Positions 1 through 64,000 of a DNA stretch of 64,000 nucleotides are shown piece by piece. Every line of letters begins with the position of its first letter. Positions within the stretch are counted from its first letter, which is position 1. Origin of the DNA: Anastatus disparis (taxonomy: Eukaryota; Arthropoda; Insecta; Hymenoptera; Eupelmidae); assembly GCA_017163975.1 (NCBI GenBank), contig JAFFSR010000264.1, positions 5,552,501 through 5,616,500 on the forward strand. Reading direction: 5' to 3'. Made by a program: the position numbers and the translations under genes. A model generated the notes under the pieces. It saw nothing but the letters and a program-made list of their open reading frames with translations, was not told the origin of the DNA and searched no databases.

Positions 1-1228
1 ATAATTATTTTTCAATAAGAATTTACTTATTTCAAAGAATTGATTCATCAATAAAAAAGAATAATTAAATAATCACTATTTTCCTTGCCTTAACTTTCTA
101 TAAAAAGTATCAGTAAAATGGAAAATGATGATATCATTTTGGAACATACGCTTAAAAGAAATGATAGAGGCTTTTATTACAATGCATTACATTAAATAAG
201 CTGTTATAATTAGAATACTGATTTTTAGATTAGCATTAATAATTTCATTAATACAAGGTACATCTTGAGTAATGTTCATAGGTGCTACACGAACAAAATG
301 AAAAGTTTTCAAGGTTATTCAAGTACCAGGTCCTCTAATACTTTGTGCAGCTAAAGCACCAACTGCAGTTTGTACGTTCATGTAGATTTAATATATCACC
401 AAGAACTCTTTTATAATCAATAAGACAGTCTTTGCCTTCCATATACGTTGGATTCATAGAATCTACACGATAAAGAATTTAAACAATATCAACAAAAGAA
501 TTTTCAACTGTCATATCATAATGTAAACTAAGATCTTCTAAACTCTTACCATTCTTCTTTGCGTGTATCCAGTTTCAGCAATTTTAACAGCTGTATCTAC
601 AGCTGTTCATGGATCAAAATCCATTTTTCTTTTTCCATCCAATGAATATAATTTGAACTATATTTCTATTATTTGTTCTTCATAATATTCTGAAAAAAAA
701 ACAATTTATAAAACTAAGAGAATTTTTTGGTAATTAACTTCTTATTTACTTTTCATATGTAACGGTCTTAAGGGCATACCAAAACTCCTCCTTTTAACAA
801 TATTTCCAATCCAAGTCTATCAATGAACGGTGCGTTTAATCTAGTTTTTCGCTACAGTAAAAAAATTTATGAGATTAAACTTAAGTGCGGATAACTCAAA
901 AGATCCATTAAAATACTATGCATAAAAAGTTATAAACTAACATTCAATATATAGTATTTTGAGTCAAAGAATACGTCTATCTGTTAAATAAAAATAAAAA
1001 TATATTTTTAAATAAATAAATAAAGATGGGTAGTCAGAAAGCTTTTGTTTATAATCATCCCCAAAAAATTAATTTAGTGTGTGTTCCAAAATTCTATCAT
1101 CATTTTCTATTGAACAGATACTTTTTCTAGAAAGTTAAGGTAAGGAAAATAGTGATTATTTAATTATTCTTTTTTATTGATGAATCAATTCTTTGAAATA
1201 AGTAAATTTTTATTGAAAAATAATTATT
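1..1228. mobile_element. Foldback/MITE-like element with ~146-bp inverted arms
   Basis: Bases 1-146 reappear as their reverse complement at 1082-1228 with only scattered mismatches, giving a stem with a ~935-bp interior. No transposase is present. The left edge may lie outside the window, so the target duplication cannot be checked. The interior holds a decayed copy of a cellular gene, so the element looks like a non-autonomous transposon that captured host sequence. The superfamily is not assigned. Confidence 0.75.
199..602 (-). pseudogene. POLR3A: RNA polymerase III largest subunit (RPC1) fragment, decayed
   Basis: Reading the minus strand in two or three frames gives segments that match the C-terminal half of the Pol III largest subunit: VDTAVKIAETGYTQRR near 600-555, then LHYDMTVENS, then PTYMEGKDCLIDYKRVL, then AVGALAAQSI followed by [14 protein letters not shown] and EIINA down to about 199. 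The wording of the last block (TLKTFHF, MNIT, IKEIINA-like) is that of Pol III rather than Pol I or II. In-frame stops and frameshifts show it is dead. No intron is evident between the blocks, which suits a processed or captured exon copy, but this was not tested. It lies wholly between the arms of the foldback element. Confidence 0.8.
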
Positions 1229-1957
1229 TGATTTTGGAATAATTCAGAGTCTAATTTTCCTTTGAAATTAATTGTAATTATAATAATTACGAGTGTTGTT
1301 TAATCAATAATTGGGCTTATAATTGATAAATGACATTTAACTAAATGATTTTTAAACTTATTTTAATAGTTTTTGAGTATTAAAACCAGATGATCATGTT
1401 TAGTATGTGACAGGCTATTTTCAATAAGAAAAATAAATTTTACATGAAAATGTATATTTAAAACTGTGATAACTCGTTATTGGTGACTTTTGCTTACACG
1501 AACCAAAATTTATTTTAAAGTTAATAAAAAATAGAAAAAAATAAGCCTTCAAAAGCCAATTTTAGCAGTGGCAAACATTAAATAATTTCAATAACCATGT
1601 TTTACATATAAGAGCCAATTAGAAAACTGCGAAATTCAGGTCTGTAAAAAATCCTGCTAACTCTCTTCTTCATTTACAACAAGAAGTGTTACTATGCATT
1701 TTTCTCTAAAACATCAGGATTTTCAGAAAAAAAATGATAAAGTTGGGACTTTTCCAAAAATTTTGAAAAATTTTCAAATTTCCAGGTCCTGTAACTCTTG
1801 ATCCTTTCAATCTAGATCCTTGAAAATTTTTTTACATATTTTGGGTAACAAAAAGAATAAATTCTTTGAGTTTCAACGATTTTTATTTTTTTGCTCTATC
1901 AGTTGGCGTGAAATGTCCCATATATATATTTTATATTCTTTTATATATGTAATATGT

Positions 1958-1989
<32 letters not shown>

Positions 1990-2699
1990 CTCTTATCTAT
2001 TCTATTTTGTAAATATATATATATATATTTATGTCGTCGTACCAGGTATTCGGCGTTGTATGTGCAAAGCTAGTTAAATGGGTATTGAGGTTACATACAT
2101 TTCAATTCGTAGCACAACTATATTCAGTTTGCTATACTTCACATAAAAAAATATAGATGATTCTATATCTCACATGGTGACTATGGAGTCATCTATGCGT
2201 CACACTATAAGGTAGTTATTAGCTATGAAGCGATCGTCGAAGTCGTAAAATTGGTTATTTTAATCGGTGTGTTTTTTTTTTTTTTTTGACATTTTGTTCT
2301 TTAATAAATTTAAAAAATATGAAAAAAAAAAATTGATTAATTATAAAAAAAATTAGTGCAAATAATGAAAAAAATTAGTACAAATAACAAAAAAATAATT
2401 ATTATAGTGAAAGTGAGACAGTGAAGAAAAAATATTAAATATAAAATGAGCGTGATATGCTTGTCAAATTTGTGACATCAATGACGGTTCCTCAGACGAT
2501 CCACGTCGACACTGTTGCCATACGTTTATTCAAATTCAAATCAAAAGAAAGAAGGATTGCAAATTTGCACATTTATAATTTTATAGTCCCTCATACCTGC
2601 TACATAAAATTATCTACGCCATTTGGGAGTAAGAAGGATGAATACGGGACGAATTTGTTGCTCAAACAGCAAATGGCGTATATAACTAATATAGGTTCT

Positions 2700-2740
<41 letters not shown>

Positions 2741-2759
2741 TATGCTCTCTCTCTTTCTC
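1229..2759. other. AT-rich non-coding stretch with TA microsatellites
   Basis: No supportable gene. The stretch is A/T rich with homopolymer runs and TA-type microsatellites at about 1954-1984, 2015-2030 and 2702-2742. Reading frames through the microsatellites give only Tyr-Ile repeats and are not taken as genes. Confidence 0.6.
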
Positions 2760-2925
2760 TCTCTGAAGCTAAAAAATAAGGACTCTTTGGTTCTCTTGCG
2801 CATTTTATTAAATATTTCTCTAAATCGCTATTCGAATAGCGCTTGTTCTAAATCAAGTTCAAATCCTTCTTTTATCAACTCTAATGTTAATCAAAATTTT
2901 TCAAGTGAATATAATTCTGATCTTT

Positions 2926-3663
2926 CTTATAACCTTGTTATTTCTCATGCTAATGTTAACAGAATTAAAACGCATTTTTCAGCTATTGAAAATCACATTA
3001 CGACATGTAAAACTGATATCTTTGCTGTCACAGAAACATTCTTAACTGAGCTGGATGATAGCTCTATGATCTCTCTAGAGTACTATAACTTCTTTAGATT
3101 AGATAGAATGGGCAAAGCAGGAGGTGGAGGCGGGTTTTATGCTCGTGACTTTCTTAAGGTCAATATCTTGGCTCAATCAGACCCTGTCTTTGACAACACA
3201 GCAGAGTATATAATAGCTGAAATTTCATTTGGTACTGAAAAACTTATTTTTTTCAGTTGTTTACTTGCGTCCTAAGGCTATTTTTCCTGAGGAATTTTTT
3301 AACTTAATTTCTACTTATTTACCTTCTTTTAAAAACGTTGTAATAGCTGGCGATTTCAATATAAATTTATTATCTAATAACTACTCTGCTGACACTTTGC
3401 TTTCAGCTATTGATTCACTAGCTCTTTATGTGGTTCCATCCAAGCCTACACATCACACGTTAACCTCCGAGTATACTTCTCATACATGGATTGACCTATT
3501 CATCATTAATGATGACAGCTCTCTGTTATCATATAATAAATCAACAGCTCCTTTTATTGCAGGTCATGATCTTATTACGATCACATTTAGAGCATACAAG
3601 CCACCGAATACAACGAGAAGAATTTTTCATAGAAACTTTTCTAATTTAAATAATTTAAAGTGA
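2926..3663 (+). pseudogene. LINE apurinic-like endonuclease domain, frameshifted
   Basis: The frame up to 3275 carries the N-terminal part (VTETFLTE, about 3031-3054; a glycine-rich GGGGGFYARD loop). Translation then continues in another frame from about 3229 with VVYLRP, VVIAGDFNINLL (catalytic Asp/Asn motif) and, near the end, AGHDLITITF with the conserved His-Asp. These are the exonuclease-endonuclease-phosphatase motifs of LINE endonucleases, which nick target DNA for reverse transcription. The frame change near 3250 inactivates it as sequenced. Upstream of about 2930 the frame runs through a microsatellite and is probably not original protein. Confidence 0.8.
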
Positions 3664-3699
3664 TGGTTTAAATGAAACTATTTGACGTAATCTTTTAGT

Positions 3700-5430
3700 A
3701 AAATCGCAAGTGAGCCATGCGACTTCTTGTTCGAATAATGAACTTATTAATGGTCTGGTAAATGGTTTGTCTTCTGTCCTTGTTTCGTCATTTGATAAAT
3801 GTTCACCACTTAAATGTCGCAATCTAATGATTAAAAAGAGGCCCTGGGTTACTTCAGACATTCGTGCTAAAATGAAGGAGCGTGATAGAGCTTATCCTTC
3901 AGCTGCACGTTCAGGCTCTATCATATCTATAGCTAGCTATCGTAGACTCCTTAGGAAGATCTCAAATGCTCTTGACACGGCTAAAAATGAATTTATATCA
4001 AAACGTTTGTCTGCGTCGTCTAATTCAACAAATCGTTTGTTAACTTTACACAAGATTGGGCTTTATAATAAGATTCTACCCTCACCACTGTAATATTTTT
4101 AATCTAAAGCTCTATTGACTCACTATACTTCTATCTCATCAACATCTTCTATTCTATCTGATAGTGAGATCAATAAGGTGCTTGCTGTTCCACTACGCAG
4201 CAATTTTCCGATTTTTGAATTCTCTCAGGTCGACTGTTCTGTCACTGAGACATTTTTGCGACTGGCTTCTTCAAAAGCAGTAATACCAGATGATCTTTCA
4301 ACAGACATGTTGAAGATCACACAAAATTCCTTAACGCCATACTTGACTTCCATAGTTAACGTATCGCTATCCTCTGGAATATTTCCTGACCCGTGGAAGA
4401 GAGCTTTTCTTCTCCCACTGGCCAAATCAAATAAATTGGATTCTCCCTCATAAACTCGATCCATAGCAAAACTTTGTGAAGTCTCAAAAGTTCTAGAAAG
4501 GGTTGTACACTCGCAATTAAATGCTCATATTGAAGTAAATGCTCTGCTCGATTGTTTACAAACAGGTTTTCGAAGAACAAATAGTACTTAGACAGCTCTT
4601 TTGAAACTTCTTGAGGATGCTTGTCTAGTTATAGATAAACACATGATAACACTGTTGCTCTTATTTGATTTTTCGAAGGCTTTCGATACAGTGCCTCATA
4701 CTCGATTACTACATAAGCTTCGATCTTTCAATTGTTCTGACACAGTTATACGCTGGTTTGCATCTTATTTAAGAAACAGGTTTTATGCTGTTCCTGATTT
4801 TGAAAATCGAGCGGGTGAATGGAGCTCATGTACGGCGGGTGTACCACAGGGTAGTGTCCCTTCTCTATTTTTATAAATGACCTTCCTTCAGTTTTGATCA
4901 AAGCTCAGCATATTCTTTTTGCTGATGATCTCCAATTGTATTATTCTTTTCTTCCTGCGAAATTAGAGGAAGGTGTAAATTTCATGAATTATGAGGTAGC
5001 TTCAGTTGTAAAGTGGGCAGATGAAAATGAGCTTACTCTAAACCCCAACAAGATGCAGGCTATTTTATTAGGTAGTGAGCAATTTATATCGAGAATAGAT
5101 CTTTCTACATGTCCTCCTGACCTAGTAAATAATGTATCTATCTCTTACACAGATGTTGTTAAAAACTTGGGAACCTGGATTAATAGCTCATTAAATTGGA
5201 ATAAGCAGGTTAATTCGGTTGTTGGTCGAGTTTTTGGTACCCTTCAGTCTCTCAAGTTTTATAGGCATGCGTTGTCTAGAAAAGTTAGAAAGGAGCTGGT
5301 TGAGGCATTAATCTTTCCTATTCTTAATTATTGCTGTGTAGTTTATGATGATCTACCACAAACATTGAATCTTAAACTTCATCGTGTTCTTAATGCATGC
5401 GTTAGATTCGTGTTTGGCAATATTGGGTAG
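3700..5430 (+). pseudogene. LINE reverse transcriptase, multiply broken
   Basis: Pieces in order: 3710-4093 (connector with KKRPWVTSDIRAKMKERD), 4115-4453 (fingers, with SSKAVIPDDLSTDMLK), 4601-4876 (palm, with LLFDFSKAFDTVPH and AGVPQGSV) and 4894-5430 (FADDLQLYYS catalytic box, then NLGTWINSSLNWNKQVN thumb region). The pieces lie in different frames separated by stops, including an apparent TGA at about 3690, and part of the sequence after GVPQGSV seems to be missing. This is substitution plus indel decay, unlike the purely homopolymer-associated breaks in the gypsy and Polinton elements further right. No activity is expected. Confidence 0.85.
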
Positions 5431-6129
5431 CAAGAAAGAGTAACTCCTTTTCGCCTTGAACTGGGATGGGTTTCAGTTAAAAATAGGCGACTTTACTTTA
5501 AAATAATACTTGCACACTCTATTGTTTCCTATCAAAATCCATCATAGCTAGCAACAAAATTCTGCTGAGCAAATATAGATACAATGGTCATCTAGTAGGC
5601 TGCCTATGAGACTGCTCATTTGTCCTACTGTTCGCACAGCGGCGATGCTCGACTCCTTTGTTTCGTCAGCATCCTTCTTCATCAACAATAATGTTGATGT
5701 TTTTAATGGTTTTGGAGTAGGAATGACACTGGTTTTAAAAGTTCGTTTATTTAACAAATTCCTTCTGGATGAGTGCACCGAATGGCAGAATACATTAAAC
5801 ATTCGTTGGGTTTACTTAACTAATGAAACTCTACCATAAATATATAAAATATATAATGTGGACCTCTAAGGGTTCCTTTTTCTGTACTGGTGTGAACAAT
5901 GAGAAGATTAGTTCTACGTTAACAATTGCTTCATTTAAATGCATTATGTCTGTATTACTTACTTTATCTACTATAATATATTGTGTCTATACGGAGATAA
6001 TTTAAATAGTATTATACCATTGTTTTAAACGTCAAATTTACAAATGTTTTTCTACGTGTGATTATTTGTATATACATATGTAATTCTTAAGGGTCATACG
6101 GGGTTGAACCCCATGATCTGAAATAAATA

Positions 6130-6161
<32 letters not shown>

Positions 6162-6913
6162 TCTCTCTCTCTCTCTCTTACACCTAACCAATTCTATCTT
6201 ATTTTTAACCTCACTTTTTGTATATTTCGATTTTATTTTGCTGCACCACCAATTTCAGTCTTTTTCTGATGTTACTCGGCTTTTGAGTTGGGCTCCAGTT
6301 GTAATGGTGTGTTTTATTTGGGAGATTATAAAAATATAAAATTAAATAAGAAATAAAAGTTTGCTTATAACCGCCGAGTCCTGAGATTCCTGAACTTATA
6401 AAAATAATAATAAAATAAGGGAATTAAATACTCTAAATCCAATATAATTATCAATTATCAATTTGAATAAAATCAGTTCAATAAATAAATTAACGAATTC
6501 TCTATTATACCAGGGTAAAATCAACTAAATAAATTTTAAATAAATTAATTAAAAGAAGTTAAACTTGAGCAATATGTAAATTTCTCTACCAAGCAAGTTC
6601 TTCAAGCACTTATAGGTTATCTCATTTAATAAATTAATTAACTTTGAATCTAATTATAAAATTATGAAATATAAAAGAAGATGATCACTTTTAAAATATT
6701 ACGTATTAATATTAAGCTAATTTTAACTCAATAAAAATTAAAAATTGAGCAACGACTGCAACACGTGCTTAGGAAGTTTTAGGTTATGTATGGGTGGAGG
6801 CTCGAACAGCAGTGCGAATTTCAGATGACGCAATCTTCCAGTTGGTGGCGCTAGTGCCGTATTTCTTCTTAGAGTTACTCTGGGCCTCACTATCTACCTC
6901 GTTCCAATGGATT

Positions 6914-6914
6914 T

Positions 6915-7010
<96 letters not shown>
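6914..7010. repeat. (TA)n microsatellite
   Basis: About 95 bp of almost pure TA dinucleotides with one TACA interruption. Reading frames across it on both strands give Tyr-Ile repeats and are artefacts. Confidence 0.95.
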
Positions 7011-7012
<2 letters not shown>

Positions 7013-7136
7013 GACGTCACAACTTGTTATAAAGACGATAACAAGTGTGTAACGCACTTTTCAATCGTACACGAATTTCTTATTCGTACACTTTTATTGT
7101 ACTCACATTTATAGGTGAGGTTTTTGTTTAATAAAC

Positions 7137-7212
7137 GAGTAAGCTGAGCTAAACCGTGCACCACAGAGACGCCATGCTCTGTAAGCTCGGGTTCGTATGC
7201 ACCAGCTTACTC
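7137..7212. other. 76-nt tRNA-like hairpin
   Basis: GAGTAAGCTG at 7137-7146 pairs perfectly with CAGCTTACTC at 7203-7212, closing a 76-nt unit, which is tRNA length. Inside, ACAGAG and CTCTGT form a possible anticodon-like stem, and GGGTTCGTATGC resembles a B box. The D and T arms are poor, so a functional tRNA is unlikely. A tRNA-derived fragment or simple palindrome is the better reading. Confidence 0.4.
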
Positions 7213-7539
7213 AAAATGTATTAATAATGGATGGTTCTTCCTGAAAAGAAAAGGAGAAAGGAAATAAGGCATGTGGATTTCTGGACCTCATGCATCATCA
7301 ACTGCGCGAGACTTTTACTCTAATTCACGCGCTTTTAATTGTTTCTTGCAACAGCGAGAGAACTACAAGCTATGCTTTGCTAGTCTCACGCCTCTGCAAG
7401 AATTAAGTCTAGGCTTTAATGCCTTTTTTACGATACAATAGTTCACTAAAACGTGGTAAAACGAACAAAATATACACCATTTTCACTTTATATTAGTCAC
7501 TCGCGATAATTATTCTATCACGGTTTAATTATTTGTAAA

Positions 7540-7616
7540 GTGTTATTCGCTCACTCACAGTTAGGAAGCTGCTCTTTCGGCAAACTTCTTCACCATCATT
7601 TGTGAGCGAATAACAC
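7540..7616. repeat. Inverted repeat with 15-bp perfect stem
   Basis: GTGTTATTCGCTCAC at 7540-7554 is the exact reverse complement of 7602-7616, with a 47-nt loop. It could be a MITE end pair or a cruciform-forming site. No protein or terminator context is present. Confidence 0.7.
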
Positions 7617-7742
7617 AAAGAAAAGGCACTGACTCGGTAATTACATTTTATTTGAATCTTTATTTCTGAAGAGATGACACACGAGTGCGGAGCACAAGCT
7701 CTTCGTTAAGCAAGATGCTTCGCATTTTCGGCGCTTGCCGCT

Positions 7743-7775
7743 ATATTCCTACTCTGCCGCATCAGAGTAGGGATA
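7743..7775. repeat. Short hairpin, 9-bp core stem
   Basis: CCTACTCTG and CAGAGTAGG flank a 6-nt loop (CCGCAT), with partial extension of the stem into the flanking TATTC/GATAT bases. Confidence 0.65.
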
Positions 7776-9094
7776 TTATGCATAAGAAAGTATATGCGTT
7801 ACACTTAATAGTCGCTTGGCTGTCAAAATTAGGGGTGTAGCTGCGCGTTCGGGTCTTTCCTATATCCCCTCTCGCCGCTTATTACCATGATGCTTTTCTA
7901 TATGAAAATCATCAAGTGAGGTCTCAATATATATATGAGATAGATCTTGTGAGGCTTTTCACCACTATCTCAATTTATTAACTCTTTTTTTTTATTTGAA
8001 ATACAAGCTATATGGTCTAAGCGACTCTCAAGACTTTATATTACTTTAATTTTACTTTTATTTTTATCAAAGAAGAAAAGACAAATCAACTAATTTTATA
8101 AATTCAGTAAACAAGCAAAATTTTATTTTGAGAAAAATAGTTAAAGGAAAAAAAAATTATCAATTAAACTCTCGATGATTGAAAATTTTTTATACTCCAA
8201 AATTTAAATTTTCTTTAATAACTCTACTTTACTTTCTCACCTACAAGGTAAAAGAAAATTTTCTCTAGTTAAACTGAGGGTCCAACCTTAATATTTTTAG
8301 TTTTAGGTTAGGTAAAAAAAAAATCAGTCACTGTTAAATTTTTCACTTTTCCTTCTCACTTTAATAACAAAATCAAACACTTCTCACAAATATAATAAAT
8401 AAACTTTATGCTAACGCAACTTTTTGAGTTAGAGGTTAAGTAACCACGTGGCTATTATTATAGCCGGCCGTGGTTCTTCGCTTAACTCCCCTGATTTCAC
8501 TTCCGTAACAAAGAAAATCTTATACGTTACTTTTCCACAATTTTCCTTTAAATTAACATTAATTAATATTCACTTTGCCTCACTATGATTGATTTTTGTT
8601 ACTTTTTTCTATTCACTAAGTGTATCGTCGCAAGAGAGAGATTTTGTACGAGAAATATCTCGCTTTGAATTTTCACCAGCACAGATATAAGAAAATTTAT
8701 CTAATCAATATACTTTATGCTATCCACTATGATCTGCATCAGACATCTTAATCTAACGCCCTTGGAAATCAGAGACAAAAATAACTCCACGTGTGATGCT
8801 AAGTTTTCTCCCAAAAACTAGTACACTGAGAAAAATAGATTATAACTTTAGTTATAGATAGTAATAAAAATTACTATATTTTATAGGAGAGCTGGGACAT
8901 TTCTGCATTATAACGATTTTTATTACATTTATAAAAAATATTACTATAAATTTGATAAGGTTGGCAACAATCGTTTAAGAAATGAAACTATATCTTATTA
9001 GAAAAATTGTTATATTACATAGTAAAAATTATGCTATAGTAAAATTTGTTATGACAGAGTAAAAATATTTGATATCTTATGTTGGAATTAATGT

Positions 9095-9180
9095 TATAAA
9101 AATAATAAATTTTATTATGCATATAATAAATTTCATTATGCATATAATAAATTTTATTATGAATATAATAAATTTTACTA
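9095..9180 (+). repeat. 21-bp minisatellite inside the CACTG element
   Basis: About four units built on ATTATGCATATAATAAATTT with small changes. The same array is present in the inverted copy (12725-12830), where the complementary reading gives a seven-residue peptide repeat that is not taken as protein. Confidence 0.8.
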
Positions 9181-9300
9181 TTTAAATAGTAATGTCGAGT
9201 CGATGATCTGTAAATTTATTTCTAACCTCAAAATTTTCTACCAAATTGAAAGTATAGTTGTGTAACATATGTAGACGATTCGAAATTTTATAAGTAAGAT

Positions 9301-9370
9301 GTCGTAATGGCGCAGTCGGTAACGTTCACGCTTTCCAGTCTCGAGGTCCCGGGTTCGACTCCACTTCAGG
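9301..9370 (+). other. tRNA-like sequence with A and B boxes inside a DNA transposon
   Basis: The block contains TGGCGCAGTCGGTAACG (A-box-like) and GGGTTCGACTCC (B-box-like) at tRNA spacing. The outer 7 bp do not pair as an acceptor stem, so it is not called a functional tRNA. The same block is retained in the inverted copy at 12536-12603. It may act as an internal Pol III promoter for the element. Confidence 0.6.
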
Positions 9371-9929
9371 TCCGTTATTTCTTAGGTAATTTATTTAAAA
9401 AAAATTGATTAATAAAATTTAAATCAATAAATTAAATGAATTTGAAAAATTTCAATGACAAATTGCGGGTACAAAAAAAAAAAAAAAAATTTTTTTTCTA
9501 CATATCTGTTTTCATAAATTTTACTATATAATATAGTGATTTTTATTATAACGCAGAAATGTCCCACTCGTACTATATAATATAGTAATTTTTAATAAAA
9601 TCCATAGTTATATTTATTATAGGATTTCTCTCAGTGTACTAGTAGACCCTCCGTAAAGATGGATATCAATTATTCTGACGCGGTGATGGCACACGCGATA
9701 AAAAGAAACAAAGTCTCGCGAGAGAAAATTATCAATAACAACAGAAAAAAAAAATGTTTAACACCCGTAACCTATTATTTAAAAGTATTACAATGAAAAA
9801 AATTAATAATTAGGAAGTAACATATTCTTATTTATAATTTTTAGATATATTATATATATAAAATATTATAAAAAATTACATTTTTTTTATAATACTCAAT
9901 TTTTATTGATATATAATAATGACAAAATT

Positions 9930-11932
9930 TTACAATAAATATCGTGTTACAATAAATTCAGTTTTGTTTTTTTTAACATTTAAACAGGGCGAAATTAGTG
10001 GTAACTCTTTAAATTGATAGAGTTTCTTTTTAAAGTCTATTCTAACAATATATGCAAAATAATGATCATCAAAATAATTCTCATAGTACAGTTGGACATA
10101 AAATTGAATAGAATCATTTATTTTTACAATTTTTAAGATTCGTCCGAATTCTTTATCATTTTGCATAATATTTGTTATTAACATAGTATTTATTTTGTAT
10201 AATATTCCATTTATTTCAATTTCATTATGAAATGTAACATTTCTAGATTTGTTATGAATACCTAATATTTCATTTAAACATGTCATCTCTCTACCGCTTT
10301 TATCAGACAAATTTTATTTCATGGTTGTTGAAATTATTGAATAGTTCACATAACATAAGAGTTTGTTTTTTTGCTATGGTTGTTAGTAGATTTTCTTTGC
10401 AACTTATAGAAATAGCATTCTGTTTGAGATAACGATGCCGGGACTCAAAACGCATGCTCCAAAAATGAATACATGCCTCAAATGCTCTCAAAACTCTTGG
10501 GTAATGCAATAAAAAGTGAAATTTCGGCTTTAAAGTATTAAAAAGATGTAAATAGAGTCCATTGTGTTTTTCAATTAATTCTTCCAAATTGTTTATGTCA
10601 CTGTTTGTTAGTCTTGGAGACGTAAAAATATCTATAATTTTACGTAATAAACAATACAAATTCCAGTACTCATCATTTTGCGGGATTAAATCGCTCATAA
10701 TCAAGCCTAAATATCTTACGAAACATATAAAATCTCGCTTGCTGACATTTTTATACGAATGTGTGGAGAGTTATCTGAAAACTTTGGAGGCTTAGAATTT
10801 TCAAAGATATAATCAAAACTCTCGATTCTATGATTTAAAGTGGCTAATGTAAAATATTTCTTCATGTCCAGTGATAGATTTTGCGTTATATGGAAATTAA
10901 TTATTTTATTGAAAATGTATTATTCTTTTATACCTGTTAGTTGCATTTTATTCAATAAAAGATCTATTTCATAATTTTGACGAGTTCTAAGTAAAGTTGT
11001 ATCTTCTTTAGTGAGCATTCCTATTAATTCAGATGATGCCTTACAAATTCTACACGAATAATTTAAACCTAGATTATCACCTAATATCAATACTATTTGA
11101 AATTTGACTTGATGGAAAATATCATTAGCTTTAATAGTAATTCCTTCTGTAAAAAGAAAATTTAATTCTTTAACAATCACATTAAACAATTTTTCATTGG
11201 AAGTTTTCTTTTTATCTGCACTACGGACGAGTAGAGTAAGAAAGACACAATTAAGTTTAGAAGACATATAGTTCGGAAGACATGCAATTGAAGCATACAT
11301 TACACCAAATTTATTGACGCCTGAATGGCTTCCCAAAGCATTTCCTACTTCTAAGTCATCCCAAAATAAATACGAAGGCCAAATAATATTATTGCCAAAT
11401 TGTTTTAAATAGTTATTCTTCCATAAATCAGCTTGTATTATATTTGAAACTATTTTTTTATCTTTTTGAAGTGTATTAATATAATTGAATATTTGCTTGA
11501 ATACATCAGGAATTTCTAGAAAATTTTTAAGTATATTTCTTAATGGTATATGCATTGCAAAATAGGTTCAACTACAAATTTTGACTGATTTTCATCGGTT
11601 TTTACAACAAAAGTTGTTCCAATTTGAATTTTTTCAAATTCTACTAAACCTTTTGATTTTGAAATTTTAAATCTTTTATGTTCACTATCAATATCTTTAA
11701 AGATATTATTATACTTCTTAAAAATTTGTTCGATTTCTATAGAATAATCTGCGTTATTTTTCTTTAAAATATCCATTATGTCCTTTTGTAATTCAGGTAA
11801 ATAAACTTTTTTGATAAAATTGTCAAAATAATCAATGACTTCATCTACGATGTTTCGAGGATGATTAGGGTTGCCATATAATGCTAAAATAAAATTTATA
11901 ATACTTTGTAGAATTAAGCCTGATGCAGTCAT
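9930..11932 (-). pseudogene. Transposase-like gene of a DNA transposon, broken into five frames
   Basis: Minus-strand pieces in order: 11932-11540, 11555-10920, an unlisted continuation around 10880-10710 (with KPPKFSDNSPH), 10704-10303 and 10310-9930. Recognisable wording includes SYLFWDDLEVGNALGSHSG, ILGDNLGLNYSCRIC, YPRVLRAFEACIHFWSMRFE with RHRYLKQNA, and a C-terminal YENYFDDHYFAY. This is the order seen in a large family of transposon-encoded proteins common in arthropods, fish and cnidarians, resembling Transposase_21/EnSpm-type proteins, but the exact superfamily is uncertain. Adjacent pieces overlap by 8-16 bp in shifted frames, so the gene is frameshifted, not spliced, at those points. 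The CACTG-ended elements on either side may be its non-autonomous relatives. Confidence 0.65.
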
Positions 11933-12298
11933 TGCAAAGCGATATAGATATGAATCATGAAATATCTACGATATAAATTAACAAAGATGCCAAGAACTGT
12001 TTCTGAAAATAATACAAAAAAAATTCTATTTTTATTACAGAAGATATAACTAAATTTAAAAGATAACAAAATAAATAATATATGTACAAATGAATTTCAT
12101 CGATTATTCAATATAAATAAGGATGAATTCTACTAAAATACATGTGAAATTTAAATATTAAGATATTTAAAATTTGTGGCATTTTTCAATTTAAGAAACA
12201 TTAATAAAACAAAATAATGTACTAATAATAGTACATGAATAAGTTTGAATTCATAAAAGTTATTTAAAAATAATAAAATTATGATAAATTATTTCATA

Positions 12299-13101
12299 CA
12301 CTGAGAGAAATCCTATAGTAAATTTAACTATAGATTGTATTAAAAATTACTATATTGTATAGTACGAGTGGGACATTTCTGCGTTATAATAAAAATTACT
12401 ATATTACATAGTAAAATTTATAAAAACAGATATGTAGAAAAAAATTTTTTTTTTTTGTTGTACCCGAAATTTTTTAAATTCATTTAAAATTTATTATTTA
12501 ATTTTTTAAAAATAATTTACCTAAGAAAAAACGGACCTGAAGTGGAGTCGAACCCGGGTACCTCGTGACAAAGCGTGAACGTTACCGACTGCGCCATTAC
12601 GACATGTTACTTATAAATTTCGAATCGTCTACAAATGTTACACAACTATACTTTCAATTCGGTAGAAAATTTTGAGGTTAGAAATAAATTTACAGATCAT
12701 CGACTCGACATTATTATTTGAAACAGTAAAATTTATTATATTCATAATAAAATTTATTATATGCATAATAAAATTTATTATATGCATAATGAAATTTATT
12801 ATATGCATAATAAAATTTATTATTTTTATAACATTAATTCCAACATAAGATATCAAATATTTTTACTCTGTCATAACAAATTTTACTATAGCATAATTTT
12901 TATTATGTAATATAGCAATTTTTCTAATAAGATATAGTTTCATTTCTTAAGCGATTGTTGCCAACCTTATCAAATTTATAGTAATATTTGTTATAAATGT
13001 AATAAAAATCGTTATAATGCAGAAATGTCCCAGCTCTCCTATAAAATATAGTAATTTGTATTACTATCTATAACTAAAGTTATAATTTATTTTTCTCAGT
13101 G
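12299..13101 (-). mobile_element. CACTG-ended non-autonomous element, copy 2 (inverted)
   Basis: Reverse-oriented copy of the element at 8824-9636, starting CACTGAGAGAAATCC and ending TTTCTCAGTG, again flanked by TA. It keeps the 21-bp minisatellite and the tRNA-like block (12536-12603). The two copies differ by scattered substitutions and about 10 bp of net length, so they are related insertions, not a very recent duplication. Confidence 0.75.
12536..12603 (-). other. tRNA-like sequence in CACTG element copy 2
   Basis: Same A/B-box-bearing block as at 9301-9370, on the minus strand. It has small differences in the stretch between the boxes, which argues against selection for a specific anticodon. 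Confidence 0.55.
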
Positions 13102-13169
13102 TAGTATTCATTTCTGAAATATTTAATATTTAACGATTATAAAAAGATTAACAACTTTTCTAGATTTAT

Positions 13170-15253
13170 TTAATTTTTAATTTTTCTTAATTCAAAACAA
13201 AATTTTGATACATGATTAGCGTTTTTGTGAGGACTTAAATTATACACAAATTTCTGAAGAAAAATCCAAATAAATTCGCATTTTACAGGCCACGATTGCA
13301 ATGCAAAAAGACATTGAAAACAGTCTTGTACTGCTACTAGTGGCTTTGAATAATGGTACATATGATTATTTAAAACTACATAGGCTTGCAGATTCTCAAT
13401 TTCACCATACCATATAATGTAAGGATGTAAATCTAAATCATTATCAGCGTGAACTGCTTCAATTATTCGTTTTCTTTCTTCTATTTCAGCAGGATTCTAA
13501 AATTTTTAAATTATGATTTTTAATGGTTTTAATAATTAATTTTATACTAATAAAAATTGAAAAACTTGTAGTTCAGATGTCGATTTGAATTAAACTAATT
13601 TAACATAGAATCTGTTTAAATACAATAATATGTAATTTAATAATACACACCTGGACATACAACAGAAAGCTGTCTATGCATTCATCTTTAGGTATAGTGG
13701 TTTTCGTAGATACTATTGTTTTCGATATGGCTAAGTATCGTGTCACCAACAACAAAGTTAATTGAGGAATGCATTTTTCTGTAACGTATTCAATATAATA
13801 ATGTATTTAAAGGAGTTAATATAATAATTCGTGTTGATTTATCATAAAATATCAAGATTAAAAAAGTAATTACCTTTTGAAATCAAAAGTTGATGCGTTG
13901 TTAAGAAATTTTGAATTTTCTTTTCTTTGCAGAAAGATATAAAAATATTATTTTAGCAATTGAAGGCTAGTCTTTAGTAAATAGTTTTTTACAATTCAAG
14001 GAATATGATGCTCCTAATTTTTGTGCTGCTATGAGATCATCAACTCTTTTAATAAAATCTATTTACAGCTGTAAAATTATTTTATTTGAAAATAATTTTT
14101 AATTTGAAAAAACTGTCATTCAAGTAAAAATCAATTCTTACCAAATTAATACCTAATGGTGGACATAGACATTGAAAACTGTTAAAATAGGAATATAATA
14201 TTGAATGATTTTTATTTTTTCTTCTTTCTCGAGTTATTAAATCAGTTCTTTCATGAAAACTTATACTCCATTGATCAATTATTTCAGCACTTGTATAGTT
14301 TCCTCTTTCTGAATCTGTCAAACACGTATACACTTTGGTAACTACAAATTAAATATAAAATTAAGTAATTATTTGTGAATTTATTATATATTGCATGTTT
14401 GTTAAGTTTTACCTTTAATACGTTCTTTAGAAATACTTCTTGCTGGCTCTATTATTTTTTATTTTATTGCCAAACGTCTAATATACTTATGGTGAGTGAA
14501 GAAATTGCCTTTTGCACTTACGGCATCACCAGTAGCAGATTTACATGCAGATCCATAAAATATAGCTTTACCAATCCCTGGAAAAATCTCATTCACTTCA
14601 TCAGCCAACGTCTCAAAACTTTTCGGTTTTATACTAAGCAAAAAATTAAAAGTGAAAGATATATAAATATACATACATACACATATATAAATATACAAAG
14701 AAATCACAAATACATTTTAGCAATAATAAATCATATAAATGTTTAATTGAATTTTTTATAAAATTAAAAAATTTTTATGGTATGTGTAATGCTATAAATA
14801 TTTAAAAGTAAACCATGTGACTTATTACGTTTAATAGTCCAAATCTTCTCTTAGTAAATATAACACAGCTTGATCATTTAAATGTACATAATCAATACTA
14901 TTATTATTTTTAAAATCATCCAATACAATTCTTCCACATACATTCTCTCTAGCGCTTAGAAATTTATAGAAAGGAGTTTGAGCAAAGGATAAATTCTCTT
15001 TTGTAATATTATCAGAATACTCTTCCAACATTTCGATACCATCGTTAACATTTTTAATACCATAAATATTTTCTGCGTCGTTAATATCAACAGAGTTATT
15101 TTGTAAAAGTCCTTTTTTATATGACAATTTAGAATTAAATTCAAGAATAGTCGTGAATGGATGATTGTTAAGAATATTAATGATTTCTGATTCTTTTAAA
15201 TTGAATGAATTGTCATCATTAACACCGTTTTCTTTTATATGGATAAAAAACAA
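13170..15253 (-). pseudogene. Decayed multi-exon transposon-associated gene
   Basis: Several minus-strand segments are bounded by good splice signals. 15253-14831 is an acidic open frame. About 14635-14410 contains LADEVNEIFPGIGKAIFYG and ends at a GTAAAA donor. About 14343-14146 (TERG-like SERGNYTSAEIIDQWSISF) ends at GTAAGAAT. Near 14060-13870 and 13790-13656 are further exons. 13500-13170 holds LHPYIIWYGEIENLQAYVV and a C-terminal QSWPVKCEFIWIFLQKFVY. The order and wording match uncharacterised proteins that accompany transposase-like genes such as the one at 11932-9930. In-frame stops near 14460 and 13950 show decay. Exon limits are approximate. Confidence 0.5.
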
Positions 15254-15689
15254 ATTATAAACATATTTTAGGTCAATTTGATATGCACTATTAATTTATA
15301 ATTAATCATTAAAAGAAAAAGTTTAGACGCAACAAGTCATCAGATAAATGAAGCAAGTTAAATTCTTGTAAAAAATCCTTCACAAGTGTCATTCTCGTAC
15401 ATTCAAAAGAACATTTACTTGAATATTAATTAGTCTTATAAAGATAACGTGTACGCACTGATACGAAATAACATTTCGTCATTATAGACAACAACTCAGT
15501 AAACAAATAGTGCGAAATAAGCGTTGACTACCTTACGGACACTGATTGTCTTAAATCGAATAAATCAATGTCTGAAACCTATAGCGAATCTCTCAACTCA
15601 TAAACTTATAGTTTCAGAGTGAATAATGTCCGTAATTATTTCAGTGTGTTATTAAAAAACATCAAGATTTGATTCGAAATTTTTTTTTT

Positions 15690-16119
15690 CTACCCTGGCG
15701 GCCCCGGTTTTTATCAGCTAACAAGCTATTCCGTCGGCACCCAACACCACCTCTGTGTGTGGGTGTTCCTAACACCCAACTTAAGTTTTTGCTTGACTGG
15801 AGATATGCTTGACTTTTTAACCACCCAATCCCCGAGAAATCACGGACTGCCGCGCTCCGATAACAGTCATATATAGATTTCTACGGTAAGTTCCTGCATT
15901 TGCCCATGCCAAAGGCCTGTGACTCAGGGAAAAATCCCCCTGGAGAAAACCTACGCTGGGAACATAAACCCAGCACAGTCAAGGATACTTTTTCAGATGA
16001 AAAAACGAGAGAAAAAATTTCAAGTGTTTTCACCGGAAATCGAACCTGCGACCGCTTGGAGCAAAAATGTAGAGACCGTATAAGACCACGCCTTAGTCGG
16101 TTACGCCACTGACGCTCTC
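15690..16119 (-). mobile_element. tRNA-derived SINE
   Basis: Read on the minus strand from 16119, the head contains GTGGCGTAACCGACTAAGGC (A-box-like) and GCAGGTTCGATTTCC (B-box) at tRNA spacing, followed by an unrelated body with a GGGGGATTTTTCCC segment. This is the architecture of a tRNA-derived SINE transcribed by Pol III. The head and body are clear to about 15885; the 3' limit near 15690 is a guess. Confidence 0.65.
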
Positions 16120-16134
16120 TTGATTCGAACATTT

Positions 16135-16256
16135 ATGAATTACAATTATGACAAAAAATAAATAATTTCCATTAAGTATATATACTTAAGTTATATAAGT
16201 ATATATATTAAGTATATACACTTAATGGAAATTTTTCATTTTTTATGTCACAATTG
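16135..16256. repeat. Palindromic MITE-like hairpin
   Basis: TTATGACAAAAAATAAATAA with TTTCCATTAAGTATATA on the left is matched by its near reverse complement on the right (TATACACTTAATGGAAA then ATTTTTTATGTCACAA), around a TA-rich centre. It looks like a short foldback element. Confidence 0.65.
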
Positions 16257-16939
16257 CAGTCAATAGCTTTTCGAATTAAATCTTCGTGATGTTGTAATAT
16301 AAGAACTTACTAATTTTTTTTCCACAAGGACAGTATATTTTATTCTATTTTCATCGTGTCCACTTATGATCCATATACACTGGCATGCTGTACAATTGTT
16401 ACAAAATTTTTTATTAAAATTATAAAAATCACAACATTTTCTCCAACGCGAAGATACTTCGTGAAAGAATAATTTTGATGTCAATAATTTGAATACCATA
16501 CATTAAAATATTTTAGGGTTCAATCTAGCTGCGAGTACGATTGAAATGTGTGACAAAATAATACAGACGATTTTCGGAAAATTTACGAAAATCACAACAG
16601 CAGGGTGATGTTTATTCCTATTCAAAATATCCATGTGGATAAACACAGATTCAAATGGAAATTCGCGTGACACGCGGATATCAAAGTGGATCTTCCACAT
16701 TGATTTCCAGATGAAATAACGTTGATTTCGCAGTAGGTAAATTTGTTGTTAAAAATAAAAAATATTTTTTATCAAAAATATCTTTCCTGCTATAGATTTA
16801 ATGTATGATTACCACATTTTACTCGTATTTGCAGTACGTTTGTCTTGACTGATTTTTGCTAACAATCTTGATAAATTAATCGGGCTGAATTAATTCTTTA
16901 AAAAAAGTGTGTTTTTTTAATTTGGTTATCTGCTTCAAT
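16257..16939. other. No firm gene; one possible exon on the minus strand
   Basis: A minus-strand frame at 16499-16320 is cysteine-rich (KFCNNCTACQC) and ends at a plausible donor (ATTA|GTAAGTTC, about 16310). It could be an upstream exon of the decayed gene at 15253-13170, but nothing confirms this. Nothing else is supported. Confidence 0.3.
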
Positions 16940-18650
16940 ATAGTGATCATAGATATTGTAGTGCCAAAAGTAGAGTACAAATTTTGGAGCAAATCTATCG
17001 AATGGTTTTCGTAAAATAGAAAAACAATAAAAAAAAAAAATTTTTTTTAATTTTAAAAACGCTATAAAATTAATATTATGCCAAGAAAATCAGTTTTCAA
17101 ATGTTTTTATTATTTTAACAGTGGCAAATAATTTCTATACAAATTTTTAAACAAATTCTTAGAGTAGTTTACGTAAAACCCAAAAAAAAATGAAAAATTT
17201 TTTTTTTTAATTTTCAAAATTCTTTTAAATTAAAACTGCGCCAAGAAAATCAGTTTTCAAATGTTTTTATAATTTTAACAGTGGCAAATAATTTCTATAC
17301 AAATTTTTAAACAAATTCTTAGAGTAGTTTACGTAAGACCCAAAAAAAATAAAAAATTTTTTTTTTAATTTTCAAAATTCTTTTAAATTAAAACTGCGCT
17401 AAGAAAATAAGTTTTTCAAAGCTTGTTTTATTAAGGCAATAACGAATAATTTGCATAATGATTTTAGAGCAAATCTAACGAATGGTTTTTGTGTAATCCT
17501 CTTTTTAAAAAATGATGGATAAATTCTGTCATCACAATAAGAATGTTTTTATTGGTTGAAGTAAAACATTATGGCGGAATAGCGCGAAGTTTAAAATTTA
17601 AAAATTTGACGATTAACAGCTAATGCTTGAAAAATTATAACCATAAAATTAATCATTTAACTTAATTATGCACATGCTTGAAAATTGTTGATGAAAAAAA
17701 AAACAAACGAAGTATCTTAAATTCATTTTCATTCATTTCGATTTTCATAACAAAAATTTAAATATTATAAATTTTATTTAATAGAAAAACAAACGTAGCA
17801 AGGCGTGCGAAGCGCGCTTGGAATTTGCTAGTATAAAAAAAATGAAAAATACACATTTTTTTAAAATACTCTAAAATTAAAACTGCGCTGAAGAAATCAG
17901 TTTTCCAAAGCTAATTTTCCTCAGACAATAGCGAATAACTTGCATACAAATTTTGGAGCAAATCTATCAAATGGTTTTCATAAAATAAAAAAAAAATGAA
18001 GAAAAAATTTTTTTTTCAAAATTTTCAAATTGCTCTAAAATTAAAAGTGCGCTAAGAAAATAAGTTAATAAAAGTTTTTCTTCTTTTGGCAGTCCCAAAT
18101 AATGTCCATACATTTTTTCAAGAAAATTCATCGAGTAGTTTACGTAAAATACCAGAAAAATGAAAAATCAAAATTTTTTTAAAATTATTAAAATTGCTCT
18201 AAAAAAAACTGAGCTAAGAAGATCAATTTTCAATAGCTTCTCCCCCAGCTAGACAAAAAAATAAATTGCAGATCTCACATGAGATCTCATGTATGGACTT
18301 AGAAAAAATTTGGCATAAAAATTTTCAATGCAAAATTTTCCTCGAAATTCAATTATAATATTGCATTTAAATATTTTATTGAGCAGAAATATGCTCTACA
18401 ATGCATACAAATGACTGTAAAAGTAAAAGTTCATATTATTTTGACATTTTTACACGTTTTTAAGTTACATGAGATTTTGGCATGAGATCTCACGTGAGAT
18501 CTCACGTGAAATTTTGCAGTAGGGAGATATTTTCTGGAAACCACTTTTTTCGACTCCCTGAGTCTAAATATGTACAAATTAATGAAAAAATAGAAAAAAA
18601 AATTTTATCAATAAAATGCTTTCTCTATGAGAAAGCAATATGCCAAAATT
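16940..18650. repeat. Degenerate ~165-bp satellite array, copy 1
   Basis: Successive degenerate units contain the landmark AAATTAAAACTGCGCTAAGA, then a run like ATCTATCGAATGGTTTT, roughly every 160-165 bp. The array ends in a conserved cap (ACTTTTTTCGACTCCCTGAG, then ATGCTTTCTCTATGAGAAAG). The same unit and cap recur at 20600-22415 and, inverted, at 28205-30015. Confidence 0.8.
18262..18523. repeat. Insertion bounded by GAGATCTC palindromes
   Basis: Where sister arrays continue with a GCATGCAAAATTTG-type sequence, this array has a ~260-bp insertion bounded by palindromic clusters CACATGAGATCTCATG (left) and CATGAGATCTCACGTGAG (right). It is probably a small foldback element within the satellite. 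Confidence 0.5.
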
Positions 18651-20599
18651 CAATCCAGGCTTTGTAAAAGCTTACTCTAGAAACTTTTTCAAAATAGATT
18701 CTTTTATGATTTTTGATTATTTCACAAAGGATGGCAAATTAAATATTGCTAAGTGTCGTAACCTTAAAATACAAGTGTAAGTATTAGCAAAATAATATTT
18801 AATTCATATAACATTTTGTAAAATTTTGTATAATCAGTTTTAAAATACATCAATTTTCGTATTAGTATATACAAATATTCTGGTTTAAAGCAAATTATAC
18901 TTTAATTTTTTTATACGATACAATATTTGTACATCATAAATTGAAAATTCCTTAAAATGTTATTTCAATATTAATGTTAAACAGTTTGAATCTTTAACAC
19001 ATTAGTTCATCATATAATTTTACATACCTTTAGCCATGTATAAAATTTTGCATAATATTCATAAATATTATTTATATACAGTAGTGTGGAAAAATTGAAA
19101 TTTTTTAAGTATTATAATTATTATTATTATATGAAACATGTACTTGTTAAGATACACGTACATATGATTGTCTTTAACTTGAATTACAGTCCGCGCTGAC
19201 CTATCGTCAGATTTATGTATGCGTTCCTGTATTTATACGCTCGCATTTTGACGCGTTTCTCAGATCACTCTGTACCTTTGTGTAGTCAACCGCTCACGTG
19301 TCTTTAACGACGCTTTTGCTTTGTATATTTTATACTTCAAATAAATCTAATATTTTATTGCACATCCTTAGTGAAAGCTTATTTACAAATCCACAACGCA
19401 ACAGTACTAATATATTAAATATGAATATTATTACAGTTCATCTCGAGAATCATACGGAGACTCTGCGATAGGCTTTGTTTGCTTGTACCGTGAAAACAAA
19501 ATTTGTGTTGTAAAGGCAAAGATATGTCCTGAACATCGAGTGCGTCTCAAAGATTACTCAGTTACCAATTTCAATATTAATTAAATAAAATCAAGGAACA
19601 GTTATAAAACTGGAATGCCATGACTGTGTAGCATCGACAGGTAATATTTTGATTTTTTTAAAATTTTATTTTACGTCGCTATATTTATGCCATCACTTCG
19701 ATGCTAATTAGCGACGGAGATCGTCAATGTGTTTGTGAATAAAGCACATGCATTGTATACAGTGTTGTGTCAATCGACTGCCGAGAGCGGGATTTGAACT
19801 CAGCACCCCGAGATCATGAATCCATCGCTCTGCCGAATGAGCCACTGAGGCCTTATATTTTGATTCATTTTATTTATATTATCATATAATATAAAAATGT
19901 TATACTAAACTATATATAAATTCATTCTGTAAATAATGTGCATGTATCTTTATTAGGTGGATGCAAACATGCAGTTCCTTTTTTATGTTGGTTCATCATC
20001 GTACAGAATGTCCTGCTCCCACAGAAATAGAATGTTACTGAAAAAAGTCGAACTTATCTCGTATAGGAACTTTAGTGAAATATGTAGCAACTAGTGAAAT
20101 GATGCCAACAAGTATTCAACTTGATCAAGTGAAGCTTTTTTTTAAAATTAATAATTGAAAAAGCAAAAGAGAAACAATTGGATAGTCAGTTATAAAGACA
20201 CAATTTTAAGTAAAAATTTTCAAAAAAAATGTTTATTTTTATATTAAATACTATCTGCATTCATCGAAAAAGATAAAAATTCTGAAAATGACACAAGAAT
20301 TATGTAATGAAAAATCTTTAAGAGGCAGTCGGGACTATTTGCCGCATGAGGGCGCTGCGGTCAGGTGAGAGAAAAATGTAAAATAATTTTCACACAGAGA
20401 TTTACAATTGACTGAAACAATAATAAACCTCTGATTTTGTCAATAAGTCTAACCATATATATGTAGAATAATTATTGATACTAATCTTGTTTGAAAAGTC
20501 TAAAATATTGTTGTAAAGCGAAAAATGCAGCGCGAGATAGAGCCGGCGTGAGCATATGTATTCATCATTCTTTAGTATGACTTTCTCTGTCGCACTAAA
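18651..20599. other. Intergenic; tRNA-like block, no supportable gene
   Basis: Mostly AT-rich sequence. A segment at 19190-19410 is GC-richer and contains AATAAA-like signals, but no LTR partner was found. A short frame near 19440-19580 loosely resembles a BEL/Pao RNase H region but is too short to call. The tRNA-like block is listed separately. Confidence 0.4.
19778..19853 (-). other. tRNA-like sequence (Met-type anticodon position), probably SINE-derived
   Basis: On the minus strand the 76-nt block has TGGCTCATTCGGCAGAGC (A box) and GAGTTCAAATCCCGC (B box), with CAT at the expected anticodon position. The acceptor ends (GGCCTCA and CTCGGCAG) pair poorly, so a pseudo-tRNA or SINE head is more likely than a functional tRNA-Met. 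Confidence 0.5.
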
Positions 20600-22253
20600 G
20601 AAAAAAACGCTGCCAAGTGCTTTGCAATGCTTTCTCATAGAGCGCATTGAGTTAGAGTAATTTGATTTTATTTTTTTAAATACGATTTTAATATAAATGT
20701 CCCTATCCTCTGTATTGAAAGCTGTCTTAATACCTACGAAAACTATATGAATTTTACTCTTTCTTAATTTTGCCATTTGCATAATGTGATTTTATGATGC
20801 TCTAAAATTAAAAATGCGTTTATAAAATTAATTTTCCCAAGCTTGTCTTCTTAACACTATAAGCAATAACTTGCATACAAATTTTGGAACATTTTCATCG
20901 AATAGTTTACAAAAAATACTAAATAATTGAAAAATAAACATTGTTTTAAAATTTTCAAAACGCTTTCACGTTACAACTACGCTAAGAAAACCAGTTTTCA
21001 AAAGTTCATTTTATTTAGGCAATCGTAAATAATTTCTATATATGTATAATTTCAAGCTACTTCATCGAGTAGTTTACGTAAAATACCAAAAAATAAGTGA
21101 AATTTTATTCAAAATTTACAAAATGTTCTAAAATTAAAACTGCGCTAAGAAAATAAGTTTTTCCAAGCTTGCTTTAATTAGGCAATAACAAATAATTTGT
21201 ATGAAAATTATTGAGCAAATCTATCGAATGGCTTTTGTGTAATAGAAAAAAAATGAAATATGAATATTTTTTCCAAAATTTTCAAAATGCTCTAAAATTA
21301 AAACTGCGCTAAGAAAATAAGTTTTCCAAAGCTTGATTTATTCAGATAAAAGTGAATAATTTGCATGAAAATTTTTGAGCAAGTTTATCGAGTGATTTTT
21401 GTGCAATAAAAAAGAAATTAAAAATAAAAAATTTTTTCAAAATTTTCAAAATGCTCTGAAATTAAATGTGCGCTAAGAAAATTCAAGAAAATTAGTTTTC
21501 AAAAGTATATTTTATTTTGACAATCATAAATAATTCCCATACATAATTTGAAGCTCCTTCATCGAGTAGTTTACGTAAAATATAAAAAAAATTAGAAAAA
21601 TTTTATTCAAAATTTTCAAAATGCTCTAAAATTAAAACTGCACTGAGAAAATAAGTTTTCCAAAGCTTGTTTTATTTAGGCCATTGCAAATGATTTCCAT
21701 AGAAATTTTCGAGCAAATCTATCGAATGGTTTTTGTGTAATAGAAAAAAAATGAAAAATAGAGATTTTTTCCAAAATTTTCAAAATGCTCTAAAATTAAA
21801 ACTACGCTAAGAAAATAAGTATTCCAAAGCTTGTTTTCTTTAGACAATAGCGATTAACTTGCATACAAATTTAGAAGCAAATCTATCGAATGGTTGTCGT
21901 AAAATAAAAAATAAATGAAAAAAAAAAAAAATTTTTCAAAATTTTCAAAATGCTCTAAAATTAAAAGTGCGCTAAGAAAATCAGTTGGTAAAAGTTTTTC
22001 TTCTTTTGGCAGTCGCAAATAATGTTCATACAAATTTTCAAGAACATTCTTCGAGTAGTTTACGTAAAATATCAAAAAAATGAAAAATCAAAATTTTTTT
22101 AAAATTCTTGAAATGGCTCTAAAAAAAAACTGAGCTAAGAAGATCAATTTTCAATAGTTTCCCCCCAATTAGACAAAAAAATAAATTGCATGCAAAATTT
22201 GAAGTTAATCCATCGAGTAGTTCTCGAGATCTTATTGGCGTACTGGATACATA

Positions 22254-22299
<46 letters not shown>

Positions 22300-22415
22300 G
22301 ACATTTTCTGGAAACCACTTTCTTCGACTCCCTGAGTCTAAATATGTACAAATTAATGAAAAAATAGAAAAAAAATTTTTTCATCGATACAATGCTTTCT
22401 CCATGAGAAAGTAAT
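20600..22415. repeat. Left arm of a ~1.8-kb inverted satellite pair
   Basis: About nine ~165-bp satellite units plus a (CA)n tract (22254-22294) and the terminal cap with TGCTTTCTCCATGAGAAAG. The whole arm reappears reverse-complemented at 28205-30015. Frames on the two arms encode nearly the same spurious peptide (starting MQMAKLRKSK), which confirms close similarity. TGCTTTCTC-like palindromes at both ends suggest that each arm is one large non-autonomous element. Confidence 0.8.
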
Positions 22416-22517
22416 ACACATGTTTACATCGGCTCTATCACGCGCAGCATTTTTCGCTTTACAAAAATATTTTAAACTTTTCAAACAAGATTAGCATCGA
22501 TAATTATTCTACATATA

Positions 22518-23597
22518 CACTGCCGCCGAGATACTTTTGCCCCTCTTCGTCTAAAATCGACTTATCTAAAAAGTTTTATAACTCTGGAAAAAATGGTCGT
22601 AGCCCAAAAATTCCAACGGGATTCGAAAGATTGTTGAAAATTCTTTCAAAGACTATTGGTTTGATATAAAAAAAAAACATTTTTTTCGTATCTCTTATCC
22701 TTGTTTAAAAAGAACTTTTTTTTAACTTTGTTTTGACTTTGTAAAATAGTGTTCAATTTTAGTAGAAATCGTTACATTAATACAAAACCAAATAGGTTTT
22801 AAAGCTTATATTTCAAAGATGAAAATGCAATGTCGAACGTCTAGATTCGACCTTTTAAACCAGAGTTATAAGATTTTATATTTAAAAATAAGGTTTTTTT
22901 CGATGTATGAATATCTCTGAATTTAAGAGGAATAGAAATATTTGTCAGAGAGAAAAAATGTTCCTTTTTGGTCAAATAATAATAATATATAATAAAAAAT
23001 TGATTTCGAAAAAAATTTTTTTTTTTGCCTTTTTTACCCACGTTGTTCAATATTTTAAAGAGTCAAGCTGTCTCAACTGGGCACACTAAAAATGAAATTG
23101 CACTTTCCAATCATTTTATTATTTTATTACGAAGATGTATTGATAAAAAACAACGTCCTAAAAAATTTTCGAAAAATTTAAATTTTTTAAAAAGTTATTA
23201 ACAAATGAAGTCTAAAGCCGTTTTTTTTTCAAAATTCAATTTCTCCGCAAATATTGAATGAAAGTTGATGAAATTTTCAGGGTAAGTACAAAACTATCTT
23301 CTATTTAAGATGAAATTTAAATTTTATAAAAATGTTTACAATTGTTGTTATAAAATTAATTTTTTAATAAACAATTGAAAATTTAACAAACTTCTCGGGT
23401 AGGTAGGAAAAAAATTTTTTTTTAAGGAATATTCTATAAAGTCTAAAGTATCTTTTCCTGAAAAAAAATTTTGGTAATATTCATAAACAAAAAAGTTACG
23501 AATTTTTTAATGCGGCGGGATGAGCTTGCGGCGCGCTACCGCGAGAGATACTTACGCGCGTTCAAGCGCTCAGCTTTTTGTACCTGCTTATTTATGC
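22518..23597 (+). repeat. Left terminal inverted repeat
   Basis: Near-perfect inverted match to 25380-26458. The inner edge includes GCGGCGCGCTACCGCGAGAG. The transposase start codon lies directly after it. Small frames within the repeat on either strand are shadows of one another and not genes. Confidence 0.9.
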
Positions 23598-23598
23598 A

Positions 23599-25264
23599 AT
23601 GAGTACTACAGATATTGACAAAGTTAAAGATTTTTATCTTCATGACGATGTGAGTAGGGTCATGCCAGGATCGAAAGAATACAAATCTGTTGTTGTTAGT
23701 GGAAAACGTCAACACAAACAGGTATGAAAATGAAAATATCGTCAGTTGTTTTATTTATTGCGCTTCGTTTTTACGCTTTACGAGTTTGTAATATAGTTCA
23801 AATAATTATATATCCAAGTACATAAAAGCTCGAAAATGTAGATTTATTATAAAATATTTCCTCTTTGATAAATTAAAATCTGTAATGATATGAGATAAAA
23901 TAGTTAGTAGGGATGTTTCAATTTCATCTTAATATTTTTTAGAAACGCTTATTATTGGGAAATCTTGCCGATTTACATACAGATTTTGTAAAGAAATTTC
24001 CGGAAGTAAAAGTTTCGTTGTCAGTTTTTAAAACTTTGAGGCCACCTCAGTGTATTTTAGCTGGTCCTAAGGGTACGCATAATGTTTGCGTTTGTAAAGA
24101 TCATGGCAATATCCGTCTAAAATTAAGAGGCCTCAAACAAGAACTCGCTCGAAAAAACATCAATTTTCAAACAAGTTATCGAGAACTTTTTATTGAAATA
24201 ATTTGTCCAAGTCAAACTGCAGCTTGTTATCTGGGAAATTGTGAAAACTGTCCTGGGACAAAGAAAATTCTCGATGATTTGAAATCAACTTTAGAAAATA
24301 ATGGCATCACAAGTATTACATTCAATCAGTGGCTCACAACTGACAGGTATTTGTTAAATATTTGTGTCTCAATTTTTTTAGACAGTAATTAATTTTCTAA
24401 AATATATAATTTTCTATTAGATGTCAACTACTCACACAAACTGAAAGTTCACATATTTTTATTAAAAATCTTGGTAAAGAGTTGCCGAAAGTTTTAAAAC
24501 ATGATTTTATTGCCAAGTCGCAAGCAGAATATCTAGAAAAATTGAAAAATTTACTGGAATGTGGTGAATATCTCGTAACTCTTGATTACTCTGAAAATTA
24601 TTCTTTTCATGTGCAAGATGCTATTCAGTCGCAACATTGGTCAAAAGATCAAGCAACTCTTCACGTTTATGTTATATATCACAAGAAGAACAATGTTCTT
24701 GAGCATACGAATTTTGTAGTTTTTTCCGAGTATATAAACCATGATGCCACTGGAGTTCACCTTTATAATTCGAAAATGATTGGATTCTTGAAAAATAGAT
24801 TTGGTGCTGAAAATATTAAAAAAATCTACTATTTTTTCGACGGAGCTGGTTCACAATATAAAAATAGATTTAATTTTATGAATTTACTATTTCATGAAGA
24901 AGATTTTGGCTTTGAAGCAGAATGGCACTTCTTCGCAACCGCACATGGAAAGGGAGCTTGCGATGGGATTGGTGGATGTGTTAAAAGACAAGCTTATCGA
25001 GCCAGTTTGCAGGGTGCTCAGATAACGGATACACGAAAATTATTTGAATGGGCGCGAAAATCCTTTCCTAAAATTTATTTTGATTTCTGTTCATCGAATG
25101 AGTATGACGAACATAAACAAGGTTTGGAATCTCGCTTTTCCCAAGCAAAAACAGTCAAAGGAACACGTCAATACCATAGCTATAAGCCACACGATTCAAA
25201 AAATATAACATGCAAGATTTTTTCTGATGATTCTAAGAGTACTGTTCAGAAAGTCTCTACTTAG
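23599..25264 (+). CDS. DDE-type transposase, three exons, ~456 aa
   Basis: Exons 23599-23721, 23943-24346 and 24421-25264 are joined by GT..AG introns of 221 and 74 bp. The joined length is a multiple of three with no internal stop. The start ATG is the first usable one after the inverted repeat. The C-terminal half carries probable catalytic motifs: LDYSENYSF (Asp about 231), YFFDGAGSQYKNR (Asp about 316) and FATAHGKGACDGIGG (about 348-361), followed by a conserved TVKGTRQYH. The N-terminal half has a CxxH/CxNCxxC-type cluster (VCVCKDHGN, LGNCENCPG), probably a zinc-binding DNA-binding region. These motifs are widespread in transposon proteins of insects, cnidarians and crustaceans. The role is cut-and-paste transposition; the superfamily is not assigned. 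Confidence 0.85.
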
Positions 25265-25379
25265 ATATTGTAAATAAAATGTTATAATTATTAAAATATA
25301 TTATATATCAAATTATTTTCTCATGAATTTTATTTATTACGAGTTTTAGTTATTATTAATGTTATTTATTATGAGCAAA

Positions 25380-26458
25380 TGCATAAATAATCAGGTACAA
25401 AAAGCTGAGCGCTTGAACGCGCGTAAGTATCTCTCGCGGTAGCGCGCCGCAAGCTCATCCCGCCGCATTAAAAAATTCGTAACTTTTTTGTTTATGAATA
25501 TTACCAAAATTTTCTTCCAGGAAAAGATACTTTAGACTTTATAGAATATTCCTTAAAAAAAAAATTTTTTCCTACCTGCCCGAGAAGTTTGTTAAATTTT
25601 CAATTGTTTATTAAAAAATTAATTTTATAACAACAATTGTAAACATTTTTATAAAATTTAAATTTCATCTTAAATAGAAGATAGTTTTGTACTTACCCTG
25701 AAAATTTCATCAACTTTCATTCAATATTTGCGGAGAAATTGAATTTTGAAAAAAAAACGGCTTTAGACTTCATTTGTTAATAACTTTTTAAAAAATTTAA
25801 ATTTTTCGAAAATTTTTTAGGACGTTGTTTTTTATCAATACATCTTCGTAATAAAATAATAAAATGATTGGAAAGTGCAATTTCATTTTTAGTGTGCCCA
25901 GTTGAGACAGCTTGACTCAAAGATATCAAAATTTCATTACATTCCAACAAAAAAAAAAAAATTTTTTCGAAATCAATTTTTTATTATATATTATTATTAT
26001 TTGACCAAAAAGGAACATTTTTTCTCTCTGACAAATATTTCTATTCCTCTTAAATTCAGAGATATTCATACATCGAAAAAAACCTTATTTTTAAATATAA
26101 AATCTTATAACTCTGGTTTAAAAGGTTGAATCTAGACGTTCGACATTGCATTTTCATCGTTGAAATATAAGCTTTAAAACCTATTTGGTTTTGTATTAAT
26201 GTAACGATTTCTACTAAAATTGAACACTATTTTACAAAGTCAAAACAAAGTTAAAAAAAATTTTTTTTTAAACAAGGATAAGACATACGAAAAAAATGTT
26301 TTTTTTTTATATCAAACCAATAGTTTTTGAAAGAATTTTCAACAATCTTTCGAATCCCGTTGGAATTTTTAGGCTACGATCATTTTTTCCAGAGTGATAA
26401 AACTTTTTAGATAAGTCGATTTTAGACGAAGGGGGGCAAAAGTATCTCGGCGGCAGTG
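25380..26458 (-). repeat. Right terminal inverted repeat
   Basis: Partner of 22518-23597, with a few substitutions and indels in A/T runs. Confidence 0.9.
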
Positions 26459-26550
26459 TATATGGCAAGAGTTATTGACAACGTTAGAAGTATACTATTG
26501 TCTTAATAAATTGTAAATCCGTTTATAAAAAATATTTTATATTCTTCTCT

Positions 26551-26779
26551 AGGGACCCTCTAGAAAGGAACTGGAAACCTCGTTCTGCATTATCTATTAG
26601 CTGTTACAAACAAGAGATCTAAACCGGAAACTACATAAGAAAGTAATATGTTAGAAAGTGACAGTAAATATTCTCCACGAAGACGACCCGTGATGTTTTC
26701 TATAAGCACTTTATCCGTTCCTTTCCGGTTTAGATCAGTATGGCGACAACATTTTCTTGTCCCTTCCTAGAGGGTCCCT
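26551..26779. mobile_element. 229-bp MITE with 10-bp target duplication (Mutator-like)
   Basis: The ends are AGGGACCCTCTAGAAAGG and the inverted CCTTCCTAGAGGGTCCCT. The direct repeat ATTCTTCTCT flanks it at 26541-26550 and 26780-26789. A 10-bp duplication fits Mutator-like elements, which make 8-11 bp. No coding capacity. Confidence 0.85.
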
Positions 26780-26789
26780 ATTCTTCTCT

Positions 26790-27101
26790 CACCTGCAACG
26801 CCCCCATGCGGCAAATAGACCCGACCGCCTCTTAACGAGAGAGCAAAGTAGTTCCTTACTATCGTTTGAACTCAGATATGGTAGAATAACAGCATCAAAA
26901 ATTTATGAAGTTGCTCATTGTGAGATTTCAAGTGGAAGTTTAGTGAATCAGATTATAGAAGCATCAAAAAAATTTGACAATCCATATATGGCTAGAGAAA
27001 GGTTACTTGAGAACAAAGTGTTAGTAGAAGTTAAGAAACAATTAAATAAAAAACTTGATATGATTGGATTGGTTTTACTTTTATTGGATTTATTGGAATG
27101 A
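26790..27101 (+). pseudogene. YqaJ-like nuclease domain fragment
   Basis: After removing the MITE, the plus frame reads a leader then LLTREQSSSLLSFELRYGRI, TASKIYEVAH and a helix ending KVLVEVKKQLNKKL. The RxGRITASK block is typical of the N-terminal part of YqaJ-type (PD-(D/E)XK) recombinase/nuclease domains, which are common in insect repeat-associated proteins. The frame then runs into low-complexity leucine codons and stops; the catalytic Asp/Glu/Lys part is not seen. Treated as a truncated relic. Confidence 0.6.
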
Positions 27102-28204
27102 CGATGCACTATATTACATTGTAATTAATATAAAACAATCTATCTTTAAAATTTTGAATATTAGAAGTAACCGCTGTTGACCGCAGGTGATGGTTCGGCA
27201 AAATCTCACAGAGCTTTCTAGTTGTTATCCCGTTAAGAGACAGTGATATTGCCTCACTGACGGCTTACGATGAAGTAGGTAGAGCGGGCAAACTCGGCCT
27301 TAAATGAGCTTTCGTAAAGTCCACTCCGCTGCGCACATCTGCTCATAGGTCGCGGATGATAGCCGTATGCTGGTAATCAAAGCTACGCATTTCCAACACT
27401 TCCTCCCTTCGATTTCACATACTCTTTACGTTTAACTAACTCTGAACAATGTCTGTTCTTTCAGAAGAAACACTTGATTATCAATTTTTATATTCCCTGA
27501 TAGAAAAATAATGACACCCTGGAATTACGGTGTCATTATGGTTTGCACACATATTATGGCCACAAACCCAGTCTTATTTCGACGGAATATGGTCAGCTTA
27601 TGGAGTAGACAAGAAATACAAATTTATAATTCTGAAAAGATAATTGAAGTTTTGGAATGATAATTAAGGAAATTATAATTTAAGATTATTAGAAAATGAT
27701 TCATTTTAATGAATTATCATCATATATTATTTATTTTTATAAATTATTTATTTTATAACTTATTTTTCATTAACTATTTATTTTAATAATTAACAATAAC
27801 ATATTTAAGTTTCATTAATAAAGTTATAGTTAATCTTCCGACATTATTTACAATTAATAACAATTACTTGTTAGTATATCACTTAATTAGATAAAGGTTA
27901 TAATGAACAATACAAACTTTATAGGTTATAATTTATGTCAAAAATAAATTTTGTATTAATATAAATTAATGAGATATTAGTATTATTTACATATCAATTA
28001 ATTAAGAACTTAAAGGATCAGGCCCAAATTTAAGCCTAAAATAAAAATTAAATTTAAATGTCATAATTTTTTTTTAAATATTATTTAAAAAAAGGTTTTT
28101 TATAGCACTGCGTGAAATAAATTCGCACTTTTGACATGCTTTCCCGAGGCAAAAATAACCTATTTTTTAACAGTGAAAAAAAAGAACTGTGAAAAAATTT
28201 TAAC
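27102..28204. other. Intergenic, GC-richer block then AT-rich; one hairpin
   Basis: 27170-27420 is unusually GC-rich for this window but encodes nothing recognisable. TAATGACACC/GGTGTCATTA at 27509-27538 forms a perfect 10-bp stem with a 10-nt loop. The rest is AT-rich. Confidence 0.45.
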
Positions 28205-30015
28205 TTTTGCTTTCTCATAGAGAAAGCATTGTATCAGTAAAAAAATTTTTTTTCTATTTTTTCATTAATTTGTACATATTTAGACTCAGGGAGTCGAAAA
28301 AAGTGGTTTCCAGAAAATGTCTGTATGTATGTGTGTGTGTGTGTGTGTGTATGTCTGTATGTATCCAGTACGCCAATAAGATCTCGAGAACTACTCGATG
28401 GATTGACTTCAAATTTTGCATGCAATTTATTTTTTTGTCTTACTGGGGAGAAGCTATTGAAAATTGATCTTCTTAGCTCAGTTTTTTTTTAGAGCCATTT
28501 TAAGAATTTTAAAAAAATTTTGATTTTTCATTTTTTTGATATTTTACGTAAACTACTCGAAGAATTTTCTTGAAAATTTGTATGAACATTATTTGCGACT
28601 GCCAAAAGAAGAAAAACTTTTACCAACTGATTTTCTTAGCGCACTTTTAATTTTAGAGCATTTTGAAAATTTTGAAAAATTTTTTTTTTTTTTCATTTAT
28701 TTTTTATTTTACCACAACCATTCGATAGATTTGCTTCTAAATTTGTATGCAAGTTAATCGCTATTGTCTAAAGAAAACAAGCTTTGGAACACTTATTTTC
28801 TTAGCGTAGTTTTAATTTTAGAGCATTTTGAAAATTTTGGAAAAAATCTCTATTTTTCATTTTTTTTTCTATTACACAAAAACCATTTGATAGATTTGCT
28901 CGAAAATTTTTATGGAAATCATTTGCAATGGCCTTAATAAAACAAGCTTTAAAAAACTTATTTTCTCAGTGCAGTTTTAATTTTAGAGCATTTTGAAAAT
29001 TTTGAATAAAATTTTTCTAATTTTTTTTATATTTTACGTAAACTACTCGATGAAAGAGCTTCAAATTATGTATGGGAATTATTTATGATTGTCAAAATAA
29101 AATATACTTTTGAAAACTAATTTTCTTCAATTTTCTTAGCGCACATTTAGTTTTAGAGCATTTTGAAAATTTTGAAAAAATTTTTTATTTTTAATTTCTT
29201 TTCTATTGCACAAAAATCACTCGATAAACTTGCTCAAAAATTTTTATGCAAATTATTCACTATTATCTGAATAAATTAAGCTTTGGATAACTTATTTTCT
29301 TAGCGCAGTTTTAATTTTAGAGCATTTTGAAAATTTTGGAAAAAATGTTCATATTTCATTTTTTTTCTATTACACAAAAGCCATTCGATAAATTTGCTCA
29401 AAAATTTTCATACAAATTATTTGTTATTGCCTAATTAAAGCAAGCTTGGAAAAACTTATTTTCTTAGCGCAGTTTTAATTTTAGAGCATTTTGTAAATTT
29501 TGAATAAAATTTCACTTATTTTTTGGTATTTTATGTAAACTACTCGATGAAATAGCTTGAAATTATACATATATAGAAATTATTTACGATTGCCTAAATA
29601 AAATGAACTTTTGAAAATTGGTTTTCTTAGCGTAGTTGTAACGTTAAAGCGTTTTAAAAATTTTAAAACAATGTTTATTTTTCAATTATTTGGTATTTTT
29701 TGTAAACTATTCGATGAAAATGTTCCAAAATTTGTATGCAAGTTATTGCTTATAGTGTTAAGAAGACAAGCTTGGGAAAATTAATTTTATAAACGCATTT
29801 TTAATTTTAGAGCATCATAAAATCACATTATGCAAATGGCAAAATTAAGAAAGAGTAAAAATCATATAGTTTTCGTAGGTATTAAGACAGCCTTCAATAC
29901 AGAGGATAGGGACATTTATATTAAAATCGTATTTAAAAAAATAAAATCAAATTACTCTAACTCAATGTGCTCTATGAGAAAGCATTGCGCCAAAGCACTT
30001 GGCAGAGTTTTTTAT
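28205..30015. repeat. Right arm of the ~1.8-kb inverted satellite pair
   Basis: Reverse complement of 20600-22415: cap with GCTTTCTCATAGAGAAAGC, a (GT)n tract (28328-28350), then the ~165-bp units. The arms lie 5.8 kb apart, so transcripts through both could form long double-stranded RNA. Some unit-level differences between the arms show independent drift. Confidence 0.8.
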
Positions 30016-30253
30016 ACGGTTCAATAAAGAAAGACTAATTTTAGATGTGCCTTAACACTTGATCAACAAGGAACGTCTGTATAATAATTTGATATCCTGA
30101 TTATTTTATAGAGTTTTCATTGATAATTATAAGGTGTAGATTATTGCAACTCATTTATATTAATAATTTTAAAATTAAATAACAATTATAAGCAAGTAAA
30201 ATACGAGTAAAACTAAAATTGATACTAGCGTAACATGCAAAGCGAAGAGGTAT

Positions 30254-30964
30254 TGTGAGCGCCCGAGTATGTACGGCCCTGAAACCGTACGAGACTGGAA
30301 GATGCGCGCGCAAACACCCAAAAAGACCAAAGTGGTTGAACATGCAAGCGCGCGTGTATACGTACACGCGTTTGCATGTGTAAGTACCGCTGAAAATATA
30401 CGGCGACTCTCCCTCTCTTCTATTAAGATAGAAGAGTGGGAGAGAGACCTAAGAGAGCTGAAGCAAGCAGTGCGAGGAGCTCGCGACTCTGGCACTCTTG
30501 GATCAGCTCTCTTGGTGTGAAGACACGCTTGCTCGTAGCACAAGTGGCGAATGGCCTGACACGTGCTACAAGCAAGTATCTCTTTATTAAGCGCGAGATT
30601 ACTCTTAGTTTTTGCATTGTACAGTGATTCAATTTAAGTTGTTAATAAAGAGCTTTTCCAAGATATACCCTCATCCAATTAACCCGGTGTAAAGCCCCGA
30701 ATATTAAGGCATTTGGTCCTTAATAATAACGGGCTTTTCACATAATAATCCTAAATAATACTAACAAATATATCTTAAAAGTCAGCTATAGCTAGGCAAG
30801 GCGTCCTAGCTATAAACGACTTTAACAATATTAAAACGAAATACAGGGTCCGCAATAGCTAGGCATGGCGCGCTAGCTATTTAACGATCCTTTAACGCGT
30901 TGGAATAAAGAATATTATAGAAAGATAGGGGTAAATATAAGGGAAAAATAAGGGAGAGGTTACA
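30254..30964 (+). repeat. 5' LTR
   Basis: Begins TGTGAGCGCC and ends GGTTACA. It contains AATAAA at 30644-30649 and a duplicated CTAGCTAT-type motif near its 3' end. No difference from the 3' LTR was seen. Short frames inside it are not genes. Confidence 0.95.
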
Positions 30965-30983
30965 TTGGCGCCCACGGGATCTT
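30965..30983 (+). promoter_or_regulatory. Primer-binding site
   Basis: TTGGCGCCCACGGGATC directly follows the LTR. TGGCGCCC is a common start for Ty3/Gypsy tRNA primer sites. The priming tRNA was not identified. Confidence 0.75.
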
Positions 30984-31075
30984 AACCGCTGTTAAGAAAA
31001 CTCACGCGTAATTAGAGTCGCGTAATATTTATTATTAGATTATAAATTTGACATTAAAAAACAAAAAATCGTCTT

Positions 31076-31363
31076 ATGATTCCCAACTTTCCAAATAGTC
31101 TGTTCCAAGGAACAGACTATAGTAGAGTAGAATATTTGGAAAATAGAATCCAACATTTAATTAATATCAATAATCAAAGAAATGAGTTAATGGTGGAATG
31201 TTTAAAATCAATAGACGAAAGAATAGAAAAGATAGAAAATGAAATAGTGAATGTAAAAAAAAATACAAATAAGCAATACCGGGAAGTAAAAGGCGAAATA
31301 TTGCAGTTAAAAACGAACATTTTCTTAATAACAAAGAAAATGGAAAATTTAAAAATATATTAG
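31076..31363 (+). CDS. Small coiled-coil ORF upstream of gag
   Basis: 95 residues starting at the first ATG after the primer-binding site. From about residue 17 the sequence is a long heptad-like helix rich in Lys, Glu and Ile (RIEKIENEIVNVKKN). No homologue is recognised. It lies in the retrotransposon leader, 750 bp before gag, and could be an accessory protein or a leader peptide. The unbroken frame in A-rich DNA gives modest support. Confidence 0.45.
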   Translation: MIPNFPNSLFQGTDYSRVEYLENRIQHLININNQRNELMVECLKSIDERIEKIENEIVNVKKNTNKQYREVKGEILQLKTNIFLITKKMENLKIY

Positions 31364-32112
31364 GAAAATAAAAATAAATACAAAAATTAAAAAATACAAA
31401 AAAAATCTATAAAAAATCAAAAAATTAATAACAAAAAAATTTTATAAAACTTAATAAAAAAAAAAAAAAAAAAAAGCGTAGAAACGCAAGAAAAATGGTA
31501 TATAAAATACCATCAGTATAAAATATAAGAACATAATTATATAAAAGAATTTCTTTTGTTCTAAATAAATGCGAATAAAAGGTTGACCAAAAATTTTACT
31601 TAATATTAATATTGAATAGAGTATTCGTAAATGAGAATAATAAAAAGACTTGAAGGTCGCGAGGTAAAACAAGAAGATTGAGTGTTACAATGTACACATT
31701 AAATTTTTCTTAAAATCTTTTGTTATAGCCGCGCAAACTCAAGTCTAAAGCGCGAATATGTTTAAAGAATGTCAAAAAGCAAAGTTAAAAGGTCAATAGC
31801 TAAGAAATAGACAGAAGGAATTCTTAAACATAGGTTCTCAACGCGAATGAGAACAATCATTGTAATAAAGAATATGCTCTTTAATAAAAATAAAATAAAA
31901 TATATTAAAAAATTAAAAGAGCCAAGATAAAAAATAATTGTAAACGAAATTAAAATTTTGAAATTTAATTTTGGATAATTTAAATTTATTAAAATTAAAA
32001 ATAGCTTATTCAAAAATTAACTTAAATAAGAAAGTATTGAAATAAAAAGAGTTAAAATTTTAGTTTCGGAAATACGTAAATATTGTAATAGCGAATAATA
32101 ATAAAAATAAAA
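31364..32112 (+). other. Gypsy leader, non-coding
   Basis: A-rich sequence between the small ORF and gag, including an A tract of about 20 (31457-31475). No frame is convincing. It probably holds packaging and leader functions, an inference from position only. Confidence 0.4.
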
Positions 32113-33405
32113 ATGGCGAAAAGAAGGTCAGAGATACTAATACAAGAATTAGATAATCTTGATGGGACCATAGAGGAAGATGTTAACACAAAACAAAATG
32201 AATGGATGAAAGCTGTGTCATATGAGCTGACATTGTTGTTTAATAAACAACAAGAGTTGGATGACAAAATTACAGCTAGTCCAGACAAAGCTATAGTCTT
32301 TAACTTAGAAAAAACCGCAGATGCGGGAACAATAAATTTTAAAGAACAAATAAGCGAATTATCAAACAAGATAAAAAACGTGTTAGAAGATAATATCGTG
32401 ATTAAAAATTTATTAAACAAATATAAAAAAGAAAATGAAGACTTAGTTATTAAAAACGAATCTTTAAATGAAGAATTAATCAAATTAAAAAAAATAATAA
32501 ACGAAGAGGAAGCGATTAAAATGGTTCAAGATAACCTGACGCGAAAAATAGACGATACTGCTCAAGAGCAAGATGATAAGATCAATGAATTAAAAGAAAA
32601 ATTAAAAAGCAATGGGATTCGAACGCAAGGTCTCGAACCATATGTGAACAAAATAAAAATTCCTTTGCCAAAATACGAAGGCACGGAGGTTGAAAGACCT
32701 ATGAAATTCTTAAATGAATTCGAAAAATATATTGCATTAAAAAAATTAGAAGAGGAAGAAACTCTCGAACTTTTGCATACTGTTCTACAAAAGGACGCAA
32801 ATGAGTGGTGGTACATCTATCAAGATGATGTACTGACCTACGAAGGATTTAAAAATTTATTTCTGGATAGATATTGGAATGAGGATGTCCAAAGAACAAC
32901 TCGAAGGAAAGTTGAGTTCGGACAATATTATGAGAATGGCAAATTAAGTCGTATGGCTTATGCCACGCAAGTATATGGTTTCGCTAAAGAACTAAATCTT
33001 CAATATTCTGAAGAGGAATTAGCTGAAAAAATTAGCAAACATTTCAGCAGAAATGTTAGGCAAGCCATGCAATTCTCGCAAAACAAAGATAAAAACACCT
33101 TATTTAAAATTTTATCAGATTTTGATAATGACGATAAACTGCAGGAAAAAAGAGCAGTAAATAAAAATAATAGTCAACAAAAAATAGTTAATAATAATGA
33201 AAAAATTAATAAAACATATTATAATCATAGTAATAACGCAACAAATCAAAACAACTATAAACAAGAATACAAAAAACCTCAACAGGATCCTAGTATAAAT
33301 GTAGCTAGAATCGAGGAAAATAAAAATAAACAAAAGAATCAACAACGTGAAAAATTAAAATCACCTGTAAATAAAAACAATTACAGAAAAGTAACAAAGA
33401 ATTAG
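32113..33405 (+). CDS. gag: Gag polyprotein of the Ty3/Gypsy element
   Basis: 430 residues starting ATGGCGAAAAGAAGG. Residues about 95-165 form a lysine/glutamate-rich coiled coil. Residues about 190-340 match retrotransposon Gag capsid folds: PLPKYEGTEVERPMKFLNEF, then NEWWYIYQDD, YEGFKNLFLDRYWN and REKVEF-like RRKVEFGQYY. The tail is Asn/Lys/Gln-rich and basic, with no CCHC zinc knuckle, so RNA binding probably relies on the basic tail. The stop at 33405 is followed by further open coding in shifted frames leading into the protease at 33539, so gag-pol may be fused or frameshift-linked. Two homopolymer-associated shifts lie at about 33385 and 33445. Confidence 0.9.
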   Translation: MAKRRSEILIQELDNLDGTIEEDVNTKQNEWMKAVSYELTLLFNKQQELDDKITASPDKAIVFNLEKTADAGTINFKEQISELSNKIKNVLEDNIVIKNLLNKYKKENEDLVIKNESLNEELIKLKKIINEEEAIKMVQDNLTRKIDDTAQEQDDKINELKEKLKSNGIRTQGLEPYVNKIKIPLPKYEGTEVERPMKFLNEFEKYIALKKLEEEETLELLHTVLQKDANEWWYIYQDDVLTYEGFKNLFLDRYWNEDVQRTTRRKVEFGQYYENGKLSRMAYATQVYGFAKELNLQYSEEELAEKISKHFSRNVRQAMQFSQNKDKNTLFKILSDFDNDDKLQEKRAVNKNNSQQKIVNNNEKINKTYYNHSNNATNQNNYKQEYKKPQQDPSINVARIEENKNKQKNQQREKLKSPVNKNNYRKVTKN

Positions 33406-33538
33406 ATGTTTTAAATATAGACATGAACAAAGAAGATAATGATAAAAATCAGGAAAACTAAATAAAGTTGCACCTGAAATTAAAAATAGAAGGGGTAAGG
33501 TTGCAACTAATGGAAAATCCCCAAAAATAATATCTTCT

Positions 33539-34309
33539 ATGCAAGAGAGTATAAAAGACGATTTAATAGATGATATTGACAAGCAAGAGTCAAAAGAAAA
33601 TAATATGATATGTTGTCCAGAAATTGAAATAGAATTAGAAAATATAAACGTCAAAGCTCTAATCGATTCAGGTAGCGAAGTCACCTGTATATCGGAGCAA
33701 TTTTATTTTCAAAATTACGAGACATTCAAAAAATGCCCTTTATTGCCAATAACTGGGAAGTTTATAAAAACAGCCACAGGCACAAAAACTACAAGAATAA
33801 AGAGGCAGTTATTAATAAAAACAAAATTTAAAAATGTAGAAATAAAAATAATCTACCTAATAATTCCGAAATTAGTCAAAGATGTTATCATCGGATATGA
33901 TACTCAAAAGGCTTTGAGTATGATTATAAACACGATGCTAGAAGAAATATTAATAATAATTGATGGTAAAGATATAAATTTATCTTATACCGAAAAACAA
34001 ATAAATTCTTTAGCATACTCAGCTATGCAAATAACCGAAGTGTATGAAGGAGACAATGATCAGAATTCATACGACTTTGCAATGGAAAACGAGAATCATC
34101 GAATTCTTAATTCCGAAAATTATTTTAATACAACTGAACTCACAAATGATGAGATTCAGGAAAAAATAAATGAATGTGATAATATCACAAACAAACAAAA
34201 AGAAGAATTAACATTATTAATAAAAAAGTATAGTAGAGTGTTTAGAAAGGCTCCAGGTCTATTGAAGTCATATCAGCATGATATCAAACTTAAAGACGAT
34301 CATCCATAG
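33539..34309 (+). CDS. pol: Pol N-terminus: aspartic protease and connector, cut by the Polinton
   Basis: Residues about 45-55 contain ALIDSGSEVTCIS, the DSG active site of retropepsin-type proteases, and about 115-120 VIIGYD, the usual second protease motif. The connector ends YQHDIKLKDDHP, the standard lead-in to gypsy reverse transcriptase. The stop at 34307-34309 is created by the Polinton end. The same sentence resumes at 53580-53585, where the duplicated ATCCAT is followed by the reverse transcriptase. Function: maturation of Gag-Pol. Confidence 0.9.
   Translation: MQESIKDDLIDDIDKQESKENNMICCPEIEIELENINVKALIDSGSEVTCISEQFYFQNYETFKKCPLLPITGKFIKTATGTKTTRIKRQLLIKTKFKNVEIKIIYLIIPKLVKDVIIGYDTQKALSMIINTMLEEILIIIDGKDINLSYTEKQINSLAYSAMQITEVYEGDNDQNSYDFAMENENHRILNSENYFNTTELTNDEIQEKINECDNITNKQKEELTLLIKKYSRVFRKAPGLLKSYQHDIKLKDDHP
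34302..34307. repeat. Polinton target-site duplication, left copy
   Basis: ATCCAT directly before AGTAGTTATTGG; the same six bases follow the right terminus at 53580-53585. Polintons characteristically make 6-bp duplications. Confidence 0.95.
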
Positions 34310-34417
34310 TAGTTATTGGGGCACCATGGACCGTCACAACAAACCCCCACTCCACCACCCCAAAGGTTATTGACCACTAGGTCAATGACCTCTGAGAAGG
34401 CGAAGTAGGGGTTTGTT
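34308..34417 (+). repeat. Polinton left terminal inverted repeat
   Basis: About 110 bp matching 53471-53579 in reverse with a few mismatches. Includes internal TTGACC/GGTCAA palindromic motifs (GGTTATTGACC, AGGTCAATGACC). Confidence 0.95.
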
Positions 34418-34801
34418 AGGCATGGTACCCAAACAACTGGAGGGTCACTCACCCCCTCCTAGAAATTTAGAGTGGGGATGAACTGGAGGGTCACTTACCC
34501 CCTCCCACAAAATTTAGAGTGGGGATAAAAATATTTTAATCGATATTTCAAAATTATTAATTTAAAATTTTGTAATATAATCCTTTTTAATTATCGAAAT
34601 AATAAAAACTTGAATTATAAAATATGAATTTAAAAGATTTTTAATTTCCAATTATTATAAATTTTTATATTGAATCAGAAAATACAAAATTTACATATAA
34701 ATTATTGTGTGTATGAAGGATGAGGAGTTGGTAACAGACAAGGTGATTGAAATACTCATGTTTTAAAGTTTAACAACACATTTATTATTAATAATAAAAC
34801 A
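34418..34801. repeat. Subterminal region with a ~47-bp tandem duplication
   Basis: AACTGGAGGGTCACTCACCC to GGGGATG (34435-34481) is repeated nearly exactly at 34482-34528, then AT-rich non-coding sequence leads to the first gene. The subterminal repeats could be protein-binding or replication-origin sites, by analogy only. Confidence 0.7.
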
Positions 34802-35620
34802 TTACAACGTAGCATTCATACAATTAACTAGTGTGTACATATGATAAATAATAAATTCGTGTATGATTATAAACACATCTTCTTTTCCTAAAACTAGATT
34901 ATTCTTTTTTAATAATTCGATGAGATCATTTACAAAATTATCATTAAAACTAGACATTGTGCTTTTTATATCGCTAGAAGTATAGTATACATATTGAGAT
35001 TCCTGACTATTTTCTAATACATTTTTCATATTTATAACCATTTCTCGTAATATATAATCAACAGATTTTACAACAGTATTTAAATATCTAATTCTATAAT
35101 CTATACATTTTGATAAATCTTTTAAACGTTCAAACGTGACACGTTTAAATACTAGTGACCGATTAAATCGACCATATTTTTTCGGCGGTCCACCACACTC
35201 CTCTCCTTCTGGTTGTGCGTCATTGGGTACCAATTCAAAAGCTCTCTCGTGAAAACTAATCATAAAACGGATAGTGTATCCAGGAATAGATAGCCGCTGA
35301 TCCAGCATAGATTCCTCGTTATAGCAAGTGAAAAAATCTTCAATTTTATCAAATTCCTGCTTCAACGCCTCCCAACAGTCCAGTGACAGAGGTAAACCTT
35401 GAAAATTGGCTCCACAGAAGCGTACTACGGGTGCAAACTCCTTTTTGCCTTCACCGCCTATATTCTCCAGGCCTACCTGGATAATTTTTCCAAAAGAGCT
35501 GTTCAGCCCGTAGACCATTGGCAGAACCTGCTGCCAATAATTTTTCTTGCTGTTTTGTTTTATTAAATATGCCAAGTCATTACCAAATGTCTGCTCCAGG
35601 CTTCTCTTTTGACCAACCAT
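34802..35620 (-). CDS. Polinton protein of unknown function, 272 aa
   Basis: Complete frame starting MVGQKRSLEQTF. No motif of known function is seen. It has a central conserved-looking stretch (IRFMISFHERAFELVP) and a helical C-terminal half, with no signal peptide or membrane segment. It is the last gene of the leftward block, next to the left terminus, with its own TATA-like box at 35694-35700. Late structural or accessory roles are possible, but nothing in the sequence decides. Confidence 0.75.
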   Translation of the reverse strand: MVGQKRSLEQTFGNDLAYLIKQNSKKNYWQQVLPMVYGLNSSFGKIIQVGLENIGGEGKKEFAPVVRFCGANFQGLPLSLDCWEALKQEFDKIEDFFTCYNEESMLDQRLSIPGYTIRFMISFHERAFELVPNDAQPEGEECGGPPKKYGRFNRSLVFKRVTFERLKDLSKCIDYRIRYLNTVVKSVDYILREMVINMKNVLENSQESQYVYYTSSDIKSTMSSFNDNFVNDLIELLKKNNLVLGKEDVFIIIHEFIIYHMYTLVNCMNATL

Positions 35621-35673
35621 CTTGCTTGAGCTTTGTTGTTACTGCTGCTATCACTGTCGTCAAACTGTGGCTA

Positions 35674-35700
35674 GACTGAGTGGGTGCCGCTTCTTTTATA
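35674..35700 (-). promoter_or_regulatory. Candidate promoter of the 272-aa gene
   Basis: TATAAAA on the minus strand (35694-35700) with TCAGTC (35674-35679), the arthropod initiator type, just downstream and about 55 bp before the start codon. TATA-to-initiator spacing is slightly short (about 23 nt). Confidence 0.5.
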
Positions 35701-35769
35701 CTGTAAAAAATTGGTGGGGGCGCCGCAAAAAGTTGTTGTGCGACCAATCAGAGACAACCAAATATCATA

Positions 35770-36213
35770 TTACTCGTACGAGATTTTTCCCACAAAATTC
35801 TTGACTATAGTATCATTTTTTTGCAAGTTCTGTGAGAAATTTTCCAAGAATTTCTTGAAACCCAATCCGCTAGACATATAATACAGAAACATGATACAAT
35901 AATGACCACAAACGTTAGAATATTCGCTTTGTAAGCGTTTATTATTCCATCTAAATTTTTTACAATTTTGCTGAATACGTCGTAAATGTTGTTGAATTTG
36001 TGGTGGTTTACCAAGACTATCAAAGTACACACCTGTGCCATACTTATCAACGTATATGGCAACCCAGTGCGCACCACGCTGGTTATAATTTTGCGTATTA
36101 AGTACAAACGCACAAGGTTTCACCCACATCAGAGGAATCCGATCCGCTGGATAAACGCCTACTGCGTGAAACTTGATCCTCATCAGATATCGAACAATCT
36201 CTTTTGAATTCAT
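35770..36213 (-). CDS. Adenain-like cysteine protease
   Basis: 147 residues, intact. Catalytic positions are visible in the right order: His49 in GAHWVAIY, Asp65 in VYFDS, Gln95 in RLQSEYSN and Cys102 in VCGHYC. This is the adenovirus/Ulp1-type (C5/C48) fold used by Polintons and adenoviruses to mature virion proteins. The start overlaps the end of the next upstream gene by 116 bp in another frame, unusually long for this compact genome, and may mean that gene has a shifted C-terminus. The length is typical of the family core. Confidence 0.9.
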   Translation of the reverse strand: MNSKEIVRYLMRIKFHAVGVYPADRIPLMWVKPCAFVLNTQNYNQRGAHWVAIYVDKYGTGVYFDSLGKPPQIQQHLRRIQQNCKKFRWNNKRLQSEYSNVCGHYCIMFLYYMSSGLGFKKFLENFSQNLQKNDTIVKNFVGKISYE

Positions 36214-36745
36214 TGCGGAGAATTTCTAAAAATTCTTCCGAAATCAGCGATTTTACGCTGGGGTTAAGTTTCAGTAGCCAATGTTTCAGATTAGCAACGT
36301 TATTTAGTGCACACACGTAATTTGAATAAGGTGATTTTAAGTAATGATGCACGCACTGTACACTGCTGAAATTTAAATTTCTAAAAGCTGGACAATCTTG
36401 TTCTTTTTCTAAATTTTCAATCTTACAGGTGGTGAGCTTGGAAAGTAGTTCAAGCTTTTCTTGACCTCGCACGAAAATTGTACGACAATTCATGCAAATA
36501 TCTTCCAAATTTTTGTATAATCTTTTTATCGATATATCACCTTCGTACCACTCCAGACCATGATGATTCAGCGTCACCCAATTGTTCTGTCTCAAAGCAT
36601 TTTTAGGTAAGCGTCTTAAATTACAAGGAGGCGCCACAATCCAATGAGCGATAAAGTTTTTATGAATACCGAGTACAGCCACCTCCTTTGGAATCAAACG
36701 ATTTTTGTTGTCCTTTAAAAACTGCACATCAATTACCACGTCCAT
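36098..36745 (-). CDS. Conserved Polinton protein, nuclease-like N-terminus
   Basis: 215 residues starting MDVVIDVQFLKD. The opening (VVIDVQF, then PKEVAVLGI) resembles the first strand and acidic residue of DEDD exonuclease/RNase H-like folds, and the following AHWIVAPPCN, NHHGLEWYEGDI and VRGQEKLELL match a protein seen repeatedly in insect Polinton-related loci. The DEDD assignment is tentative. The last ~38 residues overlap the protease gene in another frame and are Ser-rich, so the natural C-terminus may differ. Preceded by a TATA/initiator pair (36772-36809). Confidence 0.75.
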   Translation of the reverse strand: MDVVIDVQFLKDNKNRLIPKEVAVLGIHKNFIAHWIVAPPCNLRRLPKNALRQNNWVTLNHHGLEWYEGDISIKRLYKNLEDICMNCRTIFVRGQEKLELLSKLTTCKIENLEKEQDCPAFRNLNFSSVQCVHHYLKSPYSNYVCALNNVANLKHWLLKLNPSVKSLISEEFLEILRNEFKRDCSISDEDQVSRSRRLSSGSDSSDVGETLCVCT

Positions 36746-36771
36746 ACTGTTTGCAATGAAAGTTGCTCGCC

Positions 36772-36809
36772 GACTGAGATAATAAAGCTGGCTTTGCTTT
36801 ACTTAAATA
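36772..36809 (-). promoter_or_regulatory. Candidate promoter (TATTTAAG + TCAGTC)
   Basis: Minus-strand TATTTAAG at 36802-36809 and TCAGTC at 36772-36777, with the initiator A about 34 nt from the TATA start. Normal spacing for insect core promoters, 27 bp before the ATG at 36745. Confidence 0.6.
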
Positions 36810-36834
36810 GTGAGAAATATATCCCCACCACTAC

Positions 36835-38135
36835 TTAACCGCTATAATCCACGACAACCTGTCTCGACGAGTCAATTTCGAGCAAATTGTCGTATTCAGC
36901 ATAAATTATACAATTTACAGCGCCCTCTAGTGGGTCGTCGAATCTAACATCAATTCGTACATTACCATTTTTTATCAAATTCCAATGACTACCATCACTC
37001 GCCGATAAATCAGGTGTCAAATCAAAAGCGAATAGGCAGTAACCGTTTGGATAGTCTTCACGGCTAATCGAGTTGCCTGAATTCATAAAGTGAATACCTG
37101 TGCCGGAAAAAGTGTATGATAAGCATCAACGTACATTTTGCTTTTTTTGAAATCTGGCTGTAAGGGCTTCGATGGCACTTGCATTCCATCAACGTACAGA
37201 CACAAAAAATTTATATTAAAATTCTTGAAATTGAATGGGTTAAGACTTTTATCTCCGTTGTAAGCTTTATTTTCAACAAAACCGAGTATAATTCTTTTCG
37301 GCAGTTGACCTAATATGACATTGTCGATTGTTTCCCCATGCACACCATTATGTAACGTAACAGCCTTAACTTCTACACGTGTCAGTGGGTATTTTGCAGT
37401 AGTCTGTGACAATAGTTTTTCGTGTGCTAGCACAAGTGAAGGATTTAATCTTACCCGACGCACAAAAAGCGTAGCCTCGGTAATATTTACCGTGAAAGCA
37501 CCAGCGGGATCCATGAGACAGAATCCATCACGAGAACGCACAAGCCTCACTCTAACTTCAACACCACCCAGTAATAATTTGTCTTGATTAAAAACATCAC
37601 AATGTAAATGGCCGAGTAAATCAATCTTCCTGCCAATCATGAGTGCCTTACGTTTATTGAGACCTACATTACCACCTGTGGTATCGTCCATTTTCCCTGC
37701 TGTATCATCGTACCACAAATCACTCGTTAAATGAGACTTTTTAGCTGTTGGACCATAATTTAGTAATGTTTCAATGTAAGCTCTGTATGCATAAGCATTG
37801 TTTGGCGGTGAAACAGGTTTCTGATTGAATAGCACGTCGACTTGATTAAACAACGAATGCAAAAGATTATTTATTGGTCCAACGCTCGGATCCTTAGGTG
37901 GTTCAGCACTAGTGCATGTTACACTTACACTCACACTTAACATTGTGTGAGCCAAGTCTAGATATTCAGTGTTGCCAGGGATTGTAAATTCAATTGGTGA
38001 TTGGTCGTTGAGTGAAGATATCGGTTTATACTGTACCCAGTAAGAGCCTTCAATTGCAGTCTGTGTCGAGGGTAATTCAAAGAGTGATAATTCCGACTTG
38101 ATTGACTGACAAGATTCTGTATGCAACAACGCCAT
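36835..38135 (-). CDS. Major capsid (hexon-like, F54H12.2-type) protein, frameshifted
   Basis: Frame one (38135-37083, 350 aa) starts MALLHTESCQSIKSELSLF and continues through SYWVQYKPISS, IEFTIPGNTEYLDLAHTMLS and LLNYGPTAKKSHL, the wording of the large jelly-roll capsid family annotated in animals as F54H12.2-like. The conserved C-terminus (GYCLFAFDLTPDLSASDG, then RIDVRFDDPLEG and VIYAEYDNLLEID-type wording) lies in the next frame at 37086-36835. The switch is near 37105, beside a five-base T run (coding strand), and equals one missing base. Total size is normal for the family. The product forms the virion facets. Either an assembly error or a true one-base break. Confidence 0.88.
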
Positions 38136-38144
38136 CTTGAAATT

Positions 38145-38668
38145 TTAATTTTCGAAAATATCTCTAGCTACACGTGCTTTCTTATTCTGCTTCTTCTTCT
38201 TCTTCTTTTTCGCAACTTTACCACTTTTCGAGCGTTTAGCTGCTGAGGTGTTTGTAGTACCAGCTGCACTCGACGACTGAACTGACGATGTCTCGTTCTT
38301 CTTTTTATATTCAGATTCTTCCCCATCTTTTGCACTCGACTCACCCAAGAGCAATTTGTCCAGAACAACGTCAGCTTTTCTTTTGAGATTTTTACCACTC
38401 TCGCGAATGCGCTCTTTGGCCGCCTCTTTGACAGGTCTGCCACCTAGAGTGACATCATCTAAGATATTTTTACCCGCTCGGAGAGCCTCTTTACCGACCA
38501 CTTTTGCACCTTGCTTGATCTTCGGTATAGCTGCTCGGAAGAGACCTTTCAAAAACTACCTACTCCTGCACCCGACTGGTGATAACCAAAACAAGGTTTA
38601 CCAGCTCCAACGCACTTACCCCCACCACCAACCATTTGGTTATTGAAGAAATCTTCAAACTCAGACAT
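38145..38668 (-). CDS. Basic core/pVI-like virion protein, frameshifted
   Basis: A short frame from ATG 38668 (MSEFEDFFNNQ, then a Gly-rich GGGGKC stretch) ends at 38549. Coding continues at once in the next frame from 38552 with KGLFRAAIPKIKQGAKVVGK and EALRAGKNILDDV, then a Lys/Ser-rich tail. The shift is beside a five-base T run. The amphipathic, positively charged N-terminal helix followed by a basic tail resembles adenovirus-type core or membrane-lytic minor proteins, known at this position in related elements. It sits between the minor capsid (2 bp away) and major capsid (9 bp away). The exact role is inferred from context. Confidence 0.7.
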
Positions 38669-38669
38669 T

Positions 38670-39496
38670 TTATCGGATGCGCTTAAAGTGAAGCGTTACA
38701 GTCAACGTACCGTAGTCGAATGGAATGGGAAATCCGTGTTCGTCTCTTATATCTATTTCGATCGACTGAAACGCTGAAGACAGCAGTGGTAGGTACATGG
38801 GTGGTGAAAAGTTTTTAATTTCAACACCTCCGTAAACGTAATCGCGCAAATGAAGCGAGACTATACGTAGTAAGCTCGTGCGCATGTCACCTGTTACGTA
38901 AGGCTGGCAAATGTTGCTGTAAACCATCAGCACGGTTGGCAACCCGTTTACAAGATTTGCTGGACGATTACCGGTAATGTAGTGTTCTTTATTACCTTTG
39001 CAAGAGAAAATTGGTACATTTTCCAGACCTAAAATTCTAAGTAATTTTTCCGATAGTGTAAACGTGTGCTTATAAGTTGTACAATCTTCTCCACATCGAC
39101 ATCTAACCCGTACATAGCCACCAGCTTGGATTTCAAAATATAAATGATTTTTCACATTCTCGAGATTATTTATTTCTTCCAAGAGACTTTCAATATCACG
39201 ATAAACACCAGGTTTGACTCTGGCAAACACCTCGGCCCCCTGTTGAGTCTCTTCTGTTTCTCGCAAAACATTCGCCATTTCACGTTTGGCTGTTTTAACG
39301 GAAATGACTCCTCCCGCTCAACTATTGATATATGCTGAAATGTGAGAGGTATTTGAATTTCCGTGAGTCCTACACACCAGTCGCCATGAAGATAAAAATT
39401 TTGTGATAATTGTGTTGTGAAATGTGTCGCCTCATTGTGTGGAAAGACAAACTTGCTGCTGTTGCTCGGTAAAACCATGTAAAATTCATCGTTCAT
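38670..39496 (-). CDS. Minor capsid (penton-like) protein, frameshifted
   Basis: Frame one from ATG 39496 starts MNDEFYMVLPSNSSKFVFP and reads HFTTQLSQNFYLHGDWCVGL, then TEIQIP, the typical opening of the Polinton single-jelly-roll minor capsid. The remainder is in the next frame from about 39300 (VKPGVYRDIESLLEEIN, then FTLSEKLLRILGL), ending IDIRDEHGFPIPFDYG and TVTLHFKR, the conserved C-terminus. The switch lies near 39310-39300 beside a three-base T run. The ATG overlaps the integrase stop as ATGA. The product is expected at virion vertices. Confidence 0.85.
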
Positions 39497-40613
39497 TGTA
39501 AATTTTTCAAATCTTTAGCCGCTATCCAAGAATTAAATTTTTCTGGATATCCCCTCCAACTGACCAAATATTGTTTTTTCGACCCCCTACCTTTACTCTT
39601 CAAAACCTCGTCAACCTCAAACGCTTCGCTATCTAAATCCTTGCGCACTCTGCTCAACTGTTCTTCGTAAAAATATCCGTCAATTTTCTCCCCACCAAGA
39701 TCTGCCAAAGTATAAACGGGTGGTTGTTGTCTTGTGTCGACTCTTATAATTTTAAACAGCTCCAGAGTCCAGCCACCCTCGTATGCTTTCCTGAAGGCTG
39801 TCTTGGCACGACTGACACGAACCAGATCACCAACGCTGTATTTAGCTACTCTAAACGGCTTTTTTTCGCCGTAACGCAACGTCAAATTTCGACGTACCAC
39901 GTGAGCATTATATAAGTTGACCTTGGAAGGGGGCATTTTTATGGCACTGTGCCACGACTCGTTGTAACACGTCACAATTTTTGGCAAAACATCTATATAA
40001 CGTCTTGTGCGCGAGTGAGTAAAGTATCGCCAGATTCGACCTTTGAGAGTTCGAATAAAGCGTTCGGCAATGGCTGCCTTTATATCAGGGTCTCTGACGA
40101 CTCGGTAGGTAATGTGTTTCTTTTTTAGCACCTCTTGCACCTCTCGACCGATAAACTCCTTACCTTTATCAGTCTGTAGGTAAATAGGATGTCTATCATT
40201 ACATCGTGATAAAATTTTCTCCAATGCTACAGCAACGCTTCGGCTCGTTTTGTCGAGAAGAGGCTCTGCCCAGGCAAACTTTGAAAGTGCATCAATGACA
40301 ATGAGAATATAGCTGTACCCATCATTGTAGGTTTTAAGTGATCTAAAATCTGCCAAGTCAGCTTCCCACACCTCAAAGGGGCTGAAAACGTTGTAATGTC
40401 GACGAGGAAAACGATGTCTCACGAGTTTGTGTAAGGTATGTGCATCCTGACTCTCCAGCCACTTGGCGATGGTATTGTTATCAAATTTTTGGGTTTCGCG
40501 TGTTTCAGTAGATGAGCACCAGCGTACGCTGATGGTGCAGAAAGATTATAGTAATAATGCTCAAGACCGTCCGGCTTTGACGTCTCCTTCTTCCTTTTCT
40601 CCTTCTTTCTCAT
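39493..40613 (-). CDS. Polinton integrase with C-terminal chromodomain, frameshifted near N-terminus
   Basis: The main frame (40422-39493, 309 aa) carries the DDE core: WEADLADF (first Asp), LQTDKGKEF (second Asp) and AERFIRTLKGRIW (Glu), then an SH3-like region and a chromodomain (FEVDEVLK, QYLVSWRGYPEKFNSW). The N-terminal part (YYYNLSAPSAYAGAH) is in another frame up to 40613, with the switch near 40490 beside a five-base A run. Integrase inserts the element with a 6-bp stagger, matching the ATCCAT duplication. The chromodomain could steer insertion to particular chromatin. The 3' end overlaps the minor capsid by 4 nt and the 5' end overlaps the PLA2 gene by 53 nt. Confidence 0.92.
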
Positions 40614-41058
40614 TGCTTCTTTTCCTCTTATAAATTAGCTTTCTCTCTTTCTTTTGCTGTCTTTTAAATGTATTTTTAATGCGTTTCAAAAATTTATCAA
40701 ACGCAATTTTGCTGATCATGCACAAAACAGTAATACCAGCTGCAGTCTTTTCATTACCATCCGCAGTCTCCGAGAGCATGCGTGAAAATGCTCGTTCAGC
40801 CAGCAGTCTGTCGGCTTTTATATGATTCGTTATTTTTTTATTTGAATATGAAATATCGTGCTCTAGACAGGCATTGTCAAGAGGGTTTTTTCCTCTCTGA
40901 CCGCGTCTGAGACGCTCTTCGAGATGTGTGCCAGGGCCAAGAAACTGGTAGCCTGGCAGATGCATTTCAAAGGGTACAACTGAAATCAGATGGTCTATAA
41001 AAGTACCAGTTTTCTCCCCCTCCTCCTCCTCCTCCACCCCTCCATTACTTCCTTCCAT
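40561..41058 (-). CDS. Phospholipase A2-domain virion protein
   Basis: 165 residues, intact. Residues 35-71 contain the parvovirus/secreted-PLA2-type core: PGYQFLGPGTHLEE (calcium loop, Gly-Pro-Gly at 41-43), then DNACLEHDISY with the catalytic His67-Asp68 pair. An acidic N-terminus (EEEEEGEK) precedes it. A helical segment and a very basic tail (KRIKNTFKRQQKKERKL) follow, possibly DNA-binding or a nuclear localisation signal. In parvoviruses this domain breaches endosomal membranes; a similar capsid-entry role is inferred here. It lies between the integrase and the KMILVP-type gene. Confidence 0.85.
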   Translation of the reverse strand: MEGSNGGVEEEEEGEKTGTFIDHLISVVPFEMHLPGYQFLGPGTHLEERLRRGQRGKNPLDNACLEHDISYSNKKITNHIKADRLLAERAFSRMLSETADGNEKTAAGITVLCMISKIAFDKFLKRIKNTFKRQQKKERKLIYKRKRSNEKEGEKEEGDVKAGRS

Positions 41059-41079
41059 GCTTTCACATGCGGTTCCATT

Positions 41080-41892
41080 TTAACTGTTCGAGACGACTCT
41101 TTTTGCAGGGGTTGATGGTGTAGCTGCCAACTCGCTACCAACTTTTTTACGCTTTTTCGCACTCTCAACTTCTTTCTCCTTTACACTCGTCTGACTAGTA
41201 GCTGTTGAAGTATAATAACCTTCGTTTTCTGACGACGATGACGGCGATGAGTCAGCGCTATGAGATGCAATCTTACGCCACAGTTGATCGTTACCAATGA
41301 ATTCTCGAGGTATACTAACTTGTCGCAAGACGCGTGCAAACTGTTTGTATCCGCGCGGTGGTGGTCTTTTTCTACTTCTCATAGCCTCGTTCACCAAATC
41401 GACAATATTAGTACCCTCGACAACAGCGCCATCTAGTTTGATTATACCACGACTGTCCCATTCAATATTACCAGCTTGTCGCAAGTATCTAATGAGATGT
41501 TTAGCATTGCTTCGAAATTTCTGCGGTACCGACTCGACAATCTGTTTGTCGTCGATTTCGTCATTATTGCCTCTATCCATTGTCGTTTCCGTTTCTAATA
41601 ATGCTGTCTCGTGTGGACGTATTATGCCCCCACTCTCATCCTTCTCCTCCTCTCTTAGATGCAAGTAACGCTGCAAGATTTGCTGATATTGCAAAGATTT
41701 TTGACGCTCATCACCCGCAGAATGTAAAATTTTACTCATTTCCTCGTCGAGGCGTGTCGTGGCTGTACCAGGTGTCTGGACACTGGATGCTGGTGTTGCA
41801 TGATTGGTAGTTGCTACGTCATGCTGTTGCTGCTGATGCTGTTGCTCCAAGCACTCTTGCGGTACTAAAATCATTTTTCTTGCGTACTCCAT
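41080..41892 (-). CDS. Conserved Polinton protein with KMILVPQE N-terminus
   Basis: 270 residues starting MEYARKMILVPQECLE, followed by Gln/Thr-rich linker, then LDEEMSKILHSAGDERQK and a central region with GTNIVDLVNEAMR and IPREFIGNDQLWRKI. The C-terminus is Ser-rich and basic. The same order is found in uncharacterised proteins adjacent to the small basic protein below in Polinton-type elements. The function is unknown. The start overlaps the end of the upstream gene by 22 bp, indicating compact or polycistronic expression. Confidence 0.75.
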   Translation of the reverse strand: MEYARKMILVPQECLEQQHQQQQHDVATTNHATPASSVQTPGTATTRLDEEMSKILHSAGDERQKSLQYQQILQRYLHLREEEKDESGGIIRPHETALLETETTMDRGNNDEIDDKQIVESVPQKFRSNAKHLIRYLRQAGNIEWDSRGIIKLDGAVVEGTNIVDLVNEAMRSRKRPPPRGYKQFARVLRQVSIPREFIGNDQLWRKIASHSADSSPSSSSENEGYYTSTATSQTSVKEKEVESAKKRKKVGSELAATPSTPAKRVVSNS

Positions 41893-42218
41893 GCCGATAA
41901 AACAGGTTTCACAATTAGCCGCAGTAAATATGCTGATTTTACCATCAATTTTCTTTTTACCTCCAAACTACCCGGTTTAGCGAGTTTTCGCAACAGAGGT
42001 GCGAATTTTCGCAATTGTCTCTTATAATACTTGCTGAGTGGAATATTTCCACGTAAAATGTTCAAAGCACACTCGCAAATGTACGTTATAAGTTTAGAAT
42101 TTGCTTCGCGTACTATAGCCTTAACTTTATAGAGTTCGCTTTTACACAAGAAATGTAGCTGAGTCCAGTACTTTTCTGGAATTGGTCTGCTGCTACGACT
42201 ACGTCTCACCGGCTCCAT
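41871..42218 (-). CDS. Small basic conserved Polinton protein
   Basis: 115 residues starting MEPVRRSRSSRPIPEKYW. The core ECALNILRGNIPLSKYYKRQ and LRKFAPLLRKLAKPG is a conserved helical basic block met in many Polinton-type elements upstream of the KMILVP gene. The function is unknown; nucleic acid binding is plausible from the charge. Its ATG shares one base with the ATPase stop (TAATG), an arrangement that permits termination-reinitiation. Confidence 0.75.
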   Translation of the reverse strand: MEPVRRSRSSRPIPEKYWTQLHFLCKSELYKVKAIVREANSKLITYICECALNILRGNIPLSKYYKRQLRKFAPLLRKLAKPGSLEVKRKLMVKSAYLLRLIVKPVLSAWSTQEK

Positions 42219-42895
42219 TACAATCGCACGACTGGTACATTATTCGAGCGAGCACCAGCTTTTATGGGTGTGCAACGAGCCACATAAACGTACTGATGTT
42301 TGTCAAACGGAAATATACAAGTACGAAATCTGACATTTTCAGGCGTACCCTGCTTCAGGTCTATGAACAAATAGCCGTGTGGTTGTGCTGTGGCATCGAG
42401 ATATGCCTCTTGCAAAAAACGAGGCTCCTCGGGGCAGACTTGGCGCGCCAGATGATTTATTTGCGCTCGATCGCGCGGATTTTTAAATACCACGATGTAA
42501 TTAGAGTTTAGAGAAATTTCTCGCTGTCCTTGATGAAAGAGATTTTGCGAGATAAAGATGACGCTCAAGTTATTGTGATGACTGCCTTTGGTAAAGAGAT
42601 TGACTACAGCTCTGCTGGACGATTCTCTCATCAGATCGTCGAGAATCAAGAGTTTTGCTCGTGGATCATTGGCATAGTCTTCGCTCTTTGGTAAACCCTC
42701 GTGAAATTCGATTCCCTCACCCAACTCCTTGTAAATTGCCTGCCACTCGGTATAATACAAGAGTATACGCTCGAATTTCGTATCACTCATGCGATCAATG
42801 TGATGCAAAAAATTCTTCACGAATACTGTTTTACCACACGAGCTGGGTCCACAAATCATCAAAGTCCACGGATGCACCCACCTGCAAACGTCCAT
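42218..42895 (-). CDS. FtsK/HerA-type genome-packaging ATPase
   Basis: 225 residues, intact. Walker A GPSSCGKT at 16-23; Walker B LLILDD at 82-87; FISQN at about 136-140 as a sensor-like motif. Such A32-like ATPases pump viral DNA into capsids and are a Polinton hallmark. The start is ATG 42895. Upstream (42896-43100) is non-coding with a GGC repeat. It is the first gene of the left-hand structural block. Confidence 0.93.
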   Translation of the reverse strand: MDVCRWVHPWTLMICGPSSCGKTVFVKNFLHHIDRMSDTKFERILLYYTEWQAIYKELGEGIEFHEGLPKSEDYANDPRAKLLILDDLMRESSSRAVVNLFTKGSHHNNLSVIFISQNLFHQGQREISLNSNYIVVFKNPRDRAQINHLARQVCPEEPRFLQEAYLDATAQPHGYLFIDLKQGTPENVRFRTCIFPFDKHQYVYVARCTPIKAGARSNNVPVVRL

Positions 42896-43204
42896 GTTAC
42901 CGCCGCTGCTAAACTTCTACTACTAACCTCATCACATCCTCGAACCACTCTACATATACGATCAGCAAGAGTGGGGGGCGGCGGCGGCGGCGGCGGCGGC
43001 GGCGCGCGCGTGTGCGAGCAGTATCGTGCTGGCGCTAGCCAATCGTTTAGCTGATTAGCCATATAGCTGGGTGACGCCAGCATTATTCCGCTCTTTAGCT
43101 ATATGGCTGGAAAAGCTTAACAAGTATTAACCTGTTATTTACTCAAAAGCGCTCGTCACCATCACTACTTGTACCTGCCACCACCACCACCACCACATTT
43201 CCAG
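42896..43204. other. Divergent intergenic region with (GGC)n tract
   Basis: Contains a GGC/GCC tract at about 42975-43003, the only strongly GC-rich patch in the element, and ACC repeats near 43180-43200. It lies between the leftward ATPase and the rightward PPP1R15-like gene, so it probably holds both promoters. The inverted TAGCCATATAGCTGG and TAGCTATATGGCTGG motifs (about 43057-43110) are near-palindromic. Confidence 0.6.
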
Positions 43205-43239
43205 TATAAAAGTAAAAGCAGCAGCATTTATAGGTTAGT
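43205..43239 (+). promoter_or_regulatory. Candidate promoter of the PPP1R15-like gene
   Basis: TATAAAA at 43205-43211 and a TTAGTG initiator-like site at 43235-43240, with the A 32 nt from the TATA start. A possible 65-bp intron (AAG|GTAATC at 43300 to TTATAG at 43364) follows in the leader. Confidence 0.55.
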
Positions 43240-43424
43240 GCTGTACAAGTTTTCGTATCGTGAAAATAAATAAGTTATAGTCAACAAATTTGAGCAAAGG
43301 TAATCAAATTTTAACGAAAATTCATTAAAGACTCAAATTTTTAAATTTTGATAAAATTTTATAGAGACTTGTCGTGAGGAAGTGTGGTGATTATCCGTAT
43401 CTTGAAGAAAAAATAATAATAATA

Positions 43425-43625
43425 ATGAATCAAACAAAAAAGGTGCATTTCAAGGAAGGTAAACCGGATATTCACGTGATACGCGTGTGGGATTACGCGA
43501 GCCGTGCAGCACGACGTGGAGAGTGGGAGCAAGCGGCTCGTGACAGAGAGAGATTTAAAATGAGAGTGGAAAGAATGAAGATTATTTTGGAACCTATAAT
43601 TATGAAAAAATTGACGACCACTTAA
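43425..43625 (+). CDS. PPP1R15/GADD34-like PP1 regulatory protein
   Basis: 66 residues from ATG 43425; a longer frame to 43374 has no ATG. Residues 6-9 are KVHF, an RVxF-type docking site for protein phosphatase 1. Next come a Trp at 22 (VIRVWDYAS) and the dense block ARRGEWEQAARDRERF at 29-44, then RVERMKIILEP. That spacing and wording are those of the conserved C-terminal core of PPP1R15 proteins (GADD34/CReP, insect PPP1R15) and their analogues in large DNA viruses, which bring PP1 to phosphorylated eIF2-alpha and restore translation. Here the core stands alone. It is one of only two rightward genes and has its own TATA box. The family call rests on motif reading by eye; function in this element is inferred. 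Confidence 0.75.
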   Translation: MNQTKKVHFKEGKPDIHVIRVWDYASRAARRGEWEQAARDRERFKMRVERMKIILEPIIMKKLTTT

Positions 43626-43720
43626 TAAACAGAAAATAAATTTATTATTCTGTTATATTAATTTTAATTTCAATAAATTATGAAATTTATTACAAAATTG
43701 TTTTTGTCTTAATTCTATAA

Positions 43721-43756
<36 letters not shown>

Positions 43757-43823
43757 TATATATATATATATATGTACATAATATTTTTACTTCGGTAATA
43801 ATATATCAACATTTATTTATTAT
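43626..43823. other. Convergent gene end with TA tract
   Basis: AATAAA-type signals serve the PPP1R15-like gene (43649 onward), followed by a TA microsatellite (43725-43775) before the polymerase stop on the other strand. Confidence 0.5.
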
Positions 43824-46800
43824 TTAATTAGATTTATAGCCGTATGGATAGCTAATCTCGTTATTTACAAATCGTCTCTTTGAGTACACGGGCTCGCATA
43901 TTTTACATTCAGGTCGTGTTATAACATCGTGAAACCGTGTGCGTCTAATAGCGTCATAGTTTGCAAAAAGTGGCGGTATTTCACCAGTAATAAGATTTCG
44001 TATGGAATCAAAGTTTATTTTCTGACTCACCGACGAATTAAGTCTTATACCCTTGATTTTGCAAACACATCCTTCAACGCCATCTGGTGTCAAATATTTA
44101 TATCCGTAAAATTTGGGTCCACCAGAGACGAATGATGTGATGCTTGTGCCAAGACCATAACAGGCCAATTCGTCGGTCAAGTCACCCAAGAACGGCCCTG
44201 TTTTCGCATCGTACTCACCCACGCGACTTACATACACAATAGAGTCAGTATCGTAATACAATACACGTTTACCCAACGGTTGCAATTCTTCGTAGAGTTT
44301 TAAACGCGCCAAGGCTGTGGTATAAGCGGCTACGACAACGTTACATAATGCCGATGGCTCGACAGCCGCTTCTGTGTTGTGCCAGCATACGTAAATTGTC
44401 GTATCGTCGATCGGTAAAATTGAGTCAACCTCGCTCTCAGCACTACAGAGTAATTCAAACAACCTCTGTGGATCATCCACCACTTCGGTCTTTGGCATAT
44501 TTTCTCGTTGACCAAATTTACCCCACAATGAGTTTAAACAGAGTTTTGCTACAGATCTCAGACCAGCGTTATATTTTATTCGATTTCTGTCTAATTTTAT
44601 GCCCTCTTGTTGCACAAATTCCTCAATATATCGAGCAATCGCGTTTTCGTCACCGACAGCACATTCCGAAGGGTAACCCGACGCGTACGTTTTCTCAGCG
44701 AAAAATTTATCGATATAAGTTGGAAATAGACCACCCTGACCCGTGGCTTTGTTGTACTGAGTAATTTTATAAGACCATATTTCAAATATTTTTCGGATGA
44801 TATAGCCCATCTGAACAGCTTTTCTCAACTCGTCAGCAACCCACGTACCGATAAAAACACGATCATCAGGATTTTCATGGTCACAATCTGCGGTATACAT
44901 TAATTCAGCACATGTTCGACACAGTGGAAACAAAAGCTTATTATGCATTTTAACGGGGAGTACAGCATGATATAAATTTCGCGGCGGCAATACTTCACAT
45001 TTAATAAGACCTTCAACGTGACTTATGTCATTCGTTTGACCCACCAGAGAGCGACACTCATCCTCGTCCACGTAGAGAGTTGGGTGACCAATGGGATATC
45101 GACCGTATTTACAGATATATGGATATAATGAACACACGTCCACGTATTTTATTTTCTCACCCTCTTTTGCATCGTAAATTTTGACTGTATTGCCCGTTCG
45201 CCCGCCAAAAAATGCTTCTCGAGGATTTAACGGCGCGTGCCATTTTCGTGTCTTATCTTCAATGTACGACCGCATATTCTCGTTTTCCGAGTACTCTCGA
45301 TCGAAATCACACTCCCACTTTTCGATAAGTTCATAACCATGGGCTCGTATTTTTCCGATATCCGCGCGGTTCTCTCGAAACGTTCGTCCATATTTTCACC
45401 GTTTACGAGCCTAGAGTCTCGGTTTATTGTGTAACACCAGACACAACCATGCCAATAACACCCGTGAAATTGTAAAACGATTTTCTTTCCATTTTCAAGT
45501 ACGCAATATCCGTCCACTAGAGGGCCTTCGGGAAGCCTCTTTTCTCTTGCACGAACGGTATACTGAATTTGTCGATTCAGCACATTTTCCATCCAGCACA
45601 ACCATCGCATCGCCTTCATAGACTGTTTATTTGCTTGTCTATAACCACCTTGAGGTATAATACCTATTGTATCTTTTTGTAAAAATTTTTTTCTATACAC
45701 ACGCATGCAAGAAGATGCGATGGTGGCGCACTCTACAAATGGATCTGTATTACCACATTCGATGAAGGTATTGCGAAAAGCCAGACATGCTAAACGTAAA
45801 ATTTTTACATCTTGCTTACAGTATTTTATAATTTCATTTCTAAAATTAAATATATAATTTTCAGCTTTTTTTTCGTTATACCACTGCATAAATTCGCGTC
45901 GCTCTTCGATCTTCATCGAATCTGGCGAAAAAGTGCATATCGGTGGCATTTCTCCCACGTAATTCTGATTTCCGGTGTATTAAAAAGATGAGGGAACGTA
46001 CCTTTCTCGATATTAACAAGACCGTAAGCTTTTGGTAGTGCAGCTAAACCCATATGTAGATAATTCAAACTATCTATGAATTTAACCGATAAAATTTCCA
46101 TTATGATTATTTTTGACCCGTTTAAAATTACATTTGGCTTATTTCTGAGATCTTTACGTTCTGTTAAATGTTTAAGAATAAATTGTGCATCAAAACCCTG
46201 CGCATTGTGTGCTATACAAACGATTTGTTTGAAATTTTTTCTTGGTGCCAAGGCCAAATCGACTAGCTGTTTCACGGGGTCAATTTCAAACACATACTCG
46301 CGCATCCCACATACTTCGCAAGAATTTGATACATTTTCATCGTTCAAACAGTAACTACACACTTGCTGAACAACACATAAATTTGGTACATGCAGCCTTA
46401 CTTTTTCAGCCTCACAGCCTAAAATGCTCTCTGATTGCTGAGTCTCAAAATCATAAAATAAATAAAGAATTGTTTTTTTATTCATCATGAATCCTTTTTT
46501 ATCGACAATAGGTTGCATGTAACAAAGATGTTCTATTGGTCTTTTACCATTACATATTTTACAAAATATCGTATTACAATCATGTGGTTCTTTATCGTTG
46601 ATGCGCACTGTTTTGCTACATACACGACAAATTTTTATACTCTCGCATACCGACCGAGAACTATCGAAAGATTTTGAATTTTTATGATTTTCAAAACAAA
46701 CGGTGCCGTAAAAATCTCTGCTACATTGAAAGCATTTTATTTTTTCCTGATTTATATCACAAGGAGGCTTCTGTAAACATTTATAGCATTTTTGTTCACA

Positions 46801-49427
46801 TTTATGATTTTTCGTATGACTAAATTTTTTATTGCAAGGTATACAGTAGCCTCGACTCCCAGCCGCTGCGAGTAAATTTAAAATTGGCTGGTAATGTCTG
46901 GAATTTTCATAATACATGATATTTAGAGTATATCTAACGACATTACCAACGTCGTGTACGAAACGTGTGCCATCGAAAAGCGGTCTATATCCACGAACAA
47001 AATTTTGAAATGAATAAACAACGATTGCGACTCCAAAGAGTGCATAATATTCTTGAAATAATTTAATCTCCTCTATACCACAGCCCGTCTCGGGTATCGT
47101 AACTCTCGCAGCTCTTACAAGTTTCAATGCTTGCACTTTCTGATATTGTGCTGTATGATGTCTTATTTTATTCCATCTGTCATGGAAAATTCCACTACGC
47201 GTTTGACCACGTATGGCGTATACGTGAGCAGCGACTAGCGAGCGTGGAAGACAAAGACTGTCGCTATTTTCAATATTTAGAATGGATTTCTTAAAAACTG
47301 ATTCGCTAGTGAGAGACACATGACCCCGGCCCTCTGGTTTAGTCACAGTACTGACTTCAACATTCAAAACATCGTCAATTTCGAAACCATCATTACTCTG
47401 CGCTATACTAGCTATCAGTTCTAGTAAATCTACCGGTGAAAAATCACGAAGCAGTCTAAAAGAAATCCATAGTGACCCGTGCACAAAACGTTCAGAGCTT
47501 ATAGTCATGCCAATATAATCTGATGGTTGTGCATATTCACACACGTGACGATATAAATCGTTTATAGCAGCCTCCAACCAGCCATATACATTTGCATTAG
47601 CTGGTGGGGGTAATATCGACACTCTTAATTGTCGCCCTTGAAGCTTAAACTGTTTGTAATATCGTGAAGTTTCTTCATGAATGGTAATGTGTTCCTGAGC
47701 AGAAGTACCATCTCCCTGTTGAAGACATTCGTCTACAATACCGAGCAGTAATATATAAAAATTAATACAATTATAAAATTACATACATCTCAATAGTCGA
47801 GATCTTCTGTACCTGGTGTCGATATTGCAGATAATGTAGTTTCAGGTGAAACTATTTTATTCGACGTTTGTGCATCCTGGTCATTCCAGTGAGAACAACC
47901 AGGCAACGGTTCATTAGGTCGTGGTGGCGCTGTAGTATCAGCAATTACCCCTCCAACATCGTGTTTGGAGTACTATGATCATAAATCACGTGATCATCTA
48001 ACGAATTTATAACTTCTCGTACTTCTTCGGTGGGCGGCAGTAGTGCAGGATCTCTCGAACTAAGCAGCTGTTCTTCTGCTGACAGAAGATTCATCAGTAA
48101 TTCATCCCCACCACTGTCCTCCATCATGTTTTGCAGGTCTGAAAATTTTTTAATATCATATCTATCAAAGTTACACTATTTTAAACAAAAAGTCTTATCC
48201 CGCGAAATTCTTCGACCATAAATAAAAAATCTATAGATTATTGATCCGATATTGGAAATCGATATTTTTTTGTAAAACATATTTTTGGATTTATCATTGT
48301 ATTTACAACATAAAAGTATTAGCTTGCAAAATTTTTTGACCGTAAATAAGTAAGTTATCGAGTATTGGTCCGATATTGGGAATCAATATTTTTTTGTAAA
48401 ATATATTTTTGGATTTATTATTTTATTTACAACAAAAAAGTCTTATCCCGCGAAATTCTCCGACCATAAATAAAAAATCTATAGATTATTGATCCGATAT
48501 TGGAAATCGGTATTTTTTTGTGAAACATATTTTTGGGTTTATGATTGTATTTACAACATAAAAGTATTAGCTTGCAAAAATTTTTTTGACCGTAAATAAG
48601 TAAGTTATCGAGTATTGGCCCGATATTGGAAATCAATTTTTTGTAAAACATATTTTTGGATTTATTATTTTATTTTCAACAAAAAAGTCTTATCCCGCGA
48701 AATTCTCCGACCATAAATAAAAAATCTATAGATTATTGATCCGATATTGGAAATCGATATTTTTTGTAAAATATATTTTTGGATTTATCATTGTATTTAC
48801 AACATAAAAGTATTAGCTTGCAAAATTTTTTGACCGCAAATAAGTAAGTTATCGAGTATTGGTTCGATATTGGCAATCAATATTTTTTAGTAAAACATAT
48901 TTTTGGATATATTGTTTTATTTACAACATAAAAGTCTTATGCCGCGAAATTCTCCGGTGGTAAATAAAAAGATATAGATTATTGAACGATTATTGGCTAC
49001 GATTTCGTGATTTAAAAATACATTTCTAGATTAGTTATTCGATTCATGATAGAAAATATGCATAACTTACCTGTAGTGACACGATGATGTAACATGAGAT
49101 GTCTAACTTGAGGTGCATCTTGCATTCCTCTGCTCTTAATACAACGACCAACTATATCAAGTATCTGATTATCAATAAAAATATTTCGCTTAAACATATA
49201 GGCTAAAGTACGTAGCCCGCAAAGTCCTATGATGAATTTAATCTTTTTAACAGCTCATTTATAGAGCAAGTTTTCAAATTTTTGCGCCATGCATAATTAC
49301 AAAATAGTTTTATTTGTGGTTCACGAAGGAGAGCCACATTTAAAATAGTTATTAAGATATTATATAAGTCTTTTTTATTCATTCTCTTTTTTGTTATTCT
49401 TGTTCCAATGTTTAAACTCAGACTCAT
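43824..49427 (-). CDS. Protein-primed family B DNA polymerase, probably three exons, frameshifted
   Basis: The main exon (47732-43824) lies in three frames. 47622-45913 has cysteine-pair zinc-like motifs (CIPCNKKF, CKICNGKRPIEHLC) then Exo I FYDFETQ and Exo II AHNAQGFDAQF. 45958-45227 has Exo III KYCKQDVKIL. 45275-43824 has motif A DVCSLYPY, motif B KLCLNSLWGKFG and motif C YYDTDSIVYV. Frame switches near 45970 and 45355 lie in A runs. The frame stays open upstream of 47622 without an ATG back to an AG acceptor at 47733. Exons at 48138-47813 and 49427-49071, with donors CAG|GTACAG and CAG|GTAAGT, join in matching phase apart from two further homopolymer breaks (about 49245, 47955). The likely start is ATG 49427 or 49382. 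This replicase copies the element from a protein primer. The N-terminal extension is unrecognised. An alternative is that the upstream exons are a separate gene ending near 47790. Confidence 0.85.
47733..47812 (-). other. Polymerase intron 2 (80 bp)
   Basis: Donor ACACCAG|GTACAG and acceptor TATTGTAG|AC. Splicing keeps the phase from the acidic exon into the polymerase exon. Read through, the upstream exon ends at a stop near 47790, so retention would give a short separate protein. Confidence 0.55.
48139..49070 (-). repeat. Polymerase intron 1, filled by a ~234-bp tandem repeat
   Basis: Bounded by CAG|GTAAGT (49071/49070) and TTTTCAG|A (48139/48138). Most of it is a repeat of about 234 bp, itself two related halves marked by TCTATAGATTATTGATCCGA and AAGTTATCGAGTATTGG, present about 3.5 times between 48180 and 49000. 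Both halves contain CGATATTGG-like motifs that might bind protein. Confidence 0.75.
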
Positions 49428-49449
49428 ATCAGAACCATAAATCGTTGTC

Positions 49450-49457
49450 TATTTATA
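49450..49457 (-). promoter_or_regulatory. TATA box of the polymerase gene
   Basis: TATAAATA on the minus strand, about 23-30 bp before the first ATG (49427). With this spacing transcription would start near that ATG, so translation may begin at the next in-frame ATG at 49382. Confidence 0.5.
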
Positions 49458-50804
49458 CCGAAAATAAATCATAAATTTTAGGGTGAGCATGCGCGTAAAA
49501 ATATAATATTTAACTTGTCGAGACCTGTAAAAATAATTTGATATTTAAACCTCCAACGTAGCAAGAAATACATCAGTTTTGTGGGAACCACTGAGTTGTG
49601 AGTACGAAATTCAATATTCTTAATAATCTTTAATAATTATTAACAATTTATTAAAAATCTCATATAAGATATTTAGTTAGCATGTACATAATTAAAACTC
49701 GGGTTGCCATTATTTCGCTTATAAGAAGGTGGGACTTTTTTCTTTAAGGCGTGCGTTATGCAATTTCATTCGTCTCTCGTGTCGCGTTATCAAACTTGGG
49801 CTGATCCTGTTACAACGAATGACTTGAGTGCATCTCTTAAGAACACCCATTCTACATCGGCCTAGTAATGGCTATTATACTTCTTAAATCTTTGTACTTT
49901 ACATACTTTATACATACACTAAATTTGCATATGCACCTAATTTGCATACGTACTTAAACTATTAATAAATATCGATATTAGGTAATATCCTTAATATATA
50001 AATTGTGAATTCTTTTATTACATACACATCTACTGTCAAAATAACGGATGGTATACCTCTTTCTTTTTTATAATAGCCTGATACTTTTTATTATTTTTAT
50101 CATAAATTATCGATATTCATTGCGCAATGATTGATAATTTATGAATAATAATTTATAAATAATAAATATCTTTCAATATAAAATATTCAATTTTGATAAA
50201 AATATATTTACATATCATCTGCATATGTATATATGTACAGTAATTATATACGCAACTTGGGCGTATTCACAATGAATGACAAAATTGTAAAATAACGGAT
50301 TGTATACCTCTTTCTTTTTTATAATAGCCTGATACTTTTTCTTATTTTTTTATCATAAATTATCGATATTCATTGCGTAATGATTGATAATTTATGAATA
50401 ATAATTTTTAAATAATAAATATCTTTCAATATAATATATTCAATTTTAATAAATATATATTTACATGTCATTTGCATATGTATATATACACCAGTTATAT
50501 ACGCAACTTGGGCGTATTAACGGTGAATGTCAAAACACCTGATCGCAAGAGGTAGAATAGTTATACTTGCTTTTATATTTTGGACTCCTGATTCTCTTTA
50601 TCGTTTTTGTATCACTAATTCTCTATATTTATTGAATCGATATCTTGGTAATAAATATACATTATATTTAAAATATAATAACCAATTCTAATGCATAGTT
50701 TATTTGTCCATTTTTTGCATATTATTTACATATGATTTGTATATATATTTTATACAAATTTTTGCGTACACGAGTGTGTCTTATGTATGTATAGACATAC
50801 GCAT

Positions 50805-50856
<52 letters not shown>

Positions 50857-51644
50857 CTTATATATATATATATACACATATATTTTTATTTCATAATAAT
50901 AAAATAGGGAAAAGAGAGAAAGAAAAAAAGAGAGAGAGAGACAATGAGAGACGTTTCTCACGCTAAAATTTTAAGTTTTACAAAATCAGTACCCTATACA
51001 CTTCTTGTGAATATAAAATAAATTTTTCCAGACGGTGTTAAGTTTTTAAATTTCTTTAAAATTCATCTTTTCTTGCGAAAAAGGAATCAAGTTGACACGC
51101 GTAGCGTGAGAGTGGTATGTGACTTTTTTAAATTTTTGATATAAGATGCACCCTTAACATTCGTGTTATCTGTTAAATACAATTTTCCCAGACGATTTAG
51201 AATTATTTATACAAAATCAGCACTGTGTCCACTAGTTCGCAGTGAAATAAGAATATCTTTACCACCGACGTGAGCATTATTCGGATTTCATTCCTTCTGA
51301 AATTTGAAATAATAAACCTATTTTAAAATTATTTCTCGCAAAAAGTATCTTAATATCAGCTTCAGCGTGAGAATTGAAAAAAAATATGCAGTTTTTGGGG
51401 TGGGAATTATACTTTTTATGATCGTGGAGTTGTGGCTGTGATCAGTCCTCGTCGACAACCAGCAACGACTCTTGCACCTCTTACGACACCGAATTCAAAA
51501 AGTTTATATTAATATTATTATTAAGTATTAATTATAGTATATATTAATAAGTTCATTATATTTAAAAATTAAATCGGCAATCAGCCTCTTACAAGACCGA
51601 ATTTTAGTAACATTTTAAGTTAAATTTATAAATTAAATTTTAAA
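49458..51644. other. Non-coding Polinton region with a 252-bp tandem repeat and GA tract
   Basis: AAAATAACGGATGGTATACC starts a unit at 50038 that is repeated at 50290 with about 95 percent identity by eye; a third, weaker copy follows to about 50700. A pure GA tract (50805-50854) lies next to TA and GA-rich sequence. TCAGTC at 51442-51447, with TA-rich sequence about 30-36 bp before it, may be the start site for the gene at 51645. No other coding is supported. Confidence 0.6.
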
Positions 51645-52634
51645 ATGTTCGCGAATTTAAACGTAGAGTCACCGATTACTATCAGTGATGACGATAGTGT
51701 GATTGTTATTGAGGAGGTCAACCCAGTGGTGAATATTGCGCCATTAATTAACTTTATTAATCATGGTGTACCATTCCTATTATCCTTAAACCAATACATG
51801 GTCATCCACCAGGAGCCAGTGATCGCTGGTGATGGGGTAATAGGTAATATAAATGTGAATCAGGAGTTGACCGACAATGGTGCGCCGGATCAAGCCGGCA
51901 TTCAACAAGAATTGGTCCTCGATGAGGGGGATAATTTTAATAATCAAGAAATCGTTCTTGAAGAGGCGATTGAGCATGATGTCAATGATGATGCTGTACC
52001 GGATCAAGCCGGTTTTCAACAAGAATTTGTCCTCGAGGAGGAAAATAATTTTAATAATCAAGAAATCGCTCTTGAAGAGGCGATTGAGCATGACATTAAT
52101 AATGAAAATATCATCGCCGAAGAGCCGATGATAGTCGATAATGAAAATGAAAATGAAGCAGAAGATTCAGGCTATGGATCGGAGAACGAGGGTAGTGACA
52201 GCGATCCTGATTACCTGCCCGATGCGGACGAGGAAGAAGAAGAAGAAGAAGTAGACATCATGCGGCAGTATTACTACGAGAGAAAACAAGAATCTCGCCA
52301 GCGTCACGTGCTAGGTGTTATGAAAAAGTACTGGCGCACCAGGGTACGCAAGCTTCGATTGGAGCGCGATAATTTCATTCGCCGGGCTGAACGGCGATTA
52401 CGTCGGTTGAAAAATAGGCGACAACAAACAGAAAGAATCATACCGCGGAGGCAACGAGGCCCTGATCCTACAGTAGAAAAACCAAAGAGAAATTGGGATG
52501 TCTGTTGGGGATGTGCGAAGTCATTTTACAAACAAGGAATTCGTCTGTGGTCCCGATGCGACGATTGTGGACTTTGGTTGTGCCCGGACTGTGGCGAAGA
52601 ACCAGTGCACTGCCAAAATTATAATATCTTGTGA
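51645..52634 (+). CDS. Acidic repeat protein with C-terminal zinc finger, 329 aa
   Basis: Starts MFANLNVESPITISDDDSVI. Residues about 68-145 contain two copies of an acidic unit (NNQEIVLEEAIEHDVN and NNQEIALEEAIEHDIN, each preceded by DQAG.QQE.VL), then a run of Glu and Asp. Residues about 205-285 are a basic coiled coil (YYYERKQESRQRH, RAERRLRRLKNRRQQ). The end has CWGC, RCDDC, LCPDC and HC pairs (about 287-325), a treble-clef/RING- or PHD-like zinc site. The frame is intact. It runs opposite to the main block next to the right terminus. The family is not recognised; an acidic activation domain plus zinc finger suggests transcriptional regulation or ubiquitin-related function, without proof. 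Confidence 0.75.
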   Translation: MFANLNVESPITISDDDSVIVIEEVNPVVNIAPLINFINHGVPFLLSLNQYMVIHQEPVIAGDGVIGNINVNQELTDNGAPDQAGIQQELVLDEGDNFNNQEIVLEEAIEHDVNDDAVPDQAGFQQEFVLEEENNFNNQEIALEEAIEHDINNENIIAEEPMIVDNENENEAEDSGYGSENEGSDSDPDYLPDADEEEEEEEVDIMRQYYYERKQESRQRHVLGVMKKYWRTRVRKLRLERDNFIRRAERRLRRLKNRRQQTERIIPRRQRGPDPTVEKPKRNWDVCWGCAKSFYKQGIRLWSRCDDCGLWLCPDCGEEPVHCQNYNIL

Positions 52635-53359
52635 GTGTGTACGTGAATATAGTTAAGAGAACGTGTATTATTTAATGTTTAAAATTTAAATTTTTAAAAA
52701 TGCGCGTAAATATAATTTTTTATTTAAGGTATTTAATTTTGAAACATTTTAATTATTTTTTGTGTTTCTTAAAAATATAGAATGTCACATGGTGAAATTT
52801 TTAAAGTGTGTAAGGATAAAATTTTTTATTTTAAGTATTTTATGTTTTTAAAAATATATATTGTCAACGTGCGTGGTGTGTGCGTGAGAAGTTTATTATA
52901 ATATACATTGTATGCGTGCATATATATATAAAATTTTTTAATTTTTAATATTGTGTATTTTTGTGTTTGTGGCAAAGAACTAGTGCACTGCCAAAATTAT
53001 AATATCTTGTGTGTACGTGAATATAGTTAAGAGAACGTGTATGTATTTATGTTTAAAATTTAAATTTTTAAAAATGCATGTGAATAAAATTTTTTATTTA
53101 AGGTATTTAATTTTTGAAACATTTGTAATTATTTTCATTTAAAGTGTGTCAGAATAAAATTTTGTATTTTAAGTATTTTATGTTTTTAAAAATATATATT
53201 GTCAACATATGTGGTGTGCGTGAGAAGTTTATTATAATATACATTGTATGCGTGCATATATATATAAAATTTTGTGTTTAATAAAATTTTGTGTTTAATA
53301 AAATTTTGTGTTTAATAAAATTTTGTGTTTAATAAAATTTTTATTTTTTAATATTGTGT

Positions 53360-53402
<43 letters not shown>

Positions 53403-53470
53403 GTGCGTGTGTGTGCGTGTGTACGTGTGTAAGCGTGCATTTATTTCTTGGGGCACCAATGTTCCGTCTC
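52635..53470. repeat. Right subterminal repeats: ~340-bp duplication, 18-bp repeats, (GT)n
   Basis: A segment beginning in the 3' end of the zinc-finger gene (CAGTGCACTGCC-like, TATAATATCTTGTG) is repeated at about 52980-53270. An 18-bp unit TTTGTGTTTAATAAAATT follows four times (53270-53345), then GT-rich microsatellite (53361-53436) up to the terminal repeat. Duplication of the gene tail shows local unequal exchange. Confidence 0.75.
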
Positions 53471-53579
53471 AACAACCCCTACTTCACCTTCTCAGAGGTC
53501 ATTGACTCGCTGGTCAATAACCTTTGGGGTAGCGGAGTGGGGGTTTGTTGTGACGGTCCATGGTGCCCCAATAACTACT
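53471..53579 (-). repeat. Polinton right terminal inverted repeat
   Basis: Inverted partner of 34308-34417, ending CCCCAATAACTACT and followed by ATCCAT (53580-53585). Confidence 0.95.
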
Positions 53580-54157
53580 ATCCATTTTATTCTAGACCTT
53601 ATCCGATTCCTATAAATCATAGAGAAAAGGTACTAAAAGAAATAGAAAAAATGGAAGAACTAGGAATTATAAGGAGATCAAAAAGCCCTTATATAAATTC
53701 TATAGTTACAGTAATTAAAAAAGATGGCACTGTAAGGCTTTGTTTAGATGCTCGTAAATTAAATGAGAAAATAATTGACGATTACGAAGCTCCACCCTCA
53801 ATAGAAGAGATTTTTCTCAGATGTAAAGAGAAAAATTTCATGTCGAGCTTAGATTTAACAAGCTCGTATTGGCAAATTGAATTAACAGAGCCAAGCAAAA
53901 AATATACGGCGTTTAAAATCGATAACAAAGTATATGAATTTAATGTAGCAGCTTTTGGCATAAAAACCAGCAGCGCTGCACTATTGAGAGGACTGGACTA
54001 CGTAATAAAAGATATGCAAGAATTCGTTCTAGCCTTCGTAGATGATCTGCACATAAGGTCATCGACATTCGAAGAGCATATGGATCATTTAGAGCAATTA
54101 TTTATTAAAGCAATTAAATATAATTTGACATTTAATTTTAAAAATCAAATTTCTTAA
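53580..54157 (+). CDS. pol: Gypsy pol continued: reverse transcriptase
   Basis: Resumes the protease-connector frame exactly at the duplicated site with PFYSRPYPIP. Motifs: IIRRSKSPYINSIVTVIKKD, VRLCLDARKLNE, SSLDLTSSYWQIEL, FNVAAFGIKTS and the catalytic FVDDLHIRS (Asp-Asp, Phe in place of the usual Tyr). The frame ends at 54157, where an adjacent frame continues. The shift is beside a five-base A run near 54143. The long frame to the left of 53580 is Polinton terminal repeat and microsatellite read through by chance. Confidence 0.92.
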
Positions 54158-55530
54158 AGCAAAAAATTGAATTTCTTGGACACTTCATAACGTCAAAAGG
54201 AATAACACCAGATCCAGAAAAAATAAAATCAATAAAACATTTTAAAACACCAAGAAATATTAAAGAATTACAAGCATTCTTGGGGTTTGTAAATTTTTAC
54301 ACGAAATTCGCGAAAGGTTATGCGAATGAAATATTGCCATTAATTGGCTTATTAAGAAAAAATGTACCCTATGAATGGGGGGCAAGACAGCAAAAAGCCT
54401 TTGAAAGTATAAAGGAACTTTTCACGGAAAATATCATATTGAAATTCATAGATATGGAAAAACCTTTTATACTAACGACAGATGCAAGCGATTACGCAAT
54501 AGCTGCAATCTTGTCACAATTGGACGAATATAATCATGAAAACATTGTCTGTTTTATTAGCAGAACATTAAAAGGTAGTGAATTAAATTATTTCACTACC
54601 GAAAAAGAATTATTAGCTGTCGTATGGTCATTACATAAGCTTGACACATACTTAAGAGGTGCCAAAGAAATAATTGTAAGAACTGACCATGAAGCTATCA
54701 CATTTTTAAATAAATGTAAATTTAATAATTATAGATTGAGAAGATGGGCCTTATCAATCCAAGATTTTAATATCAAACCAGAGCATATACCTGGAAAAAT
54801 AAATGTTGCTGCAGATTTTTTAAGCGGACAAACATCTGATAACGCAAAAGATGATGAAAACGAAGTATTAATTGCGAATATCAGAAACAAATTAAAAATA
54901 AATAAACAATTAGAAAAATTGTTAAAAAGCTTTAAAAAAGCGCAAAAAAATGATGCATATTGCATCAAAATAAGAAAAAAATTAAACGAAGTAAAAAATG
55001 ATAAAATAAAAAATCATTATAAATTCGAAAATGATTTTTTATATAAAAAAGATGAATCAGGATTAAAAATAATAATACCTGAATCACTATTATCAGAATT
55101 AATAATAGAAATACACGATTTTTATGGGCACATTGGTCCCAAAAAAACGTATAAATTATTAATAGAAAGCTTCACAACTCCTAAATTAAAAAAGCATGTA
55201 CACAAAATTTTAAAATCATGCATAACTTGTCAAAAGACAAAATACTTAACAGTAAAATATAATGCAGAAATGCAGCCAATCATAGTAAACGAAAAAAATG
55301 AAATACTATCGATTGATTTTTATGGTCCATTGCCTACGTCTATAGGAGGCGTTAAATATATTTTAACAACTATAGATGTATTTTCCAAATACGTTGTAAT
55401 GTATCCTATTAAAAAGGCAAATACATTAACAACAATTAGAAAAATATTTAACGATTATGTACCAAATTATGGTAAACCTCAGTCAATAATGACTGACCAT
55501 GGTACACAATTTACTTCCAAAAATGGATAA
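54158..55530 (+). CDS. pol: Gypsy pol continued: RT thumb, RNase H, integrase N-terminal and core
   Basis: The frame (ATG at 54280, coding open earlier with EFLGHFITSKGI) contains the Ty3-type thumb (LQAFLGFVNFYTKFAKGY), RNase H (FILTTDASDYAIAAILSQ, YFTTEKELLAVVWSLHK, RTDHEAI), an HHCC zinc region (HDFYGHIGPKKT, CITCQKTK) and the integrase core with Asp in SIDFYGPLP and MTDHGTQFTSK. RT-RNase H-integrase order places it in Ty3/Gypsy, not Copia or BEL. Broken at 55530 beside a five-base A run, with coding continuing in the next frame. Confidence 0.92.
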
Positions 55531-56112
55531 AAAAGCTAAATGATGAAAACATTAAAAATATTTATTCATCAATTAGACACCCACAGAGCAATATTGTGGA
55601 AAGAATCCATCGTGAATTGGGCAGATTCTTTAGAACTTATGTGAATAATTCACATAAGTCATGGGCGTCATATATGCAAAAAATTCAAAGCATAATGAAC
55701 GAAACTACCCATGAAACAACAGGTTTTACGCCAACTGAATTACATATGGGTAAAAACCAACTAGAATATGGGAAAAGTATTTTAAATTAGAAAATACTGA
55801 GGTACCATATGATAGAAAGATTTTCTATGCTAGAAATAAAATGCATAAGAAAATAAAAAATAGAGCAAACGCAACAAATGCAAAAAGTACTCATTATCAA
55901 TTTAATTTAAATGATAAAGTACTGCTGAAATCATTAAACGTATCAAGTGCAGATGATGATAAAATCGCAAAATTTTTTGAGATATATGAAGGTCCATATA
56001 TTATAAAAACATCATTGCACCAGATACATACTTATTAATCAATGAAAAAGCCGTAGAACGTGGAAAATTCCATATAGAACACCTGAAACCGTTCTACGAG
56101 CCTAATGATTAA
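55531..56112 (+). CDS. pol: Gypsy pol end: integrase C-terminal part, two more frame breaks
   Basis: Contains HPQSNIVERIHRELGRFF with the catalytic Glu, then TGFTPTELHMG, a DKVLLKSLN SH3-like region and YEGPYII. Three frames are used (to 55790, to about 56005, then to TAA 56112, ending with IEHLKPFYEPND-like wording). Both switches lie next to four- or five-base A runs. Otherwise the sequence looks conserved, with no substitution stops. Confidence 0.88.
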
Positions 56113-56540
56113 ATTAACTAAAAAATAAAATAAAAAATAAATCTAATTAATTGCAATTGAAAAGACATAAACGTGAAAAGTCCCATATAGAACATTTAAA
56201 AGAGTTCTAAAAGTATTTTAACTAAAATATTATTTTAAAATAATAAAAGACTAAGTAGCAAAGGAATGCAAAAACATAGTAAAAAGACACATGCTAGTAA
56301 CGTATACAAGTATTTACGCGAGCATACACTTGAAGTACATAAAAGGTCAAAGGCAATGACCAAAAACGTACTAAAGCAAACGAAACAAGTATACATATAC
56401 ACAAACACATAGAAAAACACTGAAAAAGAATTTAAACACTTAAGAGAAATTTTGACAGGGTGGTTCATTATTCATCGACACTTCATAGTAGCTACATCAC
56501 CTAGTTTAAAGTCAAAAAGTAAAAGTGTGATAAAAAATTT

Positions 56541-57071
56541 ATGATGGCAACGTGCTACAAAAACTCTAGTGCGCAAACCATGACGTACTTCAACGTAAAA
56601 CACGTCAGTACATCGGTTACCGAAACAACGATAAAAAATGAAGTACTTATTTGTGATTGGGACGAGGACCCAACGATGAGGAGTGGAAATTTGGGCAGGG
56701 TGATTTACCCAAGCACGTCCAAATTTATCCAGCCTCAACCAATGGATTTCGCAGATCCCGGGTATTACTATTACACCATCAACGACAAAATAAATAAAAC
56801 AACAAACACACCACAGGAGAAAAATTGGAATAAAAAAGTACAAAAAGAAACAAATAAAAGAAAAATAAAAAACAAGAAAGAAGAAGAAGAAATGTTTATG
56901 AAGGAGATATATCTACAAAAATCAAAAAAGAGAGTTAAAATTTATTACTCAGGACAAAAGTTAGAAGAACATAAAATGCTAAAAAAAGGTATAAACGCAT
57001 GCAGAGACGATTTGAAAGAAGAAGAAAATATCGAAGAATGGCTACAAAAGAAGAAAATGAAAAAACAATAA
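56541..57071 (+). CDS. Accessory ORF after pol, 176 aa
   Basis: Unbroken frame after a ~430-bp gap from pol. The N-terminal half is mixed (MTYFNVKHVSTSVTETT, VLICDWDEDP, MDFADPGYYYYTIND). The C-terminal half is extremely Lys/Glu-rich and helical (KKVQKETNKRKIKNKKEEEE). No signal peptide or membrane helix is seen, so it is not an env gene. The function is unknown; RNA or protein binding is possible. The composition partly follows the A-rich strand, so coding status is moderate. Confidence 0.45.
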   Translation: MMATCYKNSSAQTMTYFNVKHVSTSVTETTIKNEVLICDWDEDPTMRSGNLGRVIYPSTSKFIQPQPMDFADPGYYYYTINDKINKTTNTPQEKNWNKKVQKETNKRKIKNKKEEEEMFMKEIYLQKSKKRVKIYYSGQKLEEHKMLKKGINACRDDLKEEENIEEWLQKKKMKKQ

Positions 57072-57973
57072 AAAGTTTAAAAAAAAGTGATCAGTGTAGT
57101 TACCATAAAGTAATTATAAAAAAAAAAAGCAGCATTTAAGTTAAAAAATGTAAAAAGTTAGATTTATAAAAAAAAAAAAAAGTTTTAAACAGAAAAGTAA
57201 TTTTGTTAAATTAAATAATAAAAGAAAAGTGAAAATCTTTGTGATTAAAATAAAATAGAAAGAAATACATTTTTTAGTTAATTTAGTAAAAGAAAAAGAT
57301 TTTTAAGTTAAGTTTTTTAAATAAGTTAAGAAATTTAAGTTTAGCTAATGAAAAAACAAGTGTTTAATTTTAAAGATTTAAAAACAAAAAGAAAATTTTT
57401 TAGTTTTAATTTTTAAAATAAAAGGTACCAAATGTTTGTAATTTGTTAGCCCTAACGATTTATAAAGAAAAAGAGTTTTAAAATGAGTTTGTGTTAAATA
57501 AAAGAAAAATTTAAGTTAAAAAAGAAAAGTGTTTTTGTTAATTAATAGTAATAGTAAGAAATAAAACATTAATTTAATGAAAGTATTAGGTATTAAGACA
57601 ACTTTATAATTTATATAAAAAAAAGAACAAATGGTTTAGTTAAAAATAAAATCTTGATTTGTTTAAAGAAAAGTTAAATTTTAGTTAAAAAAAAAAAAAA
57701 ATTAAATTAGTTTTGTTTCAGTTTAAAAATGAAAAAGAAAAAATGTGTTTTTTTTTTTGTTTATTAAAATTGTTATCAAAAAAGAAGAATATATTTGGTT
57801 ATTTTAAAAATGTAAAAATCGTATTTTATTTTGGGGGGCATCCCTACACACCGGGGTAGCACTTGAGTACGTTTTGGTGTTTGTGCGCGCATCTCTCTAA
57901 TGGTCGCGTTTAGGAAAATAAAATCGATTTTTCCTATTGATTAAGCGAAGTAATATGTAAAATCTATTTTAAT
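57072..57973 (+). other. Gypsy 3' untranslated region
   Basis: A-rich with AAAAGT/TTTAAGTT-type repeats and no supportable frame. A GC-richer patch at 57833-57905 (CATCCCTACACACCGGGGTA) precedes the polypurine tract. Confidence 0.5.
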
Positions 57974-57984
57974 TTGAGGGGCAA
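57974..57984 (+). promoter_or_regulatory. Polypurine tract
   Basis: TTTGAGGGGCAA directly before the 3' LTR; the GAGGGG core is the expected plus-strand primer site. Confidence 0.7.
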
Positions 57985-58695
57985 TGTGAGCGCCCGAGTA
58001 TGTACGGCCCTGAAACCGTACGAGACTGGAAGATGCGCGCGCAAACACCCAAAAAGACCAAAGTGGTTGAACATGCAAGCGCGCGTGTATACGTACACGC
58101 GTTTGCATGTGTAAGTACCGCTGAAAATATACGGCGACTCTCCCTCTCTTCTATTAAGATAGAAGAGTGGGAGAGAGACCTAAGAGAGCTGAAGCAAGCA
58201 GTGCGAGGAGCTCGCGACTCTGGCACTCTTGGATCAGCTCTCTTGGTGTGAAGACACGCTTGCTCGTAGCACAAGTGGCGAATGGCCTGACACGTGCTAC
58301 AAGCAAGTATCTCTTTATTAAGCGCGAGATTACTCTTAGTTTTTGCATTGTACAGTGATTCAATTTAAGTTGTTAATAAAGAGCTTTTCCAAGATATACC
58401 CTCATCCAATTAACCCGGTGTAAAGCCCCGAATATTAAGGCATTTGGTCCTTAATAATAACGGGCTTTTCACATAATAATCCTAAATAATACTAACAAAT
58501 ATATCTTAAAAGTCAGCTATAGCTAGGCAAGGCGTCCTAGCTATAAACGACTTTAACAATATTAAAACGAAATACAGGGTCCGCAATAGCTAGGCATGGC
58601 GCGCTAGCTATTTAACGATCCTTTAACGCGTTGGAATAAAGAATATTATAGAAAGATAGGGGTAAATATAAGGGAAAAATAAGGGAGAGGTTACA
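57985..58695 (+). repeat. 3' LTR
   Basis: 711 bp, at a constant offset of 27731 from the 5' LTR. No mismatch was found on reading through. Confidence 0.95.
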
Positions 58696-59604
58696 GTATA
58701 GTCATTTCGGCGTTGTATTATAAAATGCTCCGGGGAATCCCCTATTACTACGCACGATTGCTATTGCTATACTATACATAAGTTACCTCCTCACCGCTCC
58801 TACGACGCTAATACATACGTGAAACAAAATTTAAATTTATGACTTTATAAAAGATGATTTCAACAAACAATTTCACATAATATCAATTATATTGATTAAA
58901 ATTAATTATTATTACACATTTTGAGTATATTTTTAAAATAATAATTTTTTAAAATCTTTTTCGATTCATCATTCACGGAACGCCTAATACTTGCTTTTTT
59001 ACAGTTTTCGTTTTTATTTTTTGAATTATCATTTGTGAAGTGCATAGTTTTTGTTTGTTATTGTTTTTTATTAGTACAGATTTAATATGGCGAATTTATA
59101 TCACTGGAGCTATAAAATAGTATAAGATACTCGTGGCTTCAATGTCCCATTATTTCACGGCGTTTAGCAGCCTCACTACGCTCGACTGCTAATCTCACGC
59201 CGTCAAATAATGGGCCATTTTAGCCACTTGTATCTTAACATACTATTACCTTAGATATATAAAATACAAGACTTTGGCCCATGAATAATTTTAAATCATC
59301 TCATCAAATGATTGAAATCCTTTCCTTTATTCGAACACTTGATTTTTATGGTCACTGCAAGCTTTCTCAACTAATTTTCAACGAATTGACTTAAAAATTA
59401 CCAGAGATCTTTAATTTATATATATTCACAAAATAACACTTTTATTTAAAAAAAAAAGAAAAAGAATTTAAAAGTATGTCGAACAATTTGTTAAAAATTA
59501 ACTGAGAAAGCTTACGACAATAACCAAATTGAAAAAATTACATTTTTGACTAATTAAAAGGATTTTAATCATCGAATGCGATATTTTAAAATTATTCATA
59601 GACT
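58696..59604. other. Non-coding, with a palindromic foldback
   Basis: Outside the gypsy target duplication. It contains a foldback (separate entry) and AT-rich sequence. Nothing coding was seen. Confidence 0.5.
59117..59246. repeat. ~130-bp foldback with ~60-bp arms
   Basis: TAGTATAAGATACTCGTGGC through CATTATTTCACGGCGTTTAG is matched by the near reverse complement ending CACTTGTATCTTAACATACT. The stem has only a few mismatches and a very short loop (CCTCACTACGCTCGA). MITE-like. Confidence 0.75.
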
Positions 59605-60526
59605 TTGTAAATAAGTTTAGAATAATTCTGTCTATTATAATATCAATAAAGATTTATGTAATGTAGGTTGTATTGTAATTTCACTTTAAAAAGTTAGTGG
59701 CAAGTTTCATTTTTGGTCTAGCGACAAATAAATTATTTAATAATACACATGTTGGACTAATCATTTTAAAATTATGACACTCAAAGTTCTAAAATTTTGC
59801 AAATAATTTTAAAATGTCCTACTGTAACATAATATCAATGCAAATCAATGTAATCTAGGTTGTATAATAAAACATAACATTGAATTCTATAGTTTGAAAA
59901 GAAGTAGTCTGGTACGTATCATATGAAAGGACTCATCATAGACTAAATCAAATATAAAACCGCTTACCAACTTTTTAAACCAAAATAACAGTACAATATA
60001 GATTACATTTATATGCATTGATACCATGTTAGAGGAAGATATTTTAAAGCAATATACAGAGTATCATAGCTTTAAGTACTATAGTTAAAAAAAAAATCTA
60101 ACACGTACCACATGAAACATTTCATTCAATATGAACTAAAAATGAAACTCGCCTTCAAACTTTTTAAAGTGATATTATAATTTCATTTTTACTTATTTAT
60201 TATTAAAACTATAGCATTTACAATCATAAAACTTTGTAAATAACTTTAGAATGTTCTGCCTAGTATAATATCAATATAAATCCATATATTGTGGATTGTA
60301 TTGTATTTTCACTTTGAAAAAATTGGTGACAAGTTTCATTTTTGATTTAGCTACTAACAAAATATTTCATAATACACATATTCGTTTTGAAAGTCTGGCA
60401 CTCAAAGTTCTAAAATTTTGCAAATAATTTTAAAGTGTCCTGCTGTAACATAATGTCAATGCAAATCAATTTTTTATTATATAAAATAATATTGAGTTTT
60501 ATAGTTTGAAAAGAAGTAGTTTGGTA
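59605..60526. repeat. Tandem repeat, period ~626 bp, with inverted half-units
   Basis: The block AAAGTTCTAAAATTTTGCAA with its surroundings (59605-59930) recurs at about 60230-60522. Between the two lies a partly inverted half-unit (59940-60180). The unit end GAAGTAGTCTGGTACGTATC at 59898 is the uninterrupted version of the site in which the transposon at 60527 is inserted; the rest of the broken unit resumes at 63972. Confidence 0.75.
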
Positions 60527-63500
60527 CACGGTGTTTTTTTAGAGGTAAAAAGTGGGACTGCTATGACCCTAAAAAGTACATGAAGGGTGTTTTCCTGTAT
60601 GTCAAACAATATTCAAAAATGTCTCTCTCGAAATCGAAGCTGATCCTATTCTTGATTTATGCTAATAATAAGATTATCGATAAAAATTGTTAAATGGAAA
60701 AGTTATCTAAAAACATGTTATTTTGCATCTTTAGTATTAGTACAAATATAAATAAAAAGAAATTTAATATATATGTTTTGGATCCCTTATATTTCTATTT
60801 AAAAAAGGTTACACCACTCTCAGCTTTCACCTCAGGATCAACGACGTGGACGTGGTGGTATTACTGATCCCATAAAAAAAAATTTTTTTAAATTTTAATT
60901 ACACAAAATCAACATAATATAAACAAAAACCATTATTTTCATTGATTTATAAAAAAATATAACAATTATAAATATTTAAAGTGAACTTTAAATATATTTA
61001 AATATGCATTGATGAAAATTCAACGGTGGCATTTTTCAGTCTTTGTGGATAAGAAGATGCAAAATGGAATTAACTTTCCGTCTTTCCCAAAATTTAAGGA
61101 ACTCTCGATGAGCTGATTCTCCAGCTTGCTCGGACCATAATCCTAAACTTTGTTTATAGTCTAGTAGCTCCAAACATTGAGTGAAATGCTCTAGAAGAAC
61201 GTGAATTTTTAAGGTTTGAGATACTTTTATGCTTAATAATGTTTTTTTCAATTCATCAATAAATTTTCTAATATTATCAATTGATTCAAGTCTTTTTAAT
61301 GAGAAACATGAGTCTACAATCTTATTCATTAATTTAAATGCATTAACATAAGGTATCAAAGCAAACCGACCAACATTAATATAAATTTCTTCATCAAGAA
61401 GTGCATCAGCTTTTTTTAATAACGTTTTGCACGCATTCCCTTCGAATACTTCTTTATGATAATTTTTTGATACCAGTTTCAATTTTGTAGGCCAAAGTAA
61501 AGCTTTTTCTTGACCGACAAGAGCTACAAGACCGTCCCAGAACAAATGATTCACGAATCCTTGTAAGAGATGAAGTTCTGGTACAATACATTTATCAATA
61601 ATTAATAAATCATCATCTTCTTCAAAGAGAGGTTTGTTAATCGTACTGTAACTTTGTTTCGATAGTTTTTTATTCTTACCAAGAGAAAGAAATTTTTCGT
61701 AATCTCTTTTTAAATTTCCAAAGGTTTTCAATTGAGAAATTTCAGTGTTTTCGGCAAATTCGCTTTCATCAACATCTTTTCTTAAATCTCGCAGACTAAC
61801 AAAACAATAAGGACACGGATACATCGATGTTGCTGTTTGTTGGCCGTTCACTATAAGCAACAATTTGAAATCAGAAACGAATTTAAAAGAAATGTTGTTA
61901 ATTTTTATTAAATCAAATAAAATTTTAACGTTGTCGTATGTTTCCTTGATATCAGGTACTATGCACAACATTATTAATCTTTTAACACTAGTTTCTGTAC
62001 TAACGGTATTAGAACATTTTGGTTCGATTTTTCTTTTTTTTTCAGGCACATTATCATGTAGATCTTCGCTATCATTTTCATCTTCTGTCTGAGGAAAGAT
62101 TGATATACAAATTTTCAAAAAACCTTGACCACCATCTGCCGTTACTTTAACAAGATGATTGCCAATAAAATTACGTTTTTCTATTACGGTTTCTATCATT
62201 TCTTCGGCATCGGACCAAACAACAGGTCTTTCTTCATTACCATTTTTAGTTTCAAATACTAACATATCAACTTTATACATGTGTTCTAGCAACTTCGTTC
62301 TTTCACTAACATGATTTAAATAATGAGTAGGTATTGAATTTTTACCTGCTGAATGTCGAATGAAACTAGTTAATTTGCTCATCTGACGAACGGAATATCC
62401 TGCATTAGTATGAAAAGTATCTAAATTTTGCAAGGAAAATGTAATTCCCACCTTTTTTTCTTTAAGAAATATACGTTTCTTTCGCCCTGGAGTATGTAAA
62501 GAAAGAGATTCATCGTTAACAGTTTTAGCTTTTTCGTTAATAATTTTTGACGCGATATATTCTTGCTGCTTGTCTGGTAGCTTATCTATTAATTTTATTA
62601 CATTGTTTCGAGCTATGTGGTCACGTTTACTGCAAAAATGCTTTTTACCTTTATGAATTTCATTCATGCATGTTTTGCATAATATTATCTTATCTAAATT
62701 TTTTGATTGAATATTACCTTTATCAATATTAGTGACAGCAGTTACATTTGAATTTTGAGAACCGTACAATCCGTTTGAAACTGTTATTTCTGTATTTAAA
62801 TTTTTTTTTACTCCTGGATTTTTCGAATTATTTAGATGACCTTTCCATTTTGCAGTTAAACATATATAACAATTACAAACAGAATATTCATCTGTTAATG
62901 TTGCTCTCGTAATTTTTGGCAGTAAAATATCTTCGTAATTAGGCATTTTCTGCAGTGGCCTTTTAGTAATATTCTTGTCATGTTCTGATAAAGTAAGGCG
63001 ACACGTTGTACATATACTTAATAGAAACCTTTCGTCCGCTAAATTATAATTATTATTTATAAATTTCCTAATTAATTGTTGATGATTTTCTGTTAATCTA
63101 AAATTATTGATATTTTTCTTTCCAATAATGATTTTTTTTCCACACGGTCCACAAATTTTTCCTCTATTTTCTTCATGATTACTTATATGATCTGGATGTG
63201 CTGGCATGATGAAAACTTTGAAACGCGACACTTAACAACTATAATATCCACAATTATTGATAATATATGTTTAACGCGCTGTCACTTTATTAGAAATATG
63301 CTCCTATAATTCACGATGATAAGTGATCAACTGACTATGAAAATGAAAAATATAAATCGCTATATAAATTCTGTTTCAAAATATCTATAATTTTCGAAAG
63401 CTATTGACGGTGAAAATTCTCGAATCAAAACAATATAAATACTATTATTTAGTATATACTAGTATACAAACGTAAACATGAAATTTTAAATACGTAAATA

Positions 63501-63971
63501 ACAATCGCACGATTATATATAAATAAATTAGAAATCAGCTCGATTCACATCTTCATTTTCATCATACTTTGGCTTTGAAATAGTTTTGTAATATGTTAAG
63601 ATAATTTTAAAGGCTCCACTTAGAATATATTCTTGTATAAATAATTAATGATTCATTACATTATTAATTACATGAATATCTTCTTACATACTAGTGAAAA
63701 TATCAAAAAATCTATCCAGAGAACGTATGTGACATTTTTTATTTTCAATTTGTACTAATACTGATAAAGATGCAAAATAACATGTTTTTCGATAACTTTT
63801 CCATTCAGTAATTTTTATCGATAATCTTATTATTAGCATAAATCAAGAATAGGATCAGCTTCGATTTCGAGAGAGACATTTTTGAATATTGTTTGACATA
63901 CAGGAAAACACCCTTCACGTACTTTTTAGCGTCATAGCAGACCCACTTTTTACCTCTAAAAAAACACCGTG
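60527..63971 (-). mobile_element. CMC-like (Chapaev-type) DNA transposon, 3.4 kb, intact-looking
   Basis: Ends CACGGTGTTTTTTTAGAGG and its inverse; inverted repeats of about 221 bp (60527-60747, 63751-63971) with a few mismatches. GGTA flanks both ends (60523-60526, 63972-63975). The sister repeat near 59908 reads GGTA once and continues without interruption, which confirms a 4-bp target duplication. A 4-bp duplication with CAC termini suits Chapaev-type CMC elements. Confidence 0.88.
61036..63207 (-). CDS. CMC-like transposase, 723 aa
   Basis: Start is ATG 63207 (MPAHPDHISNHEENRG); the open frame reaches 63231 only through a GTG. The N-terminal half has Cys pairs (CGPCGKK at about 20, ICTTCRLTLSEH, CNCYICLTAKW, CKTCMNEIHKGKKHFC) suited to zinc-binding DNA recognition. 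The C-terminal half has VTADGGQGFLKICISIF, MYPCPYC, NVGRFALIPYVNAF and SLGLWSEQAGESAHREF, with candidate Asp and Glu catalytic residues (Asp of TADGG, Glu of SEQAGE). Wording and size fit CMC/Chapaev-type transposases. The frame is complete and sits centrally between the inverted repeats, so the element could be autonomous. Exact catalytic triad not proven. Confidence 0.8.
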   Translation of the reverse strand: MPAHPDHISNHEENRGKICGPCGKKIIIGKKNINNFRLTENHQQLIRKFINNNYNLADERFLLSICTTCRLTLSEHDKNITKRPLQKMPNYEDILLPKITRATLTDEYSVCNCYICLTAKWKGHLNNSKNPGVKKNLNTEITVSNGLYGSQNSNVTAVTNIDKGNIQSKNLDKIILCKTCMNEIHKGKKHFCSKRDHIARNNVIKLIDKLPDKQQEYIASKIINEKAKTVNDESLSLHTPGRKKRIFLKEKKVGITFSLQNLDTFHTNAGYSVRQMSKLTSFIRHSAGKNSIPTHYLNHVSERTKLLEHMYKVDMLVFETKNGNEERPVVWSDAEEMIETVIEKRNFIGNHLVKVTADGGQGFLKICISIFPQTEDENDSEDLHDNVPEKKRKIEPKCSNTVSTETSVKRLIMLCIVPDIKETYDNVKILFDLIKINNISFKFVSDFKLLLIVNGQQTATSMYPCPYCFVSLRDLRKDVDESEFAENTEISQLKTFGNLKRDYEKFLSLGKNKKLSKQSYSTINKPLFEEDDDLLIIDKCIVPELHLLQGFVNHLFWDGLVALVGQEKALLWPTKLKLVSKNYHKEVFEGNACKTLLKKADALLDEEIYINVGRFALIPYVNAFKLMNKIVDSCFSLKRLESIDNIRKFIDELKKTLLSIKVSQTLKIHVLLEHFTQCLELLDYKQSLGLWSEQAGESAHREFLKFWERRKVNSILHLLIHKD

Positions 63972-64000
63972 GGTACGTATCATATAAAAGGATTCATCAT

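Follow-up and report, generated by a model that had tools for sequence, protein, structure and literature searches.

A stand-alone PPP1R15/GADD34-like core gene carried by an insect Polinton, with a candidate role in eIF2-alpha dephosphorylation

Analysis of a stretch of 64,000 nucleotides (the window) revealed a short rightward gene of 66 residues that lies inside a Polinton/Maverick element and whose product is almost certainly a homologue of the conserved core of PPP1R15. The homology suggests that this small protein probably serves as a PP1-targeting eIF2-alpha phosphatase subunit, which would blunt the translational arrest of the host. In the mammalian proteins PPP1R15A/GADD34 and PPP1R15B/CReP the core forms the C-terminus of a protein of more than 600 residues, whereas here it stands alone; Drosophila PPP1R15 is reported to be about half the mammalian length (PMC4394351). 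The features of the gene, of the Polinton and of the element that the Polinton interrupts are collected in Table 1.

Table 1. Positions of the Polinton, its genes and its surroundings within the window
Feature	Position	Strand	Basis or remark
5' LTR of Ty3/gypsy-type element interrupted by the Polinton	30254..30964	+	711/711 identical to 3' LTR
Target-site duplication ATCCAT (6 bp), left copy	34302..34307	.	
Polinton/Maverick element, 19,272 bp, AGTAGT...ACTACT ends	34308..53579	.	inverted repeats and duplication
Left terminal inverted repeat, ~110 nt	34308..34417	.	alignment with right repeat
Adenain-type cysteine protease (Peptidase_C5)	35770..36213	-	Pfam over cut-off
Presumed major capsid protein, 350-aa ORF	37083..38135	-	size and place only
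Integrase, rve core and chromodomain	39493..40422	-	Pfam over cut-off
Packaging ATPase, Pox_A32-like	42218..42895	-	Pfam 25.4 bits against cut-off 22.8, whole protein
TATAAA box	43205..43210	+	consensus match only; 32 nt before proposed start site ~43237
Possible 65-nt leader intron (5' UTR), AG/GTAATC ... TTTTATAG	43300..43364	+	by eye
PPP1R15/GADD34-like stand-alone core gene, 66 aa	43425..43625	+	KVHF 6-9, R30, W34, F44, V48
AATAAA polyadenylation-type signal 3' of the stop	43635..43640	+	another at 43672
DNA polymerase B (DNA_pol_B_2)	43824..47622	-	three overlapping frames: 43824-45275, 45227-45958, 45913-47622
Right terminal inverted repeat	53471..53579	.	alignment with left repeat
Target-site duplication ATCCAT (6 bp), right copy	53580..53585	.	
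3' LTR of the same Ty3/gypsy-type element	57985..58695	+	GTAT on both outer sides of element

The carrier is a genuine Polinton. Polintons are defined by terminal inverted repeats, AG...CT ends and a 6-bp target-site duplication, and in this copy the two repeats are identical in 106 of 113 aligned columns, the first two columns being flanking bases. The polymerase, integrase, protease and ATPase all score over their Pfam whole-protein cut-offs, the ATPase narrowly and with no single stretch under an E-value of 0.01. The original prediction had placed the gene within a Polinton, and the presence of both ends together with these four genes bears this out. The double jelly-roll capsid proteins are presumed from size and place: none of the candidate ORFs passed a Pfam cut-off, modelling of the major capsid candidate gave no usable structure (pLDDT 30), and the presumed minor capsid region (38670-39496) is spread over two frames (38670-39278 and 39170-39496). 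The split polymerase and minor capsid frames suggest either a defective copy or assembly errors. Single-sequence scans of IMG/VR, which detect close relatives only, returned none for the presumed capsid, the C-terminal polymerase frame, the ATPase or the integrase. The element also holds an ORF with a phospholipase A2-like domain at 40561-41058 (Pfam PF08398, 39.9 bits against a cut-off of 23.9) and, upstream of the polymerase, tandem repeats of ~124 bp at 48142-48970. A second rightward ORF, at 51645-52634, encodes 329 residues, acidic in the middle and rich in Cys and His towards the C-terminus, which resembles a zinc finger; it matched no Pfam family over cut-off, and part of it (51877-52104) is tandemly duplicated at the DNA level.

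The Ty3/gypsy-type element around the Polinton stops in its protease-side frame on the left flank and resumes with the reverse transcriptase on the right. As the Polinton entered after this element, whose LTRs are still identical over their full length, the insertion is recent. An intact 66-residue frame in so recent a copy is no proof of selection in the host, although it does mean that the gene was recently present in the element from which this copy came. Other repeats were seen elsewhere in the window. A 731-residue ORF (61036-63231, minus strand) lies between 216-nt inverted repeats that are 95% alike, and the region (60527-63971) looks like a separate DNA transposon. At 8819-13106, several ORFs that run leftward are surrounded by 374-nt inverted repeats (97% alike) and may belong to another DNA transposon; satellite-like repeats of ~164 bp fill 16922-29988 in two mutually inverted blocks, the longest arms of which are 1135 nt at 97%.

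The gene was predicted to lie between the packaging ATPase and the DNA polymerase, and its frame is found there, running from an ATG at 43425 to a stop at 43623-43625 on the plus strand, between the leftward ATPase ORF and the leftward ORF for the C-terminal part of the polymerase. The G+C content within the frame is 0.42; over the preceding 200 nt it is 0.255, and over the following 180 nt 0.117. A TATA box precedes the frame and polyadenylation-type signals follow it. No ATG occurs from the proposed start site to the nucleotide before the gene's own ATG (43237-43424), so a ribosome scanning the leader would reach the gene's ATG before any other. An intron in the untranslated leader is possible.

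Searched as a single sequence against 177,635 distinct PDB sequences using phmmer, the protein matched human PPP1R15A first (7nzm, E 5e-8 over residues 5-59; 4xpn, 7.3e-7), DP71L of African swine fever virus (ASFV; 9nb9) at 5e-5 and PPP1R15B weakly, at 0.05. The top six of the ten matches listed were PPP1R15A/B or DP71L and the other four were unrelated, at E-values of 0.21 to 1.1. A profile of two rows, the protein and its one relative described below, raised PPP1R15A to 5.7e-10 in a series of 5.7e-10, 1.6e-8, 7.9e-7 and 0.0015; among the eight matches listed, the top six belonged to PPP1R15A/B or DP71L and the rest were unrelated (E 0.08-0.66). In the reverse direction, the human core was compared with all 1375 six-frame stretches of at least 25 residues in the window and matched the 66-residue frame alone, at E 5.5e-11, the next stretch standing at 0.98. 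Among 20,000 shuffles of the same composition none scored above 11.3 bits, whereas the real protein scored 39.5. The proposal of a stand-alone PPP1R15-type core is thus backed by the direct and profile searches, by the single matching stretch in the window and by the key residues.

The Pfam profile gave a different result. PF10488 (PP1c_bdg) scored the protein at 14.5 bits (E 0.029), below the gathering cut-off of 26.1, and the relative at 25.4 bits, just under it. A profile search had been expected to recover the PPP1R15 match, and here the outcome was split: the Pfam profile alone gave it only below the cut-off, whereas direct sequence comparison recovered it strongly. Such a cut-off is set for detection and does not define the family, and the low score may be explained by the length of the model, which has 230 positions and of which the core matches only the end. 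A NIPSNAP identity, which Pfam scored at 15 bits (cut-off 22.3) and thus level with PP1c_bdg, found no support in the PDB match lists and was rejected. The same Pfam-profile approach was uninformative for the host: in the source genome (939,413,245 bases, 399 contigs) it gave no PPP1R15 match, but it gave none in any of 14 control genomes either.

A single relative was found among 5.8 billion sequences. This 70-residue protein, P0001, aligns with 92% of the query at 56% identity (E 5.8e-14), shares 19 consecutive identical residues with it in the core, and used alone as a query leads to the same family in the PDB, including DP71L. It begins MKKVTF and has the same single-core layout. P0001 comes, however, from one contig of 2,545 bases and may be either a Polinton gene or a host exon. 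Several further candidates were rejected. One IMG/VR locus, found with the two-sequence alignment as query (43% over residues 19-58), shares RDRERFKM but has no docking site; it carries Phe at the W34 position, scores 12.4 bits in the profile and has neighbours that read as bacteriophage-like. Nine IMG/VR contigs retrieved with a degenerate W34-to-F44 core pattern scored 14.0 bits at best, and all nine lack an RVxF-like motif in the same frame within the 35 residues before the match. A locus from bacterial and archaeal genome contigs reached 19.2 bits with Tyr at the W34 position; the match overlaps, in a different frame, a longer ORF that reads as a UDP-glucose dehydrogenase.

It is conceivable, but unlikely, that the core exon of a host PPP1R15 gene was taken up by one Polinton copy as passive cargo, with no role for the element. 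The mammalian core is reported to be encoded by a separate exon (PMC4394352), and capture of a single exon would give just the core stretch; P0001 could itself be such a host exon, and the intact frame of a young insertion says little for selection. Against this, the frame comes with an ATG, a stop and a polyadenylation signal of its own, no other ATG lies between it and the TATA box's proposed start site, and its G+C content is far above that of its flanks. The residues shared with P0001, moreover, cluster in the functional core, as would be the case under selection.

The protein and the human PPP1R15A core are colinear over residues 5-59, with 24 of 54 aligned residues identical. The KVHF motif (K6-V7-H8-F9) aligns with human K555-V-R-F558, an RVxF-type docking site for PP1, and W22, R30, W34 and F44 correspond to human W570, R578, W582 and F592, with V48 at the position of human I596 (the human numbers for R578, W582, F592 and I596 are our own conversion, mouse number +7). 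The KVxF motif, the arginine of the Arg site and the W, F and I/V positions are thus features that the protein shares with the PPP1R15A and PPP1R15B core. The original prediction had placed KVHF, W22 and the block ARRGEWEQAARDRERF (residues 29-44) in both the order and the spacing of the PPP1R15 core. The order holds, and the spacing differs in one detail: relative to human PPP1R15A, one extra residue, G12, separates the docking site from W22. Chen et al. 2015 (PMC4394352) report that replacement of mouse R571, which occupies the Arg pocket of PP1, or of W575 weakens activity both in vitro and in cells, whereas replacements of F585 and I589 weakened activation by actin in vitro but were indistinguishable from the wild-type protein in cells.

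The C-terminal end differs from that of PPP1R15A. In ungapped numbering the protein ends at the position of human residue 614, about two residues short of the actin-contact segment at 616-620, the deletion of which in mouse (W609-R613) is reported to abolish actin-mediated acceleration in vitro (PMC4394352). Its last residues are PIIMKKLTTT, and a shifted, shorter helix (IIMKKL) could replace the C-terminal amphipathic actin-contact segment. A structure model of the protein, of low confidence (mean pLDDT 56.7), places a helix at 34-64, which agrees with the family, but it also draws one at 16-30, a stretch that should be extended when bound to PP1.

ASFV DP71L offers a comparison for this short end. 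It is virus-encoded and, at 71 residues, nearly equal in length, and it aligned at residues 18-62 of the Polinton protein. It belongs to another virus lineage, and the HMMER alignment begins past the docking-site region, so the comparison concerns the later part of the two proteins. Only seven DP71L residues follow the point matching Polinton residue 62, and DP71L is therefore short as well.

With its actin-contact end seemingly missing, the protein may bind PP1 without directing it to eIF2-alpha. It would then be a decoy or an inhibitor of PP1, or would target it to some other substrate, a reading to which we give only a small chance. The stop about two residues before the actin segment defined in mouse (PMC4394352) would fit such a role, as would the want of an N-terminal region for recruiting substrate. 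However, the W34...F44...V48 block is the best conserved part of the protein and is common to DP71L, which is itself short, and the function of this block goes beyond PP1 docking to the actin-dependent work on eIF2-alpha. The short length and weak Pfam score might suggest an open frame that arose by chance or through base composition, but this is refuted for practical purposes by the stretch and shuffle controls, and the matches to the PDB sequences and to P0001 stand against it as well.

Returning to an eIF2-alpha phosphatase subunit as the preferred reading, we propose that one small gene of this virus-like Polinton is dedicated to a regulatory subunit of the PPP1R15/GADD34 type, cut down to its conserved core. 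The extended N-terminus would dock host PP1 through KVHF, the hydrophobic stretch that follows and R30. The helix from W34 to about residue 64 would then, together with G-actin, cradle the N-terminal domain of phosphorylated eIF2-alpha, as in the 7nzm complex. PP1 would strip the stress phosphate, and translation could continue when the eIF2-alpha kinases of the host react to replication of the element. Taken by homology, this scheme would imply that the gene is expressed, that its product binds PP1, actin and eIF2-alpha, and that the element benefits.

Whether a core of this size is enough has been a matter of dispute. A conserved C-terminal core of ~70 residues has been reported to be sufficient for attenuation of the integrated stress response (ISR) (PMC4394352, PMC5961032), which makes the stand-alone core a plausible working unit. 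In contrast, Hodgson et al. 2021 (PMC8633803) are reported to hold the 70-residue core alone to be only marginally active and unselective, and in Yan et al. 2024 (PMC10998612) the core holophosphatase is described as acting on the eIF2 trimer about ten times more slowly than one with a longer PPP1R15A. As both papers question the core alone, the dispute bears on the mechanism proposed here. The short C-terminus of the Polinton protein bears in turn on what length of PPP1R15 suffices and which of its contacts with actin is required, and at 66 residues the protein is directly assayable.

Viral PPP1R15 cores are an established kind, known from herpesviruses, granuloviruses, baculoviruses and ASFV (DP71L); for Polintons as a carrier class we found none reported. 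Herpesvirus and granulovirus proteins are described, and the granulovirus member, gp036 of Choristoneura occidentalis granulovirus, stands in the published family alignment (PMC4394352). This gives a precedent among the DNA viruses of insects, as do the baculoviruses: a review considers a lepidopteran origin most likely for the baculovirus homologues of PPP1R15A (PMC5704228). HSV-1 ICP34.5 and the baculovirus homologues resemble the present protein in being virus-encoded PPP1R15 cores, a likeness by description and not letter by letter, but they belong to larger viruses, not to integrating virus-like transposons. Relative to PPP1R15A, the Polinton protein is one residue longer just past the docking site, stops short of the actin-contact segment and is borne by a mobile element. 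Our search of the open-access literature found no description joining Polintons and PPP1R15, and an earlier description is possible; papers joining Polintons and eIF2 concerned, by their titles, only other subjects (giant viruses, an anemone transcriptome). The baculovirus review treats the PPP1R15A genes and a bracovirus Polinton in separate passages that do not join them (PMC5704228), and the main text of Wallace et al. 2021 on Drosophila adintoviruses (PMC8363768) contains no GADD34, phosphatase or eIF2. With the present gene, the range of viral PPP1R15 mimics, described until now for larger DNA viruses, would come to include an integrating element of ~19 kb.

It is an old question whether the Polintons of animals still live as viruses or are no more than transposons that carry capsid genes. 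A gene most plausibly used against an antiviral or stress response of the host is functional evidence for the viral side of this question. We would suggest, tentatively and at somewhat less than even chances, that an insect Polinton lineage keeps a minimal eIF2-alpha phosphatase subunit beside its ATPase, and that this subunit works without the C-terminal actin-contact segment. If this is a trait of the lineage, animal Polintons would meet, and disarm, a translational arrest of the type raised against viruses, and their replication would be infection-like rather than quiet transposition.
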